Shown: positions 1-46,174 of the stretch, piece by piece
Layout of the letters: the number at the start of each line of letters is the position of its first letter
Position numbering within the stretch: the stretch's first letter is position 1
DNA from: Rhodococcus yananensis
Lineage (GTDB): Bacteria > Actinomycetota > Actinomycetes > Mycobacteriales > Mycobacteriaceae
Assembly (NCBI RefSeq): GCF_020515525.1
Contig: NZ_JAIYEP010000032.1
Span: forward strand, 1 to 46,174
Direction of reading: 5' to 3'
Length of the DNA stretch: 46,174 nucleotides
Made by a program: the position numbers and the translations under genes
The notes under the pieces: generated by a model
Told to the model about the DNA's origin: nothing
Seen by the model: only the letters and a program-made list of their open reading frames with translations
The model's database searches: none

Positions 1-1847
1 GGCAGGTTCACCAGGAACCCGAACACCCCCGCCCCCACGAAGTTCCAGAACCCCACCGCAACGAGGAACATCACCGCCCAGCGGTGCGGGAACGGCTTGT
101 CGCTGCGCGACTGCTGCCGCGCCCCGAGTTGCAGGAACGTCCATGCTTCGACGGTGAGGAACGTCAGCGGCAACACTTCGAGTGCGGAGAACACGGCGCC
201 GAGGGCGGTGTGTTCGACGGGTGTTCCCGAAAAATACAGGTGATGCATCGTGCCGATCACACCGCCGGCCGAATACAGGATCACATCCAAGAAGATGATC
301 TGAATGGCGATCTTCCGACGCACCACCCCGAGCATCACGAAGATGTAGGCCACCATCACCGTGGTGAACAACTCCAAGAAGTCCTCGACCCACAGGTGCA
401 CCACCCAGAACCGCCAGAACTCCGCGACCGTCAGATGCGTCTGCGTCCCGGCGAGCATCCCGACCGCATAGAACCCCGGAATCGCCAGACCCGCGTAGAG
501 GAACAACCACGGCATGTTCAACCGATGCTCGGTCTTCAACCGCGAACGGATCGCCCGATAGATGATCGCGATCCACAGGAACAACCCCACCACCAACAGC
601 GCCTGCCACACCCGCGGCAGATCCAGATACTCCCACTGCTGATCGAACAGCGGCGACCCCGCCGCCCAGTCCGGACCGAAGATCGAGATCGCCTCACTGG
701 CCAGGGAACCGAACACCACCAGCGCGACCGCACCGAACAGCGCCCACACCAACCAGTGCTGCCGCCGCGGTTCCCGCCCCGCGATGATCGGCGCGAGGTA
801 GATACCCGCGGCCAGGAACGCCGCAGCCGTCCACAGCAACGACAACTGCACGTGCCAGGTGCGTGCCAGGTTGAACGGCAGGACCTGCGCGAGATCGATC
901 CCGAAGAAGCTGGTCAGATCCGCGCGGTAGTGCTCGATCGCCGCTCCCAGCAGTGCCTGGCCGAGGAACAACACCGCGACGACGAGGAAGAACCACGCGG
1001 TGACCTTCTGCGCCTTGGTGATCTGCACCTCGCCGGGCTGCCGGAACGCGAGCGCGGGTTGTTCGGCGGCGTGCCAGCCGATCTTCTTGCTCCACCGTCC
1101 GTACACGGCGAACAACACGCCCAGGCCACCGATCAACGCGACCAAGGAAATGCCCGACCAGACGAGGATGTCCGCGGTCGGGGTGTTGTCCACGCGCGAT
1201 TCGGGCGGCCAGTTGTTGGTGTACGAGTAGTCGTGGCCGGGACGTTCGGCGGCACCGGCCCACGCGGTCCACGAGAAGAACGAGGTCAGGTCGTGGATCT
1301 GCTGCTCATCGGTGATCATCTCCGGCAGCAGCCCGTATTCGGTGCTGTCGGTGCCGAAGAAGTCCGCGTAGTACTGCGTCGCGGCGTCGAACGCGGCGAC
1401 CTGCTCGGCGGTGAATTCGAGGATCCCGGTGTCCTCGTCGTAGCGGTTCTCCCGCAGCATCTGCGACACCGCTTCCGACGGGTCCTGCACGCCGGTCTCG
1501 TCGAGTTGGCCGCGGATGTGCTCGGCGGACAGGCGCAGGTATTCGGCGGTGTAGTCCGGTCCGAGGTAGCCGCCGTGGCCCATCACCGAGCCGTACTGTT
1601 GCAGGCCGCGGCGCAGGAAGATCTGCTGGCCCTCGGTGATCTCCTCCGCGGTGTAGACCACCTCGCCGGTGGGCCCGATCACCTTGTCGGGCAACGGCAT
1701 CGAATCGGTGTAGGTCCGTAGCGCCAGCAATCCCATCACGAAGAACCCGAACACCATCACCAGAACAACACCCTGGACCCATCCCTTGGACAGGTTCAGG
1801 TCCACACCCCGCACCGATCCACCACTGGTATCCGACCGTCGCGCCAT
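1..1847 (-). CDS. norB: Quinol-dependent nitric oxide reductase (qNOR), C-terminus beyond window
   Basis: This is a partial gene read from an ATG at 1847 leftwards off the window; 615 codons are visible and the family is usually about 750 residues. The product is an inner-membrane haem-copper-type enzyme that reduces 2 NO to N2O with electrons from the quinol pool. The sequence shows an N-terminal membrane segment (about residues 24-43), a soluble cytochrome c-like region typical of the single-subunit quinol form, then many hydrophobic segments. The RTWHVQLSLLW motif (His at about residue 332) fits a conserved haem-ligand helix of NorB. The start is supported by a GGGAGG ribosome site 5 bases upstream. 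No norC or norD/Q gene is visible. NO detoxification is more likely than full denitrification. The subtype is inferred from the N-terminal extension. Confidence 0.9.
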   Translation of the reverse strand, partial: MARRSDTSGGSVRGVDLNLSKGWVQGVVLVMVFGFFVMGLLALRTYTDSMPLPDKVIGPTGEVVYTAEEITEGQQIFLRRGLQQYGSVMGHGGYLGPDYTAEYLRLSAEHIRGQLDETGVQDPSEAVSQMLRENRYDEDTGILEFTAEQVAAFDAATQYYADFFGTDSTEYGLLPEMITDEQQIHDLTSFFSWTAWAGAAERPGHDYSYTNNWPPESRVDNTPTADILVWSGISLVALIGGLGVLFAVYGRWSKKIGWHAAEQPALAFRQPGEVQITKAQKVTAWFFLVVAVLFLGQALLGAAIEHYRADLTSFFGIDLAQVLPFNLARTWHVQLSLLWTAAAFLAAGIYLAPIIAGREPRRQHWLVWALFGAVALVVFGSLASEAISIFGPDWAAGSPLFDQQWEYLDLPRVWQALLVVGLFLWIAIIYRAIRSRLKTEHRLNMPWLFLYAGLAIPGFYAVGMLAGTQTHLTVAEFWRFWVVHLWVEDFLELFTTVMVAYIFVMLGVVRRKIAIQIIFLDVILYSAGGVIGTMHHLYFSGTPVEHTALGAVFSALEVLPLTFLTVEAWTFLQLGARQQSRSDKPFPHRWAVMFLVAVGFWNFVGAGVFGFLVNL

Positions 1848-1874
1848 CGTCCCTCCCATCTCCTCGCCTGCCGC

Positions 1875-1902
1875 GATATAACCACGGTAAAAGCTGTGTA
1901 AA
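1875..1902 (-). promoter_or_regulatory. Candidate norB promoter
   Basis: On the minus strand TTTACA (1902-1897) is followed after 16 bases by TATATC (1880-1875), about 28 bases before the norB start. The segment is unusually A/T-rich for this genome. The nearby TTGAT/ATCAA half-site at about 1914-1918 lacks its partner, so no FNR/NnrR or NsrR site can be claimed. Confidence 0.45.
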
Positions 1903-1978
1903 TTCGGAACTTGTTGATACCACGTGCATTACAGATTTGTCGAGCCGCCCCTCGCCACCCCGGACGGATCGACCGCAA

Positions 1979-2166
1979 GGTGTCCGGACTCACCGGCCGG
2001 ACACCGATGTCCGGGGCTAGGATGCGCAGAAGACACACAGCATCCCGACGGTGAGTGGACCCGCGACATCGGGCGATTCCGCATACCCTCCGCACGACCG
2101 AACAGCGAACCCACGTCACCGTCGCATCGACGTGGACCCGCCGACGTGCACAATCTCACCGTCGGG
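1979..2166. repeat. Structured intergenic region with nested inverted repeats
   Basis: The 343-bp gap between norB and rarD (1848-2190) has no convincing gene but holds several perfect inverted repeats. One is a 9-bp hairpin (1979-1987 with 1997-2005). A second has 12-bp arms CCCGACGGTGAG (2044-2055) and CTCACCGTCGGG (2155-2166). A third is a 7-bp hairpin CCACGTC/GACGTGG (2111-2117 with 2129-2135) nested inside the second. A direct repeat GTGGACCCGC-like also occurs twice in it. It lies downstream of rarD and upstream of norB, so it could be a terminator region, a leader element or a small RNA. No known RNA family was recognised. Confidence 0.45.
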
Positions 2167-2190
2167 CAGACAACCCGACCGGCACGCGCG

Positions 2191-3132
2191 TCACCGGCGG
2201 CGCGCGTCCCCCCCGGCACCGGCGATCGCGGCCCGCGAGGTGCGGCGCGCGCGAACCAGCGCATCGGCGCTGTAGATCCCCAGCGCCACCCAGATGAGCC
2301 CGAACCCGATCCACCGCGACGCCGGCATGTCCTCGTGCAGCACCAACACACCCCACGCCATCTGCAGGCTCGGCGTCAGATACTGCAGCATGCCCAGCGT
2401 CGCCAGCGGCACCCGCTGGGCGGCGGCCCCGAACAGCAGCAGTGGCACGGCGGTGACAAGCCCCGCCGAAACGAGCAGCGCGGAATGCCCGCCGCCGTGC
2501 CCGAAGAACGTGCCGGTGCCCGTCACCGCGAGGAACACCAGGTAGCCGACGGCGAACGGCGCCGCGACCACCCCCTCACCGGCCAACGACGTACGCGGAT
2601 CCAGCGGAACGATCTTCTTGATCACCCCGTACGTGGCGAACGACAACGCGAGCGTCAGCGCGATGATCGGCGGCCGGCCGTAGTCGACGGTGATCACCAC
2701 GACCGCCGACGCCGCGACGACGAGCGCGATCACCTGCGGGGTCCGCAGTCTCTCCCGAAAGAACAACACCCCGAACAGGACGCTCACCAGCGGATTGATG
2801 AAGTATCCGAGGGCCGTCTCGACCACCCGGCCCGACACCACCCCGTAGATGTAGACACCCCAGTTCACCGCTATCGCCGACGACGCGGCAGCAACAAGGA
2901 GCCAGGTGCGTGCGCCCAATCCGCGCAGTGCGCCGAGCCGCCCCAGCACCGCAAGCAGGATCAGCATGAGCACGAGCGTCCACACCACCCGGTGTGCCAG
3001 GATCTCCACCGCACCCGACGGTTCGAGAAGACCGAAGAACGCGGGAAACATTCCCCACGACAGATACGCCCCGAGCCCGCAGAGCACGCCTGCCCGCTCG
3101 AACCCTCGACGCCCCTGATCCTTCGGTACCAC
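2191..3132 (-). CDS. rarD: RarD family EamA-type transporter
   Basis: The 313-residue product is a predicted ten-helix inner-membrane permease of the drug/metabolite transporter superfamily. The opening GVLCGLGAYLSWGMFPAFF, then AVEILAHRVVWTL and a second EamA half with GMLQYLTPSLQMAWGVL, is diagnostic of RarD. RarD proteins are often annotated as chloramphenicol-sensitive protein; the natural substrate is unsettled. Length is normal for the family. The start is a GTG at 3132 with a GAGG-like ribosome site just upstream. It marks the left edge of the accessory island. Confidence 0.9.
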   Translation of the reverse strand: MVPKDQGRRGFERAGVLCGLGAYLSWGMFPAFFGLLEPSGAVEILAHRVVWTLVLMLILLAVLGRLGALRGLGARTWLLVAAASSAIAVNWGVYIYGVVSGRVVETALGYFINPLVSVLFGVLFFRERLRTPQVIALVVAASAVVVITVDYGRPPIIALTLALSFATYGVIKKIVPLDPRTSLAGEGVVAAPFAVGYLVFLAVTGTGTFFGHGGGHSALLVSAGLVTAVPLLLFGAAAQRVPLATLGMLQYLTPSLQMAWGVLVLHEDMPASRWIGFGLIWVALGIYSADALVRARRTSRAAIAGAGGDARRR

Positions 3133-3143
3133 CGCCTCACCCT

Positions 3144-3159
3144 ACGGGTTCGGACCCGT
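3144..3159. terminator. Small hairpin beside rarD start
   Basis: ACGGGT and ACCCGT (6 bp) flank a TCGG tetraloop. It lies between rarD and the XRE gene, in the direction of XRE transcription, and may end or weaken readthrough. There is no clear T tract, so the role is uncertain. Confidence 0.3.
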
Positions 3160-3163
3160 CGGT

Positions 3164-3218
3164 GAGTGTGCAGTTCTGGTTGCCTGCAACGCGAAAATGC
3201 AACAACACCTGCACACTC
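3164..3218. repeat. 55-bp imperfect palindrome
   Basis: The outer arms GAGTGTGCAG (3164-3173) and CTGCACACTC (3209-3218) pair perfectly over 10 bp. After a 5-base mismatch the inner arms GTTGC (3179-3183) and GCAAC (3199-3203) also pair. The middle carries a repeated TGCAAC. It begins 18 bases beyond the stop of the truncated XRE gene and could be its terminator or a dispersed palindromic (REP/MITE-like) element. No second copy was found in the window. Confidence 0.5.
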
Positions 3219-3235
3219 GACCGCCGGGACCGGCG

Positions 3236-3403
3236 TCAGCCGAGCTTCGCCTCGAGGTTCGAGATCTGATTGCGGTGCATGCCCGTCAGCAACCCGAGGG
3301 CTTCCTGCGACAGGCCCCTGCGCTTGCGGAGCCACCGCAGACGTTGCGCGAACGACAGGCCGAAGCTCACCCACACGAGGTCGCTCTCGGTCTTGTTCGC
3401 CAC
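3236..3403 (-). CDS. Short XRE-type helix-turn-helix regulator, apparently truncated
   Basis: From a GTG at 3403 the product is 55 residues. The segment FAQRLRWLRKRRG-LSQEALGLLTG-MHRNQISNLE is a clear XRE fold: helix 1, helix 2 and recognition helix 3. XRE domains normally continue with helices 4 and 5 (for example, repeat-containing tail segments ending in L..ALAR AL-like residues). Here the protein ends four residues after NLE, and a 55-bp palindrome starts just beyond, so the 3' end may have been lost. An in-frame start at 3475 would overlap the divergent helicase gene and both operators. The GTG at 3403 with GGTGAG upstream is therefore preferred. Its position beside the shared palindromes suggests it is their repressor (inference). 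Confidence 0.6.
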   Translation of the reverse strand: MANKTESDLVWVSFGLSFAQRLRWLRKRRGLSQEALGLLTGMHRNQISNLEAKLG

Positions 3404-3422
3404 GGAACTCACCGTGTCCGAC

Positions 3423-3438
3423 GCACAACGTATTGTCT
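3423..3438. promoter_or_regulatory. Island operator O1
   Basis: GCACAACGTATTGTCT matches GCACAA-N4-TTGTGC with one degenerate end. It lies between the divergent XRE and helicase starts and contains the hexamer TATTGT (3431-3436), a plausible -10 box for the helicase gene. Confidence 0.6.
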
Positions 3439-3454
3439 GCACACCCCGTTGTGC
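3439..3454. promoter_or_regulatory. Island operator O2
   Basis: GCACACCCCGTTGTGC sits directly next to O1 and 2 bases after the possible -10 TATTGT. Extended by one base on each side it has perfect TGCACA/TGTGCA arms. It ends 14 bases before the helicase GTG. Confidence 0.65.
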
Positions 3455-3468
3455 ACCAGGAGAGATCT

Positions 3469-6400
3469 GTGACACCGCCCGACTTCACCGACCTGACCAG
3501 CGGCATCGTGCTCCACGGCGTCCGATCCGACGCCGTGACCATCCTGGCCGTCACCCGCCACGGATCCGACGTCGCGACCGTCGTGTTCCGCGAGGCATCG
3601 GGCGTCACCGGCGAGCAACTGATCTACCGCGACGACCTCGCGGGGCTGACGATCGTGCCGACCACCGCGCGGTGGTCGTTCACCGGCGACGGCGCCGACT
3701 TCCGCCTGGCCGCGGAGGCGCTACGCATCCGGATGGCGGGCCTGCACGACCCGATGCTCGCCGTGTCGTCGAGCGCGGTCCAGCCGCTCCCCCACCAGAT
3801 CCGCGCGGTCTACGGGGAACTGTTGCCGCGCATGCCTCTGCGCTTCCTGCTCGCGGACGACCCCGGTGCCGGCAAGACCATCATGGCCGGTCTCTACGCG
3901 AAGGAACTGATCCTGCGCGGCGACCTCACCCGGATGCTCGTGATCGCACCCGGTGGTCTCGTCGAACAGTGGCAGGACGAGCTCGCCGACAAGTTCGGCA
4001 TCGCCACCACCCTGCTCACCCGCGACCTCGTGTCCGCCGCACCCGACGGCAACCCCTTCACGGGCAATCCGATGCTCGTCGCCCGCATGGATCAACTCGC
4101 CCGCGACGAGGATCTGCTCGGGCACCTGGCAGCGAGCCGGTGGGACCTGGTGATCGTCGACGAAGCGCACCGCATGTCCGCGAACTGGTGGGGCGGCGAA
4201 CTGCGCGTGACCAAGCGGTACGCCCTCGGGAAGATGCTCGACGGGATCACACGGCACCTGCTGTTGATGACCGCTACACCGCATTCGGGCAGCGAGGAGA
4301 ACTACCAGGCCTTCCTGGCGTTGCTCGACCCCGACCGCTTCGAAGGCCGCTACCGTCCCGGCGCGCACTCCACCGACACCGGCGGGTTGATGCGGCGCAT
4401 GGTCAAGGAGGAACTCCTCACCTTCGACGGCAAACCACTGTTTCCCGAACGGGTCGCCGAAACCGTGCCCTATCGGCTCTCCGGCGCCGAACAGGAGTTG
4501 TACGAGGCGGTCACCCGCTACGTCCGGGAGGAGATGAACCGGGCCGACGCACTGCCCGACAGCCCGCGCACCCGCACCGTCGGATTCGCGCTCACCGTCC
4601 TGCAGCGGCGCCTCGCGTCGAGCACCCACGCCATCCTGCGCTCGCTCGTCCGTCGTCGCGCACGACTCACGACGCGACGCGCCGAACTGCTCGCGCCCCG
4701 GAGTGCGCCGACGTCGGGCGAAGAAGACTGGTCGAAACTGTCGGACCCGGACGAACTGAACGCCGCCGAACTCGAGGATCTCGAGGAGGACGTGGTCGAC
4801 GCGGCGACCGCGGCGCGGTCCGCCGCCGAACTCGACGCCGAGATCACCGCGCTCGGCGAACTCGTCGACCTCGCCACCGCCGTCCGCGACGCCGGTGAGG
4901 ACCGCAAATGGGTCGAACTGCGGTCACTGCTGCTCGACCGTCGCCTCCTACGCGACGACGACGGCAATCCCCGCAAACTCATCGTCTTCACCGAACACCG
5001 CGACACCCTCGACTACCTGCACGAGCGCATCAGTTCGGTGCTGGGCCGCGACGATGCCGTCCTGACCATCCACGGCGGGACACGCCGCGAGGATCGTCGG
5101 CGGGTACGAGAGGAGTTCACCCACGACCCGCGTCGCCTCGTCCTCCTCGCCACCGACGCCGCCGGTGAGGGCCTCAACCTCCAGGCCGCCCACTTGATGA
5201 TCAACTACGATCTGCCGTGGAATCCGAATCGGCTCGAGCAGCGCTTCGGCCGCATCCACCGCATCGGGCAACGGCACGTGTGCCGACTGTGGAACCTCGT
5301 CGCCGACGACACCCGCGAAGGTCAGGTGTTCACGCGGCTGCTCGAGAAGATGGAACAGCAACGCCGCGCCTACGGCGGCCGGCTGTTCGATGTCCTCGGC
5401 GAAGCCTTCACCGACCGGCCCCTGCGCGAGTTGCTCCTCGACGCGATCCGCTACGGCGACGACCCGGCCGTCCGCGACCGCCTCGACCGGGTACTCGACG
5501 AGGAAGTCTCCCACGGCCTGTCGGATCTTCTCGAGGAGCGTGCTCTGGCGCGTGAGGCACTCGATCCGCACGAGGTGCAGCGGCTCCGCAGGCAGATGGA
5601 CGAAGCCCGGGCACGCCGGCTGCAGCCGCACTACATCGAGCTGTTCTTCCGCGAAGCGTTCACCCGGCTCGGTGGGCGACTCACCCCGCGTGAACGGGGC
5701 AGGTTCGAGATCAGCCATGTTCCGGCAGTACTGCGGGACCATCAGCCGATCGGCGCGTGGCGTCCGCTGGCCGGGCGGTACGAGCGGGTGACCTTCGAAC
5801 CCGAACTCGTCGACGGCACCGTGCGCGCGGCACTGCTGGCGCCGGGTCATCCGTTGCTCGACACCGTCCTCGATCTGGCCCTCGAGCGGCACGGAGATGT
5901 GCTGCGCAGCGGCGCGGTGCTGATCGACCGCAACGATCCCGGGACCGCGGCCCGCCTCGTCGTCGCCCTGACCAGCGAGATCGTCGACGGCACCGGAACC
6001 ATGGTGAGCAAACGGTTCTCGTTCGTCACGCTCGGTGCCGACGGTGCGGTCGCCGATGCGGGACCGGCCCCCTACCTGGATGCCGAACCGCTGACCGGTC
6101 ACCGGGATGTGGTCGCCGCGGTACTCGACGAACCGTGGCTGGCGCAGGGCGTCGAGGAGATTGCCTCCCGGTGGGCGATCGTCCACGACCAGCCTCAGCA
6201 CCTCGAACAGGTGCGGGCGCGGCTGGTGCCGCAGATCGACAAGGCGCGCAGTGCCGTGCGGTCGCGGCTCATCCAGCAGATCAACCACCTCGACGGTGAG
6301 GCCGCTCGGCTGCGCGACGAGCAGGCCGCAGGCAAGGCCGCGAAGGTGCGGGTGTCGCCGGAACGGCTCCGCTCCCACGCCCGCGAACTCGAAGCTCGCC

Positions 6401-6927
6401 TCGAGGCGAGGGTCGCGCGCCTCGACGCCGAGTCGCGGTTGTCGGCGAAACCACCCCGCACCGTCGGGGCCGCGCTGATCCTCCCGGCCGGGCTGGTCGC
6501 CGCCACGGTTCCGGAGGCGGTGGCGGCGCACGCGGTCGACACCGAAGGCGTCGAACGGCGTGCGGTGGACGCGGTGCTGGCGGCGGAACGGAGGCTGGGC
6601 CGCGAGCCGGAGGAAATGCCGCACAACAACAAGGGATTCGACATCCGTTCGCATTCCGGGGAGACACCCACCGTGTTCGTGGAGGTCAAGGGCCGCCTCG
6701 CCGGGGCCGAGGACTTCTTCGTCACCTACAACGAGGTGCTGTACGGGAAGAACGCCGGGGCGCAGCACCGCCTCGCGTTGGTCGAGGTGCATCCCGAGGG
6801 CGCGCACCTCGACCGGGTCCGGTACATCGTCGACGCGTTCGCGAACATCGAAATGGGATCGTTCGCGGCCACCGGGGTGCGCGGCGACTGGGCGCGCGAA
6901 TGGGCGCGGGGCGTCGAACCGATCTGA
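3469..6927 (+). CDS. SNF2-family helicase with C-terminal DUF3883 (nuclease-like) domain
   Basis: This is a 1152-residue superfamily-2 ATPase, probably a DNA translocase of a defence or modification system. After a roughly 110-residue N-terminus come Walker A DDPGAGKT (about residue 130), the DEAH box (about 231), TATPHS (about 268), and a C-terminal helicase lobe with TDAAGEGLNLQ and RIHRIGQ (about 597). A long charged region leads to a C-terminal domain with GFDI (about 1055) and VEVKGR (about 1071). These match DUF3883 and the D...ExK pattern of PD-(D/E)XK nucleases. The GTG at 3469 is chosen because AGGAG lies 6 bases upstream and helicase-like sequence begins there; the open frame extends further upstream but that part is not protein-like. 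It meets the next gene convergently with a 7-bp gap. Confidence 0.9.
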   Translation: MTPPDFTDLTSGIVLHGVRSDAVTILAVTRHGSDVATVVFREASGVTGEQLIYRDDLAGLTIVPTTARWSFTGDGADFRLAAEALRIRMAGLHDPMLAVSSSAVQPLPHQIRAVYGELLPRMPLRFLLADDPGAGKTIMAGLYAKELILRGDLTRMLVIAPGGLVEQWQDELADKFGIATTLLTRDLVSAAPDGNPFTGNPMLVARMDQLARDEDLLGHLAASRWDLVIVDEAHRMSANWWGGELRVTKRYALGKMLDGITRHLLLMTATPHSGSEENYQAFLALLDPDRFEGRYRPGAHSTDTGGLMRRMVKEELLTFDGKPLFPERVAETVPYRLSGAEQELYEAVTRYVREEMNRADALPDSPRTRTVGFALTVLQRRLASSTHAILRSLVRRRARLTTRRAELLAPRSAPTSGEEDWSKLSDPDELNAAELEDLEEDVVDAATAARSAAELDAEITALGELVDLATAVRDAGEDRKWVELRSLLLDRRLLRDDDGNPRKLIVFTEHRDTLDYLHERISSVLGRDDAVLTIHGGTRREDRRRVREEFTHDPRRLVLLATDAAGEGLNLQAAHLMINYDLPWNPNRLEQRFGRIHRIGQRHVCRLWNLVADDTREGQVFTRLLEKMEQQRRAYGGRLFDVLGEAFTDRPLRELLLDAIRYGDDPAVRDRLDRVLDEEVSHGLSDLLEERALAREALDPHEVQRLRRQMDEARARRLQPHYIELFFREAFTRLGGRLTPRERGRFEISHVPAVLRDHQPIGAWRPLAGRYERVTFEPELVDGTVRAALLAPGHPLLDTVLDLALERHGDVLRSGAVLIDRNDPGTAARLVVALTSEIVDGTGTMVSKRFSFVTLGADGAVADAGPAPYLDAEPLTGHRDVVAAVLDEPWLAQGVEEIASRWAIVHDQPQHLEQVRARLVPQIDKARSAVRSRLIQQINHLDGEAARLRDEQAAGKAAKVRVSPERLRSHARELEARLEARVARLDAESRLSAKPPRTVGAALILPAGLVAATVPEAVAAHAVDTEGVERRAVDAVLAAERRLGREPEEMPHNNKGFDIRSHSGETPTVFVEVKGRLAGAEDFFVTYNEVLYGKNAGAQHRLALVEVHPEGAHLDRVRYIVDAFANIEMGSFAATGVRGDWAREWARGVEPI

Positions 6928-6934
6928 CGGCGCG

Positions 6935-8623
6935 CTACAGGCCGAGGGCTTCCCGCAGGCGTCGCGCGCTCATCGTCCCCGGTCGTTCGTCGTCGGGCAT
7001 GCTGCCGAGGAGGTTGAGCAGATCGTCGCGGCGGGTCGGATCTGCCGCGGCCTGTCGCGGGGTCAGGCCGTCGAGTGCCGGGATCTGTTCGTCGAGCCAC
7101 TGCTGCTCGTACGCCCGGATCTTCTCGTCGAGAAGTGCCGCGATCTCCGGGTCGTCGAGGTCGGGTTGCGGCGCCGGCCCGGACATTGCGCCCGCACGCC
7201 TCTCCGCGATCATCTGGGCGGCCGGGACCCTCCCCTCGCGCACCAGCGTGGCGCCCGGTGCGGCGCCGAGCACCAGGTGAACCATGTCCTCGTAATCGAA
7301 TTCACTCATCGCATCGACTTTGATCGTCCACGGATCGCGCGAGGTGTCGAGTACGACGACACCGAGCACGCGGTCGCCCTCGGTCCACGTCCACTCGTCG
7401 TCGTGCGCCGCACCGAAGCGGCGGCTGAGTTTGCGTCGGAGCGTCGACGACGGTGCGACCGTCCATGCCGACGAACAGAAGACCATCGGTTCTCCGGAAG
7501 CCGTCACGAACTGCGGTGGCCCGAACCGGGCGCTGAGGAATGCCACGAGCTGTTCTGGGGTCGCCTCGTCGTCGTCGAGGAGGTCGAGGAGGGGTTCGCG
7601 CTGCGGCAGCGAGACGGGTTCGGCGCCGCCGAAGATGTTCCAGACTCCCTCACCGACGGGCACCACCCGTGCGCAGTAGAACTCTCCTGCCCGCACCTGC
7701 CGGGTCGCCGCGCGTTCGGTGACGTCGATGCGGTCGCCGGTGCGCACGGCGCGCATGGTCATGCCCGCACCGGGGCGGACGTCCTCGACCTCGAACAGGG
7801 AACGCTCGATCAGCAGCCACTGCTGGGCCAGGAGTTGTTCGTCCGCGGGCAGGAGCGGGCCGCGGACGGCGATGAACTCGGCGAACGCGCCGCAGTCGAA
7901 CAGCACGACGTCCCAGACGAAGTCGTCGAGTCCGTCCTGAAGGTCGCTGTCGCCGGCGAGCCTCGGTGCGATCCGGATGCTCGCGAGTTCGACCAGGTGA
8001 TCACGATGATGCTGCGACTGCTCGAGGTATTGCCCCGCCTTCTCGTACAACCAGCGGGCGCGCTCGACGAGCGAGTACTCACGGTCGTCGCGGTATCGGA
8101 GCAGCACGTCGAACATCGGGTGTTCGCGCCCTCCGGGAATCCGGTCGTAGAGCGCGAGCCCGCGGAGCGCATCGCCGCGGTCGGAGGCGTACTGGGCCAG
8201 TCGCAGCAGCGCCGGGACGAACTCGCCGTCGGCGGTACACGAGCGTTCGAAGTGGCCTTCGGCATCGTCGATACGGCCCACTGCTTCGGCGGCGAGACCG
8301 ATGATCCACCGCATCGCCGCGGTGATCTGCGCGGGGCCGTGTTCGAGCAGCCACCGGGCGGCCTCGGCGATCGACTCGGGTTCGGTGCCGAAAATCTCGA
8401 ACACCGCATTCGCGACGCCGGTCGCAACAGCGGGGTCGGCGAGGTCGGCGAACAGGTCGGGTCCGAACAGATTCCAGGTGTCGACCGACCTGCGGGTGGC
8501 ATCGGCATCACCGGCACGGGAGCTGACGAGGGTGATGAACGCCGTCACCGCCGGGAGCGCATCGGCGCGCACCCCCAGGCTCGTCGCTAGCCGCTGGTCA
8601 TCGCCCGCTCCCCATTGCGTCAT
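6935..8623 (-). CDS. 562-aa protein resembling SEC-C-associated proteins, island component
   Basis: The first half is Ala/Leu-rich helical sequence with TPR-like spacing (for example AEGHFERSCTADGEFVPALLRLAQ). A middle segment, VRTGDRIDVTERAATRQVRAG through ARVVPVGEGVWNIFGG, resembles a small domain common in actinobacterial SEC-C-containing proteins. The C-terminus has LDEQIPALDGLTPRQAAADP, a recurring tail of that family. No cysteine-rich SEC-C motif is visible, so the metal-binding part is missing or absent in this branch. No catalytic motif is recognised. It is convergent with the helicase gene and divergent from the methyltransferase gene, with operators between the latter two. A structural or adaptor role in the system is inference. 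The ribosome site at 8623 is weak. Confidence 0.8.
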   Translation of the reverse strand: MTQWGAGDDQRLATSLGVRADALPAVTAFITLVSSRAGDADATRRSVDTWNLFGPDLFADLADPAVATGVANAVFEIFGTEPESIAEAARWLLEHGPAQITAAMRWIIGLAAEAVGRIDDAEGHFERSCTADGEFVPALLRLAQYASDRGDALRGLALYDRIPGGREHPMFDVLLRYRDDREYSLVERARWLYEKAGQYLEQSQHHRDHLVELASIRIAPRLAGDSDLQDGLDDFVWDVVLFDCGAFAEFIAVRGPLLPADEQLLAQQWLLIERSLFEVEDVRPGAGMTMRAVRTGDRIDVTERAATRQVRAGEFYCARVVPVGEGVWNIFGGAEPVSLPQREPLLDLLDDDEATPEQLVAFLSARFGPPQFVTASGEPMVFCSSAWTVAPSSTLRRKLSRRFGAAHDDEWTWTEGDRVLGVVVLDTSRDPWTIKVDAMSEFDYEDMVHLVLGAAPGATLVREGRVPAAQMIAERRAGAMSGPAPQPDLDDPEIAALLDEKIRAYEQQWLDEQIPALDGLTPRQAAADPTRRDDLLNLLGSMPDDERPGTMSARRLREALGL

Positions 8624-8663
8624 GCCCGCGACGGTACCTGCGCAGGCCGACAGCGACCCCGAC

Positions 8664-8669
8664 TATGCT
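8664..8669 (+). promoter_or_regulatory. Candidate -10 box of the DUF1156 gene
   Basis: TATGCT lies 2 bases before operator O3 and 65 bases before the methyltransferase ATG. The predicted transcription start (about 8676) falls inside the operator. No clear -35 element is seen. Confidence 0.4.
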
Positions 8670-8671
8670 CC

Positions 8672-8694
8672 GCACAACACGTTGTTCAACGTGT
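8672..8694. promoter_or_regulatory. Island operator O3, compound palindrome
   Basis: GCACAACACGTTGTTC (8672-8687) overlaps a second, perfect palindrome ACACGTTGTTCAACGTGT (8677-8694, 8-bp arms). The pair lies between the divergent 562-aa and methyltransferase genes, so one bound protein could control both. Confidence 0.65.
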
Positions 8695-8733
8695 GTTCCG
8701 TCATGCCCACGATCGAGAAGCGAGCACCACCCC

Positions 8734-11517
8734 ATGCCCGACGATGCACAACACGTTGTTCAGAAGCGAAAGCTGATCGAGGTGGCACTACCCCTCGAGA
8801 AGATCAACGCGGAGTCGGCTCGGGAGAAGTCCATCCGGCACGGGCATCCGTCGACGCTGCATCTGTGGTGGGCCCGGCGCCCACTCGCAGCTGCCCGCGC
8901 GGTGCTGTTCGCCCAGTTGGTGGACGATCCGTCCTCTCATCCCGATCGGTTCCCGACCGAGGACGCCGTCGCTGCCGAGCGCAAGCGCCTGCATGATCTG
9001 ATCGAGCGGTTGGTCGTGTGGGAGAACTCGAACAACGAGGAGTTGCTCCGCCGCGCGCACGAGGAGATCCTCGCCTCGACCGACGGCAACCCGCCACCCA
9101 TCCTCGATCCGTTCGCCGGCGGCGGAACAATTCCGCTCGAGGCCCAACGTCTGGGTTTGGAAGCGCACGCGTCCGATCTGAATCCGGTGGCCGTGCTGAT
9201 CAACAAGGCGTTGATCGAGATCCCCCCGAAGTTCGCGGGGCAGCCCCCGGTGTTCCCCGGCGCTGCGGAGTCGCAGATCAACAGCTGGCCGCGCGCCACC
9301 GGCCTCGCCGAGGATGTCCGCCGCTACGGGCAGTGGATGCGCGACGAAGCCGAGAAGCGCATCGGGCATCTGTATCCGAAGGCGAAGCTGTCGGACGGTT
9401 CCGAGGCGACCGTCATCGCATGGATCTGGGCGCGGACAGTCACCTGCCCCAACCCGGCCTGCGGCATCGCCATGCCCCTCGTCCGCTCGAGGTGGCTCGG
9501 CAAGAAGAAGGGCAAAGAAGCGTACGTCGTTCCGTCCGTCGAGGACGGGAAGGTGGTCTTCCGCATCGGTCACGACGTGAAACACGCACCGACCAAGGAG
9601 AACGACGGGACGGTCGGGCGGACCGGGGCGACGTGCATCGGGTGCGGTGCCACCATGAGCCTGGACTATCTTCGCACCGAGGGTCGGGCTGGACGTCTCA
9701 GCTGCCAACTGATGGCGACGGTCGCCGAGGGAAAACGAACACGGATCTACCTGGAACCTGATCCGGAGCACGAACGCGCCGCTCTTGTTTCCCGGCCCGC
9801 TGACGTTCCCGACGGCGAGATCGCCACGAACCCGCGATGGTTCTCCACCCCGGCGTTCGGGATGACAGACTTTGCCGATCTCTTCACGCCACGCCAGCTC
9901 ACCGCCCTCACCACCTTCAGCGACCTCGTGAGCGATGCTCGCGAGCACGTCCTCGCCGATGCCCTCGCGGCCGGAATGGAGGAGGGTGAGCGCCTCGAAG
10001 CCGGAGGAACCGGAGCCGCTGCGTACGCGGACGCCGTCGCGACGTACCTTGGACTTGTTGTCAGTAAGTGCACCAACCTGTCGTCTTCGATTACCAGTTG
10101 GATGAGTGATCGCGGAGCTTTCCGCGAGGTGTTCGCCCGTCAAGCCATTCCGATGGCATGGGATTTTGCAGAATCGTTCCTACTCGGCGAATCTGGAGGC
10201 TCGTGGCTCACAACTCTTGACAAGGCAGCACAGGTAGCCAATGCCTTACCGATCAACGAGGGCGTAGCCCGACAACAAAACGCGGCTTCCGAAATCGCTG
10301 GGAACACCGTCATCTCGACGGATCCGCCGTACTACGACAACATAGGATATTCAGACCTGTCCGACTTCTTCTACGTTTGGCTACGCCGCTCACTCCGGTC
10401 AATCCATCCAGAGTTGATGGGTTCTATGCTCGTGCCGAAGAGCGACGAACTTGTAGCGAATCCCTACCGGCACGGCGGAAAGGAAGGCGCACACAGATTC
10501 TTCGAGGAAGGATTTCGAGGGCTATTCACCCGTATGCGCAGTTCGGCCCGATCTGATATCCCAATCACGGTGTACTACGCCGTCAAACAAGCCGAATCAA
10601 CGAGCGAAGGAGAAGCCTCGACGGGATGGGAAACCATCCTTGAAGGTATTATTCGGGCCGGGTGGGTGGTCACCGCGACATGGCCGATGCGAACTGAAGG
10701 TAGCGGCAGGCTACTCGCGCGTGGCACCAATGCCCTTGCCTCCTCGATCGTCCTCACCCTGCGCCCGCGCCCGGATGACGCACCCACCGTCGACCGCCGG
10801 AGCTTCGTCGCCGCGCTCAAAGCAGAACTCCCCGAGAAGCTGAAGGAGTTGCAGCAGGGCGCGATCGCCCCGGTCGATCTGCCGCAGGCCGCGATCGGGC
10901 CCGGCATGGCCGTGTTCTCCCGCTTCTCCGGCGTCCTCAACGACGACGGATCGAAGATGACCGTCCGCGCCGCGCTCGCCCGCATCAACGAGATCCTCGA
11001 CGAGGTCCTCGCCGAACAGGAAGGCGACTTCGACGCCGACACCCGGTTCGCGATCGCGTGGTTCCGCCAGAACGGTTTCGAGTCGGCAGCTTTCGGTGAC
11101 GCCGACAATCTCGCTCGCGCCCGCAACACGTCGGTCGAACGGCTCGACCGCTCGGGCATCCTGACGAGCCGCGCCGGGAAGGTCACCTTGCTCTCCCCGA
11201 CGGCGCTCGACGAGGTGTACGCCGAGAAGCCGTACGATCCGTCCGCCGACTCGCAGATCAGCGAGTGGGAAGTCGTCATGCATCTGACCCGGCTGCTCAC
11301 CACGCTGGGCGTACCGGGTGCGGGCGCGATGCTGGCGCAGGTGCCGTCGTCGATCGACCGGGATCTGTGCAAGGAACTGGCGTTCCTGCTCTTCGCCATC
11401 GCCGAGGACCGTAGGCAGACCAAGATCGCCGTCGACTTCAACTCGCTCGGCACCGCGTGGAACGACATCGTCCGCGAGTCACGAAACTCGGCCACGCAGC
11501 TGTCGTTCGACAACTGA
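8734..11517 (+). CDS. DUF1156 adenine-specific DNA methyltransferase with Zn ribbon
   Basis: The 927-residue product is a predicted SAM-dependent N6-adenine (or N4-cytosine) DNA methylase. The N-terminus KRKLIEVALPLEKIN and HPSTLHLWWARRPLAAARA is DUF1156. SAM-binding motif DPFAGGGT is at 125-132 with DLNPVA following. Zn-ribbon cysteine pairs are CPNPAC (238, 243) and CIGC (301, 304). The catalytic motif DPPYYDN is at about 530, followed by YSDLSDFFYVWLRRSL. The ATG at 8734 starts just before the conserved domain; an open frame from 8665 would run through operator O3 and is not conserved-looking. The ribosome site is weak (GAGAAG/GCGAG). Bases about 10081-10680 are markedly less G+C-rich than the rest of the gene, suggesting a replaced segment. 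Confidence 0.93.
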   Translation: MPDDAQHVVQKRKLIEVALPLEKINAESAREKSIRHGHPSTLHLWWARRPLAAARAVLFAQLVDDPSSHPDRFPTEDAVAAERKRLHDLIERLVVWENSNNEELLRRAHEEILASTDGNPPPILDPFAGGGTIPLEAQRLGLEAHASDLNPVAVLINKALIEIPPKFAGQPPVFPGAAESQINSWPRATGLAEDVRRYGQWMRDEAEKRIGHLYPKAKLSDGSEATVIAWIWARTVTCPNPACGIAMPLVRSRWLGKKKGKEAYVVPSVEDGKVVFRIGHDVKHAPTKENDGTVGRTGATCIGCGATMSLDYLRTEGRAGRLSCQLMATVAEGKRTRIYLEPDPEHERAALVSRPADVPDGEIATNPRWFSTPAFGMTDFADLFTPRQLTALTTFSDLVSDAREHVLADALAAGMEEGERLEAGGTGAAAYADAVATYLGLVVSKCTNLSSSITSWMSDRGAFREVFARQAIPMAWDFAESFLLGESGGSWLTTLDKAAQVANALPINEGVARQQNAASEIAGNTVISTDPPYYDNIGYSDLSDFFYVWLRRSLRSIHPELMGSMLVPKSDELVANPYRHGGKEGAHRFFEEGFRGLFTRMRSSARSDIPITVYYAVKQAESTSEGEASTGWETILEGIIRAGWVVTATWPMRTEGSGRLLARGTNALASSIVLTLRPRPDDAPTVDRRSFVAALKAELPEKLKELQQGAIAPVDLPQAAIGPGMAVFSRFSGVLNDDGSKMTVRAALARINEILDEVLAEQEGDFDADTRFAIAWFRQNGFESAAFGDADNLARARNTSVERLDRSGILTSRAGKVTLLSPTALDEVYAEKPYDPSADSQISEWEVVMHLTRLLTTLGVPGAGAMLAQVPSSIDRDLCKELAFLLFAIAEDRRQTKIAVDFNSLGTAWNDIVRESRNSATQLSFDN
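8746..8761. promoter_or_regulatory. Island operator O4 inside the methyltransferase start
   Basis: GCACAACACGTTGTTC is identical over all 16 bases to the first part of O3. It lies at codons 5-10 of the methyltransferase gene, 74 bases downstream of O3, a spacing that could allow cooperative binding or looping, or act as a roadblock. Confidence 0.5.
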
Positions 11518-11535
11518 CCAGCAGAAAAGGCAGGA

Positions 11536-11574
11536 GCCCCAGGTCGCATACGAGGTAGAGGCGGCCTGGGGCAT
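11536..11574 (+). terminator. Hairpin after the methyltransferase gene
   Basis: GCCCCAGG and CCTGGGGC form an 8-bp stem starting about 20 bases after the stop codon, with inner partial pairing (TCGC/GCGG region). A short AT run (ATTC) follows. It separates the methyltransferase transcript from DUF499, consistent with the latter having its own promoter and operator. Confidence 0.55.
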
Positions 11575-11636
11575 TCACCGTCGACGGTACCCGAAGGCAG
11601 CGGTCCCCCGGTCGAGCGCCCATCGTCGCGACTCCG

Positions 11637-11642
11637 TAATGT
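11637..11642 (+). promoter_or_regulatory. Candidate -10 box of the DUF499 gene
   Basis: TAATGT lies 5 bases before operator O5 and about 49 bases before the DUF499 GTG. No clear -35 element is seen. Confidence 0.4.
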
Positions 11643-11647
11643 GCTCT

Positions 11648-11663
11648 GCACAATTTGTTGTGC
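11648..11663. promoter_or_regulatory. Island operator O5
   Basis: GCACAATTTGTTGTGC is the most symmetrical copy of the motif. With one more base on each side it is a perfect 7-bp-arm palindrome (TGCACAA/TTGTGCA). It lies just before DUF499. Confidence 0.7.
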
Positions 11664-11690
11664 AAAAAGTCGGGAGTTGAGGGGAACATC

Positions 11691-14600
11691 GTGGCGCTGT
11701 CCAACCGCGACCGGATCGGCCGGACATTCGAGCTTCTCGGGCCCGCTCTCGACCAGTTCCACACCTACGTCCTCGGGAAGCACCTGCAGCCCGGCCAGGA
11801 CTGGACCGCCCTGCTCGAGGCCCGCGATACGGCGCGCGGCAGCACCGGGAAGTCGTATTCGGGTACCGATCCGCAGGACGGACTGCGGATGATCACCGAA
11901 CAGATCCCCAACCAGATCAAGAAGGGGTGGTATCCGTTCACCGACCACCTCTCGCGCACCGAGCAGTCCTGGGCCACCGAACTACGCGACGTCCGCAACA
12001 AGTGGGCACACAACAGTTCCTTCACCGCCGACGACGCCTACCGGGCTCTCGACACCGCCGAACGGTTCCTACGAGCCATCGGCGCACCCGACCAGGCCGA
12101 CGAAGTGCGGCGGTCCCGCGTCGACCTGATGCGCATCAGCTCCGAACGCGAAGACCGCAAGGTCGTCAAGGCACCGGGCGTCGCGGAGATCGGCGCGGCC
12201 GGGCTCGAGCCGTGGCGCCTGGTACTGCGTCCCCACCGCGACGTGCAGAGCGGCAACTTCCACGCCGCAGAATTCGCCGCCGACCTCGCGATGGTCTCAC
12301 GCGGCGAAGGCGACGCCGAGTACACCGACCCCGTCGAGTTCTTCCAGCGCACCTACCTCACCCAGGGGCTCCGCGACATCCTCGGCCGCGCGGTACGCAG
12401 ACTGTCCGGCGATGTGAACGCCGCACCGGTCATCAACCTGCAGACCAACTTCGGTGGCGGCAAGACACACTCGATGCTGGCCGTCTACCACATCGCGTCG
12501 GGCAGGCCCCTCGCCGACTACCCGCAGGACGTGCAGGATCTCCTGGGCGGCACCGAGCTTCCCACCGCACGGCGGGTCGCGCTCGTCGGCACCCAGATCA
12601 AAGCCGGCGCCGTCAAGACGATGCCCGACGGCACACGCATCAACACCATCGGCGGACTGCTCGCCTGGCATCTCGGTGGGGCCGAGGGCTACGCGATGAT
12701 CCGCGAATCGGACGAGAACCGACTCAACCCGGGCGGCGAGGCCCTGCGCGAACTGTTCGAGCGGTTCGGGCCGGCAGTGGTACTCATCGACGAATGGGTG
12801 GCGTACGCGCGTCTGCTGCACGGACACGACGAGCTTCCTGATGGCACGTTCGACGCACAATTCACCTTCGCACAGGCACTCACCGAGGCCGCCAAAGCCG
12901 TTCCCGGCACCCTCATCCTCATCTCCATCCCGGCGTCCGCGGAGATGAAGGACGGCGAATACGTCGGCGACGAAGAAGAAGTGGGCGGCGAGAACGGCCG
13001 CGAAGCCCTGCGCATGCTCCGCAGCGCGATCGGACGTGTCGCCGACCAGTGGCGCGCCGCCGACGCCGAGGAAAGCTTCCACATCGTGCGCCGTCGCCTG
13101 TTCGAAACACCCGACGGGCAAGCCCTCGCCAAGATCAACGCGACCGCCGATGCGATGGTCGCCTACTACCGCGACCACAGCACCGAGTTTCCGCGTGAGG
13201 TCCGGGAGAACACCTACAAGGACCGCATCAAGCAGTGCTACCCGATCCACCCGGAACTGTTCGACCGGCTCTACGAGGACTGGTCGACACTCGACCGCTT
13301 CCAACGCACCCGCGGCGTGCTGCGCCTCATGAACACCATCGTCGGGCAGTTGTGGCGCGGCAACGACGCCGCACCGCTGATCATGCCCGGATCGGTCCCC
13401 CTCGACGAGGACAAGGTGATCACCGAACTCACCCAGTACCTCGACGACCGGTGGAAAGCCCTCATCGACACCGACGTCGCCGGCACACGGTCGGCACCCG
13501 CCGAAGTGGACAAGAACAACGCCCTTCTCGGACAACGCTTCACCACCCAACGCCTGGCCTGCGCCGTCTTCATGGGTTCCGTTCCCACCCTCAAGACCGC
13601 CCACAAGGGCATCGAGAAGCAACGCGTGTTCCTCGGGGCGGCCCTGCCCGGCGACATCCCCGGCAACTTCCACTCGGCGCTCAACCACCTCGCCGACACC
13701 GCCACCTACTTCTACAATTCCGGCTCCACCTACTGGTACGACACGCAAGCCAACACCACCCGCACCGCACGCGACTACGCCGAACAACTCCACAAGGAAG
13801 ACGTCTGGGCCGAAGTCGTACGCCGGTTGCAGACCCACCGTCGTACCGCACCCGACGGATTCACCGCCGTCCATGTCGCCCCGGAATCATCCGCCGACGT
13901 TCCCGACGAACAGGAAGTGCGGCTCGTGATCGTGCCGCCGTCGCACACCCACAGCAAGGGCGGCCCCGACGCCGTCGACTGGGCCAGGGACGTCACCGAA
14001 CACCGCGGTAGTGCCGCACGCACCCACCGCAACATGGTGGTGTTCCTCGCCGCCGATGCCGCGCGCTGGCGTGAACTCGAAGCCGCCGTGCGGGACTTCC
14101 TCGCGTGGTCGTACGTCCGCGACAACGCCGACAAGGACCTCGACCTCACCGCGTCGCAGCGGGAGCAGGCCGTCGACCGTGTCGCCACCCACGACCGCAC
14201 CGTGCACGACCGCCTCCTCGAGACCTACCAGTGGGTGCTCGCGCCCATTCAGCCCGACGCGACGCGCCCCCTGCTGATCGAGACGAAGAAGACGACCGCC
14301 GGCGACAACCTGTCCGACCGCGCAGCCACATGCCTGCGGAACGAGGGCTGGCTGACCACGCAACGTGGCGCGGCCCTGATCCGTCACGACCTGAACGGCA
14401 CGCTGAAGGCCGCGTGGGATCGCGACGGACACATCGACTTCGGCACGCTCTTCGCGCTGTACACCACCTACCCGTATCTGGCGCGGCTGCGTGACCGGCA
14501 AGTCCTCGAAGACGGCGTGCTGTCGGTGTACGACGAGATGCACTGGCAACCCACCGGATTTGCATTCGCCGACAGCTGGGACGGTGAAAAGTACATCGGG

Positions 14601-15116
14601 CTCGTCCTCCCCTCGGACACGGCAACACCGCCGCAGGTCACCGATTCGCTGCTGCTGGTCCAACCCGATCGTGCAGAAGCACAACGCGAACGCGAAGCCG
14701 ACGAGTACGGCGGAGGTGCCACCGGTGGGTCCGATGGGTCCGATGGGTCGGGTAGGTCAGGCGGAGAGGTTTCTCCGGGTGACGACGGATCCAGCACGGG
14801 ATCGAATGGCGGAACATCCGGAGGCACGGGCACGGGCACGGGCACGGGCAGCGGAACCGGCGGTACCCCACACAAACCGGTGAAGCGTCGGTTCTTCGGA
14901 AGCACCACCCTCGATCCGAGCTTCTACGGCCGCGACTTCAACCGGATCACCGACGAGATCGTCCAGCACCTTGCGGCCGTCGACGGTGTGGAACTCGAGG
15001 TGCGCATCGAGATCTCCGCCCGCGCCCAGGACGGTTTCGACGATGCGAAAGTCCGGACGGTGAGCGAGAACGCCACGACACTCAAGTTCGAGCAGTCCGG
15101 CTTCGAGGAGTACTGA
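11691..15116 (+). CDS. DUF499 AAA-type ATPase with N-terminal Swt1-type HEPN domain
   Basis: The 1141-residue product begins with an all-helical domain of about 120 residues ending in RDVRNKWAHN, followed by AERFLRAIGA. This fits a Swt1-type HEPN domain, and R102/H107 form the RX4H signature seen in many HEPN ribonucleases. Then comes the DUF499 ATPase: Walker A TNFGGGKTH (about 252-260) and Walker B VVLIDEW (D367, E368). Near the C-terminus is a Gly/Ser/Thr linker encoded partly by tandem repeats (14727-14846), followed by the conserved segment RRFFGSTTLDPSFYGRD. The GTG at 11691 is chosen for its GAGGGG ribosome site. DUF499 and DUF1156 genes are recurrent neighbours in defence islands. RNase activity and its trigger are inference. 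Confidence 0.92.
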   Translation: MALSNRDRIGRTFELLGPALDQFHTYVLGKHLQPGQDWTALLEARDTARGSTGKSYSGTDPQDGLRMITEQIPNQIKKGWYPFTDHLSRTEQSWATELRDVRNKWAHNSSFTADDAYRALDTAERFLRAIGAPDQADEVRRSRVDLMRISSEREDRKVVKAPGVAEIGAAGLEPWRLVLRPHRDVQSGNFHAAEFAADLAMVSRGEGDAEYTDPVEFFQRTYLTQGLRDILGRAVRRLSGDVNAAPVINLQTNFGGGKTHSMLAVYHIASGRPLADYPQDVQDLLGGTELPTARRVALVGTQIKAGAVKTMPDGTRINTIGGLLAWHLGGAEGYAMIRESDENRLNPGGEALRELFERFGPAVVLIDEWVAYARLLHGHDELPDGTFDAQFTFAQALTEAAKAVPGTLILISIPASAEMKDGEYVGDEEEVGGENGREALRMLRSAIGRVADQWRAADAEESFHIVRRRLFETPDGQALAKINATADAMVAYYRDHSTEFPREVRENTYKDRIKQCYPIHPELFDRLYEDWSTLDRFQRTRGVLRLMNTIVGQLWRGNDAAPLIMPGSVPLDEDKVITELTQYLDDRWKALIDTDVAGTRSAPAEVDKNNALLGQRFTTQRLACAVFMGSVPTLKTAHKGIEKQRVFLGAALPGDIPGNFHSALNHLADTATYFYNSGSTYWYDTQANTTRTARDYAEQLHKEDVWAEVVRRLQTHRRTAPDGFTAVHVAPESSADVPDEQEVRLVIVPPSHTHSKGGPDAVDWARDVTEHRGSAARTHRNMVVFLAADAARWRELEAAVRDFLAWSYVRDNADKDLDLTASQREQAVDRVATHDRTVHDRLLETYQWVLAPIQPDATRPLLIETKKTTAGDNLSDRAATCLRNEGWLTTQRGAALIRHDLNGTLKAAWDRDGHIDFGTLFALYTTYPYLARLRDRQVLEDGVLSVYDEMHWQPTGFAFADSWDGEKYIGLVLPSDTATPPQVTDSLLLVQPDRAEAQREREADEYGGGATGGSDGSDGSGRSGGEVSPGDDGSSTGSNGGTSGGTGTGTGTGSGTGGTPHKPVKRRFFGSTTLDPSFYGRDFNRITDEIVQHLAAVDGVELEVRIEISARAQDGFDDAKVRTVSENATTLKFEQSGFEEY
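14727..14846 (+). repeat. In-frame short tandem repeats in the DUF499 linker
   Basis: GGGTCCGAT (9 bp) is repeated from 14727, and GGCACG (6 bp) is repeated four times at 14823-14846. They encode Gly-Ser-Asp and Gly-Thr runs. Unit lengths are multiples of three, so slippage would change linker length without breaking the frame. Confidence 0.7.
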
Positions 15117-15289
15117 CGTCCCGACAGTCCGTGGGTGGACACCTACGTCGCCGGGCGCGCGACCGTCGTGACCATATGGGCCAGGTCGTACCCCGCCGGC
15201 GTCGGCGTCCGGTGTGTCTCCACCCACCCGAACCTCACCGTGTGACCGATGAGCAGAACCTGTCGGTGGGCGATGCCATACTCCCGGGC

Positions 15290-16714
15290 ATGCACTCGGA
15301 GGGTGGGGTCCTGGAGCAGATCGCGTCACTGCGCGACGCCGTCGCCGCGCTGTCCGCCGCCGACCTCACCGCACTCTCCGACACCGCTGTCCTCGACGCG
15401 CTGCGCGACCTCGAAGCCACACGCCGCATGCTCGCCGGCGTCGACCACACGCTCGTCGTGCAACTCACCGAGCGGAAACTGCACACCCAGCACGGGGTTC
15501 GCTCACCGCAACGGCTCCTCGTCGACATCCTGCGGGTCTCGCGCCGTGACGCAGCCGAACGCGTGCAGGCCGCACGGCTGCTCGGCCACTGGCACCGACC
15601 GGACGGATCCACCGCGCCACCGAAACACCCCGCCACCGCCGCTGCTGTCGCGGACGGTGAAGCGAGCGCAGAGCATGCGCGCGTGGTGAGCAAAATTCTG
15701 CACAAGCTGCCCGAATCCGTGTCCGACGAGAAACGCACCGAGGCCGAACAGACGCTCGCCGAACTGGCACGCACCGCCACCCCGGAAGACATCCTCAACG
15801 CCGGGCACCACCTTCTCGCGCACCTCGACCCGGACGGATCGCTCACCGACGAACGCGACCGGCGACGGCGCCGCTCCGTGTACCTGCGCGGCCAAGGAGC
15901 CGACCTCATGTCGCGATTCAGCGGCGAACTGGACCCGACGGCACGGGCGATGTTCGACGTCATCCTCGCGAAATGGGCTCGGCCCGGCATGAACAACCCC
16001 GCCGACCCCGACTCCCCGACCGGAGACTGCGACGCACCGTCCGTGAACCGTGACGCGCTGGTCGCGGCGGCCGCGCGCGATACCCGCACCGCCGCGCAAC
16101 GCAATCACGACGCGTTCGCCGCGATGTGCCGGTTCGTCGTCGAAACCGGCGTTCTCGGTCGACACCGCGGTCTGCCCGCCACAGTGATCATCACGATGAG
16201 CCTCGACCAACTGGAGAAAGCCGCCGGTGTCGCCACCACCGCCACCGGAGGCACCCTGCCCATCAAAGACGCGCTGGCGCTCGCCGAACACGCCCACCCC
16301 GTGCTCGCCCTGTTCGACCACACCGGGAAGCCCCTCCATCTGGGTCGAGGCAAGCGACTCGCCAACGTCGACCAGCGGTTCGCACTGATCGCCTGGCAGC
16401 GAGGATGCACCCGGCCCGGATGCTCGACCCCCGCCGCGCACTGCGCCGTGCACCACCAGACCGAATGGGAACGCGGCGGCGGCACCGACATCGAGAACCT
16501 GTCCCTGGCGTGCGACGCGTGCCATGCGCTGGTGACCAACACCGACGCGGGCTGGACCACCGCGCCGTCACCGCGCACCGGCCGGCCCACGTGGACAGCC
16601 CCCGTGCGTATCGACCCGGAGCGGCGTCCTCGTGTCAACATCCGTCACCACCCCGAGGAAATCCTCCGGCGTGCCCGAAGCCGGATCGTGCCGGACGAGA
16701 GCGACGATCCGTGA
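15290..16714 (+). CDS. DUF222/13E12-family HNH endonuclease-like protein
   Basis: From the ATG at 15290 the product is 474 residues. The N-terminal two thirds is the helical DUF222 region (from LEQIASLRDAVAAL on). The C-terminus has CTRPGCSTPAAHCAVHH, then an Asn in IENLSLACDACH, giving the Cys/His/Asn set of an HNH nuclease. Such genes are multicopy in actinobacteria and often linked to mobile or variable regions. Alternative in-frame GTG starts are at 15242 and 15266; none has a good ribosome site. It lacks the island operator, so membership in the defence system is doubtful. Confidence 0.85.
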   Translation: MHSEGGVLEQIASLRDAVAALSAADLTALSDTAVLDALRDLEATRRMLAGVDHTLVVQLTERKLHTQHGVRSPQRLLVDILRVSRRDAAERVQAARLLGHWHRPDGSTAPPKHPATAAAVADGEASAEHARVVSKILHKLPESVSDEKRTEAEQTLAELARTATPEDILNAGHHLLAHLDPDGSLTDERDRRRRRSVYLRGQGADLMSRFSGELDPTARAMFDVILAKWARPGMNNPADPDSPTGDCDAPSVNRDALVAAAARDTRTAAQRNHDAFAAMCRFVVETGVLGRHRGLPATVIITMSLDQLEKAAGVATTATGGTLPIKDALALAEHAHPVLALFDHTGKPLHLGRGKRLANVDQRFALIAWQRGCTRPGCSTPAAHCAVHHQTEWERGGGTDIENLSLACDACHALVTNTDAGWTTAPSPRTGRPTWTAPVRIDPERRPRVNIRHHPEEILRRARSRIVPDESDDP

Positions 16715-16757
16715 GGGTGCGCACCCTCGTCGATCACCGTTCGAGATCATCCTCGCT

Positions 16758-17399
16758 TCAGGGCTCGCCGTCGTCCGGGCCCGGAGCGACCGTGTCCACG
16801 TGCTCGGGCAGCAGCGGCGTCACCGAGAACCGGCCGGCCACAGCATCGGCAGGCAGCGCTTCGACCGCACGAACCTCCGCGACGTCCCCGAGGGCCCGCA
16901 GCTGCGGCAGTGTTCCGCGCACCACGATTCCCGCCACACACGCGCAGCCGGCGGCGAGTCGCTCGGCAGACACCTGGGCGACACGTGCGGCCCGTCCGGT
17001 TCCCGCCGTCCGAGGCCCGAGAAGCCCTGCCGCAACCGTGCCTGCACGCGCCAGCGAGTCGGGATGCTCCGAGACATCCACGGTCACCAACGGTGTCTGC
17101 ACCCGGTCGAGGGGAACACGGAACAGGACCTGCGAGACCCGTACCTCCGGCAACACCGCGACCGTCTCGATATCGACACTGTCGGTGAACGACACGAGCG
17201 CCCACCGCGGTGTGGTGGTGTCCGCGGTGTCGGCGATACTGGTCGCCGCACGGTCCAGATAGTCCTCGACGAGCTCTCCGTTGTCGGGCCCGAGCGCGTC
17301 GGTGCCGATCGACGCGGGTCGCACCGGATTGAGGATCCCGGCAGCGAGCACCACGACGATCAGCGCGGCACCCGCCAGCCAGGGGAGGACGTTTCTCAT
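16758..17399 (-). CDS. Membrane-anchored hypothetical protein
   Basis: The 213-residue product has one N-terminal membrane segment (LPWLAGAALIVVVLAAGIL) and an extracytoplasmic remainder rich in Ala, Val and Asp. No cysteine lipobox is present. It starts 3 bases after the rluD-type gene and is probably co-transcribed with it. I do not recognise a domain; the composition and location suggest a conserved actinobacterial envelope protein of unknown function. Confidence 0.75.
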   Translation of the reverse strand: MRNVLPWLAGAALIVVVLAAGILNPVRPASIGTDALGPDNGELVEDYLDRAATSIADTADTTTPRWALVSFTDSVDIETVAVLPEVRVSQVLFRVPLDRVQTPLVTVDVSEHPDSLARAGTVAAGLLGPRTAGTGRAARVAQVSAERLAAGCACVAGIVVRGTLPQLRALGDVAEVRAVEALPADAVAGRFSVTPLLPEHVDTVAPGPDDGEP

Positions 17400-17402
17400 A
17401 CC

Positions 17403-18329
17403 TCAGGCATCGCGCAGCACGTCGAGTGCATGTTCGAGGTCGGCGGGATACTTGCTGGTGATCTCGACCCAGTTCCCACGGGTGGGATGGGCGAATCCGA
17501 GGGACCGGGCGTGCAACCACTGGCGTTCGAGACCGAGCCGCGCCGCGAGCCTCGGGTCGGCGCCATAGGTGAGATCACCGCAGCAGGGGTGTCTCAGCGC
17601 CGAGAAATGCACGCGGATCTGGTGGGTGCGACCCGTCTCGAGGTGGATGTCGAGCAGGCTGGCGGCCTGGAACGCTTCGACGGTGTCGTAGTGCGTGATG
17701 CTCGGTTTCCCGTCGGCCGTGACGGTGAACTTCCAGTCGCTGCCACGGTGCCGGCCGATGGGTGCGTCGATGGTGCCGCTGCTCGGATCCGGATGCCCCT
17801 GCACGAGGGCGTGGTAGCGCTTGTCGATGGTGCGCTGCTTGAATGCACGTTTGAGCACGGTGTAGGCACGTTCGGAAGTCGCCACGACCATCACACCCGA
17901 GGTTCCCACGTCCAGGCGATGCACGATGCCTTGACGTTCATGTGCCCCGGATGTGGAGATGCGGAATCCGGCTGCGGCGAGACCCCCGATCACTGTGGGT
18001 CCTGTCCACCCCACGCTGGCGTGCGCGGCGACACCGACGGGTTTGTCCACGGCGACGATGTCGTCGTCGGCGTAGAGAATCTCCATGCCTTCGACGGGTT
18101 TCGCTTCGATGGTCAGGGGGCGGGGCGGTTCGGGTAGCACCACTTCGAGCCACGATCCGCTCGACAGTCGATCCGACTTCCCCACCGGCCCTCCGTCGAC
18201 GACGACGGATCCTTCCTCGGTGAGCGCGGCGACCACGGTTCGGGACAGGCCCAGGAGTCGGGCAAGCCCCGCGTCGACGCGCATCCCGTCGAGCCCGTCC
18301 GGTACGGGCATCGCCCGGGTTTCCCTCAC
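17403..18329 (-). CDS. rluD: RluD-family 23S rRNA pseudouridine synthase
   Basis: The 308-residue product converts specific uridines in RNA, typically 23S rRNA, to pseudouridine. An N-terminal S4 RNA-binding domain ([19 protein letters not shown]) precedes the catalytic domain with [17 protein letters not shown], whose Asp is the catalytic residue, and the closing [12 protein letters not shown] motif. The start is a GTG at 18329 that overlaps the lspA stop (GTGA), with AAAGGA 9 bases upstream inside lspA. A downstream ATG at 18311 is possible. lspA-rluD linkage is common in bacteria. Exact target uridines cannot be assigned from sequence. Confidence 0.92.
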
Positions 18330-18922
18330 TGCTGTGTTTCCTTTCTGCCGTCGGACTCTTGTCCGTCCTGCTCCGTGTCGCTCTTCGTCGTGCGCCCGGC
18401 ACGGGTGCCGTCGGGTTCGAATCCGAAGAGAGTGAGCGCCACGAGCAGGACCGCACCGCACACCACCGCCGAGTCCGCGACGTTGAACACAGGCCACCAG
18501 CCGACGGACACGAAGTCGACCACGTGGCCTTGCAGCGGCCCCGGCGACCGGAACAGACGGTCGGTGAGGTTGCCGACGGCGCCGCCGAGAACGAGTCCGA
18601 GGCCGACCACCCACCACGGGGAGCGGAGGGTGCGGCCGATCCTGATGACGCCGATGACCACTGCGATGGCGACCAGTGACAGCAGCCACGTCATGCCGGT
18701 CGCCATGGAGAACGCGGCGCCGGGGTTGCGGACCAGCGTCAATGTGACCGTGTCGCCGATGATGGAGATCGGGTCCGACGGGTCGATGAACTCGACGGCG
18801 AGGATCTTCGTCACAAGGTCTGCGATGTAGATGCCTGATGCCAACAGGAGCAGGTACGGCAACTTCGACCGTCCGGCCTGGGTTTCGGGCACGGGGTCGG
18901 GTCGGGAAGCGTCGTCACTCAC
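18326..18922 (-). CDS. lspA: Prolipoprotein signal peptidase II
   Basis: The 198-residue product is an inner-membrane aspartic protease that removes the signal peptide of lipid-modified prolipoproteins. Conserved blocks [20 protein letters not shown] and VFNVADSAV are present, with the two catalytic Asp residues in the last two. Four membrane segments are visible, plus a charged cytoplasmic tail. The start chosen is the GTG at 18922, with GAGGGA about 12 bases upstream. Two lipoprotein genes lie next to it. Confidence 0.94.
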
Positions 18923-18987
18923 CCTGACATCATCCCTCACGCGGTGACCCGAACCGGCATCGCGCCGGTCGTGGCTACGCTGGTGGA

Positions 18988-19944
18988 GTGCCTGTGCTGT
19001 CCAGATTGGTTTCATCGAAACCGTGTGTCCTCGCCGCCGCCCTGTCCTTGACCGCGTTCGTCAGCGGTTGTGGTGGTTCGTCCGATGGGTCGTCGACCGT
19101 CACCGCTGCGACGTCGACGGAGGTGACGGTACCTGTGTCCGCGGTGACCGCCACCGTGCTCGATCCCGGCAGCGAGCCTCGGTCACCGGTGCGGTTGACT
19201 CCGTCGACGGGAACGGAACAGGACGTGATCCTGACGACCAGGTCCGAGGTGTATCAGCAGATCGACGACCAGGCACAGCAGGATTTCTCGACGCCCGAGT
19301 TGACGTTGCCGTTGGCGGCGACGGTGGAGCAGGCGGTGGACGAGTCGTCGCCGAGCATGATGGTCGATCTGGTGCTCGGTGATGTGACGTCGTCGGATCC
19401 GACGTTCGAGTCGTCGCTGTCGCAGATCGCGGGCTCGGGTGCGGGTTTGACGATGGGCCCGGACGGTTCGGTGAGTGCGTTGCGTCTGGCTCCTGGGTCG
19501 GCGGTGCCCAACGTGGGTCGGTCCGCGCTGGAGCAGGCGTTCTATCAGGCGGTGTATCGCATGGTTGCGTTCCCGGAGGAGCCGATCGGTGTGGGTGCGG
19601 TGTGGGAGACGCATCAGCAGGTGCTCAGTGCCGGGATCACCATCGACCAGGTCGGCACCGCGACGTTGGTGTCGCGTGAGGGCGGCCGGGTGGTTGTGGA
19701 TGTGCGGGTCGAGCAGATTCCGGACCAGTCGACGTGGGAGTTGCCGAACGGCCAGGGACAGCTCGCGATCGAAAGCTACACGATGGCCGGCGAGGGCACG
19801 CTGACGGTGGATCCGACGAAGCCGCTCCCGGTGGAGGGCCGTTTCACCGTCACGGGTGAGCAGATGTACGTGGATGTCGAGGGCATGACTCGGTTGGGGC
19901 AGTCGCAGACCGACCATGTCGCGTGGAGCACTCCGGAGAAGTGA
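18988..19944 (+). CDS. Predicted lipoprotein, 318 aa
   Basis: The product has a type II signal peptide ending in a lipobox FVSGC-GGS (Cys at about residue 28), a Ser/Thr-rich spacer, and a beta-rich extracytoplasmic domain (for example [13 protein letters not shown] and [13 protein letters not shown]). The domain resembles DUF6263-like actinobacterial lipoproteins, but this is a weak match from memory. It is divergent from lspA across 65 bp. TACGCT about 8 bases before the GTG could serve as a -10 for a near-leaderless transcript. It is convergent with the next lipoprotein gene. Confidence 0.8.
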
Positions 19945-19966
19945 CCGGCCGTGATGGTGTCGAGGG

Positions 19967-20461
19967 TCAGGCGCAGACCGGCGACTGGAGTCCCGCGAGG
20001 GACACGATGGCGCAGGCGTTGTCCTTCGACAGCTTCCACACACCGTCTTCGGCGACGAAGTTGACGACTCCGGTGGACACCTGGTCGCCCATGGCGGTTT
20101 CGATGCCGGCGGTGGCGGTGCCGTTCTCGTTGTCGTTGATGTCGAGGATCGTGATGGTGGCGTTGGCCTGCTTCGCGGCGGCGGCAACCTGGTCGATGAG
20201 TGCGGGGTCCGCTTCCGCGCCCTGGACGAGGTCGACCTTCTCCGCTGCGGGGACCGTCTCGTCGAACGCGGTGTCGAGCATGGTCTGCAGTTCTTCGACG
20301 GTGGGGACCGGCGGGTACTGCGACGCGGCTTCGGTGGTCGTGGTTGCGGTCGTCGTCGACGTGGTGGTGGTCGAGCTGCCCTCGTCGTCCGAGCTGCAGG
20401 CCGACATCGTGAGGGCTGCGGCGAGTGCCACGGTGGCGACGGTGATCTTGCGGAGCTTCAA
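19967..20461 (-). CDS. Predicted small lipoprotein, 164 aa
   Basis: The signal peptide LRKITVATVALAAALTMSAC-SS has a clear lipobox, followed by an acidic and Thr-rich linker and a compact alpha/beta domain (VPTVEELQTMLDTAFDE, then GVVNFVAEDGVWKLSKDNAC). The domain resembles low-molecular-weight lipoproteins of mycobacteria and rhodococci. The start is a TTG at 20461 with AAGGA 8 bases upstream; no ATG or GTG fits better. No enzymatic motif is visible. Confidence 0.75.
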   Translation of the reverse strand: MKLRKITVATVALAAALTMSACSSDDEGSSTTTTSTTTATTTTEAASQYPPVPTVEELQTMLDTAFDETVPAAEKVDLVQGAEADPALIDQVAAAAKQANATITILDINDNENGTATAGIETAMGDQVSTGVVNFVAEDGVWKLSKDNACAIVSLAGLQSPVCA

Positions 20462-20595
20462 AATTCTCGTCCTTCTCGTTTCTCGATGGGGCGCGGCGGT
20501 CGTGCCCCTCCGGCGACGGAGTCCACCGCGGCGTCGATCGCCCGCAAGCGTACCCGGCGGTACTGAGAGGACGGTGAGGGCCGCCCGGACGGTGT

Positions 20596-21936
20596 TCAGT
20601 TCAGGCTGAGCAGCGGATCGGCGGGATGGAGGTCGGGGTCGTGTTCGCCGAGGGTTCGTGCGGGACCGGGTCCTGTGGAACGCGTCTCGAACCGCACGGT
20701 GACGACACCGTGCCCGGCCCCTTGGACCCATCCGTGGCCGTGTTGCCGGTGGTGGACATCGGCACCCGGCGACCACCTCCACGTGTTGTTTCGGGTGCTC
20801 GGGGAGTCGTCGTCCCCGGTGGTGCCCGGGTCGTCGGTGGTGGTGGTGGTGTCTCGTTCCAGTTCCGGGAAGAGAGTGTCCTGCGCGATGGCGGACAGCC
20901 CGGCGTATCCGACGCCGACGAGCCGGATCGGCCCGATCTCGAGGGGGTCGAGTGCGAGCCGCTGTGCGGCCGCGGTGAGGGTGGCGAGGTCCTCGGTGGC
21001 GTACGGGAGGGTGGCGGATCGGGTGAGGATCGACATGTCGGCTTTGCGGAGTTTGACGACGACGGTGCGCGCGGCACGTCCGTCGGCGCGTAGTCGCCGG
21101 TGGGCTCCGGTGGCGCCGGCGGTGATGGCGCGTCTCAGGTCCGGTAACGCCACGATGTCCGTGGGATAGGTCGTTTCGGCACTGACCTGTTTCGATTCGG
21201 CCCGTTCAGTGACGGGTCTGTCGTCGATGCCGTTGGCGAGGCGGTGCAGTCCGGGTCCGATGGTGGAGCCCAGGATGGAGGCGACTTCGGGGACGGGCAG
21301 CGCGGCGAACTGTCCGATGGTTTCGATGCCGAGCCGGCGCAGTCGTTCGTCGGCGACGGGACCGATTCCCCAGAGTTTACGCACGGGAAGTGTGTGTAGA
21401 AGGGCCAGTTCACCGTTCGGGTCGGCGACGAACAGCCCGTCGGGTTTGGCGAGTCCGGATCCGATTTTTGCGATCTGTTTGCCGGATCCGGCACCGATGG
21501 ACGCGACGAGTCCGGTGGTGTCCCGGATGTGGCGGCGCAGGTCTGCGCAGTATTCTCGGACTTCGGCGGCGGTGGCGCCGGCGAGATCGCCCGGCTCGGC
21601 GAATGCTTCGTCGAGCGACAGGGTTTCGAGGACGGGTATGCGTGAGCGGAGCGCATCGAACACCGCGGTACTGAGATGCCCGTAGACAGCGGCGCGGGGT
21701 GGTAGCACCACGGCGCCCGGGCCGACGAGTCGTCGGGCTCGGCTCATCGGCATGGCCGAGTGCGCGCCGTAGGAGCGCGCTTCGTAGCTGGCGCCGGCAA
21801 CGACGCCGCGCGCGCCGAGCCCACCGACGAGCACCGGCCGACCCCGGAGGGTCGGCCGGGTCAGTTGTTCGGCGGACGCGAAGAACGCGTCGAGGTCCAG
21901 GTGCAGCACCCAGCGCCGACTCACGGTGGTGGGCAT
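20596..21936 (-). CDS. dinB: Y-family DNA polymerase IV, DinX-type
   Basis: The 446-residue product is a translesion DNA polymerase. The palm motif [14 protein letters not shown] carries the first metal ligand, SLDEAF carries the catalytic Asp-Glu, and [21 protein letters not shown] is the helix-hairpin-helix region. The C-terminal little-finger domain ends in [20 protein letters not shown], typical of the mycobacterial DinX branch next to ileS. The ATG at 21936 has its Shine-Dalgarno immediately adjacent; the GTG at 21924 with GGAAGG 12 bases upstream is an alternative. The start lies in an 8-bp hairpin (see the regulatory entry). Confidence 0.93.
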
Positions 21937-21957
21937 CCTTCCACGGTACGGATGCCC
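21931..21957 (-). promoter_or_regulatory. Hairpin enclosing the dinB ribosome site and start
   Basis: On the minus strand GGGCATCC (21957-21950) and GGATGCCC (21938-21931) form a perfect 8-bp stem with an 11-base loop ending in GGAA. The Shine-Dalgarno GGAAGG and the ATG lie in the loop and 3' arm. It could end the ileS transcript or limit dinB translation. Confidence 0.5.
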
Positions 21958-21967
21958 ACCGACGTGG

Positions 21968-24900
21968 TCATGCTCTGGTGATCGATGCGCGTGTTCCCTC
22001 TCCGAGTTCCACGGCGTCGGCGGCGGCGGTGCCGAGGTCGAGGTCGGTGGCGAGGATTTCGCCGGCGATGAGGTCACGGTGCCGCTGCGCCCAGTCCCGA
22101 CGGTCGTCGGGTACCTCGAACACGACGGTGATGCGGTCGGAGACGTCGAGTCCGAGGCCGCGCCGCGCTTCCTGCAGTTCGCGGATGCGGTCCTTCGCCC
22201 AGCCTTCCGCTTCGAGTTCTTCGGTGAGGGTGGAGTCGAGGACGACGAGTCCGTTTCCGCCGGGGAGCGCCGCGGTGGATTCGGGTTCGGCGGCGACGAG
22301 TCGCTGCGTGTATTCCTCGGGCAGGAGGGTGATCCCGGCGGCGGTGACGGTCCCGTCGGCGGTTTCGGACCAGTCTCCGGATTTGACGGCCTTGATGACC
22401 TTCTGCACATCCTTGCCGAGTCGGGGTCCGGCGGCGCGCGCGTTGACGGCGACCTCGAATCGGCCGTGGGATTCGACGTCGTCGGTGACGACGACCTGCT
22501 TGACGTTCACTTCGTCCTTGATGAGGTCGACGAAGGGTTCGAGTTGCTGCGCGTCGGGCATCGCGACGGTGACCTTCGGCAGCGGAAGCCGCACGCGCAG
22601 GTGCTGGGCCTTGCGCAGCGACAGGACGGTCGAGCAGACACCGCGCACTTCGTCCATGGCGGTGACGAGGTCCGGGTCGGCGGGCAGGTCGGTCGCGGCC
22701 GGCCAGTCCGTCAGGTGCACGGATCGTCCCCCGGTGAGGCCTCGCCACACCACTTCGGTGGCCATCGGCAGCAGCGGGGCTGCGAGTCGGGTGACGACTT
22801 CGAGGACGGTGTGGAGGGTGTCGATGGCGTCGACGTCCTCGTCCCAGAACCGGCTGCGGGAGCGGCGCACGTACCAGTTGGTCAGGGCATCGCAGAACGT
22901 GCGGAGTTCGTCGCAGGCACCGGCGATGTCGATGGTCTCGAGTGCTTCGGTGATGACGTCGCGGGTCTGCGCGAGCTTCGCCAGGATGTAGCGGTCGAGG
23001 ACGTGGGTGGAGTCGGTGCGCCACGTGCCGGCCTTCGAGGCGTACAGCTGCAGGAAGCTCCACGCGTTCCACAGCGGCAGCAACGCCTGTCGTACGCCCT
23101 CGCGGATGCCCTGTTCGGTGACGACGAGGTTTCCGCCGCGCAGGATCGGTGACGACATCAGGAACCAGCGCATCGCGTCGGAGCCGTCGCGGGCGAACAC
23201 TTCGTTGACGTCGGGGTAGTTGCCCTTGGACTTGCTCATCTTCAGACCGTCGTCACCGAGGACGATGCCGTGGGCGGCGACGCACTTGAAGGCGGGGCGG
23301 TCGAACAGCGCGGTCGCGAGCACATGGAGGGTGTAGAACCATCCACGTGTCTGGCCGTTGTATTCGACGATGAAGTCGCCCGGGTAATGGGTGTCGAACC
23401 AGTCGCGGTTCTCGAACGGGTAGTGGACCTGCGCGAACGGCATGGAACCGGATTCGAACCAGCAGTCGAGCACCTCCGGGACGCGGCGCATGGTGGACTG
23501 CCCGGTGGGGTCGTCCGGGTTGGGCCGGGTCAGTTGGTCGATCATCGGCCGGTGCAGGTCGTCGGGACGCACACCGAAGTCGCGTTCGAGCTCGTCCAAC
23601 GAGCCGTAGACGTCGACACGCGGATACTCGGCGTTGTCGGACACCCACACGGGGATGGGGCTGCCCCAGTAGCGGTTCCGGCTGATGTTCCAGTCGCGGG
23701 CACCTTCGAGCCACTTGCCGAACTGGCCGTCCCGGATGTGGTCGGGCACCCAGGTGATCTGCTGGTTGAGTTCGACCATGCGGTCACGGAACCGGGTGAC
23801 GGCGACGAACCACGACGGCACCGCCATGTAGATCAGAGGTTGCCCCGACCGCCACGAGTGGGGGTAGGAGTGTTCGATCGTCTCGTGTCGCAGCAGTTTG
23901 CCGGAGGCCTTGAGGTCTTTGATGATGGCCGGGTTCGCGTCGAACACCTGCAGGCCTTCGTAGGGGGGAACCATGGACGTGAACCGGCCGCCCGGATCGA
24001 GCGGCTGCACCAGTTCGATCCCGTTGCGTTGGCAGTACTCCATGTCCTCCTCACCGAATGCCGGTGCGAGGTGGACGATTCCGGTTCCGGACTCGGTGGT
24101 GACGTAGTCCGCAGCAATGATCCGATGTGCGTTCTCGCGCCCCACGAAGAAGTCGAACGGCGGCTCGTAGTCGAGACCGACGAGGTCGGCTCCGGTGTAG
24201 CGACCGAACGTCTCTGGCTGCTCACCGAGTTCGCGGGCGTAGTGGCCGACGCGATCCTCGGCGAGCAGATAGGTCTTCGCGGCATCACCTTCGCCGGAGC
24301 GGACCGCCACGTAGGCGACGTCGGGGTGCACGGCGATCGCAAGGTTCGACGGCAGGGTCCACGGCGTGGTGGTCCAGATCAGGGCGTTGGCACCGTCGAG
24401 TTCGGAACCGGGTGCGCGCAGCACCATATCGACGGTGACGGCCGGGTCCTGACGCATCTTGTAGGCGTCGTCGAGTCGAGTTTCCTGATTGGACAGCGGT
24501 GTCTGTTCGTACCAGCTGTACGGCAGGACCCGGAAGCCCTGGTAGATCAGGCCCTTGTCGTACAGCGATTTGAACGCCCACATGACCGATTCCATGAAGT
24601 CCAGGTCGAGGGTCTTGTAATCGTTGTCGAAGTCGACCCAGCGCGCCTGCCGGGTGACATAGTCACGCCACTCGCCCGTGTAACGCAGCACCGACTGCTT
24701 GCAGTAGGCGTTGAACTCGGCGAGCCCCATCGTGTCGATCTCGGACTTGTCCTTGATCCCGAGCTGTTTCTCCGCTTCGAGTTCGGCGGGCAGCCCATGA
24801 CAGTCCCAGCCGAATCGGCGTTCGACCTTCTCGCCCCGCATCGTGCGGTAACGCGGCACGACGTCTTTGACGTAGCCGGTCAGCAGATGCCCGTAGTGCG

Positions 24901-25114
24901 GAAGGCCGTTCGCGAACGGCGGACCGTCGTAGAAGACGAATTCCTCGGCGCCGTCACGGTTCGTGATGGAGGAACGGAAGGTGTCGTCGTCCGCCCAGTG
25001 CGCGAGGACACGCTGCTCGAGATCGGGGAAATCGACACCCGAGTCCTTCGCAACGCCGTAGTCGACTCGCGGGTAGCCGCCCGACGCATCGACAGAAGTG
25101 GGGTTCTCGGTCAC
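21968..25114 (-). CDS. ileS: Isoleucyl-tRNA synthetase
   Basis: The 1048-residue class I aminoacyl-tRNA synthetase charges tRNA-Ile and edits mischarged valine. The HIGH box appears as PHYGHLL (about residue 72) and the KMSKS loop as LKMSKSKGN (about 625). Length and sequence place it in the larger, eukaryote-like group common in actinobacteria; members of that group are often less sensitive to mupirocin (family knowledge). The start is a GTG at 25114 with GGAGGA 8 bases upstream. A T-box leader precedes it. dinB follows after 31 bp on the same strand. Confidence 0.97.
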
Positions 25115-25122
25115 AGCGTGGC

Positions 25123-25365
25123 TCCTCCGTGCCTGATGTTCTCGGCACGGGGACGATCACCGCACACCGTGTGCGGCACCGCGGTACCACCCCGCTTGCC
25201 CGGTCGTGTACACGATTCGCATACACGGCCCGGCCTCTCGTTCGGGCTGTGACGGGCCCACCCGTTCGGTTCTACTGGGCGCCGCAGCGCTGTTCTTCCG
25301 AAGGCTCCCCGGTGATGGCCGGATCAACGCCGTCCCGCCCTGCGGGTGTCGACATGGTCGTGCTT
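25123..25365 (-). ncRNA. T-box riboswitch of ileS (translational, Ile specifier)
   Basis: The leader contains the canonical T-box sequence GGGTGGTACCGCGG (25193-25180). Upstream is a short specifier stem with GCCATCACC, whose ATC (25316-25314) is an isoleucine codon, then GGGGAGCC and GGAAGAAC-like conserved bases. Actinobacterial ileS leaders of this short type sense uncharged tRNA-Ile and control ribosome access. The GGAGGA ribosome site (25128-25123) lies at the end of the leader, consistent with translational control. The exact 5' end is inferred from the promoter. Confidence 0.93.
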
Positions 25366-25368
25366 CCT

Positions 25369-25374
25369 ATTGTA
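25369..25374 (-). promoter_or_regulatory. -10 box of the ileS T-box transcript
   Basis: TACAAT on the minus strand lies immediately before the T-box region and would place transcription start at about 25362. The -35 region is not convincing. Confidence 0.55.
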
Positions 25375-25385
25375 GGCAGTGCCCA

Positions 25386-25679
25386 TCAGTCGCGGGAATC
25401 CTGGTCGTTCGTTCGGTGATCGGAACCACCACCGCGTCGACGGTCGGCCTCGCCTCCGCGCCGACGGTCGGCCTCGCCTCCGCGCCGACGGTCGGCCTCG
25501 CCTCCGCGGGACCGAGCAGGAGGCGCATCGCGGGCGGCAAGTGCGCTGCTGAGCAGCAGCACCGCCCCCACGACACACACCACGATGCATCCCCATGCCC
25601 AGACGACGGATCCGGTCATCAATGCGATGACGAGGAGACCGAACCCGATCGCCGCGAGCACCAGCGTCACGACGAGCAC
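25386..25679 (-). CDS. Small membrane protein with tandem-repeat tail
   Basis: The 97-residue product has two N-terminal membrane segments (VTLVLAAIGFGLLVIALMTG and WAWGCIVVCVVGAVLLLSSAL) and a charged tail. The tail contains the octapeptide GGEADRRR three times, encoded by three 24-bp DNA repeats. The start is a GTG at 25679 with AAGGA 7 bases upstream. It follows wag31 by 15 bp, so it is likely co-transcribed with it. Function unknown; a polar-growth accessory role is only suggested by position. Confidence 0.75.
   Translation of the reverse strand: MLVVTLVLAAIGFGLLVIALMTGSVVWAWGCIVVCVVGAVLLLSSALAARDAPPARSRGGEADRRRGGEADRRRGGEADRRRGGGSDHRTNDQDSRD
25439..25510. repeat. Three 24-bp tandem repeats
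   Basis: A 24-bp unit beginning GACGGTCGGCCTCGCCTCCG occurs at 25439-25462, 25463-25486 and 25487-25510, nearly identical. Each encodes one GGEADRRR on the minus strand. The unit length keeps the frame, so copy number could vary between strains. Confidence 0.9.
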
Positions 25680-25694
25680 CGGATGGTCCTTAGA

Positions 25695-26546
25695 TCAGCC
25701 GTTGCCCTTGGCGAACGACGATGATCCGAAGGAGCCGGCTCCCGAATCGTTGAACGCATCCTGGTCACCGTCGACGGGAACCGCGGATCCACGCTGTTCG
25801 AGCTCTTCGAGCTGCGATTCCAAGTACGACTTCAGGCGCACGCGGTACTCACGCTCGAACGTCTTGAGCCGTTCGATGCGCCCTTCGAGCACCGATCGCT
25901 GCTGGTTGATCGTCGACATGATCTCGGTGTGCTTCTTCTCTGCGTCGGCCTGCAACTCCTCGGCCTTCTCCTTGGCCTGACGCAGCTGCGTCTCCGAGCG
26001 GGTGCGCGCGTCGGACAGCATGGCGTCGGACTTCTGGCGCGCGTCGGCGATCATCGACTCGCTGCGGGTGCGCGCGTCGGAGACGAGCTGTTCCGAGTTC
26101 GTGCGGGCGTTGCGCACGAGTTCCTCGGCCTCGGATTTGGCCTCACCGGTGAGACGGTCCGCCATCTCCTGCGCGAGCCCGATCACCTTCGCAGCCTGCA
26201 TGCTGGCGTCGCCGCCGGCGGGAGCCGCAGCGACGGGAGCGGGAGCGGGGGTGGGTGCCGGGGTGGGCTCCGGTTTGGGAACCTCCGCGATCCTCGCCGG
26301 TTCCGGTTTGGGAGGCTGGGCAGGCGCAGCGGCAGCGGAGGTGCGCGGCGCCTTCTTCGCCTCGGCGAGTTCCTGGTCGAGTTCCGCGACACGCTGACGC
26401 AGGTCGGCGTTCTCCTCGATCAGGCTCGACAGCTCCTGCTCCACGAGGTCGAGGAAGGCGTCGACTTCGTCCTCGTTGTAACCACGCTTCCCGATCGGAG
26501 GCTTGCTGAACGCGACATTGTGCACATCAGCTGGTGTCAGCGGCAT
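25695..26546 (-). CDS. wag31: DivIVA-family polar growth protein Wag31
   Basis: The 283-residue cytoplasmic coiled-coil protein gathers at curved membrane at the cell poles and organises tip growth and peptidoglycan synthesis. The N-terminal DivIVA domain ([20 protein letters not shown], then [16 protein letters not shown]) is clear. A Pro/Ala linker follows, with Thr69 near the site phosphorylated in mycobacterial Wag31 (T73). A long coiled coil rich in Ala, Glu, Lys and Arg then extends nearly to the end. The start is an ATG at 26546. The 149-bp upstream region probably holds its own promoter; no convincing -35/-10 pair was identified. Confidence 0.96.
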
Positions 26547-26695
26547 GGAAGGATCCCTTCACGCGTCGAGTAAGCGGTCAAGCAGGCGTTCTGTGATGCA
26601 CACAGTGCGTCACCCTTATCGAAACTCACTGTATCCGGCATTCCATTCTGGCACATGGCGACGATCGCGCCCGGCGACCACGACCCGCACATCGG

Positions 26696-27010
26696 TCAGA
26701 ACACCCCGCCTCGGGGAATGAATGCCATCAGGAAATACACGATGAACAGCAAGACCATGATGGACAGATCCAGCCGGACCCCACCCAGGTTGAGTGGGGG
26801 AATCAGTCGCCTCAGCAGCTTCACCGGCGGATCGGTGACCGTGAAGATCGCTTCGAGTACGACGACGATGAAACCCGTCGGCTTCCAGTCCCGCGCGAAG
26901 GTTCTGATGAACTCGACGATGATTCGCCCGATCAGCAGAAGCCAGAAGATGAACAGCAGGAACCACAGCACCTCGAAAACGGCCACCTGCCCACTCTGCC
27001 CGAACGACAC
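26696..27010 (-). CDS. YggT family membrane protein
   Basis: The 104-residue product has two hydrophobic segments and the family signature DWKPTGFIVVVLEAIFTVTDPPVKLLRR followed by IPPLNLGGVRLDLS. YggT proteins sit next to sepF and divIVA in most actinobacteria and other Gram-positives. Their function is poorly defined; links to division or osmotic tolerance have been reported for some relatives. The GTG at 27010 has no strong ribosome site; a GTG at 26986 is an alternative. Confidence 0.88.
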   Translation of the reverse strand: MSFGQSGQVAVFEVLWFLLFIFWLLLIGRIIVEFIRTFARDWKPTGFIVVVLEAIFTVTDPPVKLLRRLIPPLNLGGVRLDLSIMVLLFIVYFLMAFIPRGGVF

Positions 27011-27019
27011 GGGTCGATC

Positions 27020-27070
27020 AAAACCGAAACGCCCGACCCATGGTGATCTACGTCATGGTCGGGCGTTTCG
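27020..27070 (-). terminator. Strong hairpin with T tract between sepF and yggT
   Basis: A perfect 14-bp stem (27057-27070 with 27025-27038) with an 18-base loop is followed on the minus strand by TTTT. It lies 30 bases after the sepF stop and just before yggT. It should end or attenuate the dcw transcript and separate it from yggT-wag31. Confidence 0.8.
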
Positions 27071-27100
27071 TCCGATTCGGGAAGGGGATCGTCGAACGGC

Positions 27101-27760
27101 TCACTGCTGGCTGTAGAACCCGGTTTCTGCGATGCGACGTCGCTCCTCCGCGGAGACGTCGATGTCAGCCGGTGAGAGGAGGAACACCTTCGTCGCAACC
27201 TTGTCGAACGAGCCACGCAGCGCGAACGCGAGCCCGGCGGCGAAATCGACGAGTCGCTTCGCGTCGGCGTTGCTCATCTCGACCAGATCCATGATCACCG
27301 GGGTTCCGTCGCGGAACCGCTCACCGATGGTGCGGGCCTCGCTGTAGTCGCGTGGACGGAGCGTGGTGATCTTCGACAACGGGCCTCCTTCGTCGAACAG
27401 AGCGCCGCGTCGGGCTTCCGTACGGTCGAGCCGCGGCTCGGCCGCGAGTGTGGAACGCACCGGTGCTCGGGGCGGTGCGGGCGCCGGGCGGGGTGCCCGG
27501 GCCGTGATGGGTTCCACCCGGGCGGGTCGTGCCGGGGCGTCGTACCTGTCGAAGTCGTCCTGCGCGAACTCCCGTTCGGGATCGTCGCGGCGGGGCGCCG
27601 CGTACTCGTCACGGTCCCGATGAGAAGAGTATCCACCGTAGGCGGGTTCCCGGTACTCGCGGTCGCGGCGGGTGCTCGCCGGATCGTCGAGGTAGTCGTC
27701 CTCGTAATCTTCGAGCGGCACCATTCCGAAGTAGGCCTTGAATTTGTGCAGTGTGCTCAT
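27101..27760 (-). CDS. sepF: Cell division protein SepF
   Basis: The 219-residue product is the FtsZ membrane anchor used by actinobacteria, which lack FtsA. An N-terminal amphipathic segment ([13 protein letters not shown]) targets the membrane. A long acidic/Arg-rich linker leads to the conserved domain [19 protein letters not shown] through [23 protein letters not shown] and KVFLLSP. Start is an ATG at 27760. It follows yggS by 31 bp in the dcw operon. Confidence 0.96.
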
Positions 27761-27791
27761 CGGTCGCCCTTCCTCGCGCGGCGGATGAGTT

Positions 27792-28535
27792 TCAGGCTAA
27801 CGGGCGTGGGCCCAGCAATCCCGTTCCGACACGCACACATGTGGATCCCCACCGTACGGCCGATTCGAGGTCGCCGGACATTCCCGCCGAGAGTTCGGTC
27901 GCGTCGGGGTGACCGCGACGGAACCGCTCGGCGAGTTCGTGGAGCTTCTCGAAGGCGGTGTCGGGGTCCCAGCCGAGCGGGGGCACACCCATCAATCCGG
28001 CGAGCATGAGCCCGTCCGCCGCGGCCACGGTGTCCGCGAGCGCCTCGAGATCGTCGGCGTTCGCGCCCCCACGGTCGGGGTCGCCGTCGAGGCTGATCTG
28101 CAGGAACACCCGGATCGGCGCGGTGCGGTCACCGGCGTCGCGGGCGGCCCGCGCACCGGAGGCCAGGGTATCGGCCAAGCGGATGCTGTCGACGGAGTGG
28201 ACGGTGTCGGCCCACCTGGCGACGGCCCGGGCCTTGTTGCGTTGCAGGCGCCCGATCATGTGCCACCGCACCGTGGGGTCGTCGATCTCGGCACGGAACC
28301 GATCGATCTTTCCGCGGGCATCCTGTTCACGGGATTCGCCGAACTCGCGGCATCCCAGTTCGTGCAGGGCGATGACGTCGGAGACCGGGAAGTACTTCGT
28401 GACGGGGAGCAGCGAGATCTCGGCGGGATCGCGACCGGCGTCGCGCGCCGCGGCGTCCAGTCGTGCGCGCACCGAGTTCAGCCGGCCGGAGATCTCGGTG
28501 CGACGCGCCGAACGGTCGGGATCGGCTTCGGTCAC
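27792..28535 (-). CDS. yggS: YggS family PLP homeostasis protein
   Basis: The 247-residue TIM-barrel protein binds pyridoxal phosphate and helps keep its pool balanced; no enzymatic reaction is firmly known. The PLP lysine lies in LLPVTKYFP, and [11 protein letters not shown] plus [17 protein letters not shown] are family motifs. The GTG at 28535 overlaps the pgeF stop by four bases (GTGA). Its position between pgeF and sepF is conserved in Gram-positive dcw clusters. Confidence 0.95.
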
Positions 28536-29266
28536 CGGGGGGCCTCCTCGAGCCAGATCAGCGAGGCGAACCGTCCCGTCGGGGCGTCCCGCCGGTGACT
28601 GAACAGGGTCGGGTCCTCGATGGTGCAGCGGGGATCCTGCGCCACCGCCGCGACCCCGAGTTCGAGGAGTTGCCGCCGGAGCCCCGCGCGCAGGTCGATG
28701 CCGGGTGTCCCGGAGACGGTCGTGGTGGCGCTTCCCGGTAGATGCTCCTCCACGTCGTCCCGCATCTCGGCGGGCACCTCGTATCGACGACCGCCGGCTG
28801 CGGGGCCGAGCAGTGCACCGATTCGGTCGGCGCGGGCGCCGAGTTCGACCATCGCCTCGACCACCCGGGGGACGATGCCGATTCGTGCCCCGATACGCCC
28901 GGCGTGCGCGGCCCCGACGACACCTGCTTCTTCGTCCGCGAGCAGCACCGACACGCAGTCGGCGCTGAGGGTGACGAGCGCGAGCCCCACCTCGCGGGTG
29001 ACGAGCGCATCGGTGGCGGGCACGGTGCCGCGCACCGTGCTGTCGACCACCGTCACGTTCCGGCTGTGGATCTGTTCCATCCAGACGAGCCGGTCGGGTG
29101 CCAGCCCGATCCCGTCCGCGAGCCGACGCCTGTTGGCGGCGACGGCGGCGGGGTCGTCGCCGACGTGATCACCGAGGTTGAACGAGTCGTAGGGAGCCGC
29201 GGACACTCCCCCGGTTCGCGTCGTCACGACGCGCCGCGCCCGAAGCCCCGAACCCACGCCGATCAA
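28532..29266 (-). CDS. pgeF: Purine nucleoside phosphorylase / laccase-domain protein (YfiH/PgeF family)
   Basis: The 244-residue product belongs to the DUF152 group. Members show purine nucleoside phosphorylase and adenosine deaminase activity, and some correct peptidoglycan-editing errors. The metal-binding residues are in [16 protein letters not shown] and GAAHAG. The most upstream start is a TTG at 29266 overlapping the ftsZ stop (TTGA); a GTG at 29257 is possible. Neither has a strong ribosome site, consistent with coupling to ftsZ translation. Confidence 0.92.
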
Positions 29267-30507
29267 CGCTGCATGAAGATCGGAACGTTGATGTCGTCGT
29301 CGCCACCGTCGTCGTCGAGACCGACCTCCACGGGCCTGTGCGTGTTGCCGCCGACGGGCGGCAGGCCACCGTGCGTCGGCGCGGGGTCGCGGACGGGGAC
29401 GTCGTCCGCGTTGTCGCGTCCGGGCCTGCCGAGTTCGCCTGCGCGACCGACGCCGATGGTGCCGGTACGCGCCGCACCCTGCTGACCCTGACCCTGCCCC
29501 TGGTTCTGGTTCTGGCCCTGGGTGTTCTGTGCGGGCACCTCGACGGGGCGGCGTGCCGGTGTCCCGCCCTCGAATCCCGCCGCGATGACGGTGACCCGCA
29601 CTTCGTCACCGAGCGAATCGTCGATGACGGTGCCGAAGATGATGTTGGCATCGATGTGCGCGGCTTCCTGCACGAGTGATGCCGCCTCGTTGATCTCGAA
29701 GAGACCGAGGTCGGATCCACCGGCGATCGAGAGGAGGACACCGCGCGCGCCTTCCATCGACGCTTCGAGCAGCGGCGAGTTGATGGCTGCTTCGGCGGCC
29801 TTGATGGCGCGTCCTTCGCCACGCGACGAGCCGATTCCCATCAGCGCGCTTCCGGCACCCGACATGACGCCCTTGACGTCGGCGAAGTCGACGTTGATCA
29901 GTCCCGGAGTGGTGATGAGATCGGTGATGCCCTGGACACCGTTGAGCAGAACCTCGTCGGCGGAACGGAAGGCGTCCATGAGGCTGACCGCGGCGTCACC
30001 GAGCTGGAGGAGCCGGTCGTTGGGGATGACGATGAGCGTGTCGCAGGATTCGCGGAGGGTCTGGATCCCGGTGTCGGCCTGGCTGCCACGACGTTTGCCC
30101 TCGAACGAGAACGGTCGGGTGACGACGCCGACGGTGAGCGCACCGAGCTTGCGCGCGATGCTGGCCACGACGGGTGCACCACCGGTGCCCGTGCCACCGC
30201 CTTCGCCCGCGGTGACGAAGACCATGTCGGCTCCCTTGAGAACCTCTTCGATCTCGTCCTTGTGGTCTTCGGCGGCCTTGCGGCCGACCTCGGGGTCGGC
30301 ACCGGCTCCGAGTCCGCGGGTGAGTTCGCGTCCGACGTCCAGTTTGACGTCGGCATCGGACATGAGCAGTGCCTGCGCGTCGGTGTTGACCGCGATGAAC
30401 TCGACTCCCTTGAGTCCCTGCTCGATCATCCGGTTGACCGCGTTCACACCGCCACCGCCGATACCGACGACCTTGATTACGGCGAGGTAGTTGTGCGGGG
30501 GCGTCAT
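29263..30507 (-). CDS. ftsZ: Cell division GTPase FtsZ
   Basis: The 414-residue tubulin homologue assembles the division ring. The GTP-binding motif [13 protein letters not shown] is present, along with [16 protein letters not shown] at the N-terminus and NTDAQAL. The C-terminal linker is Gln/Asn/Gly-rich and ends in [12 protein letters not shown], the conserved tail that binds SepF and other partners. The ATG at 30507 is chosen because homology starts there and AAGGCGAG lies upstream. A 202-bp region before it probably carries its own promoter. Confidence 0.98.
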
Positions 30508-30566
30508 GGGCTCTCGCCTTCCTGGGTTTTCGGGGCCACGCTCGGACATGCTGCGGGCACCCCCCA

Positions 30567-30598
30567 AACCCTCAACCACAGCTTGAAGGTTATGTCAA
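30567..30598 (-). promoter_or_regulatory. Candidate ftsZ promoter with overlapping inverted repeat
   Basis: On the minus strand a perfect TTGACA (30598-30593) is followed by an inverted repeat AACCTTCAA-N7-TTGAGGGTT (30591-30567) with one mismatch. The repeat occupies the spacer and -10 position, so a bound regulator could block the promoter. A good -10 hexamer was not found at 17-18 bp. Confidence 0.45.
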
Positions 30599-30709
30599 GT
30601 ACCCGACTGATGCGAAACGCTATGGCACACCGGACCGAATCCGCCAGCAGACTCGCCGACGACACGGCACGAATTTCGCTTCGATCCGCGTCGAGCACAT
30701 CCGATCACC

Positions 30710-31444
30710 TCACCGGACCGTCGGCAGGTCGGGGCTCGACACGTCGTACCGCTGCCCGGGCTGGGTCAGCAGCGGGCCGATCACCGCGGCCTTCCGCTCG
30801 GAACGCTCGGGTCCTCCCCAGATCACCACGCGGCCGTCTCCGAGGGTGATCGAGACGTCCGATTCGGATCCGGCCGCGATCTCCTGCACCTGGACACGCA
30901 GGTCCGGCGGGAGGGACTCGAGGATCTGCACCGCCACGAGTGTCGCCGGATCACCGGTACCGGGCGTGGCGGTCACCAGTCGGGGGGTGAGCATCGGGGG
31001 TGGTTCGACGGCGAAGTCGACGCCTTCGGCGTCGACGGAATGCGTTCCGTCGGGCGCATCGAAGTACACCACCGCGACCCGTTCGACCACGGTCACACGC
31101 ACGGTCGACGGATACACCCGCTGCACACGCGCCGACGCGACTCGGGGCAGCGCCGCCACCCGCTGTGCCGCAGCGGCGGTATCGACCTGCAGGAGCGGGG
31201 TTCCCTCCGCGACGCCGAGTACGTCGACGACCTCACCCTCGGTGAGGGTCTCGACACCGACCACGTCCACGGTCCGCACCGACAGCAGCGGCGACAACCA
31301 CGCCACGACGATCGCGGCCAGGAGCACCAGCACGACTCCGGCACCGATCAGCACGGTGCGCAGTCGTACCGATCGCCCCGACGGGCGACGCGCCTTGTTG
31401 CGGCGGTCCGGGCGCACGGCGGCGCGGGTCGCGGCGGGCGTCAC
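30710..31444 (-). CDS. ftsQ: Cell division protein FtsQ
   Basis: The 244-residue single-pass membrane protein links early and late division proteins. A basic cytoplasmic N-terminus precedes one membrane helix ([20 protein letters not shown]). A POTRA domain follows ([25 protein letters not shown]), then the FtsQ domain ([17 protein letters not shown]). The GTG at 31444 overlaps the murC stop by four bases. Confidence 0.94.
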
Positions 31445-32970
31445 GAGCCGCTCGACTCCGCACCGGTCTCCGCGGACCGGAACCGGCTCGGTTTGCTGTG
31501 CAGTGCGTCGAGGATCTGCCGTCCGAGCATGGTCACGTCACCGGCACCCATCGTGATCACGACGTCGCCGGGACGACTGAGTGCCGCCACCTGCCGCGGC
31601 ACGAGCGACAGGTCGGGTTGGTAGTGCACCGGCTTGGACACCCCCCGCGCCACCAGCACCCCGCTGACTCCGGGGATCGGTTCCTCGCGGGCGCCGTAGA
31701 CATCGAGGACGACCACCTCGTCGGCGAGGTCGAGCGCGGCGCCGAACTCCGCGGCGAAGGTCTCCGTGCGTGAGTAGAGATGCGGTTGGAACACGACGAT
31801 CACGCGGGGCCGCTCGGTACCGTCCTCGGTGTAGCGCAGCGGTTCTCCCGCCACCAGTTCCGCGGCCGCGGTCAGAACGGCCCGCACCTCCGTCGGGTGG
31901 TGGGCGTAGTCGTCGAACACTCGAACGCCGTGCTCGCGCCCGCTGTACTGGAAACGTCGGTGCACACCCCCGAACCCGGCGAGTCCCTCGACCGCCTCCT
32001 CGACCTGCGCCCCGGCCTCGAGGGCACCCAGAAGCGCTGCCAAAGCGTTGAGTGCCATGTGGCGACCGGGAACAGCCAGGCGCACCGTGCGGGACGCCTG
32101 CTCGCCCGCGAGGTGGAACTCGGCGACCCCGCCGACGTCCTTCGCTTCCCAGTCGACGAGCCGCACACCCACGGGAACCCCCTCGTAGGTGTCGCCGGTT
32201 CCGATGACGGACACGGATCCGTAGCCGGTGACACGCAGGTCGGAGCGTTCGAGGGCGACGACCCGCCGGGCGAGGTCCGCGGCGCCGGGATCGTCCAGGC
32301 ACACCACGAGCAGGCCACCCGGGGACAGTCGCGCGACGAAGTCGTCGAACACCTGGACGTACGCCTCGGCACTCCCGAAGTAATCGAGGTGATCGGCTTC
32401 GATGTTGGTGACGATCACCATGTTCGGGTCGTACTGCAGCAGCGACCCGTCACTCTCGTCGGCTTCGGCCACGAACACGTCGCCGCTGCCGTGGTGCGCG
32501 TTGGTCCCGGATTCGTTGAGCTCGCCACCCACCGCGAAGGACGGATCGAATCCGCAGTGCTGCAGTGTCACGACCAGCATCGAGGTCGTCGAGGTCTTTC
32601 CGTGCGTGCCCGACACGAGGAAGGTGCGGTGACCTCGCATGAGTGCGGCGAGCACGGTCGGGCGCATCAGCACGGGAATGCCGCGTTCTCGTGCGGCGAC
32701 GAGTTCCGGATTGTCCTGCGGGATCGCGGCGAAGGTGGTGACGACGGCGGTCGGGCCACCCTCGACGAGATCGAGTGCACCCGCGTCGTGTCCGACCTGC
32801 ACGTGGGCGCCGCGCGCCCTCAGCGCGAGGACTCCCCTGCTCTCTTTCGCGTCGGATCCGGAGACCTGCCCGCCGCGCGCGAGGAGGATACGTGCGATAC
32901 CGGACATTCCGGCTCCGCCGATGCCCACCATGTGCACCCGCTGCAGTTCTGCGGGCAACTCCGCGTTCAT
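31441..32970 (-). CDS. murC: UDP-N-acetylmuramate--L-alanine ligase
   Basis: The 509-residue cytoplasmic ligase adds the first residue, L-Ala, to UDP-MurNAc with ATP. Motifs are [14 protein letters not shown] (UDP binding), [13 protein letters not shown] (ATP loop), EADESDGS and [11 protein letters not shown]. The ATG at 32970 overlaps the murG stop (ATGA) and has GGAGTGG upstream. Confidence 0.97.
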
Positions 32971-34121
32971 CGTCCACTCCTGTTCGGTTCCGTGCCTGCT
33001 ACGTCCAGCACGATTCTGGCAACGTCGTCCGCGGCACTTCGGTGGCCTGCCGCTGCCGCGCTGCGTCCCATCGCCGTGAGGCGGTCCGGGTCGCCGAGCA
33101 GGGGGATCACGGATTCTGCGACGAAGGCGGGTGTCAGGTCGGCGTCCGCCACGATCATCCCGCCGCCGGCGGCGACGACCGGTCGGGCGTTGAGTTCCTG
33201 TTCGCCGTTGCCGTGTGGCAGCGGAACGTACACGGCGGGAAGCCCGACGGCGGAGACTTCCGCGACGGTCATCGCCCCGGACCGGCACATGACGGCGTCG
33301 GCCGCCGAGTACGCGAGGTCCATCCGTTCGAGGTAGGGAACGGCGACGTAGGGCGCCGTCTCGTGCCCGGGATGTGCCGGTACGTCGACGGTGTTCTTCG
33401 GTCCGTGCGCGTGCAGTACGGCGATCCCCGCCTCGGCGAGGTCCGCCGAGGCGCCGGTGACGGCGTCGTTGAGCGACCGGGCCCCCTGGGATCCCCCGAA
33501 GACCAGGAGCACGGGTGTGTCGTCCGGAAGCCCGAAGTGCCGTCGCGCTTCGGTGCGCAGCGCTGCCCGATCCAGCGATGTGATCGACGTCCGGACGGGT
33601 ATCCCGACGATCTCGGCGTCTCCCTTGCGGACGATGCCCGATCCCGGAACCGCGGCGAGCACCCGCGCGGCCCGCACCGCACCGATCCGGTTGGCGATGC
33701 CTGCACCGGCGTTCGCCTCGTGTACGACCACGGGGATCCGCCGGCGCCGACGGAGCAGCCCCGATCCGGCCGCGAGGTAGGCGGGCAGGGCAACGTATCC
33801 GCCGAAACCGACGACGACGTCGGCGTCGACGTTGTCGAGTACTTCCCGGGTGCGGCGCACGGATGCGAGCACCCTGGACGGCAGTTTCAGCAGATCCACG
33901 GTGGGTTTGCGGGGCAGCGGCACCGGCGGGATCAGTTCGAGCGGATAACCGCGGCGTGGGACGAGGGTCGTCTCGAGGCCGCGGGTGGTTCCCAGTGCCG
34001 TGACGGTCGCGCCCGGAACGAGTTCTCGTATCGCGTCGGCCACGGCGAGGGCCGGTTCGATGTGCCCGGCCGTGCCACCTCCTGCCACCACCACGGACAG
34101 GGTGGACGTGTCCCCACTCAC
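32967..34121 (-). CDS. murG: Lipid II synthase (undecaprenyl-PP-MurNAc-pentapeptide GlcNAc transferase)
   Basis: The 384-residue GT28 glycosyltransferase adds GlcNAc to lipid I on the inner face of the membrane. [20 protein letters not shown] is the N-terminal glycine-rich loop; [12 protein letters not shown] and a [20 protein letters not shown] stretch are donor-site motifs. The GTG at 34121 overlaps the ftsW stop. Confidence 0.97.
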
Positions 34122-35596
34122 CTACGGTTTCCTCGCTCTCCGGTTCTTCCGTTGCTTCCGCGTCCCCGGGTCGTGCCCGAGGCGCGTGCGGTTCTCGATC
34201 GTGCTGTTCCCGATCCTGCCCCGGCGGCGGTTCGGGTGGTGCGTTGGGATCTCGTGGCGGTTCTCGGGGCTGCCGCCTGGTTCCGGGGTGTGCGTCGGCC
34301 CGCTGCTTCCGGGCGGGGTGCTCGACGTGGCCGTGCGGGGCGACCGGCACCCGCCCGGACCGGTAGGTACGGTTCCGGTTTCCGGATCCGGAACAATCGG
34401 GCGAAACGCCCGTCCTGCCCGGCGTTGAGCGCGGCGACGGCTTCGGGTTCGTGCCGCGCGGCGCTCGCGATGAGGCCGAACATGAGCAGGGTCGTCACGG
34501 TGGACGTCCCACCCGCCGACACCAGCGGAAGCTGCAGTCCCGTCACCGGCAGCAGACCGACGACGTAGCCGATGTTGATGAAGGCCTGCCCGATGATCCA
34601 GGTGGTGGCGGTGGCGGTGAACAGGCGCAGGAAGGGGTCGACCGACCTCATCGCGATGCGCAGGCCGACGTACGCGAACAGGCCGAACAACCCGATCACC
34701 GCGACGCCGCCGAGGAACCCGAGTTCTTCGCCGATGATGGCGAAGATGAAGTCGTTGTGGGCGTTCGGCAGATAGTTCCATTTGGCTCGGCTCTGTCCGA
34801 GTCCACGTCCCCACAGTCCACCGTCCGCGAGCGAATACCTGGCCTGCCGTGCCTGGTAGCCGCTGCCCTGAGGGTCGTCACCGGGATTGAAGAAGGCGCG
34901 CACCCGCGCGGACCGGTATCCGGCGGTGAGTGCGAGGACGGTGGCGCTCGCGGCAGCGGTGCCGACGATTCCGATGAACACCTTCAACGGCAGGCCCGCG
35001 AACCACAAAAGGGCGAGGACGATGATGAACAGCGAGACGGTGGTGCCGAGATCGGGTTGGAGGACGATCAGGATCGTCACGAGCAGCGCGGCCGGAACGA
35101 GCGGTACCAGCATCTCCTTGAGGGTGGCGCTCTCTCCGCGGCGGGATGCGAGCAGATGCGCGCCCCACACGGCGAGGGTGATCTTCGCGATCTCCGACGG
35201 CTGCAGGGACACACCGCCGATCACGAACCAGCCGCGCGTGCCCTGGGACTTCGTGCCGATGCCGGGGATGAGCACCAGGGCGAGCATGATCACGGAGATC
35301 GCGAAGGCCGGGAAGGAGAACTTCCGGAGAGTTCGCACCGGGATCTGCAGGGCCAGGTAGAACACCACGAGCCCGATGAGCGCGAAGACGAACTGGGAGG
35401 TGAACTTGTCGTAGGGCGATCCGTCGGCGGCCACGGACTCGACACTCGATGACGACAGCACCATCACGAGCCCGAGCACGGTCAGCAGCAGCGCGATGGT
35501 CACCACGAGGTGGAACGACGCGAGGGGCCGCGCCATCCACACGCCGACGCGGCCGCGCACGGTCCGTGCCGGTGAGGCGGCCTGCGTCGGGTTCAC
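34118..35596 (-). CDS. ftsW: Peptidoglycan polymerase FtsW (SEDS)
   Basis: The 492-residue integral membrane glycosyltransferase polymerises lipid II at the septum together with PbpB. About ten membrane segments are visible, with SEDS motifs [42 protein letters not shown] and [12 protein letters not shown] long Arg/Ala/Thr-rich cytoplasmic tail of roughly 80 residues follows; in mycobacteria this tail contacts FtsZ. The GTG at 35596 overlaps the murD stop, with GGAGG 12 bases upstream. The open frame extends upstream through murD but is not coding there. Confidence 0.95.
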
Positions 35597-37068
35597 CTCG
35601 CTGTCCCGCCTCCGCGTAGTTCGTCCACGGCATCGGCGAAGCTGCGGCCACGTTGGGCGTAGTCGTCGAACATGTCGAGTGATGCAGCTGCGGGTGCGAG
35701 CAGCACCGTGGCGCCGTCGGCGGCGAGCCGCGCCGCTTCGCGTACCGCCGTGCGCATCGCGGTGGGCCCGTCGGCGCCGGGCAGCGCGATGTGGCGGTGG
35801 TCGGTCGTTCCTGCGGTCACGGTGCCATCGTCGCGCGTGTCGACGACCACGACGGGGACCCCGGGGGCGTGTCGCGTGAGTGCCTCCGCGATCTCGGCGG
35901 CGTCGCGACCCAACAGCACGGCACCGGTGAGGCGGGGCGCGACCTCGGCGACGAGTTCGTCGACGCGGGCGCCTTTGAGGAGACCGCCGGCGATCCACAC
36001 GACCGGGTCGTGCGCCAGCAGTGAGCTGCGTGCGGCATGCGGATTGGTGGCCTTCGAATCGTCGACGTACTCGACACCGCCCACGGTTCCGACCGGCGCG
36101 GCGCGGTGCGGACCCACCCGGTGTCGCTGCAGGCCGTCGTGGACGGCGGCTTCCGGCACGTCGATGGCGCGGGCGAGGGCGGCGGCGGCGAGGGCGTCGG
36201 CGAGGCCTGCCGGCCCGGGTGGCGTCACGTCGGTGACGGAGGCGAGCACCGCGGAGTCGGCGAAGGCCCTGTCGACGAGCACGTCGCCGCTGATGCCGAG
36301 CTGACCCGGTTGTGGGTAGCCGAGCGTGAATCCGACGGTGACCAGTGCCTGCGACCGGTCGACGAGACCGCCGGCGATCGGATCGTCGAGTCCGATGACG
36401 CCGACGGCGCCGGTGAGCGCCCGGAGTTTGGCGTCGATGTAGTTCTCGATTCCGCCGTGCCAGTCGAGGTGGTCCTCGGCGATGTTGAGTACGACCCCGG
36501 CCGCGGGCCGGACGGAGGGTGCCCAGTGCAGCTGGAACGAGGACAGTTCGACGGCGAGGACTTCGGCGCGCCGGTCGGTGCGCCGCAGCGCGTCGAGAAC
36601 CGGCAACCCGATGTTGCCGCAGGCCACGCTGGGGATGCCGGCGGCGTCGAGGACGGAGTGGAGCATCATCGTCGTGGTCGTCTTGCCGTTGGTGCCGGTG
36701 ACGACCAGCCAGCGACGTGCCGGTCCGTACAGTTCGGCCCGGTCGATGCGCCACGACAGTTCGATGTCACCCCAGATGGGGACGGCTGCTCCGGCGGCGC
36801 GGGACAGCAGCGGGGAGTCCGGTGGGAATCCGGGGCTGGTGACGACGAGCGCGAAGTCCTTCAGTCGTGCGGGCTCGTCGACGAGGACGTCCAGGTCGAT
36901 GGTGTCGGCACCGAGTTCGGTGCAGGCCGCCAGCGCATCACGGTTCCGGTCGGCGACGGTGACGTGCGCTCCGAGGTCGGTCAGCGGACCGATCGTGGCG
37001 CGGCCGGAGACACCGGCTCCCGCCACCAGGACGTGCGCTCCGCGAAGTCGTTCCAGTTGATCGGTCAC
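35593..37068 (-). CDS. murD: UDP-MurNAc-L-alanine--D-glutamate ligase
   Basis: The 491-residue Mur ligase adds D-Glu to UDP-MurNAc-L-Ala. The N-terminal [13 protein letters not shown] binds [17 protein letters not shown] is the ATP loop; [12 protein letters not shown] and [12 protein letters not shown] are conserved ligase motifs. Start is a GTG at 37068, four bases after the mraY stop. Confidence 0.97.
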
Positions 37069-37072
37069 GGTG

Positions 37073-38152
37073 TCAGTCCCCGATCGCCGCGAGGTACTCG
37101 CTGTAGAACAGTGCGAGCCCGATCGCGGAGGCGATGGCGGCGAGCAACCAGAAGCGGATGATCACCGTGGTTTCCGCCCAGCCGCCGAGCTCGAAGTGGT
37201 GGTGGAACGGGGCCATGCGGAACACTCGGCGTCGGCTGGATCGGAACACGGCGACCTGGATGAGCACGGACGCCGCCTCCGCGACGAACAGCGCACCGAT
37301 GACGACCATGAGCAGTTCGGTGCGGGTGGTCACCGAGAGACCGGCGAGCATACCGCCGAGCGCGAGCGACCCCGTGTCGCCCATGAAGATCTTGGCGGGC
37401 GCGGCGTTCCACCACAGGAAGCCGATGCAGGCGGCGGCACCGGCGGCGCACAACAGCGCCAGGTCGAGGGGGTCACGCACGTCGTAACAGCCCTTGGTGG
37501 GTTCGGCGACGCACGAGTTGCGGTACTGCCAGAACGTGATGATCACGTAGGCGCCGAGTACCAGCGACATGGATCCGGCGGCGAGGCCGTCGAGTCCGTC
37601 GGTGAGGTTGACCGCGTTCGACCAGGCACTGACCAGCAGGTACATGAACAGGATGAACACGACCGACCCCATCGACACCGTCGCGATGTCACGCACGTAC
37701 GACAGGTCGGTGCTCGCGGGGGTCAGGCCGTCCGCGTTGCGGAACTGAAGTGCCAGGATGCCGAAGGCCACGGCCACGACGAGCTGGCCGACGAGCTTGG
37801 CCGTCTTGTTCAGGCCGAGGTTGCGTTGCTTGCGGATCTTGATGAAGTCGTCGAGGAAACCGACCCCGCCGAGCGCGGTCGTCAATCCGAGGACCAGCAG
37901 ACCCGATGCGGTCGGGCCTTCAGCGTCGTAGGCCATGCCGATCAGGTGTGACCCCCAGTACCCGGCCCACAGGCCGGCGAGGATCGCGACGCCACCCATC
38001 GTCGGTGTGCCGCGTTTGGACTGATGACTCTGCGGTCCTTCGACCCGGATCTCCTGTCCGAATCCCTGCCGCGAGAACGCCTTGATGAGCACCGGCGTGA
38101 GCAGGATCGACACCGCGAGCGCGATGCCCGCGGCGAAAAGGATCTGTCTCAC
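37073..38152 (-). CDS. mraY: Phospho-MurNAc-pentapeptide translocase
   Basis: The 359-residue membrane enzyme transfers phospho-MurNAc-pentapeptide to undecaprenyl phosphate, forming lipid [33 protein letters not shown] and the [13 protein letters not shown] motif near the C-terminus are all present, including the Asp residues of the catalytic site. The GTG at 38152 overlaps the murF stop. Confidence 0.97.
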
Positions 38153-39675
38153 CGTGCCGCCTCCGTTCCCACAGCAGTTCCGCTGTCACCGAGCAGTTCG
38201 TCGGCGACCGTCCACAGGCCCACCGATTGCGATGCTTTCACCAGCACGATGTCGCCGGGCCGCAGTTCTTCGCGCAGCAGCGCGAGCGCCGCGGCCGGGT
38301 CGGGTACGTGGCTGGCCTCCTCGCCCCACGATCCTTCCATCACCGCGCCCTGGAACAGTCCGCGGACCGGGCGTGTCGCACCGACCGCGATGATGCGGGT
38401 GATGTCGAGGCGGACGGCGAGCCGCCCGATGAGGTCGTGTTCGACGACGGAGTCGTCGCCGAGTTCCATCATCTCGCCGAGGACTGCGAAGGTGCGGCGG
38501 GGTCGGTCACCGCCCCGCGCCATCGTCGCGAGGGCCTTGAGCCCGGCGCGCATGGAGTCGGGGTTCGCGTTGTAGGCGTCGTCGATGACGGTGATTCCGT
38601 CGCCGCGGGTGTGCACGGCCATGCGGTGCGCGGACACGGCACCGGCCGCGGACACGGCGGCAGCGGCCTGTTCGGCGGTGGCACCGCATTCGAGTGCGAC
38701 GGCGACGGCGGTCAGGGAGTTGCCCACCTGGTGTTCACCGTGCACGGTGAGTTGCACGGGCGCCTGCACCTCCGTTCCGGTCGCGGGGTCGCGGACGACG
38801 AGGGTGTATCGGGCGCAGGCACGGTCGTCGAGTCGCACATCGGTCGCGGCGACGTCCGCGGCCGCGGTGGCGCCGACGGTCACGACGCGGGCGCGGGTGC
38901 GCCCGGCCATCTCGGCGACGAGCGTGTCGTCGGCGTTGAGGATCGCCACACCACCGTCGGTGGCGGTGGGCAGCGCCTCGACGAGTTCGCCCTTGGTGCG
39001 GGCGATGGCCTCGCGGGACCCGAATTCGCCGAGGTGGGCGGTGCCGACGTTGAGTACGGCACCGATTCGCGGTGGTGCGATCCGCGCGAGCGCGGCGATG
39101 TGCCCGCGACCGCGGGCCGACATCTCGAGGACCAGGAATCGGGTCTGTCGGTCGGCGCGCAGCGCGGTCCAGGGGTGCCCGAGTTCGTTGTTGAACGATC
39201 CGGGCGGCGCGACGACCGGGCCCAGCGGTTCCAGCACCGCGGCGATGAGGTCCTTCGTCGACGTCTTGCCGGCGGAGCCGGTCACTCCGACCACGGTCAG
39301 GCCGTCCTCGGTGAGGACGTCGACGACGTGGCGTGCGAGCGTGCCGAGGGCGGCGAGCACGGCGGCCCCGGACCCGTCGGTGTCGTGTTCGAGCGCGAGG
39401 GTGTTGTCGTCGCCCACCTGTACGGGAGGTACGACGATCGCGGGAACCCCGACGGGGCGTGCCGCGACGACGGCGACGGCGCCCGCGGCGATCGCGGCGG
39501 CCGCGTGATCGTGACCGTCGGAGGTCGCGCCGGGCAACGCCAGGAACAACCCTCCCCGCTGGATTCTGCGGGAGTCGAACTCGACGGTGCCGGTGATCTC
39601 CGCGTCCGGGTCGTCGACATCGTGCAGTGTGCCGCCGACCACCTCCGCGATCCGGCCCACTGTCATCGGGATCAT
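38149..39675 (-). CDS. murF: UDP-MurNAc-tripeptide--D-alanyl-D-alanine ligase
   Basis: The 508-residue Mur ligase adds D-Ala-D-Ala to complete the pentapeptide. [15 protein letters not shown] is the ATP loop; [12 protein letters not shown] and [15 protein letters not shown] are family motifs. The ATG at 39675 overlaps the murE stop (ATGA) and has GGAGG 7 bases upstream, which favours it over an in-frame ATG at 39690. Confidence 0.96.
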
Positions 39676-41345
39676 TGCGTGCCTCCACAACGCTGCTGCT
39701 GTTCGACGGCGGCCGCGAGCACCTCACGGTCGTCGAACGGATGTTTGACTCCGTCGATCTCCTGACCACGTTCGTGGCCCTTACCCGCGACGAGAACGAC
39801 GTCACCCGGCCGTGCCCAGGCCACGGCGGCGGCGATGGCGTCCGCGCGGTCGCCGATCTCGTGGATCTCGGCGCGTTCGTCGTCGGGCACGGTGCGCGTG
39901 CCCTCGAGCAGCGCGGCCCGGATCGAAGCCGGGTCCTCGGTGCGCGGATTGTCGTCGGTGATCACGACGAAGTCTGCGGATGCCGCGGCGATGGCTCCCA
40001 TGAGCGGTCGCTTCTCCCGGTCCCTGTCGCCACCGGCACCGACCACCACGGCGATCCGCCCGGTGGTTCCGCGCCGCAGTGTGGTGATGACCGCGTCGAG
40101 CGCGGCGGGTTTGTGGGCGTAGTCGACGACCGCGAGATAGTTCTGGCCCCGGTCGATGCGTTCGACGCGTCCGGGCACGTCGACGGTCGCGACTCCTCGG
40201 GCCGCGGAGTCGACGTCGACTCCTGCCGCGACGCACAACGCGACGGCCAGTGCGGCGTTGGCGATGTTGTAGCGGCCGGGCAGGCGCACACCGATGCGGT
40301 GTGTGGAGCCGTCGGGGGCGATCAGGTCGAAGTGCTGGGTGCCCGACGGGTCGGTGGTCTCGCCCGTGACGGTCCAGTCGGCGTCACCTTCGGTGACCGC
40401 GACGGTCTGCACGACGTCGGGTGTGCGGTCGACAGCGGCGACCGCCGCCATGCGCCGCCCCCATCGGTCGTCGACGCAGACGATCGCGCGTTCGGCCCGC
40501 ACCGGTGATCCGGCAGCGAACAGTCGCGCCTTGGCGTCGAAGTAGTCGTCGAGGTCCCGGTGGAAGTCGAGGTGATCCTGCGACAGGTTGGTGAAGGCGC
40601 CCAGGTCGAATCGTGTCGCGGCGACACGGCCGAGGGCCAACGCGTGACTGGACACTTCCATGACGACGGTGTCCACTCCGCGCTCGAGCATGGCCGCGAA
40701 CAGCGCGTGCAGTTGCGGGGCCTCGGGGGTGGTCAGGGCGCTGGGGACCCGCCGGCCCGCCACGCGGATCTCGACGGTGCCGACGAGTCCGGTGACCCGC
40801 CCGGCCGCGGCGAGACCGGCCTCCACCAGATACGCGGTGGTGGTCTTGCCGGATGTTCCGGTGATGCCGATGATCTGCATCCGTTCGGACGGATCCCCGT
40901 ACACCGTCGCCGAGGCCGCGCCGAGTACCGCGCGGGGCTCGGGGTGGATCAGGACGGCGGTGGCGGCGGAGGCGATCCCGGCGACGATCTCGGCGCCGGC
41001 GGGATCGGTGAACACGGCGACGGCGCCGCGGTCCAGCGCGGCACGCGCGTACGTGGCGCCGTGTGCGTGCGCTCCGGGAAGCGCCGCGAACAGGTCACCG
41101 GGAAGCACGTCCTGAGCCCGCAGGTCGATGCCGGTCACGGTGTCGGCGGGACGTCCCGCGCCACCCACCACGGTCAGTTCGGCACCGATCGCGGCGGCGA
41201 GGTCGTCGAGACGCGTGACCGGGGGATGCTCGGGTCGGCGTCCCCCCGCAGGGACGGACGGATCCGGACTCGATGGCACTGGTTCCAGGTTCCTCTCTTG
41301 CCGCGCGGTGCGTCGGTGTTCGGTGACGGTCGGAGTCGCAGTCAT
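39672..41345 (-). CDS. murE: UDP-MurNAc-tripeptide synthetase (meso-DAP-adding)
   Basis: The 557-residue Mur ligase adds the third residue of the stem peptide. [14 protein letters not shown] is the ATP loop, and [10 protein letters not shown] contains the DNPR motif that selects meso-diaminopimelate, matching the DAP-type wall of this group. [10 protein letters not shown] and [10 protein letters not shown] are also conserved. The N-terminal 40 residues are variable. The ATG at 41345 lacks a clear ribosome site; a later start is possible. The gap from pbpB is 90 bp. Confidence 0.96.
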
Positions 41346-41435
41346 TGCCGACGTGTCAGATTACCCACGGTTCGCTCGCAGGCCGTCACCCGTCCGCATC
41401 CGACACGCACCCGCGCACGCCGATCACGGTGGACG

Positions 41436-43316
41436 TCAGTCCACCTGCAGGACGAGTTTGCTGCCGGGGTCCGGTGACACCGGCACCCCTTCACGCTGGA
41501 GCAGCCACGATGCGATGTCGTGGAACAGGGGCGCGGCCGACTGACCGCCGCTCCCGTCCGAGCTGCGCGTGGGAGCATCGAGCATGATCCCGATCACATA
41601 GCGCGGATCGTCGGCGGGGGCGATCCCCGCGAACGTGATCCAGTACTCGGAGTTGGAGTAGCAGCCGCAGTTCGGATCGATCTGCTGGGCGGTTCCGGTC
41701 TTTCCGCTGATCTGGTAGCCCTCCACCGCGGCCTGGGCGCCCGTTCCCTGCTGGTTCCCGGTGTCGCTCTGCACCACGGCACGGAACATGTCGCGGACGG
41801 TGGTGGCGGTCTGCGGGCTGACCACGCGGATCGGGTCGGGATCCGGTGTCTCGGTGCGGGTACCGTCCGGACCGATCGTGGCGCGCACGATGCGCGGCGG
41901 TATCCGCTCCCCGTCGTTGGCGATGGCCTGATAGATGGCGGTCATCTGCAGCAGGGTCATCGACAGTCCCTGGCCGATGGGCAGGTTCGCGAAGGTGCCG
42001 CCGGACCACTGCTCGCGGCTCGGGACCAGACCGGCGGACTCTCCGGGGAGCCCGACGTCGGTGCGTTGGCCGAGCCCGAAGAGGGTCAGCATGTCCGCGA
42101 ACCGGTCCTCCCCGACCCGCTGCGCGAGCATGAGCGTGCCGACGTTCGACGACTTCCCGAAGACACCGGTCGTGGTGTACGGGACGACACCGTGGTCCCA
42201 TGCGTCCTTGACGGTCACGCCGGCCATCGAGATGCTTCCGGGAACCTGCAGGACCTCGTCCGGTGTGGTGAGCCCGTCCTCGATCGCCGCCGCCGCCGTG
42301 ATGATCTTGTTCACCGAACCCGGCTCGAACGGTGAGCTCACCGCCGGGTTGCCGAGTTCCGCGTCCGCGGGATTGTTCGCGACACCGATGGACGGGTCGA
42401 ACGTGCTGTCGCTGGACATCGCGAGCACCTCACCGGTGTGCACGTCGAGGACGACCGCAGACGCGTTGCGGGCACCGGACAGGTCCTTCGCGCGCTGCAC
42501 CTGCTGCTGCACGTGGTACTGGATGTCGTTGTCGATGGTCAGTTCCACGGCCGACCCGTCCACGGCCGGCTGCTGGTCACGCCAGCTTCCCGGGATCACG
42601 GCACCGTCGGAGCCACGGTCGTAGGTCGACGAGCCGTCGGTGCCGGCGAGCACGGCGTCCATCGACGCCTCGAGCCCGATCAGGCCGTGCCCGTCCCAGC
42701 CGGTCGCGCCGACGATGTTGGCGCCCAGCGAACCACCCGGATACAACCGGATGTCCTGGCGTTCGAGCCCCACCATCTCGTACTCGTCGACGATCTTCGC
42801 CGCGACTCCGGGATCGACTCCTCGCGCGAGGTATACGAACGTCTCGTCGCTCCGCAGCTTCGCGAGGACATCCTTCTCCGGCGCGGCGGCGCCGAGAGCG
42901 GCATGCACCGCCTCGGCGACGCCCTCCAGGTAGGCGGACGTCTCGGGCGCGGACGGATCCTTCGCGTGCGCCTCGTCGAGTTCCTCACGTACCCGCACCG
43001 GCTGGAAGGTGAGGGCCTTCGCCTCCATCGTGTAGGCCAGCGGGCTGCCGTTGCGGTCGCTGATCGTGCCCCGGGTCGCGGGCTCGACGAGCCGGGTGGT
43101 CCGCTGACTCGCCGCCTCGGCCGACAACCGCGGCGCCTGGAACACCTGCACCGACAACAGCTGCGCCGCCGCGAGTCCGAGTACGACGCAGATCGCGGCC
43201 AATCCGAGCCGGTTGCGGAACCCGAAGTCCGTCGTATCCCGCTTCCCTCGTCGCGGCCGGGCCCGGGCGGGGCGACGCGCCGGGGACGGTCGGCGTGGTG
43301 TCGCGCTCCGATTCAC
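41436..43316 (-). CDS. pbpB: Septal class B penicillin-binding protein (FtsI/PbpB)
   Basis: The 626-residue transpeptidase crosslinks septal peptidoglycan with FtsW. A basic N-terminus and one membrane helix (LAAICVVLGLAAAQLLSVQVF) precede a dimerisation domain (TRGTISDRNGSPLAYT) and the penicillin-binding domain. That domain has EPGSVNKI (SxxK), KSSNVG (SxN) and SGKTGTAQ (KTG). The GTG at 43316 overlaps the ftsL stop. Confidence 0.97.
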   Translation of the reverse strand: MNRSATPRRPSPARRPARARPRRGKRDTTDFGFRNRLGLAAICVVLGLAAAQLLSVQVFQAPRLSAEAASQRTTRLVEPATRGTISDRNGSPLAYTMEAKALTFQPVRVREELDEAHAKDPSAPETSAYLEGVAEAVHAALGAAAPEKDVLAKLRSDETFVYLARGVDPGVAAKIVDEYEMVGLERQDIRLYPGGSLGANIVGATGWDGHGLIGLEASMDAVLAGTDGSSTYDRGSDGAVIPGSWRDQQPAVDGSAVELTIDNDIQYHVQQQVQRAKDLSGARNASAVVLDVHTGEVLAMSSDSTFDPSIGVANNPADAELGNPAVSSPFEPGSVNKIITAAAAIEDGLTTPDEVLQVPGSISMAGVTVKDAWDHGVVPYTTTGVFGKSSNVGTLMLAQRVGEDRFADMLTLFGLGQRTDVGLPGESAGLVPSREQWSGGTFANLPIGQGLSMTLLQMTAIYQAIANDGERIPPRIVRATIGPDGTRTETPDPDPIRVVSPQTATTVRDMFRAVVQSDTGNQQGTGAQAAVEGYQISGKTGTAQQIDPNCGCYSNSEYWITFAGIAPADDPRYVIGIMLDAPTRSSDGSGGQSAAPLFHDIASWLLQREGVPVSPDPGSKLVLQVD

Positions 43317-44074
43317 CGCGGGCCGTCCTCCTCCGATCCCGGCAGCACCTCGACCGGCACGCCCGCCGGTTCGGCCGGTGCCTCCGCGGAGGCTCCGGCC
43401 GGAGTCCCGTGCGGTTGCGGAACCCCGCCGACCTCCGCCGCCCGCGGGGCCTCGGCGACCGCCGCCGCCCGCTGCTGCGGGTCGACGGTCGCCTGCGGCT
43501 GCGGTTGCTCCCCCTCCGGGGACAGCGGCCGGGGATTCTCGGTGCCGGCGCTACCGGCCAGCGGTGTCTGCACCCGCACGTCGTCGCGCACCGACGAACT
43601 GAGCGGTGCGGCGGGCGCTCCCTGCGCCGGCACCGGGTCACCGACGACCGTCACCGTTCCGTCCGCCGCAACGACGAGACGCGCAACATCGCCGCTCGGG
43701 ATCATCCCCAGTTCTGCCGCGCGCTGCGCGAGAACGGGTGCCGACAGTCCTGCCTCCACGTCCCGCTGGAGAACCGCCCGCTGCTGTACGAGACTCATGT
43801 TGTAGGCGCGCGCCGTGCTGAGTTCGTAGGAGTCCTCCGCCGCCCGGGTGGTCAGGAACAGGGTCAGTGCCATTCCCGCCCCGAGCAGCGCGATGATGGT
43901 CGCCACGAACGGGATCCGTGTCGCGACACGTCCGGCTCCCGTGGTGCGACCTCGGGTCTGCACAGGTGCCGTCCCGGTCTGCGCGGCGCGCTGATTCCGA
44001 CGTCGGTACGCGCGCTGAGCCGCATTCGAACGTGCCGGCCGGGCGCGGAGCGGTGCCGCCACCTGCACAGTCAT
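43313..44074 (-). CDS. ftsL: FtsL-like division protein
   Basis: The 253-residue product has a basic cytoplasmic region, one membrane helix (IPFVATIIALLGAGMALTLFL) and a short coiled coil (SYELSTARAYNMSLVQQRAVLQRDVE). This is FtsL architecture in the expected rsmH-pbpB position. The remaining Pro/Ala/Gln-rich tail of about 120 residues is long for FtsL and of unknown role. Start is an ATG at 44074, 3 bases after the rsmH stop. Confidence 0.85.
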   Translation of the reverse strand: MTVQVAAPLRARPARSNAAQRAYRRRNQRAAQTGTAPVQTRGRTTGAGRVATRIPFVATIIALLGAGMALTLFLTTRAAEDSYELSTARAYNMSLVQQRAVLQRDVEAGLSAPVLAQRAAELGMIPSGDVARLVVAADGTVTVVGDPVPAQGAPAAPLSSSVRDDVRVQTPLAGSAGTENPRPLSPEGEQPQPQATVDPQQRAAAVAEAPRAAEVGGVPQPHGTPAGASAEAPAEPAGVPVEVLPGSEEDGPR

Positions 44075-44077
44075 CGA

Positions 44078-45100
44078 TTACCTCCTGGCGATTCGTTCCG
44101 CGGCCCGCAGGCGCACCGGAGCCGACCTCGGATTGATCTCGATCTCGTGTTCGGATGCGCGCTCCGCGCCGCGGGTGAGGATCCTCAGTTCGGGGCCCAT
44201 CCCCGGAAGCTCCACCGGAAGACCTTCGGGACTGCGGGATTTCGAGCGCGGCGTGAGCTCCTGCTTCACCACGCGATCCTCCAGCGACTGGTAGGACATG
44301 AACACGACTCGCCCACCGACGGCCAGCGCGTCGAGCGCAGCCGGGATCGCTGCGCGCAACGAATCCAGTTCGGCGTTCACCTCCACCCGCAACGCCTGGA
44401 AGGTGCGCTTGGCGGGATGACCACCCGTGCGACGCGACGCGGCGGGGATGGTGCGGTACAGGAGTTCGACGAGTTCACCGCTGGTCCGCAGCGGAGCCTT
44501 CTGCCGCGCCCGCACGATCTCCGACGCGATCTTCCCCGCGAAGCGCTCCTCACCGTACGTACTGAGGATCCGGGCGAGATCGCCGTGGCTGTACGTGTTC
44601 AGGACGTCGGCGGCGGTGATCCCGGTCGTCGGGTCCATCCGCATGTCGAGCGGCGCGTCCCGGGCGTATGCGAAGCCGCGGTCCGCTTCGTCGAGTTGCA
44701 TCGACGACACACCGAGGTCGAACAGGATCGCGTGGACGGATCCTTCCCGCGCGAGACCGCACGCATCGAGTGCGGCGGCGATTCCGTCGTAACGGGTGTG
44801 CACGAAGTCCGTCCGGTCCGCGTGATGCGCCAGCCGCGCCCGGGCGATCGCGAGTGCGTTCGGATCGCGGTCGAGGCCGACGAGTCGGAGCCTCGGAAAG
44901 GTGCGCAGGAAGTGTTCGGAGTGTCCGCCGAGACCGAGGGTGGCGTCGACGTACACCGCACCGGCGCCTCCCGGTCCTGCCGCCTCGATCGCCGGGCCGA
45001 GAAGCTCCACCGCACGGTCCAGGAGAACCGGCACGTGCCCGAACTCGCCGTCGTGCCCTGCACCGTCGTGCTCTGCGGCGTCACCCTCGCCGTCCGCCAT
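44078..45100 (-). CDS. rsmH: 16S rRNA (cytosine-1402-N4)-methyltransferase
   Basis: The 340-residue SAM-dependent enzyme methylates N4 of C1402 in 16S r[43 protein letters not shown] and [16 protein letters not shown] are diagnostic. The ATG at 45100 is chosen because GGAGG lies 4 bases upstream; an upstream in-frame ATG would add a poorly conserved extension. It lies 223 bp after mraZ. Confidence 0.96.
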
Positions 45101-45208
45101 GTGTCCTCCGGAATCCTGCTTCGATCGAATGCGGTGTTGTCGGTGGTCGGCCGGGTGATCCGGATACGGGGGCGGCGAATGCCCAGAGGGCTCTGTCCGA
45201 TTCCGGGG

Positions 45209-45275
45209 ACCTGGCACTGGGGAAGTGTGCCAGGGCTTCCGGTCCGTACCTGGCGCTGGGGAAGTGCGTCAGGGC
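45209..45275. repeat. Two direct copies of a 28-bp palindrome-containing repeat
   Basis: The 28-bp unit starting ACCTGGCACTGGGGAAGTGT (45209-45236) recurs at 45248-45275 with four substitutions. Each unit is itself an imperfect hairpin (for example CTGGCAC/GTGCCAG). At two positions a change in one arm is matched in the other, which preserves pairing. It lies between mraZ and rsmH and resembles dispersed REP-type palindromes or a transcript processing site. Confidence 0.75.
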
Positions 45276-45323
45276 CGGTGTCGGGCAGAGGCCTCACGGC
45301 ACTCGCCGCGGAGCCGAAGTCCG

Positions 45324-45755
45324 TCACAGAATGTCGCGCAGCACCTCGTCCCTTGCCTCGGAGAAGCCTTCCTCGTGTTCGGCCAGGTAGGCCTCCCACG
45401 TGGTGGCGTTCCAGATCTCGAGATAGTTGACCGAGCCGATCACCACGCAGTCCTTCGTGAGGCCCGCATAGGCGCGGTGCGCCGACGACAGCGTGATCCG
45501 CCCCTGCGCGTCGGGCCGCTGCTCATCGGTGCTCGACGCGAGGTTGCGGAGATAGGCACGCATCTGCGGGTTGCTGCGCGACGCCGCCGCAGCGCGCTCG
45601 GCGAGCGCCGCGAACTCGTCGCGGGGATAGACGGTCAGGCTGTGATCCTGCCCTTTGGTGATCATCAACCCTCCCGCCAGTTCGTCTCGGTACTTGGCCG
45701 GCAACGTCAGCCGACCCTTGTCGTCCAGCTTCGGCGTGTAGGTACCGAGGAACAC
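45324..45755 (-). CDS. mraZ: Transcriptional regulator MraZ
   Basis: The 143-residue protein is a double SpoVT/AbrB-type DNA-binding repressor of the dcw cluster. [26 protein letters not shown] and the second half [18 protein letters not shown] are the two halves of the fold, each with the conserved GR.T motif. The GTG at 45755 is chosen because homology begins there and GGGAGG lies 5 bases upstream. The region before it holds the repeats MraZ binds. Confidence 0.96.
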
Positions 45756-45821
45756 CCGGACCTCCCAGTCGAAGTGGGACGGATTGCTTCGTCGTGCGAC
45801 GGAACGACCCGCGCGCTCCGA

Positions 45822-45851
45822 CGTGCCCCACAGTACCCCACTTCCCCCCAC
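45822..45851 (-). promoter_or_regulatory. MraZ-binding box (three 10-bp GTGGGG repeats)
   Basis: On the minus strand GTGGGGGGAA, GTGGGGTACT and GTGGGGCACG follow one another with an exact 10-bp period, about 67 bases before the mraZ start. Tandem GTGGG repeats at this spacing are the known recognition form for MraZ. Confidence 0.85.
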
Positions 45852-45860
45852 CCGGAACTG

Positions 45861-45866
45861 ATTACA
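45861..45866 (-). promoter_or_regulatory. Candidate mraZ -10 box
   Basis: TGTAAT lies 9 bases upstream of the MraZ repeats, so a bound MraZ would overlap the transcription start. The 419-bp region from 45756 to the window end holds no convincing gene; the rest is otherwise unassigned. No clear -35 element is seen. Confidence 0.4.
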
Positions 45867-46152
45867 CGGCCGCGAATGGGCGTGTTGCGACGGAATTCCC
45901 AGCTCGTGACGACCCCGCGGAGCGTGGGCCGCCGTCGATGGTGACCCGCCCCGCACCGGTCGATCCGCGTGATCCACGCGACACCACACCCGGTTCCACG
46001 CGTTTTCCAGCAGTTTCGCCGTCGGCGACGGCCCACCGGAGCCGAGCGCGGTCCGCACGTGGGGGACGGTGGGGCGCGGGTGTCGGCCGGCCGACGACCG
46101 AGACCGACCGACGGGCAGGATCACACACACCGCACCCGGGACGCAGAAGAGC

Positions 46153-46174
46153 GGCGCACCCGGGTGGGTGCGCC
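46153..46174. terminator. Perfect 9-bp hairpin at the right edge
   Basis: GGCGCACCC and GGGTGCGCC flank a GGGT loop at the window end. It resembles a factor-independent terminator of a gene beyond the edge; the downstream T tract cannot be seen, so direction is undefined. Confidence 0.5.

Follow-up and report, generated by a model that had tools for sequence, protein, structure and literature searches.

Gene content of the locus

The window, a 46,174-nucleotide stretch from a Rhodococcus-group actinobacterium, carries four large open reading frames (ORFs) between rarD and the gene preceding a pseudouridine synthase gene, and none of the four is interrupted in its reading frame. Three of them, hmaA, hmaB and hmaC, lie on the plus strand in A-B-C order, with p562 on the minus strand parting hmaA from hmaB. 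The features of the locus are as follows:

3236..3403, minus strand: XRE-like helix-turn-helix ORF, 55 aa, divergent from hmaA
3422..3455: palindromic repeats CGCACAACGTATTGT and TGCACACCCCGTTGTGCA, between the XRE-like ORF and hmaA
3469..6927, plus strand: hmaA, SNF2 helicase with a C-terminal NOV_C/DUF3883-type nuclease-like domain (ORF open from 3166; PADLOC 1330.7 bits)
6935..8623, minus strand: p562, 562 aa, related to TPR/SEC-C proteins but lacking SEC-C
8671..8688: palindromic site CGCACAACACGTTGTTCA, between p562 and hmaB
8734..11517, plus strand: hmaB, DUF1156 DNA methyltransferase (ORF open from 8665; PADLOC 1114.4 bits)
8745..8762: second copy of the site, TGCACAACACGTTGTTCA, lying in the opening codons of hmaB
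11647..11664: TGCACAATTTGTTGTGCA, a perfect palindrome upstream of hmaC
11694..15116, plus strand: hmaC, N-terminal Swt1-like HEPN and DUF499 AAA+ ATPase (ORF open from 11655; PADLOC 875.8 bits)
15131..16714, plus strand: DUF222-HNH gene (DUF222 213.7 bits, HNH 31.1 bits), the island's right edge and no consistent part of Hma

Because of the extent of homology, a start of hmaA near 3469 is more likely than one at the upstream ORF limit of 3166, and we place the probable starts of hmaB and hmaC at 8734 and 11694. The left edge drawn by a first-pass annotation of this DNA, at 3236, is the end of the small divergent XRE-like ORF. DUF222 genes were found at two other Hma loci as well (L075 and L086), and the genome of the window holds two DUF222 copies.

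Three of the genes belong to the Hma family

We scanned the eight ORFs between 84 and 18137 of the window against Pfam and PADLOC families, accepting domain calls above each family's own Pfam cut-off. The helicase, methylase and HEPN-DUF499 genes returned HmaA (1331 bits), HmaB (1114 bits) and HmaC (876 bits) as their top PADLOC matches, scores that far exceed chance. In Pfam, the hmaA product matched Helicase_C, SNF2 and NOV_C (57.6 bits), the last of which we took as its DUF3883-type tail, HmaB matched DUF1156 (109.6 bits), and HmaC matched HEPN_Swt1 (108.9 bits) and DUF499 (86 bits). Motifs are intact throughout the alignments: the Walker A, DEAH and D/ExK positions in all 17 HmaA proteins, DPF(A/C)GGG and DPPY in all 16 HmaB proteins (the window's HmaB reads DPFAGGG), and R-x4-H, GGGKT and LIDEW in all 20 HmaC proteins. 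On sequence grounds, these three genes are therefore an Hma system, alias the Type-1 DUF499-centred BREX-related system, and already described. The first-pass annotation had recognized four real genes and a modification/antiphage system, and both claims hold, with all four ORFs uninterrupted, SNF2/NOV_C, DUF1156 and HEPN_Swt1-DUF499 above their Pfam cut-offs and three genes matching PADLOC HmaABC. Its label "uncharacterised" is wrong because of those same three matches; an exact match to a described system, which it had itself named as grounds for refutation, was found for these three genes.

Hma was described by Payne 2021 (passages of PMC8565338), and the window shares with the HmaABC set of PADLOC and that paper the three genes, their order and their single strand. 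Compared with the system as set out in those passages, the window adds an opposite-strand gene between hmaA and hmaB, local palindromes and an XRE-like ORF. Its hmaC also differs from PADLOC Hma in an N-terminal HEPN that lies outside the HmaC match, which begins at residue 184. The HEPN is nonetheless no real difference, since a HEPN variant is common in Type-1 BREX-related systems (1370 of 2446 taxa according to PMC12839542). Excerpts of the same paper give Type-1 systems a HEPN-DUF499 ATPase, a DUF1156 N6-methylase and a SNF2 helicase with a C-terminal PD-(D/E)XK nuclease, all common to the window, whereas p562 between hmaA and hmaB appears in the window only. The locus likewise resembles the Ava_2192-type operon of Anantharaman 2013 (excerpts of PMC3710099), in which HEPN-DUF499 stands beside SNF2-DUF3883 in R-M-like operons; both combine a Swt1-family HEPN fused to a DUF499 AAA+ with SNF2-DUF3883 R-M partners, and we found no difference among the domains named in those excerpts.

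That the locus might instead be DISARM or canonical BREX is very improbable. Its helicase does match the DrmD (386.7 bits) and BrxHI/II (327.3 bits) models, and Type-3 BREX has an ATPase, methylase and helicase (BrxC, BrxXI, BrxHII) reported as homologous in parts of PMC12839542, with the BrxHI/II model matching HmaA at 327 bits. However, the HmaA model scores 1330.7 bits on this same helicase, and the NCBIfam DrmD match falls under its curated cut-off (371 versus 610). The DrmA and DrmD models match the helicase alone, far under HmaA, and PglZ, BrxC, DrmB and DrmC gave no match in the eight ORFs scanned (for the helicase, among its best 25 of 49 families). Within this scope, the absence of PglZ, unlike in Type-3 BREX, of BrxC and of DrmABC was as the first-pass annotation had stated for this set, DrmA scoring far below HmaA. 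The Type-2 marks DUF3780 and HKD had no Pfam match in the eight ORFs either.

Proposed division of labor

We consider it likely that hmaABC acts as an Hma defense in which the methylase marks DNA, the ATPase scans it and the helicase cuts it, with the HEPN as a backup and p562 outside the core. Drawing on the motifs and on published proposals, HmaB would most likely mark host DNA by N6-adenine-type methylation, and the AAA+ ATPase of HmaC would most likely assemble on DNA and then scan. HmaA would most likely translocate on unmarked invader DNA, which its C-terminal PD-(D/E)XK-like domain would cut. As a backup effector, the HEPN RNase of HmaC would stop growth, and p562 would stand outside this action. 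The DPPY motif of HmaB is presumably of the amino-methylase type. HmaB is termed an m5C methylase in passages of PMC8565338, in contrast to the DPPY-bearing HmaB of the window. This tripartite core, with its HEPN fused to the ATPase and its nuclease to the helicase, is also presented in parts of PMC12839542, PMC8565338 and PMC3710099, and a DUF3883 cutter paired with a DUF1156 protector, the simplest reading offered by the first-pass annotation, is what excerpts of PMC12839542 and PMC3710099 propose.

p562 is probably a resident or passenger gene

The distribution of p562 indicates that it is probably a resident or passenger gene and no Hma component. Relatives (E 1e-3) were absent from all 41 other actinobacterial Hma loci. 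Its closest homologue, 63% identical, occupies the identical chromosomal slot in Rhodococcus sp. HM1, whose genome, when searched, contained no HmaC match. At E 1e-50, p562 relatives occur in 14 and HmaC in 20 of the 397 genomes of the order, and the two are found together only in the window's genome and in a second one (G294), where they lie ~1.5 Mb apart on one contig. At lower similarity, the family reaches 16 of the 18 genomes of the genus, the window's own included. p562 as a conserved fourth Hma gene is out, given the 41 absences and the HM1 homologue in a genome lacking an HmaC match, and the four-gene set of the first-pass annotation is unsupported for the same reasons.

What p562 encodes was also only partly as that annotation had it. 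The long p562 relatives whose sequences we read carry the SEC-C motif (CWCGSGRKYKxCH), Pfam finds it in two relatives, and the kinship with SEC-C proteins stands; the motif is missing from p562 and from the HM1 homologue on reading their sequences, which rules p562 out as a SEC-C protein itself. p562 had no Pfam match above cut-off. Its AlphaFold model, built from two input sequences, was poor (mean pLDDT 52.7, pTM 0.29), and the best match to a solved structure reached E 0.22.

We weighed against this the idea that this particular Hma has p562 as a fourth component or accessory effector specific to its lineage, and judge it unlikely. In its favor, p562 lies physically embedded in the hmaA-hmaB gap, a placement common among accessory defense genes, and one palindromic site sits between its start and that of hmaB. 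Embedding of a Septu system inside Hma is mentioned in parts of PMC12255303, and among the 32 Hma loci with all three genes there are gaps of >500 bases between hmaA and hmaB (14 of 32) or between hmaB and hmaC (8 of 32), several occupied by GmrSD_N or Schlafen-AlbA_2 genes. Both p562 and hma are also carried by a Gordonia-binned contig of 13,341 bases (L127). Nevertheless, the 41 loci lacking p562, the near-disjoint distributions of p562 and HmaC, the same-slot homologue in HM1 and the breadth of the family across the genus all argue for the resident or passenger reading.

The Gordonia contig was 100% identical to 3281-16621 of the window, p562 included, and the long matches of this metagenome-assembled genome (MAG) to the remaining window were 65-82% identical. 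rarD had no match in the stretch fetched beside the MAG's own pseudouridine synthase gene. The contig may reflect inter-genus transfer or mis-binning; if the transfer is real, p562 travels with the island. We counted this contig against the passenger reading of p562.

Natural interruptions of hmaB

All three genes are present in 32 of 42 actinobacterial Hma loci (window included), a count that takes in one locus with a partial hmaA (L144) and one whose hmaA is cut off by its contig (L147); two further loci (L085 and L158) have hmaB and hmaC with no hmaA within the fetched flank, a point against the division of labor proposed above. In three of the 32 loci, hmaA and hmaC are open and hmaB is broken up by genes for a transposase or integrase. 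The break falls within methylase motif I in L090 and downstream of the methylase motifs in L074 and L082. Runs of N (L149, L155) and short frame breaks (L142, L146, L157), the latter possibly sequence errors, were not counted as interruptions. Target-site duplications were looked for in a crude way at these three insertions, and no convincing one emerged. An intein or intron as the source of the split genes is out, since the inserts bear transposase or integrase domains.

These interruptions strain a simple restriction-protection pair, unless hmaC is silenced or the cells are otherwise protected, and on the sequences at hand they seem to fit BREX-like licensing better than an R-M pair that is lethal without its methylase. 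It is plausible, if somewhat short of an even chance, that Hma works in this BREX-like manner, HmaB licensing or aiming the attack rather than protecting; with HmaB required for that step, its loss would disarm the system instead of killing the cell. The motif I break in L090 and the homology to Type-3 BREX components in print (excerpts of PMC12839542) speak for such licensing, as does precedent from Type I BREX, in which defense needs methyltransferase binding to BREX sites (passages of PMC11842806) and a pglX deletion strain has been constructed (passages of PMC6326788). Against it, interrupted hmaB occurs in three loci only, the insertions may act polar on hmaC, and two of the breaks come after the methylase motifs.

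Palindromes and an XRE-like ORF

The XRE-like ORF matched Pfam HTH_31 (35.2 bits, to position 36 of 64) and HTH_3 (31.6 bits, to 31 of 55), both above cut-off, and is probably truncated because it ends soon after the recognition helix. L075 has a longer divergent XRE ORF at the matching place beside hmaA. A common palindrome before hmaA, hmaB and hmaC is found in the window and, in altered sequence, in L086, the one of 29 other loci tested to have it; none of 200 shuffles reached this in either. TGCACAACACGTTGTTCA, inside hmaB, may be an operator.

Neither element is general. Of 17 loci searched upstream of hmaA, only the window and L075 gave an XRE-like ORF, the match in L075 being weaker, and none was found in L086; this excludes the ORF as a standard component of Hma. 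We also rejected the idea that Hma loci in general use the window's exact palindrome as an operator, 22 other loci giving scattered matches with 2-3 mismatches and at most two per locus. We regard L075 as weak support since its 18-base palindrome (up to 3 mismatches) had two sites versus 0-5 in 20 shuffles, and 9 of 200 shuffles likewise reached a palindrome common to hmaA and hmaB only.

We tentatively suggest that some actinobacterial Hma systems may be controlled by an XRE regulator and locus-specific palindromes before hmaA, hmaB and hmaC that change together, with a licensing methylase and non-lethal loss of hmaB. Such a circuit, predicted here, would be akin to C-protein R-M controllers, with a small XRE regulator and palindromes at the controlled genes. 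The common palindrome before the three genes, together with the divergent XRE-type gene beside hmaA, is one of two smaller leads that look new, the other being the interruptions of hmaB.

Collectively, the find is mostly ordinary because three genes were already described and the fourth looks like an unrelated neighbor; a candidate new system is removed from the list, and the locus is assigned to a described, widespread family. What is left of use is the predicted control circuit, together with the natural hmaB interruptions, which bear on whether the Hma methylase is protective or licensing.

An apparently intact Hma locus

The four long genes that the first-pass annotation had placed here are confirmed, each as an uninterrupted open reading frame, with the first, third and fourth on the + strand and the second, a 562-aa gene (p562), on the - strand between the helicase and methylase genes. 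PADLOC matched the + strand genes to HmaA (1330.7 bits), HmaB (1114.4 bits) and HmaC (875.8 bits) of Hma, a phage-defence system related to BREX.

Genes of the island and its borders
hmaA, + strand: SNF2 helicase with a terminal NOV_C (DUF3883-type) domain (Pfam)
p562, 6935..8623, - strand: 562-aa gene
hmaB, + strand: DUF1156 methylase (Pfam)
hmaC, + strand: Swt1-like HEPN fused to DUF499 (Pfam)
Left neighbours: EamA transporter gene (Pfam), then a NorB/COX1-type gene
Right neighbours: DUF222-HNH gene, pseudouridine synthase, Y-family polymerase, class I tRNA synthetase (Pfam)

We take the EamA transporter gene to be rarD, and the last three right-hand genes to encode RluA, DinB and IleRS. DUF222 genes lie in or border three Hma loci, at a different position in each (window, 15131-16714; L075, 5197-7104; L086, 3681-5132; L-numbers denote other fetched loci), and those of the window and L086 carry an HNH match.

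In alignments drawn from the genus and order loci, with the later class loci excluded and the window included throughout, HmaA retains Walker A and DEAH and, in its nuclease-type tail, the D and ExK positions (17/17), HmaB retains DPF(A/C)GGG and DPPY (16/16, three interrupted hmaB genes being excluded), and HmaC retains the HEPN R-x4-H, GGGKT and LIDEW (20/20). Judged by these motifs, the hma genes of the window look functional.

Such loci are described in three earlier papers. The three-gene Hma operon was reported in 1,638 instances across 26 phyla (PMC8565338), and a 2026 study renamed Hma the Type-1 DUF499-centred BREX-related systems, counting 2446 taxa with HEPN fusion in 1370 (PMC12839542). 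That study, which cites an experimental paper on a Halomonas helicase-nuclease, proposes that the methylase protects, the ATPase scans, the helicase-nuclease cuts and HEPN is a last resort. A 2013 HEPN survey (PMC3710099) had already listed HEPN-DUF499 in an operon with restriction-modification components and an SNF2 helicase fused to DUF3883, which it termed 'a novel REase domain'. The first-pass annotation's view of an uncharacterised system therefore falls, while its reading of the DUF3883 tail as cutter and DUF1156 as protector is already in print as a proposal. The Hma locus of the window is real and apparently intact, and the system is of a known kind.

Distribution, completeness and cargo

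Counting the window's own genome each time, HmaC was found in 4 of 18 genomes of the genus (E 1e-3), 20 of 397 of the order (E 1e-50) and 30 of 394 of the class (E 1e-80). We fetched 41 other loci (22 from order and genus, and 19 of 25 new class places), giving 42 with the window, and all three hma genes are present in 32, a count that takes in L144 (hmaA partial) and L147 (hmaA cut by a contig end). Among the remaining ten, contig ends lie close by in L071, L091, L141 and L152; L085 and L158 have intact hmaB and hmaC and no hmaA in the fetched flank; and truncation, frame breaks or divergence account for L087, L088, L089 and L159. The hmaB frame of L146 breaks near 9150, where about nine G stand in a row; either a sequencing error or a phase-variable tract may explain this.

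Spacing exceeds 500 bases between hmaA and hmaB in 14 of the 32 loci and between hmaB and hmaC in 8, and these spaces are cargo slots.

Cargo in the subset of inter-hma slots annotated
GmrSD_N genes: L073, L074, L075, L077, L081
Schlafen-AlbA_2 genes: L077, L081
DUF222 gene: L075
DUF6615 gene: L083

GmrSD_N, a candidate accessory effector, recurs in the hmaB-hmaC slot of the Mycobacteriales loci listed for it.

p562 is probably a bystander

The first-pass annotation had counted p562 as a member of a four-gene set; none of the 41 other Hma loci gave a tblastn match to it at E 1e-3. As far as the sampled loci show, p562 is probably a bystander and no part of Hma. Counting its own genome, 16 of 18 genus members have its family, mostly at other genomic positions and as open frames of ~630-750 aa, and relatives in other genera are longer proteins. 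These relatives have a SEC-C motif and TPR-like repeats, features reminiscent of Rv0613c/MSMEG_1285 (PMC6032435); the SEC-C motif and N-terminal region are missing from p562, and likewise from the homologue that Rhodococcus sp. HM1 carries. The HM1 homologue adjoins rarD in the same slot and orientation as in the window, and a search for HmaC in that genome gave no match. In 14 other congeners with both slot ends visible, p562 was not found in the fetched slot (E 1e-3), and the gap is below 140 bases in ten, ~0.5 kb in two and 2.5-3 kb in two. HmaC and a close p562 relative also occur together in one further genome from the order sample, but far apart on the same contig, at 3.09 Mb and 1.55 Mb.

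The simplest history has a resident p562 around which the hma genes came to lie, and it leaves the two-sided flanking by one cassette unaccounted for. This history is opposed by L127, a contig from a Gordonia-labelled metagenome-assembled genome whose bases 1-13341 equal window 3281-16621 without mismatch, p562 included. On either side it breaks off within the edge gene of the island, and long matches of that assembly to the remaining window are 65-82% identical; either the whole island was recently transferred with p562, or L127 was mis-binned. A small ORF is common to three congeners (L118, L121 and L093) between rarD and the gene before the pseudouridine synthase. Since p562, hma, this ORF and the 2.5-3 kb inserts (L119, L124) share one slot, the interval between rarD and the pseudouridine-synthase side looks like an insertion hotspot.

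Putative operators and interrupted methylases

The divergent 55-aa ORF upstream of hmaA contains the first part of an XRE-type helix-turn-helix, with HTH_31 and HTH_3 above the Pfam cut-off. A palindrome, TGCACAA-N4-TTGTGCA, stands perfect before hmaC, with one mismatch before hmaA and two before hmaB, and an additional one-mismatch copy lies within the first hmaB codons.

Palindromes, XRE-like ORFs and hmaB-interrupting segments
Window, palindromes and XRE-like ORF: 3236-3455, 8671-8762, 11647-11664
L086, palindromes: 5268, 8799, 11710
L075, XRE-like ORF: 1347-1760; palindromes: 1665, 7442
Segments interrupting hmaB: L074, 7775-9440; L082, 8425-9978; L090, 10456-12140

At up to three mismatches the window holds 5 sites against 0.65 expected, and 0 of 100 shuffles reached 5. 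The whole genome holds 8 sites at up to two mismatches, four of them in the island, against 13 for a reversed-pattern control, so the genome total is not raised and only the clustering stands out; the chance that three of the other seven sites fall within 12 kb is ~8e-7, for a pattern itself derived from one site. L086 belongs to a different genus of the family, and one copy of a changed palindrome, TGCACAC-N4-GTGTGCA, precedes each of its hma genes; at up to two mismatches this palindrome occurs three times in the 19.9 kb of L086 and once in the other 40 loci (L141). A test for shared palindromes of any 7-4-7 form, applied to the 160 bases preceding each of the three genes, covered 30 loci (L144 and L147, with incomplete hmaA, excluded). 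With thresholds chosen after both sets were known, only the window and L086 carry such a set (2/30; 0/200 shuffles each); with all 30 loci pooled, a set arose in 4 of 6,000 shuffles. Beside hmaA, L075 carries a divergent XRE-type ORF that is placed as in the window but is longer. It also has CCCAA-N4-TTGGG ahead of hmaA and of hmaB, and with up to one mismatch allowed the fetched stretch holds no further site; on the 18-base pattern, this is within shuffle range. In L086, the region upstream of hmaA yielded no XRE ORF.

In 3 of 32 loci (L074, L082, L090), a segment carrying a DDE transposase or integrase-core gene splits hmaB, with both hmaA and hmaC still open. The break falls in methylase motif I in L090 and past the methylase motifs in L074 and L082. 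Unless hmaC is silenced by the insertion as well, an HmaA that attacked all unmethylated DNA should harm these strains. Defence by Type I BREX relies on its methyltransferase, according to PMC11842806, and this dependence, together with the interruptions, hints that HmaB may license attack.

A literature search, and one within PMC12839542, turned up no report of a controller or operator for Hma. It is conceivable, if on balance doubtful, that some actinobacterial Hma loci have their own XRE-type regulator acting on locus-specific palindromes as putative operators and that HmaB licenses attack, a reading whose likelihood is raised by the recurrence of the palindrome set in L086. Two modest new leads emerge: the palindromes and the losses of hmaB.
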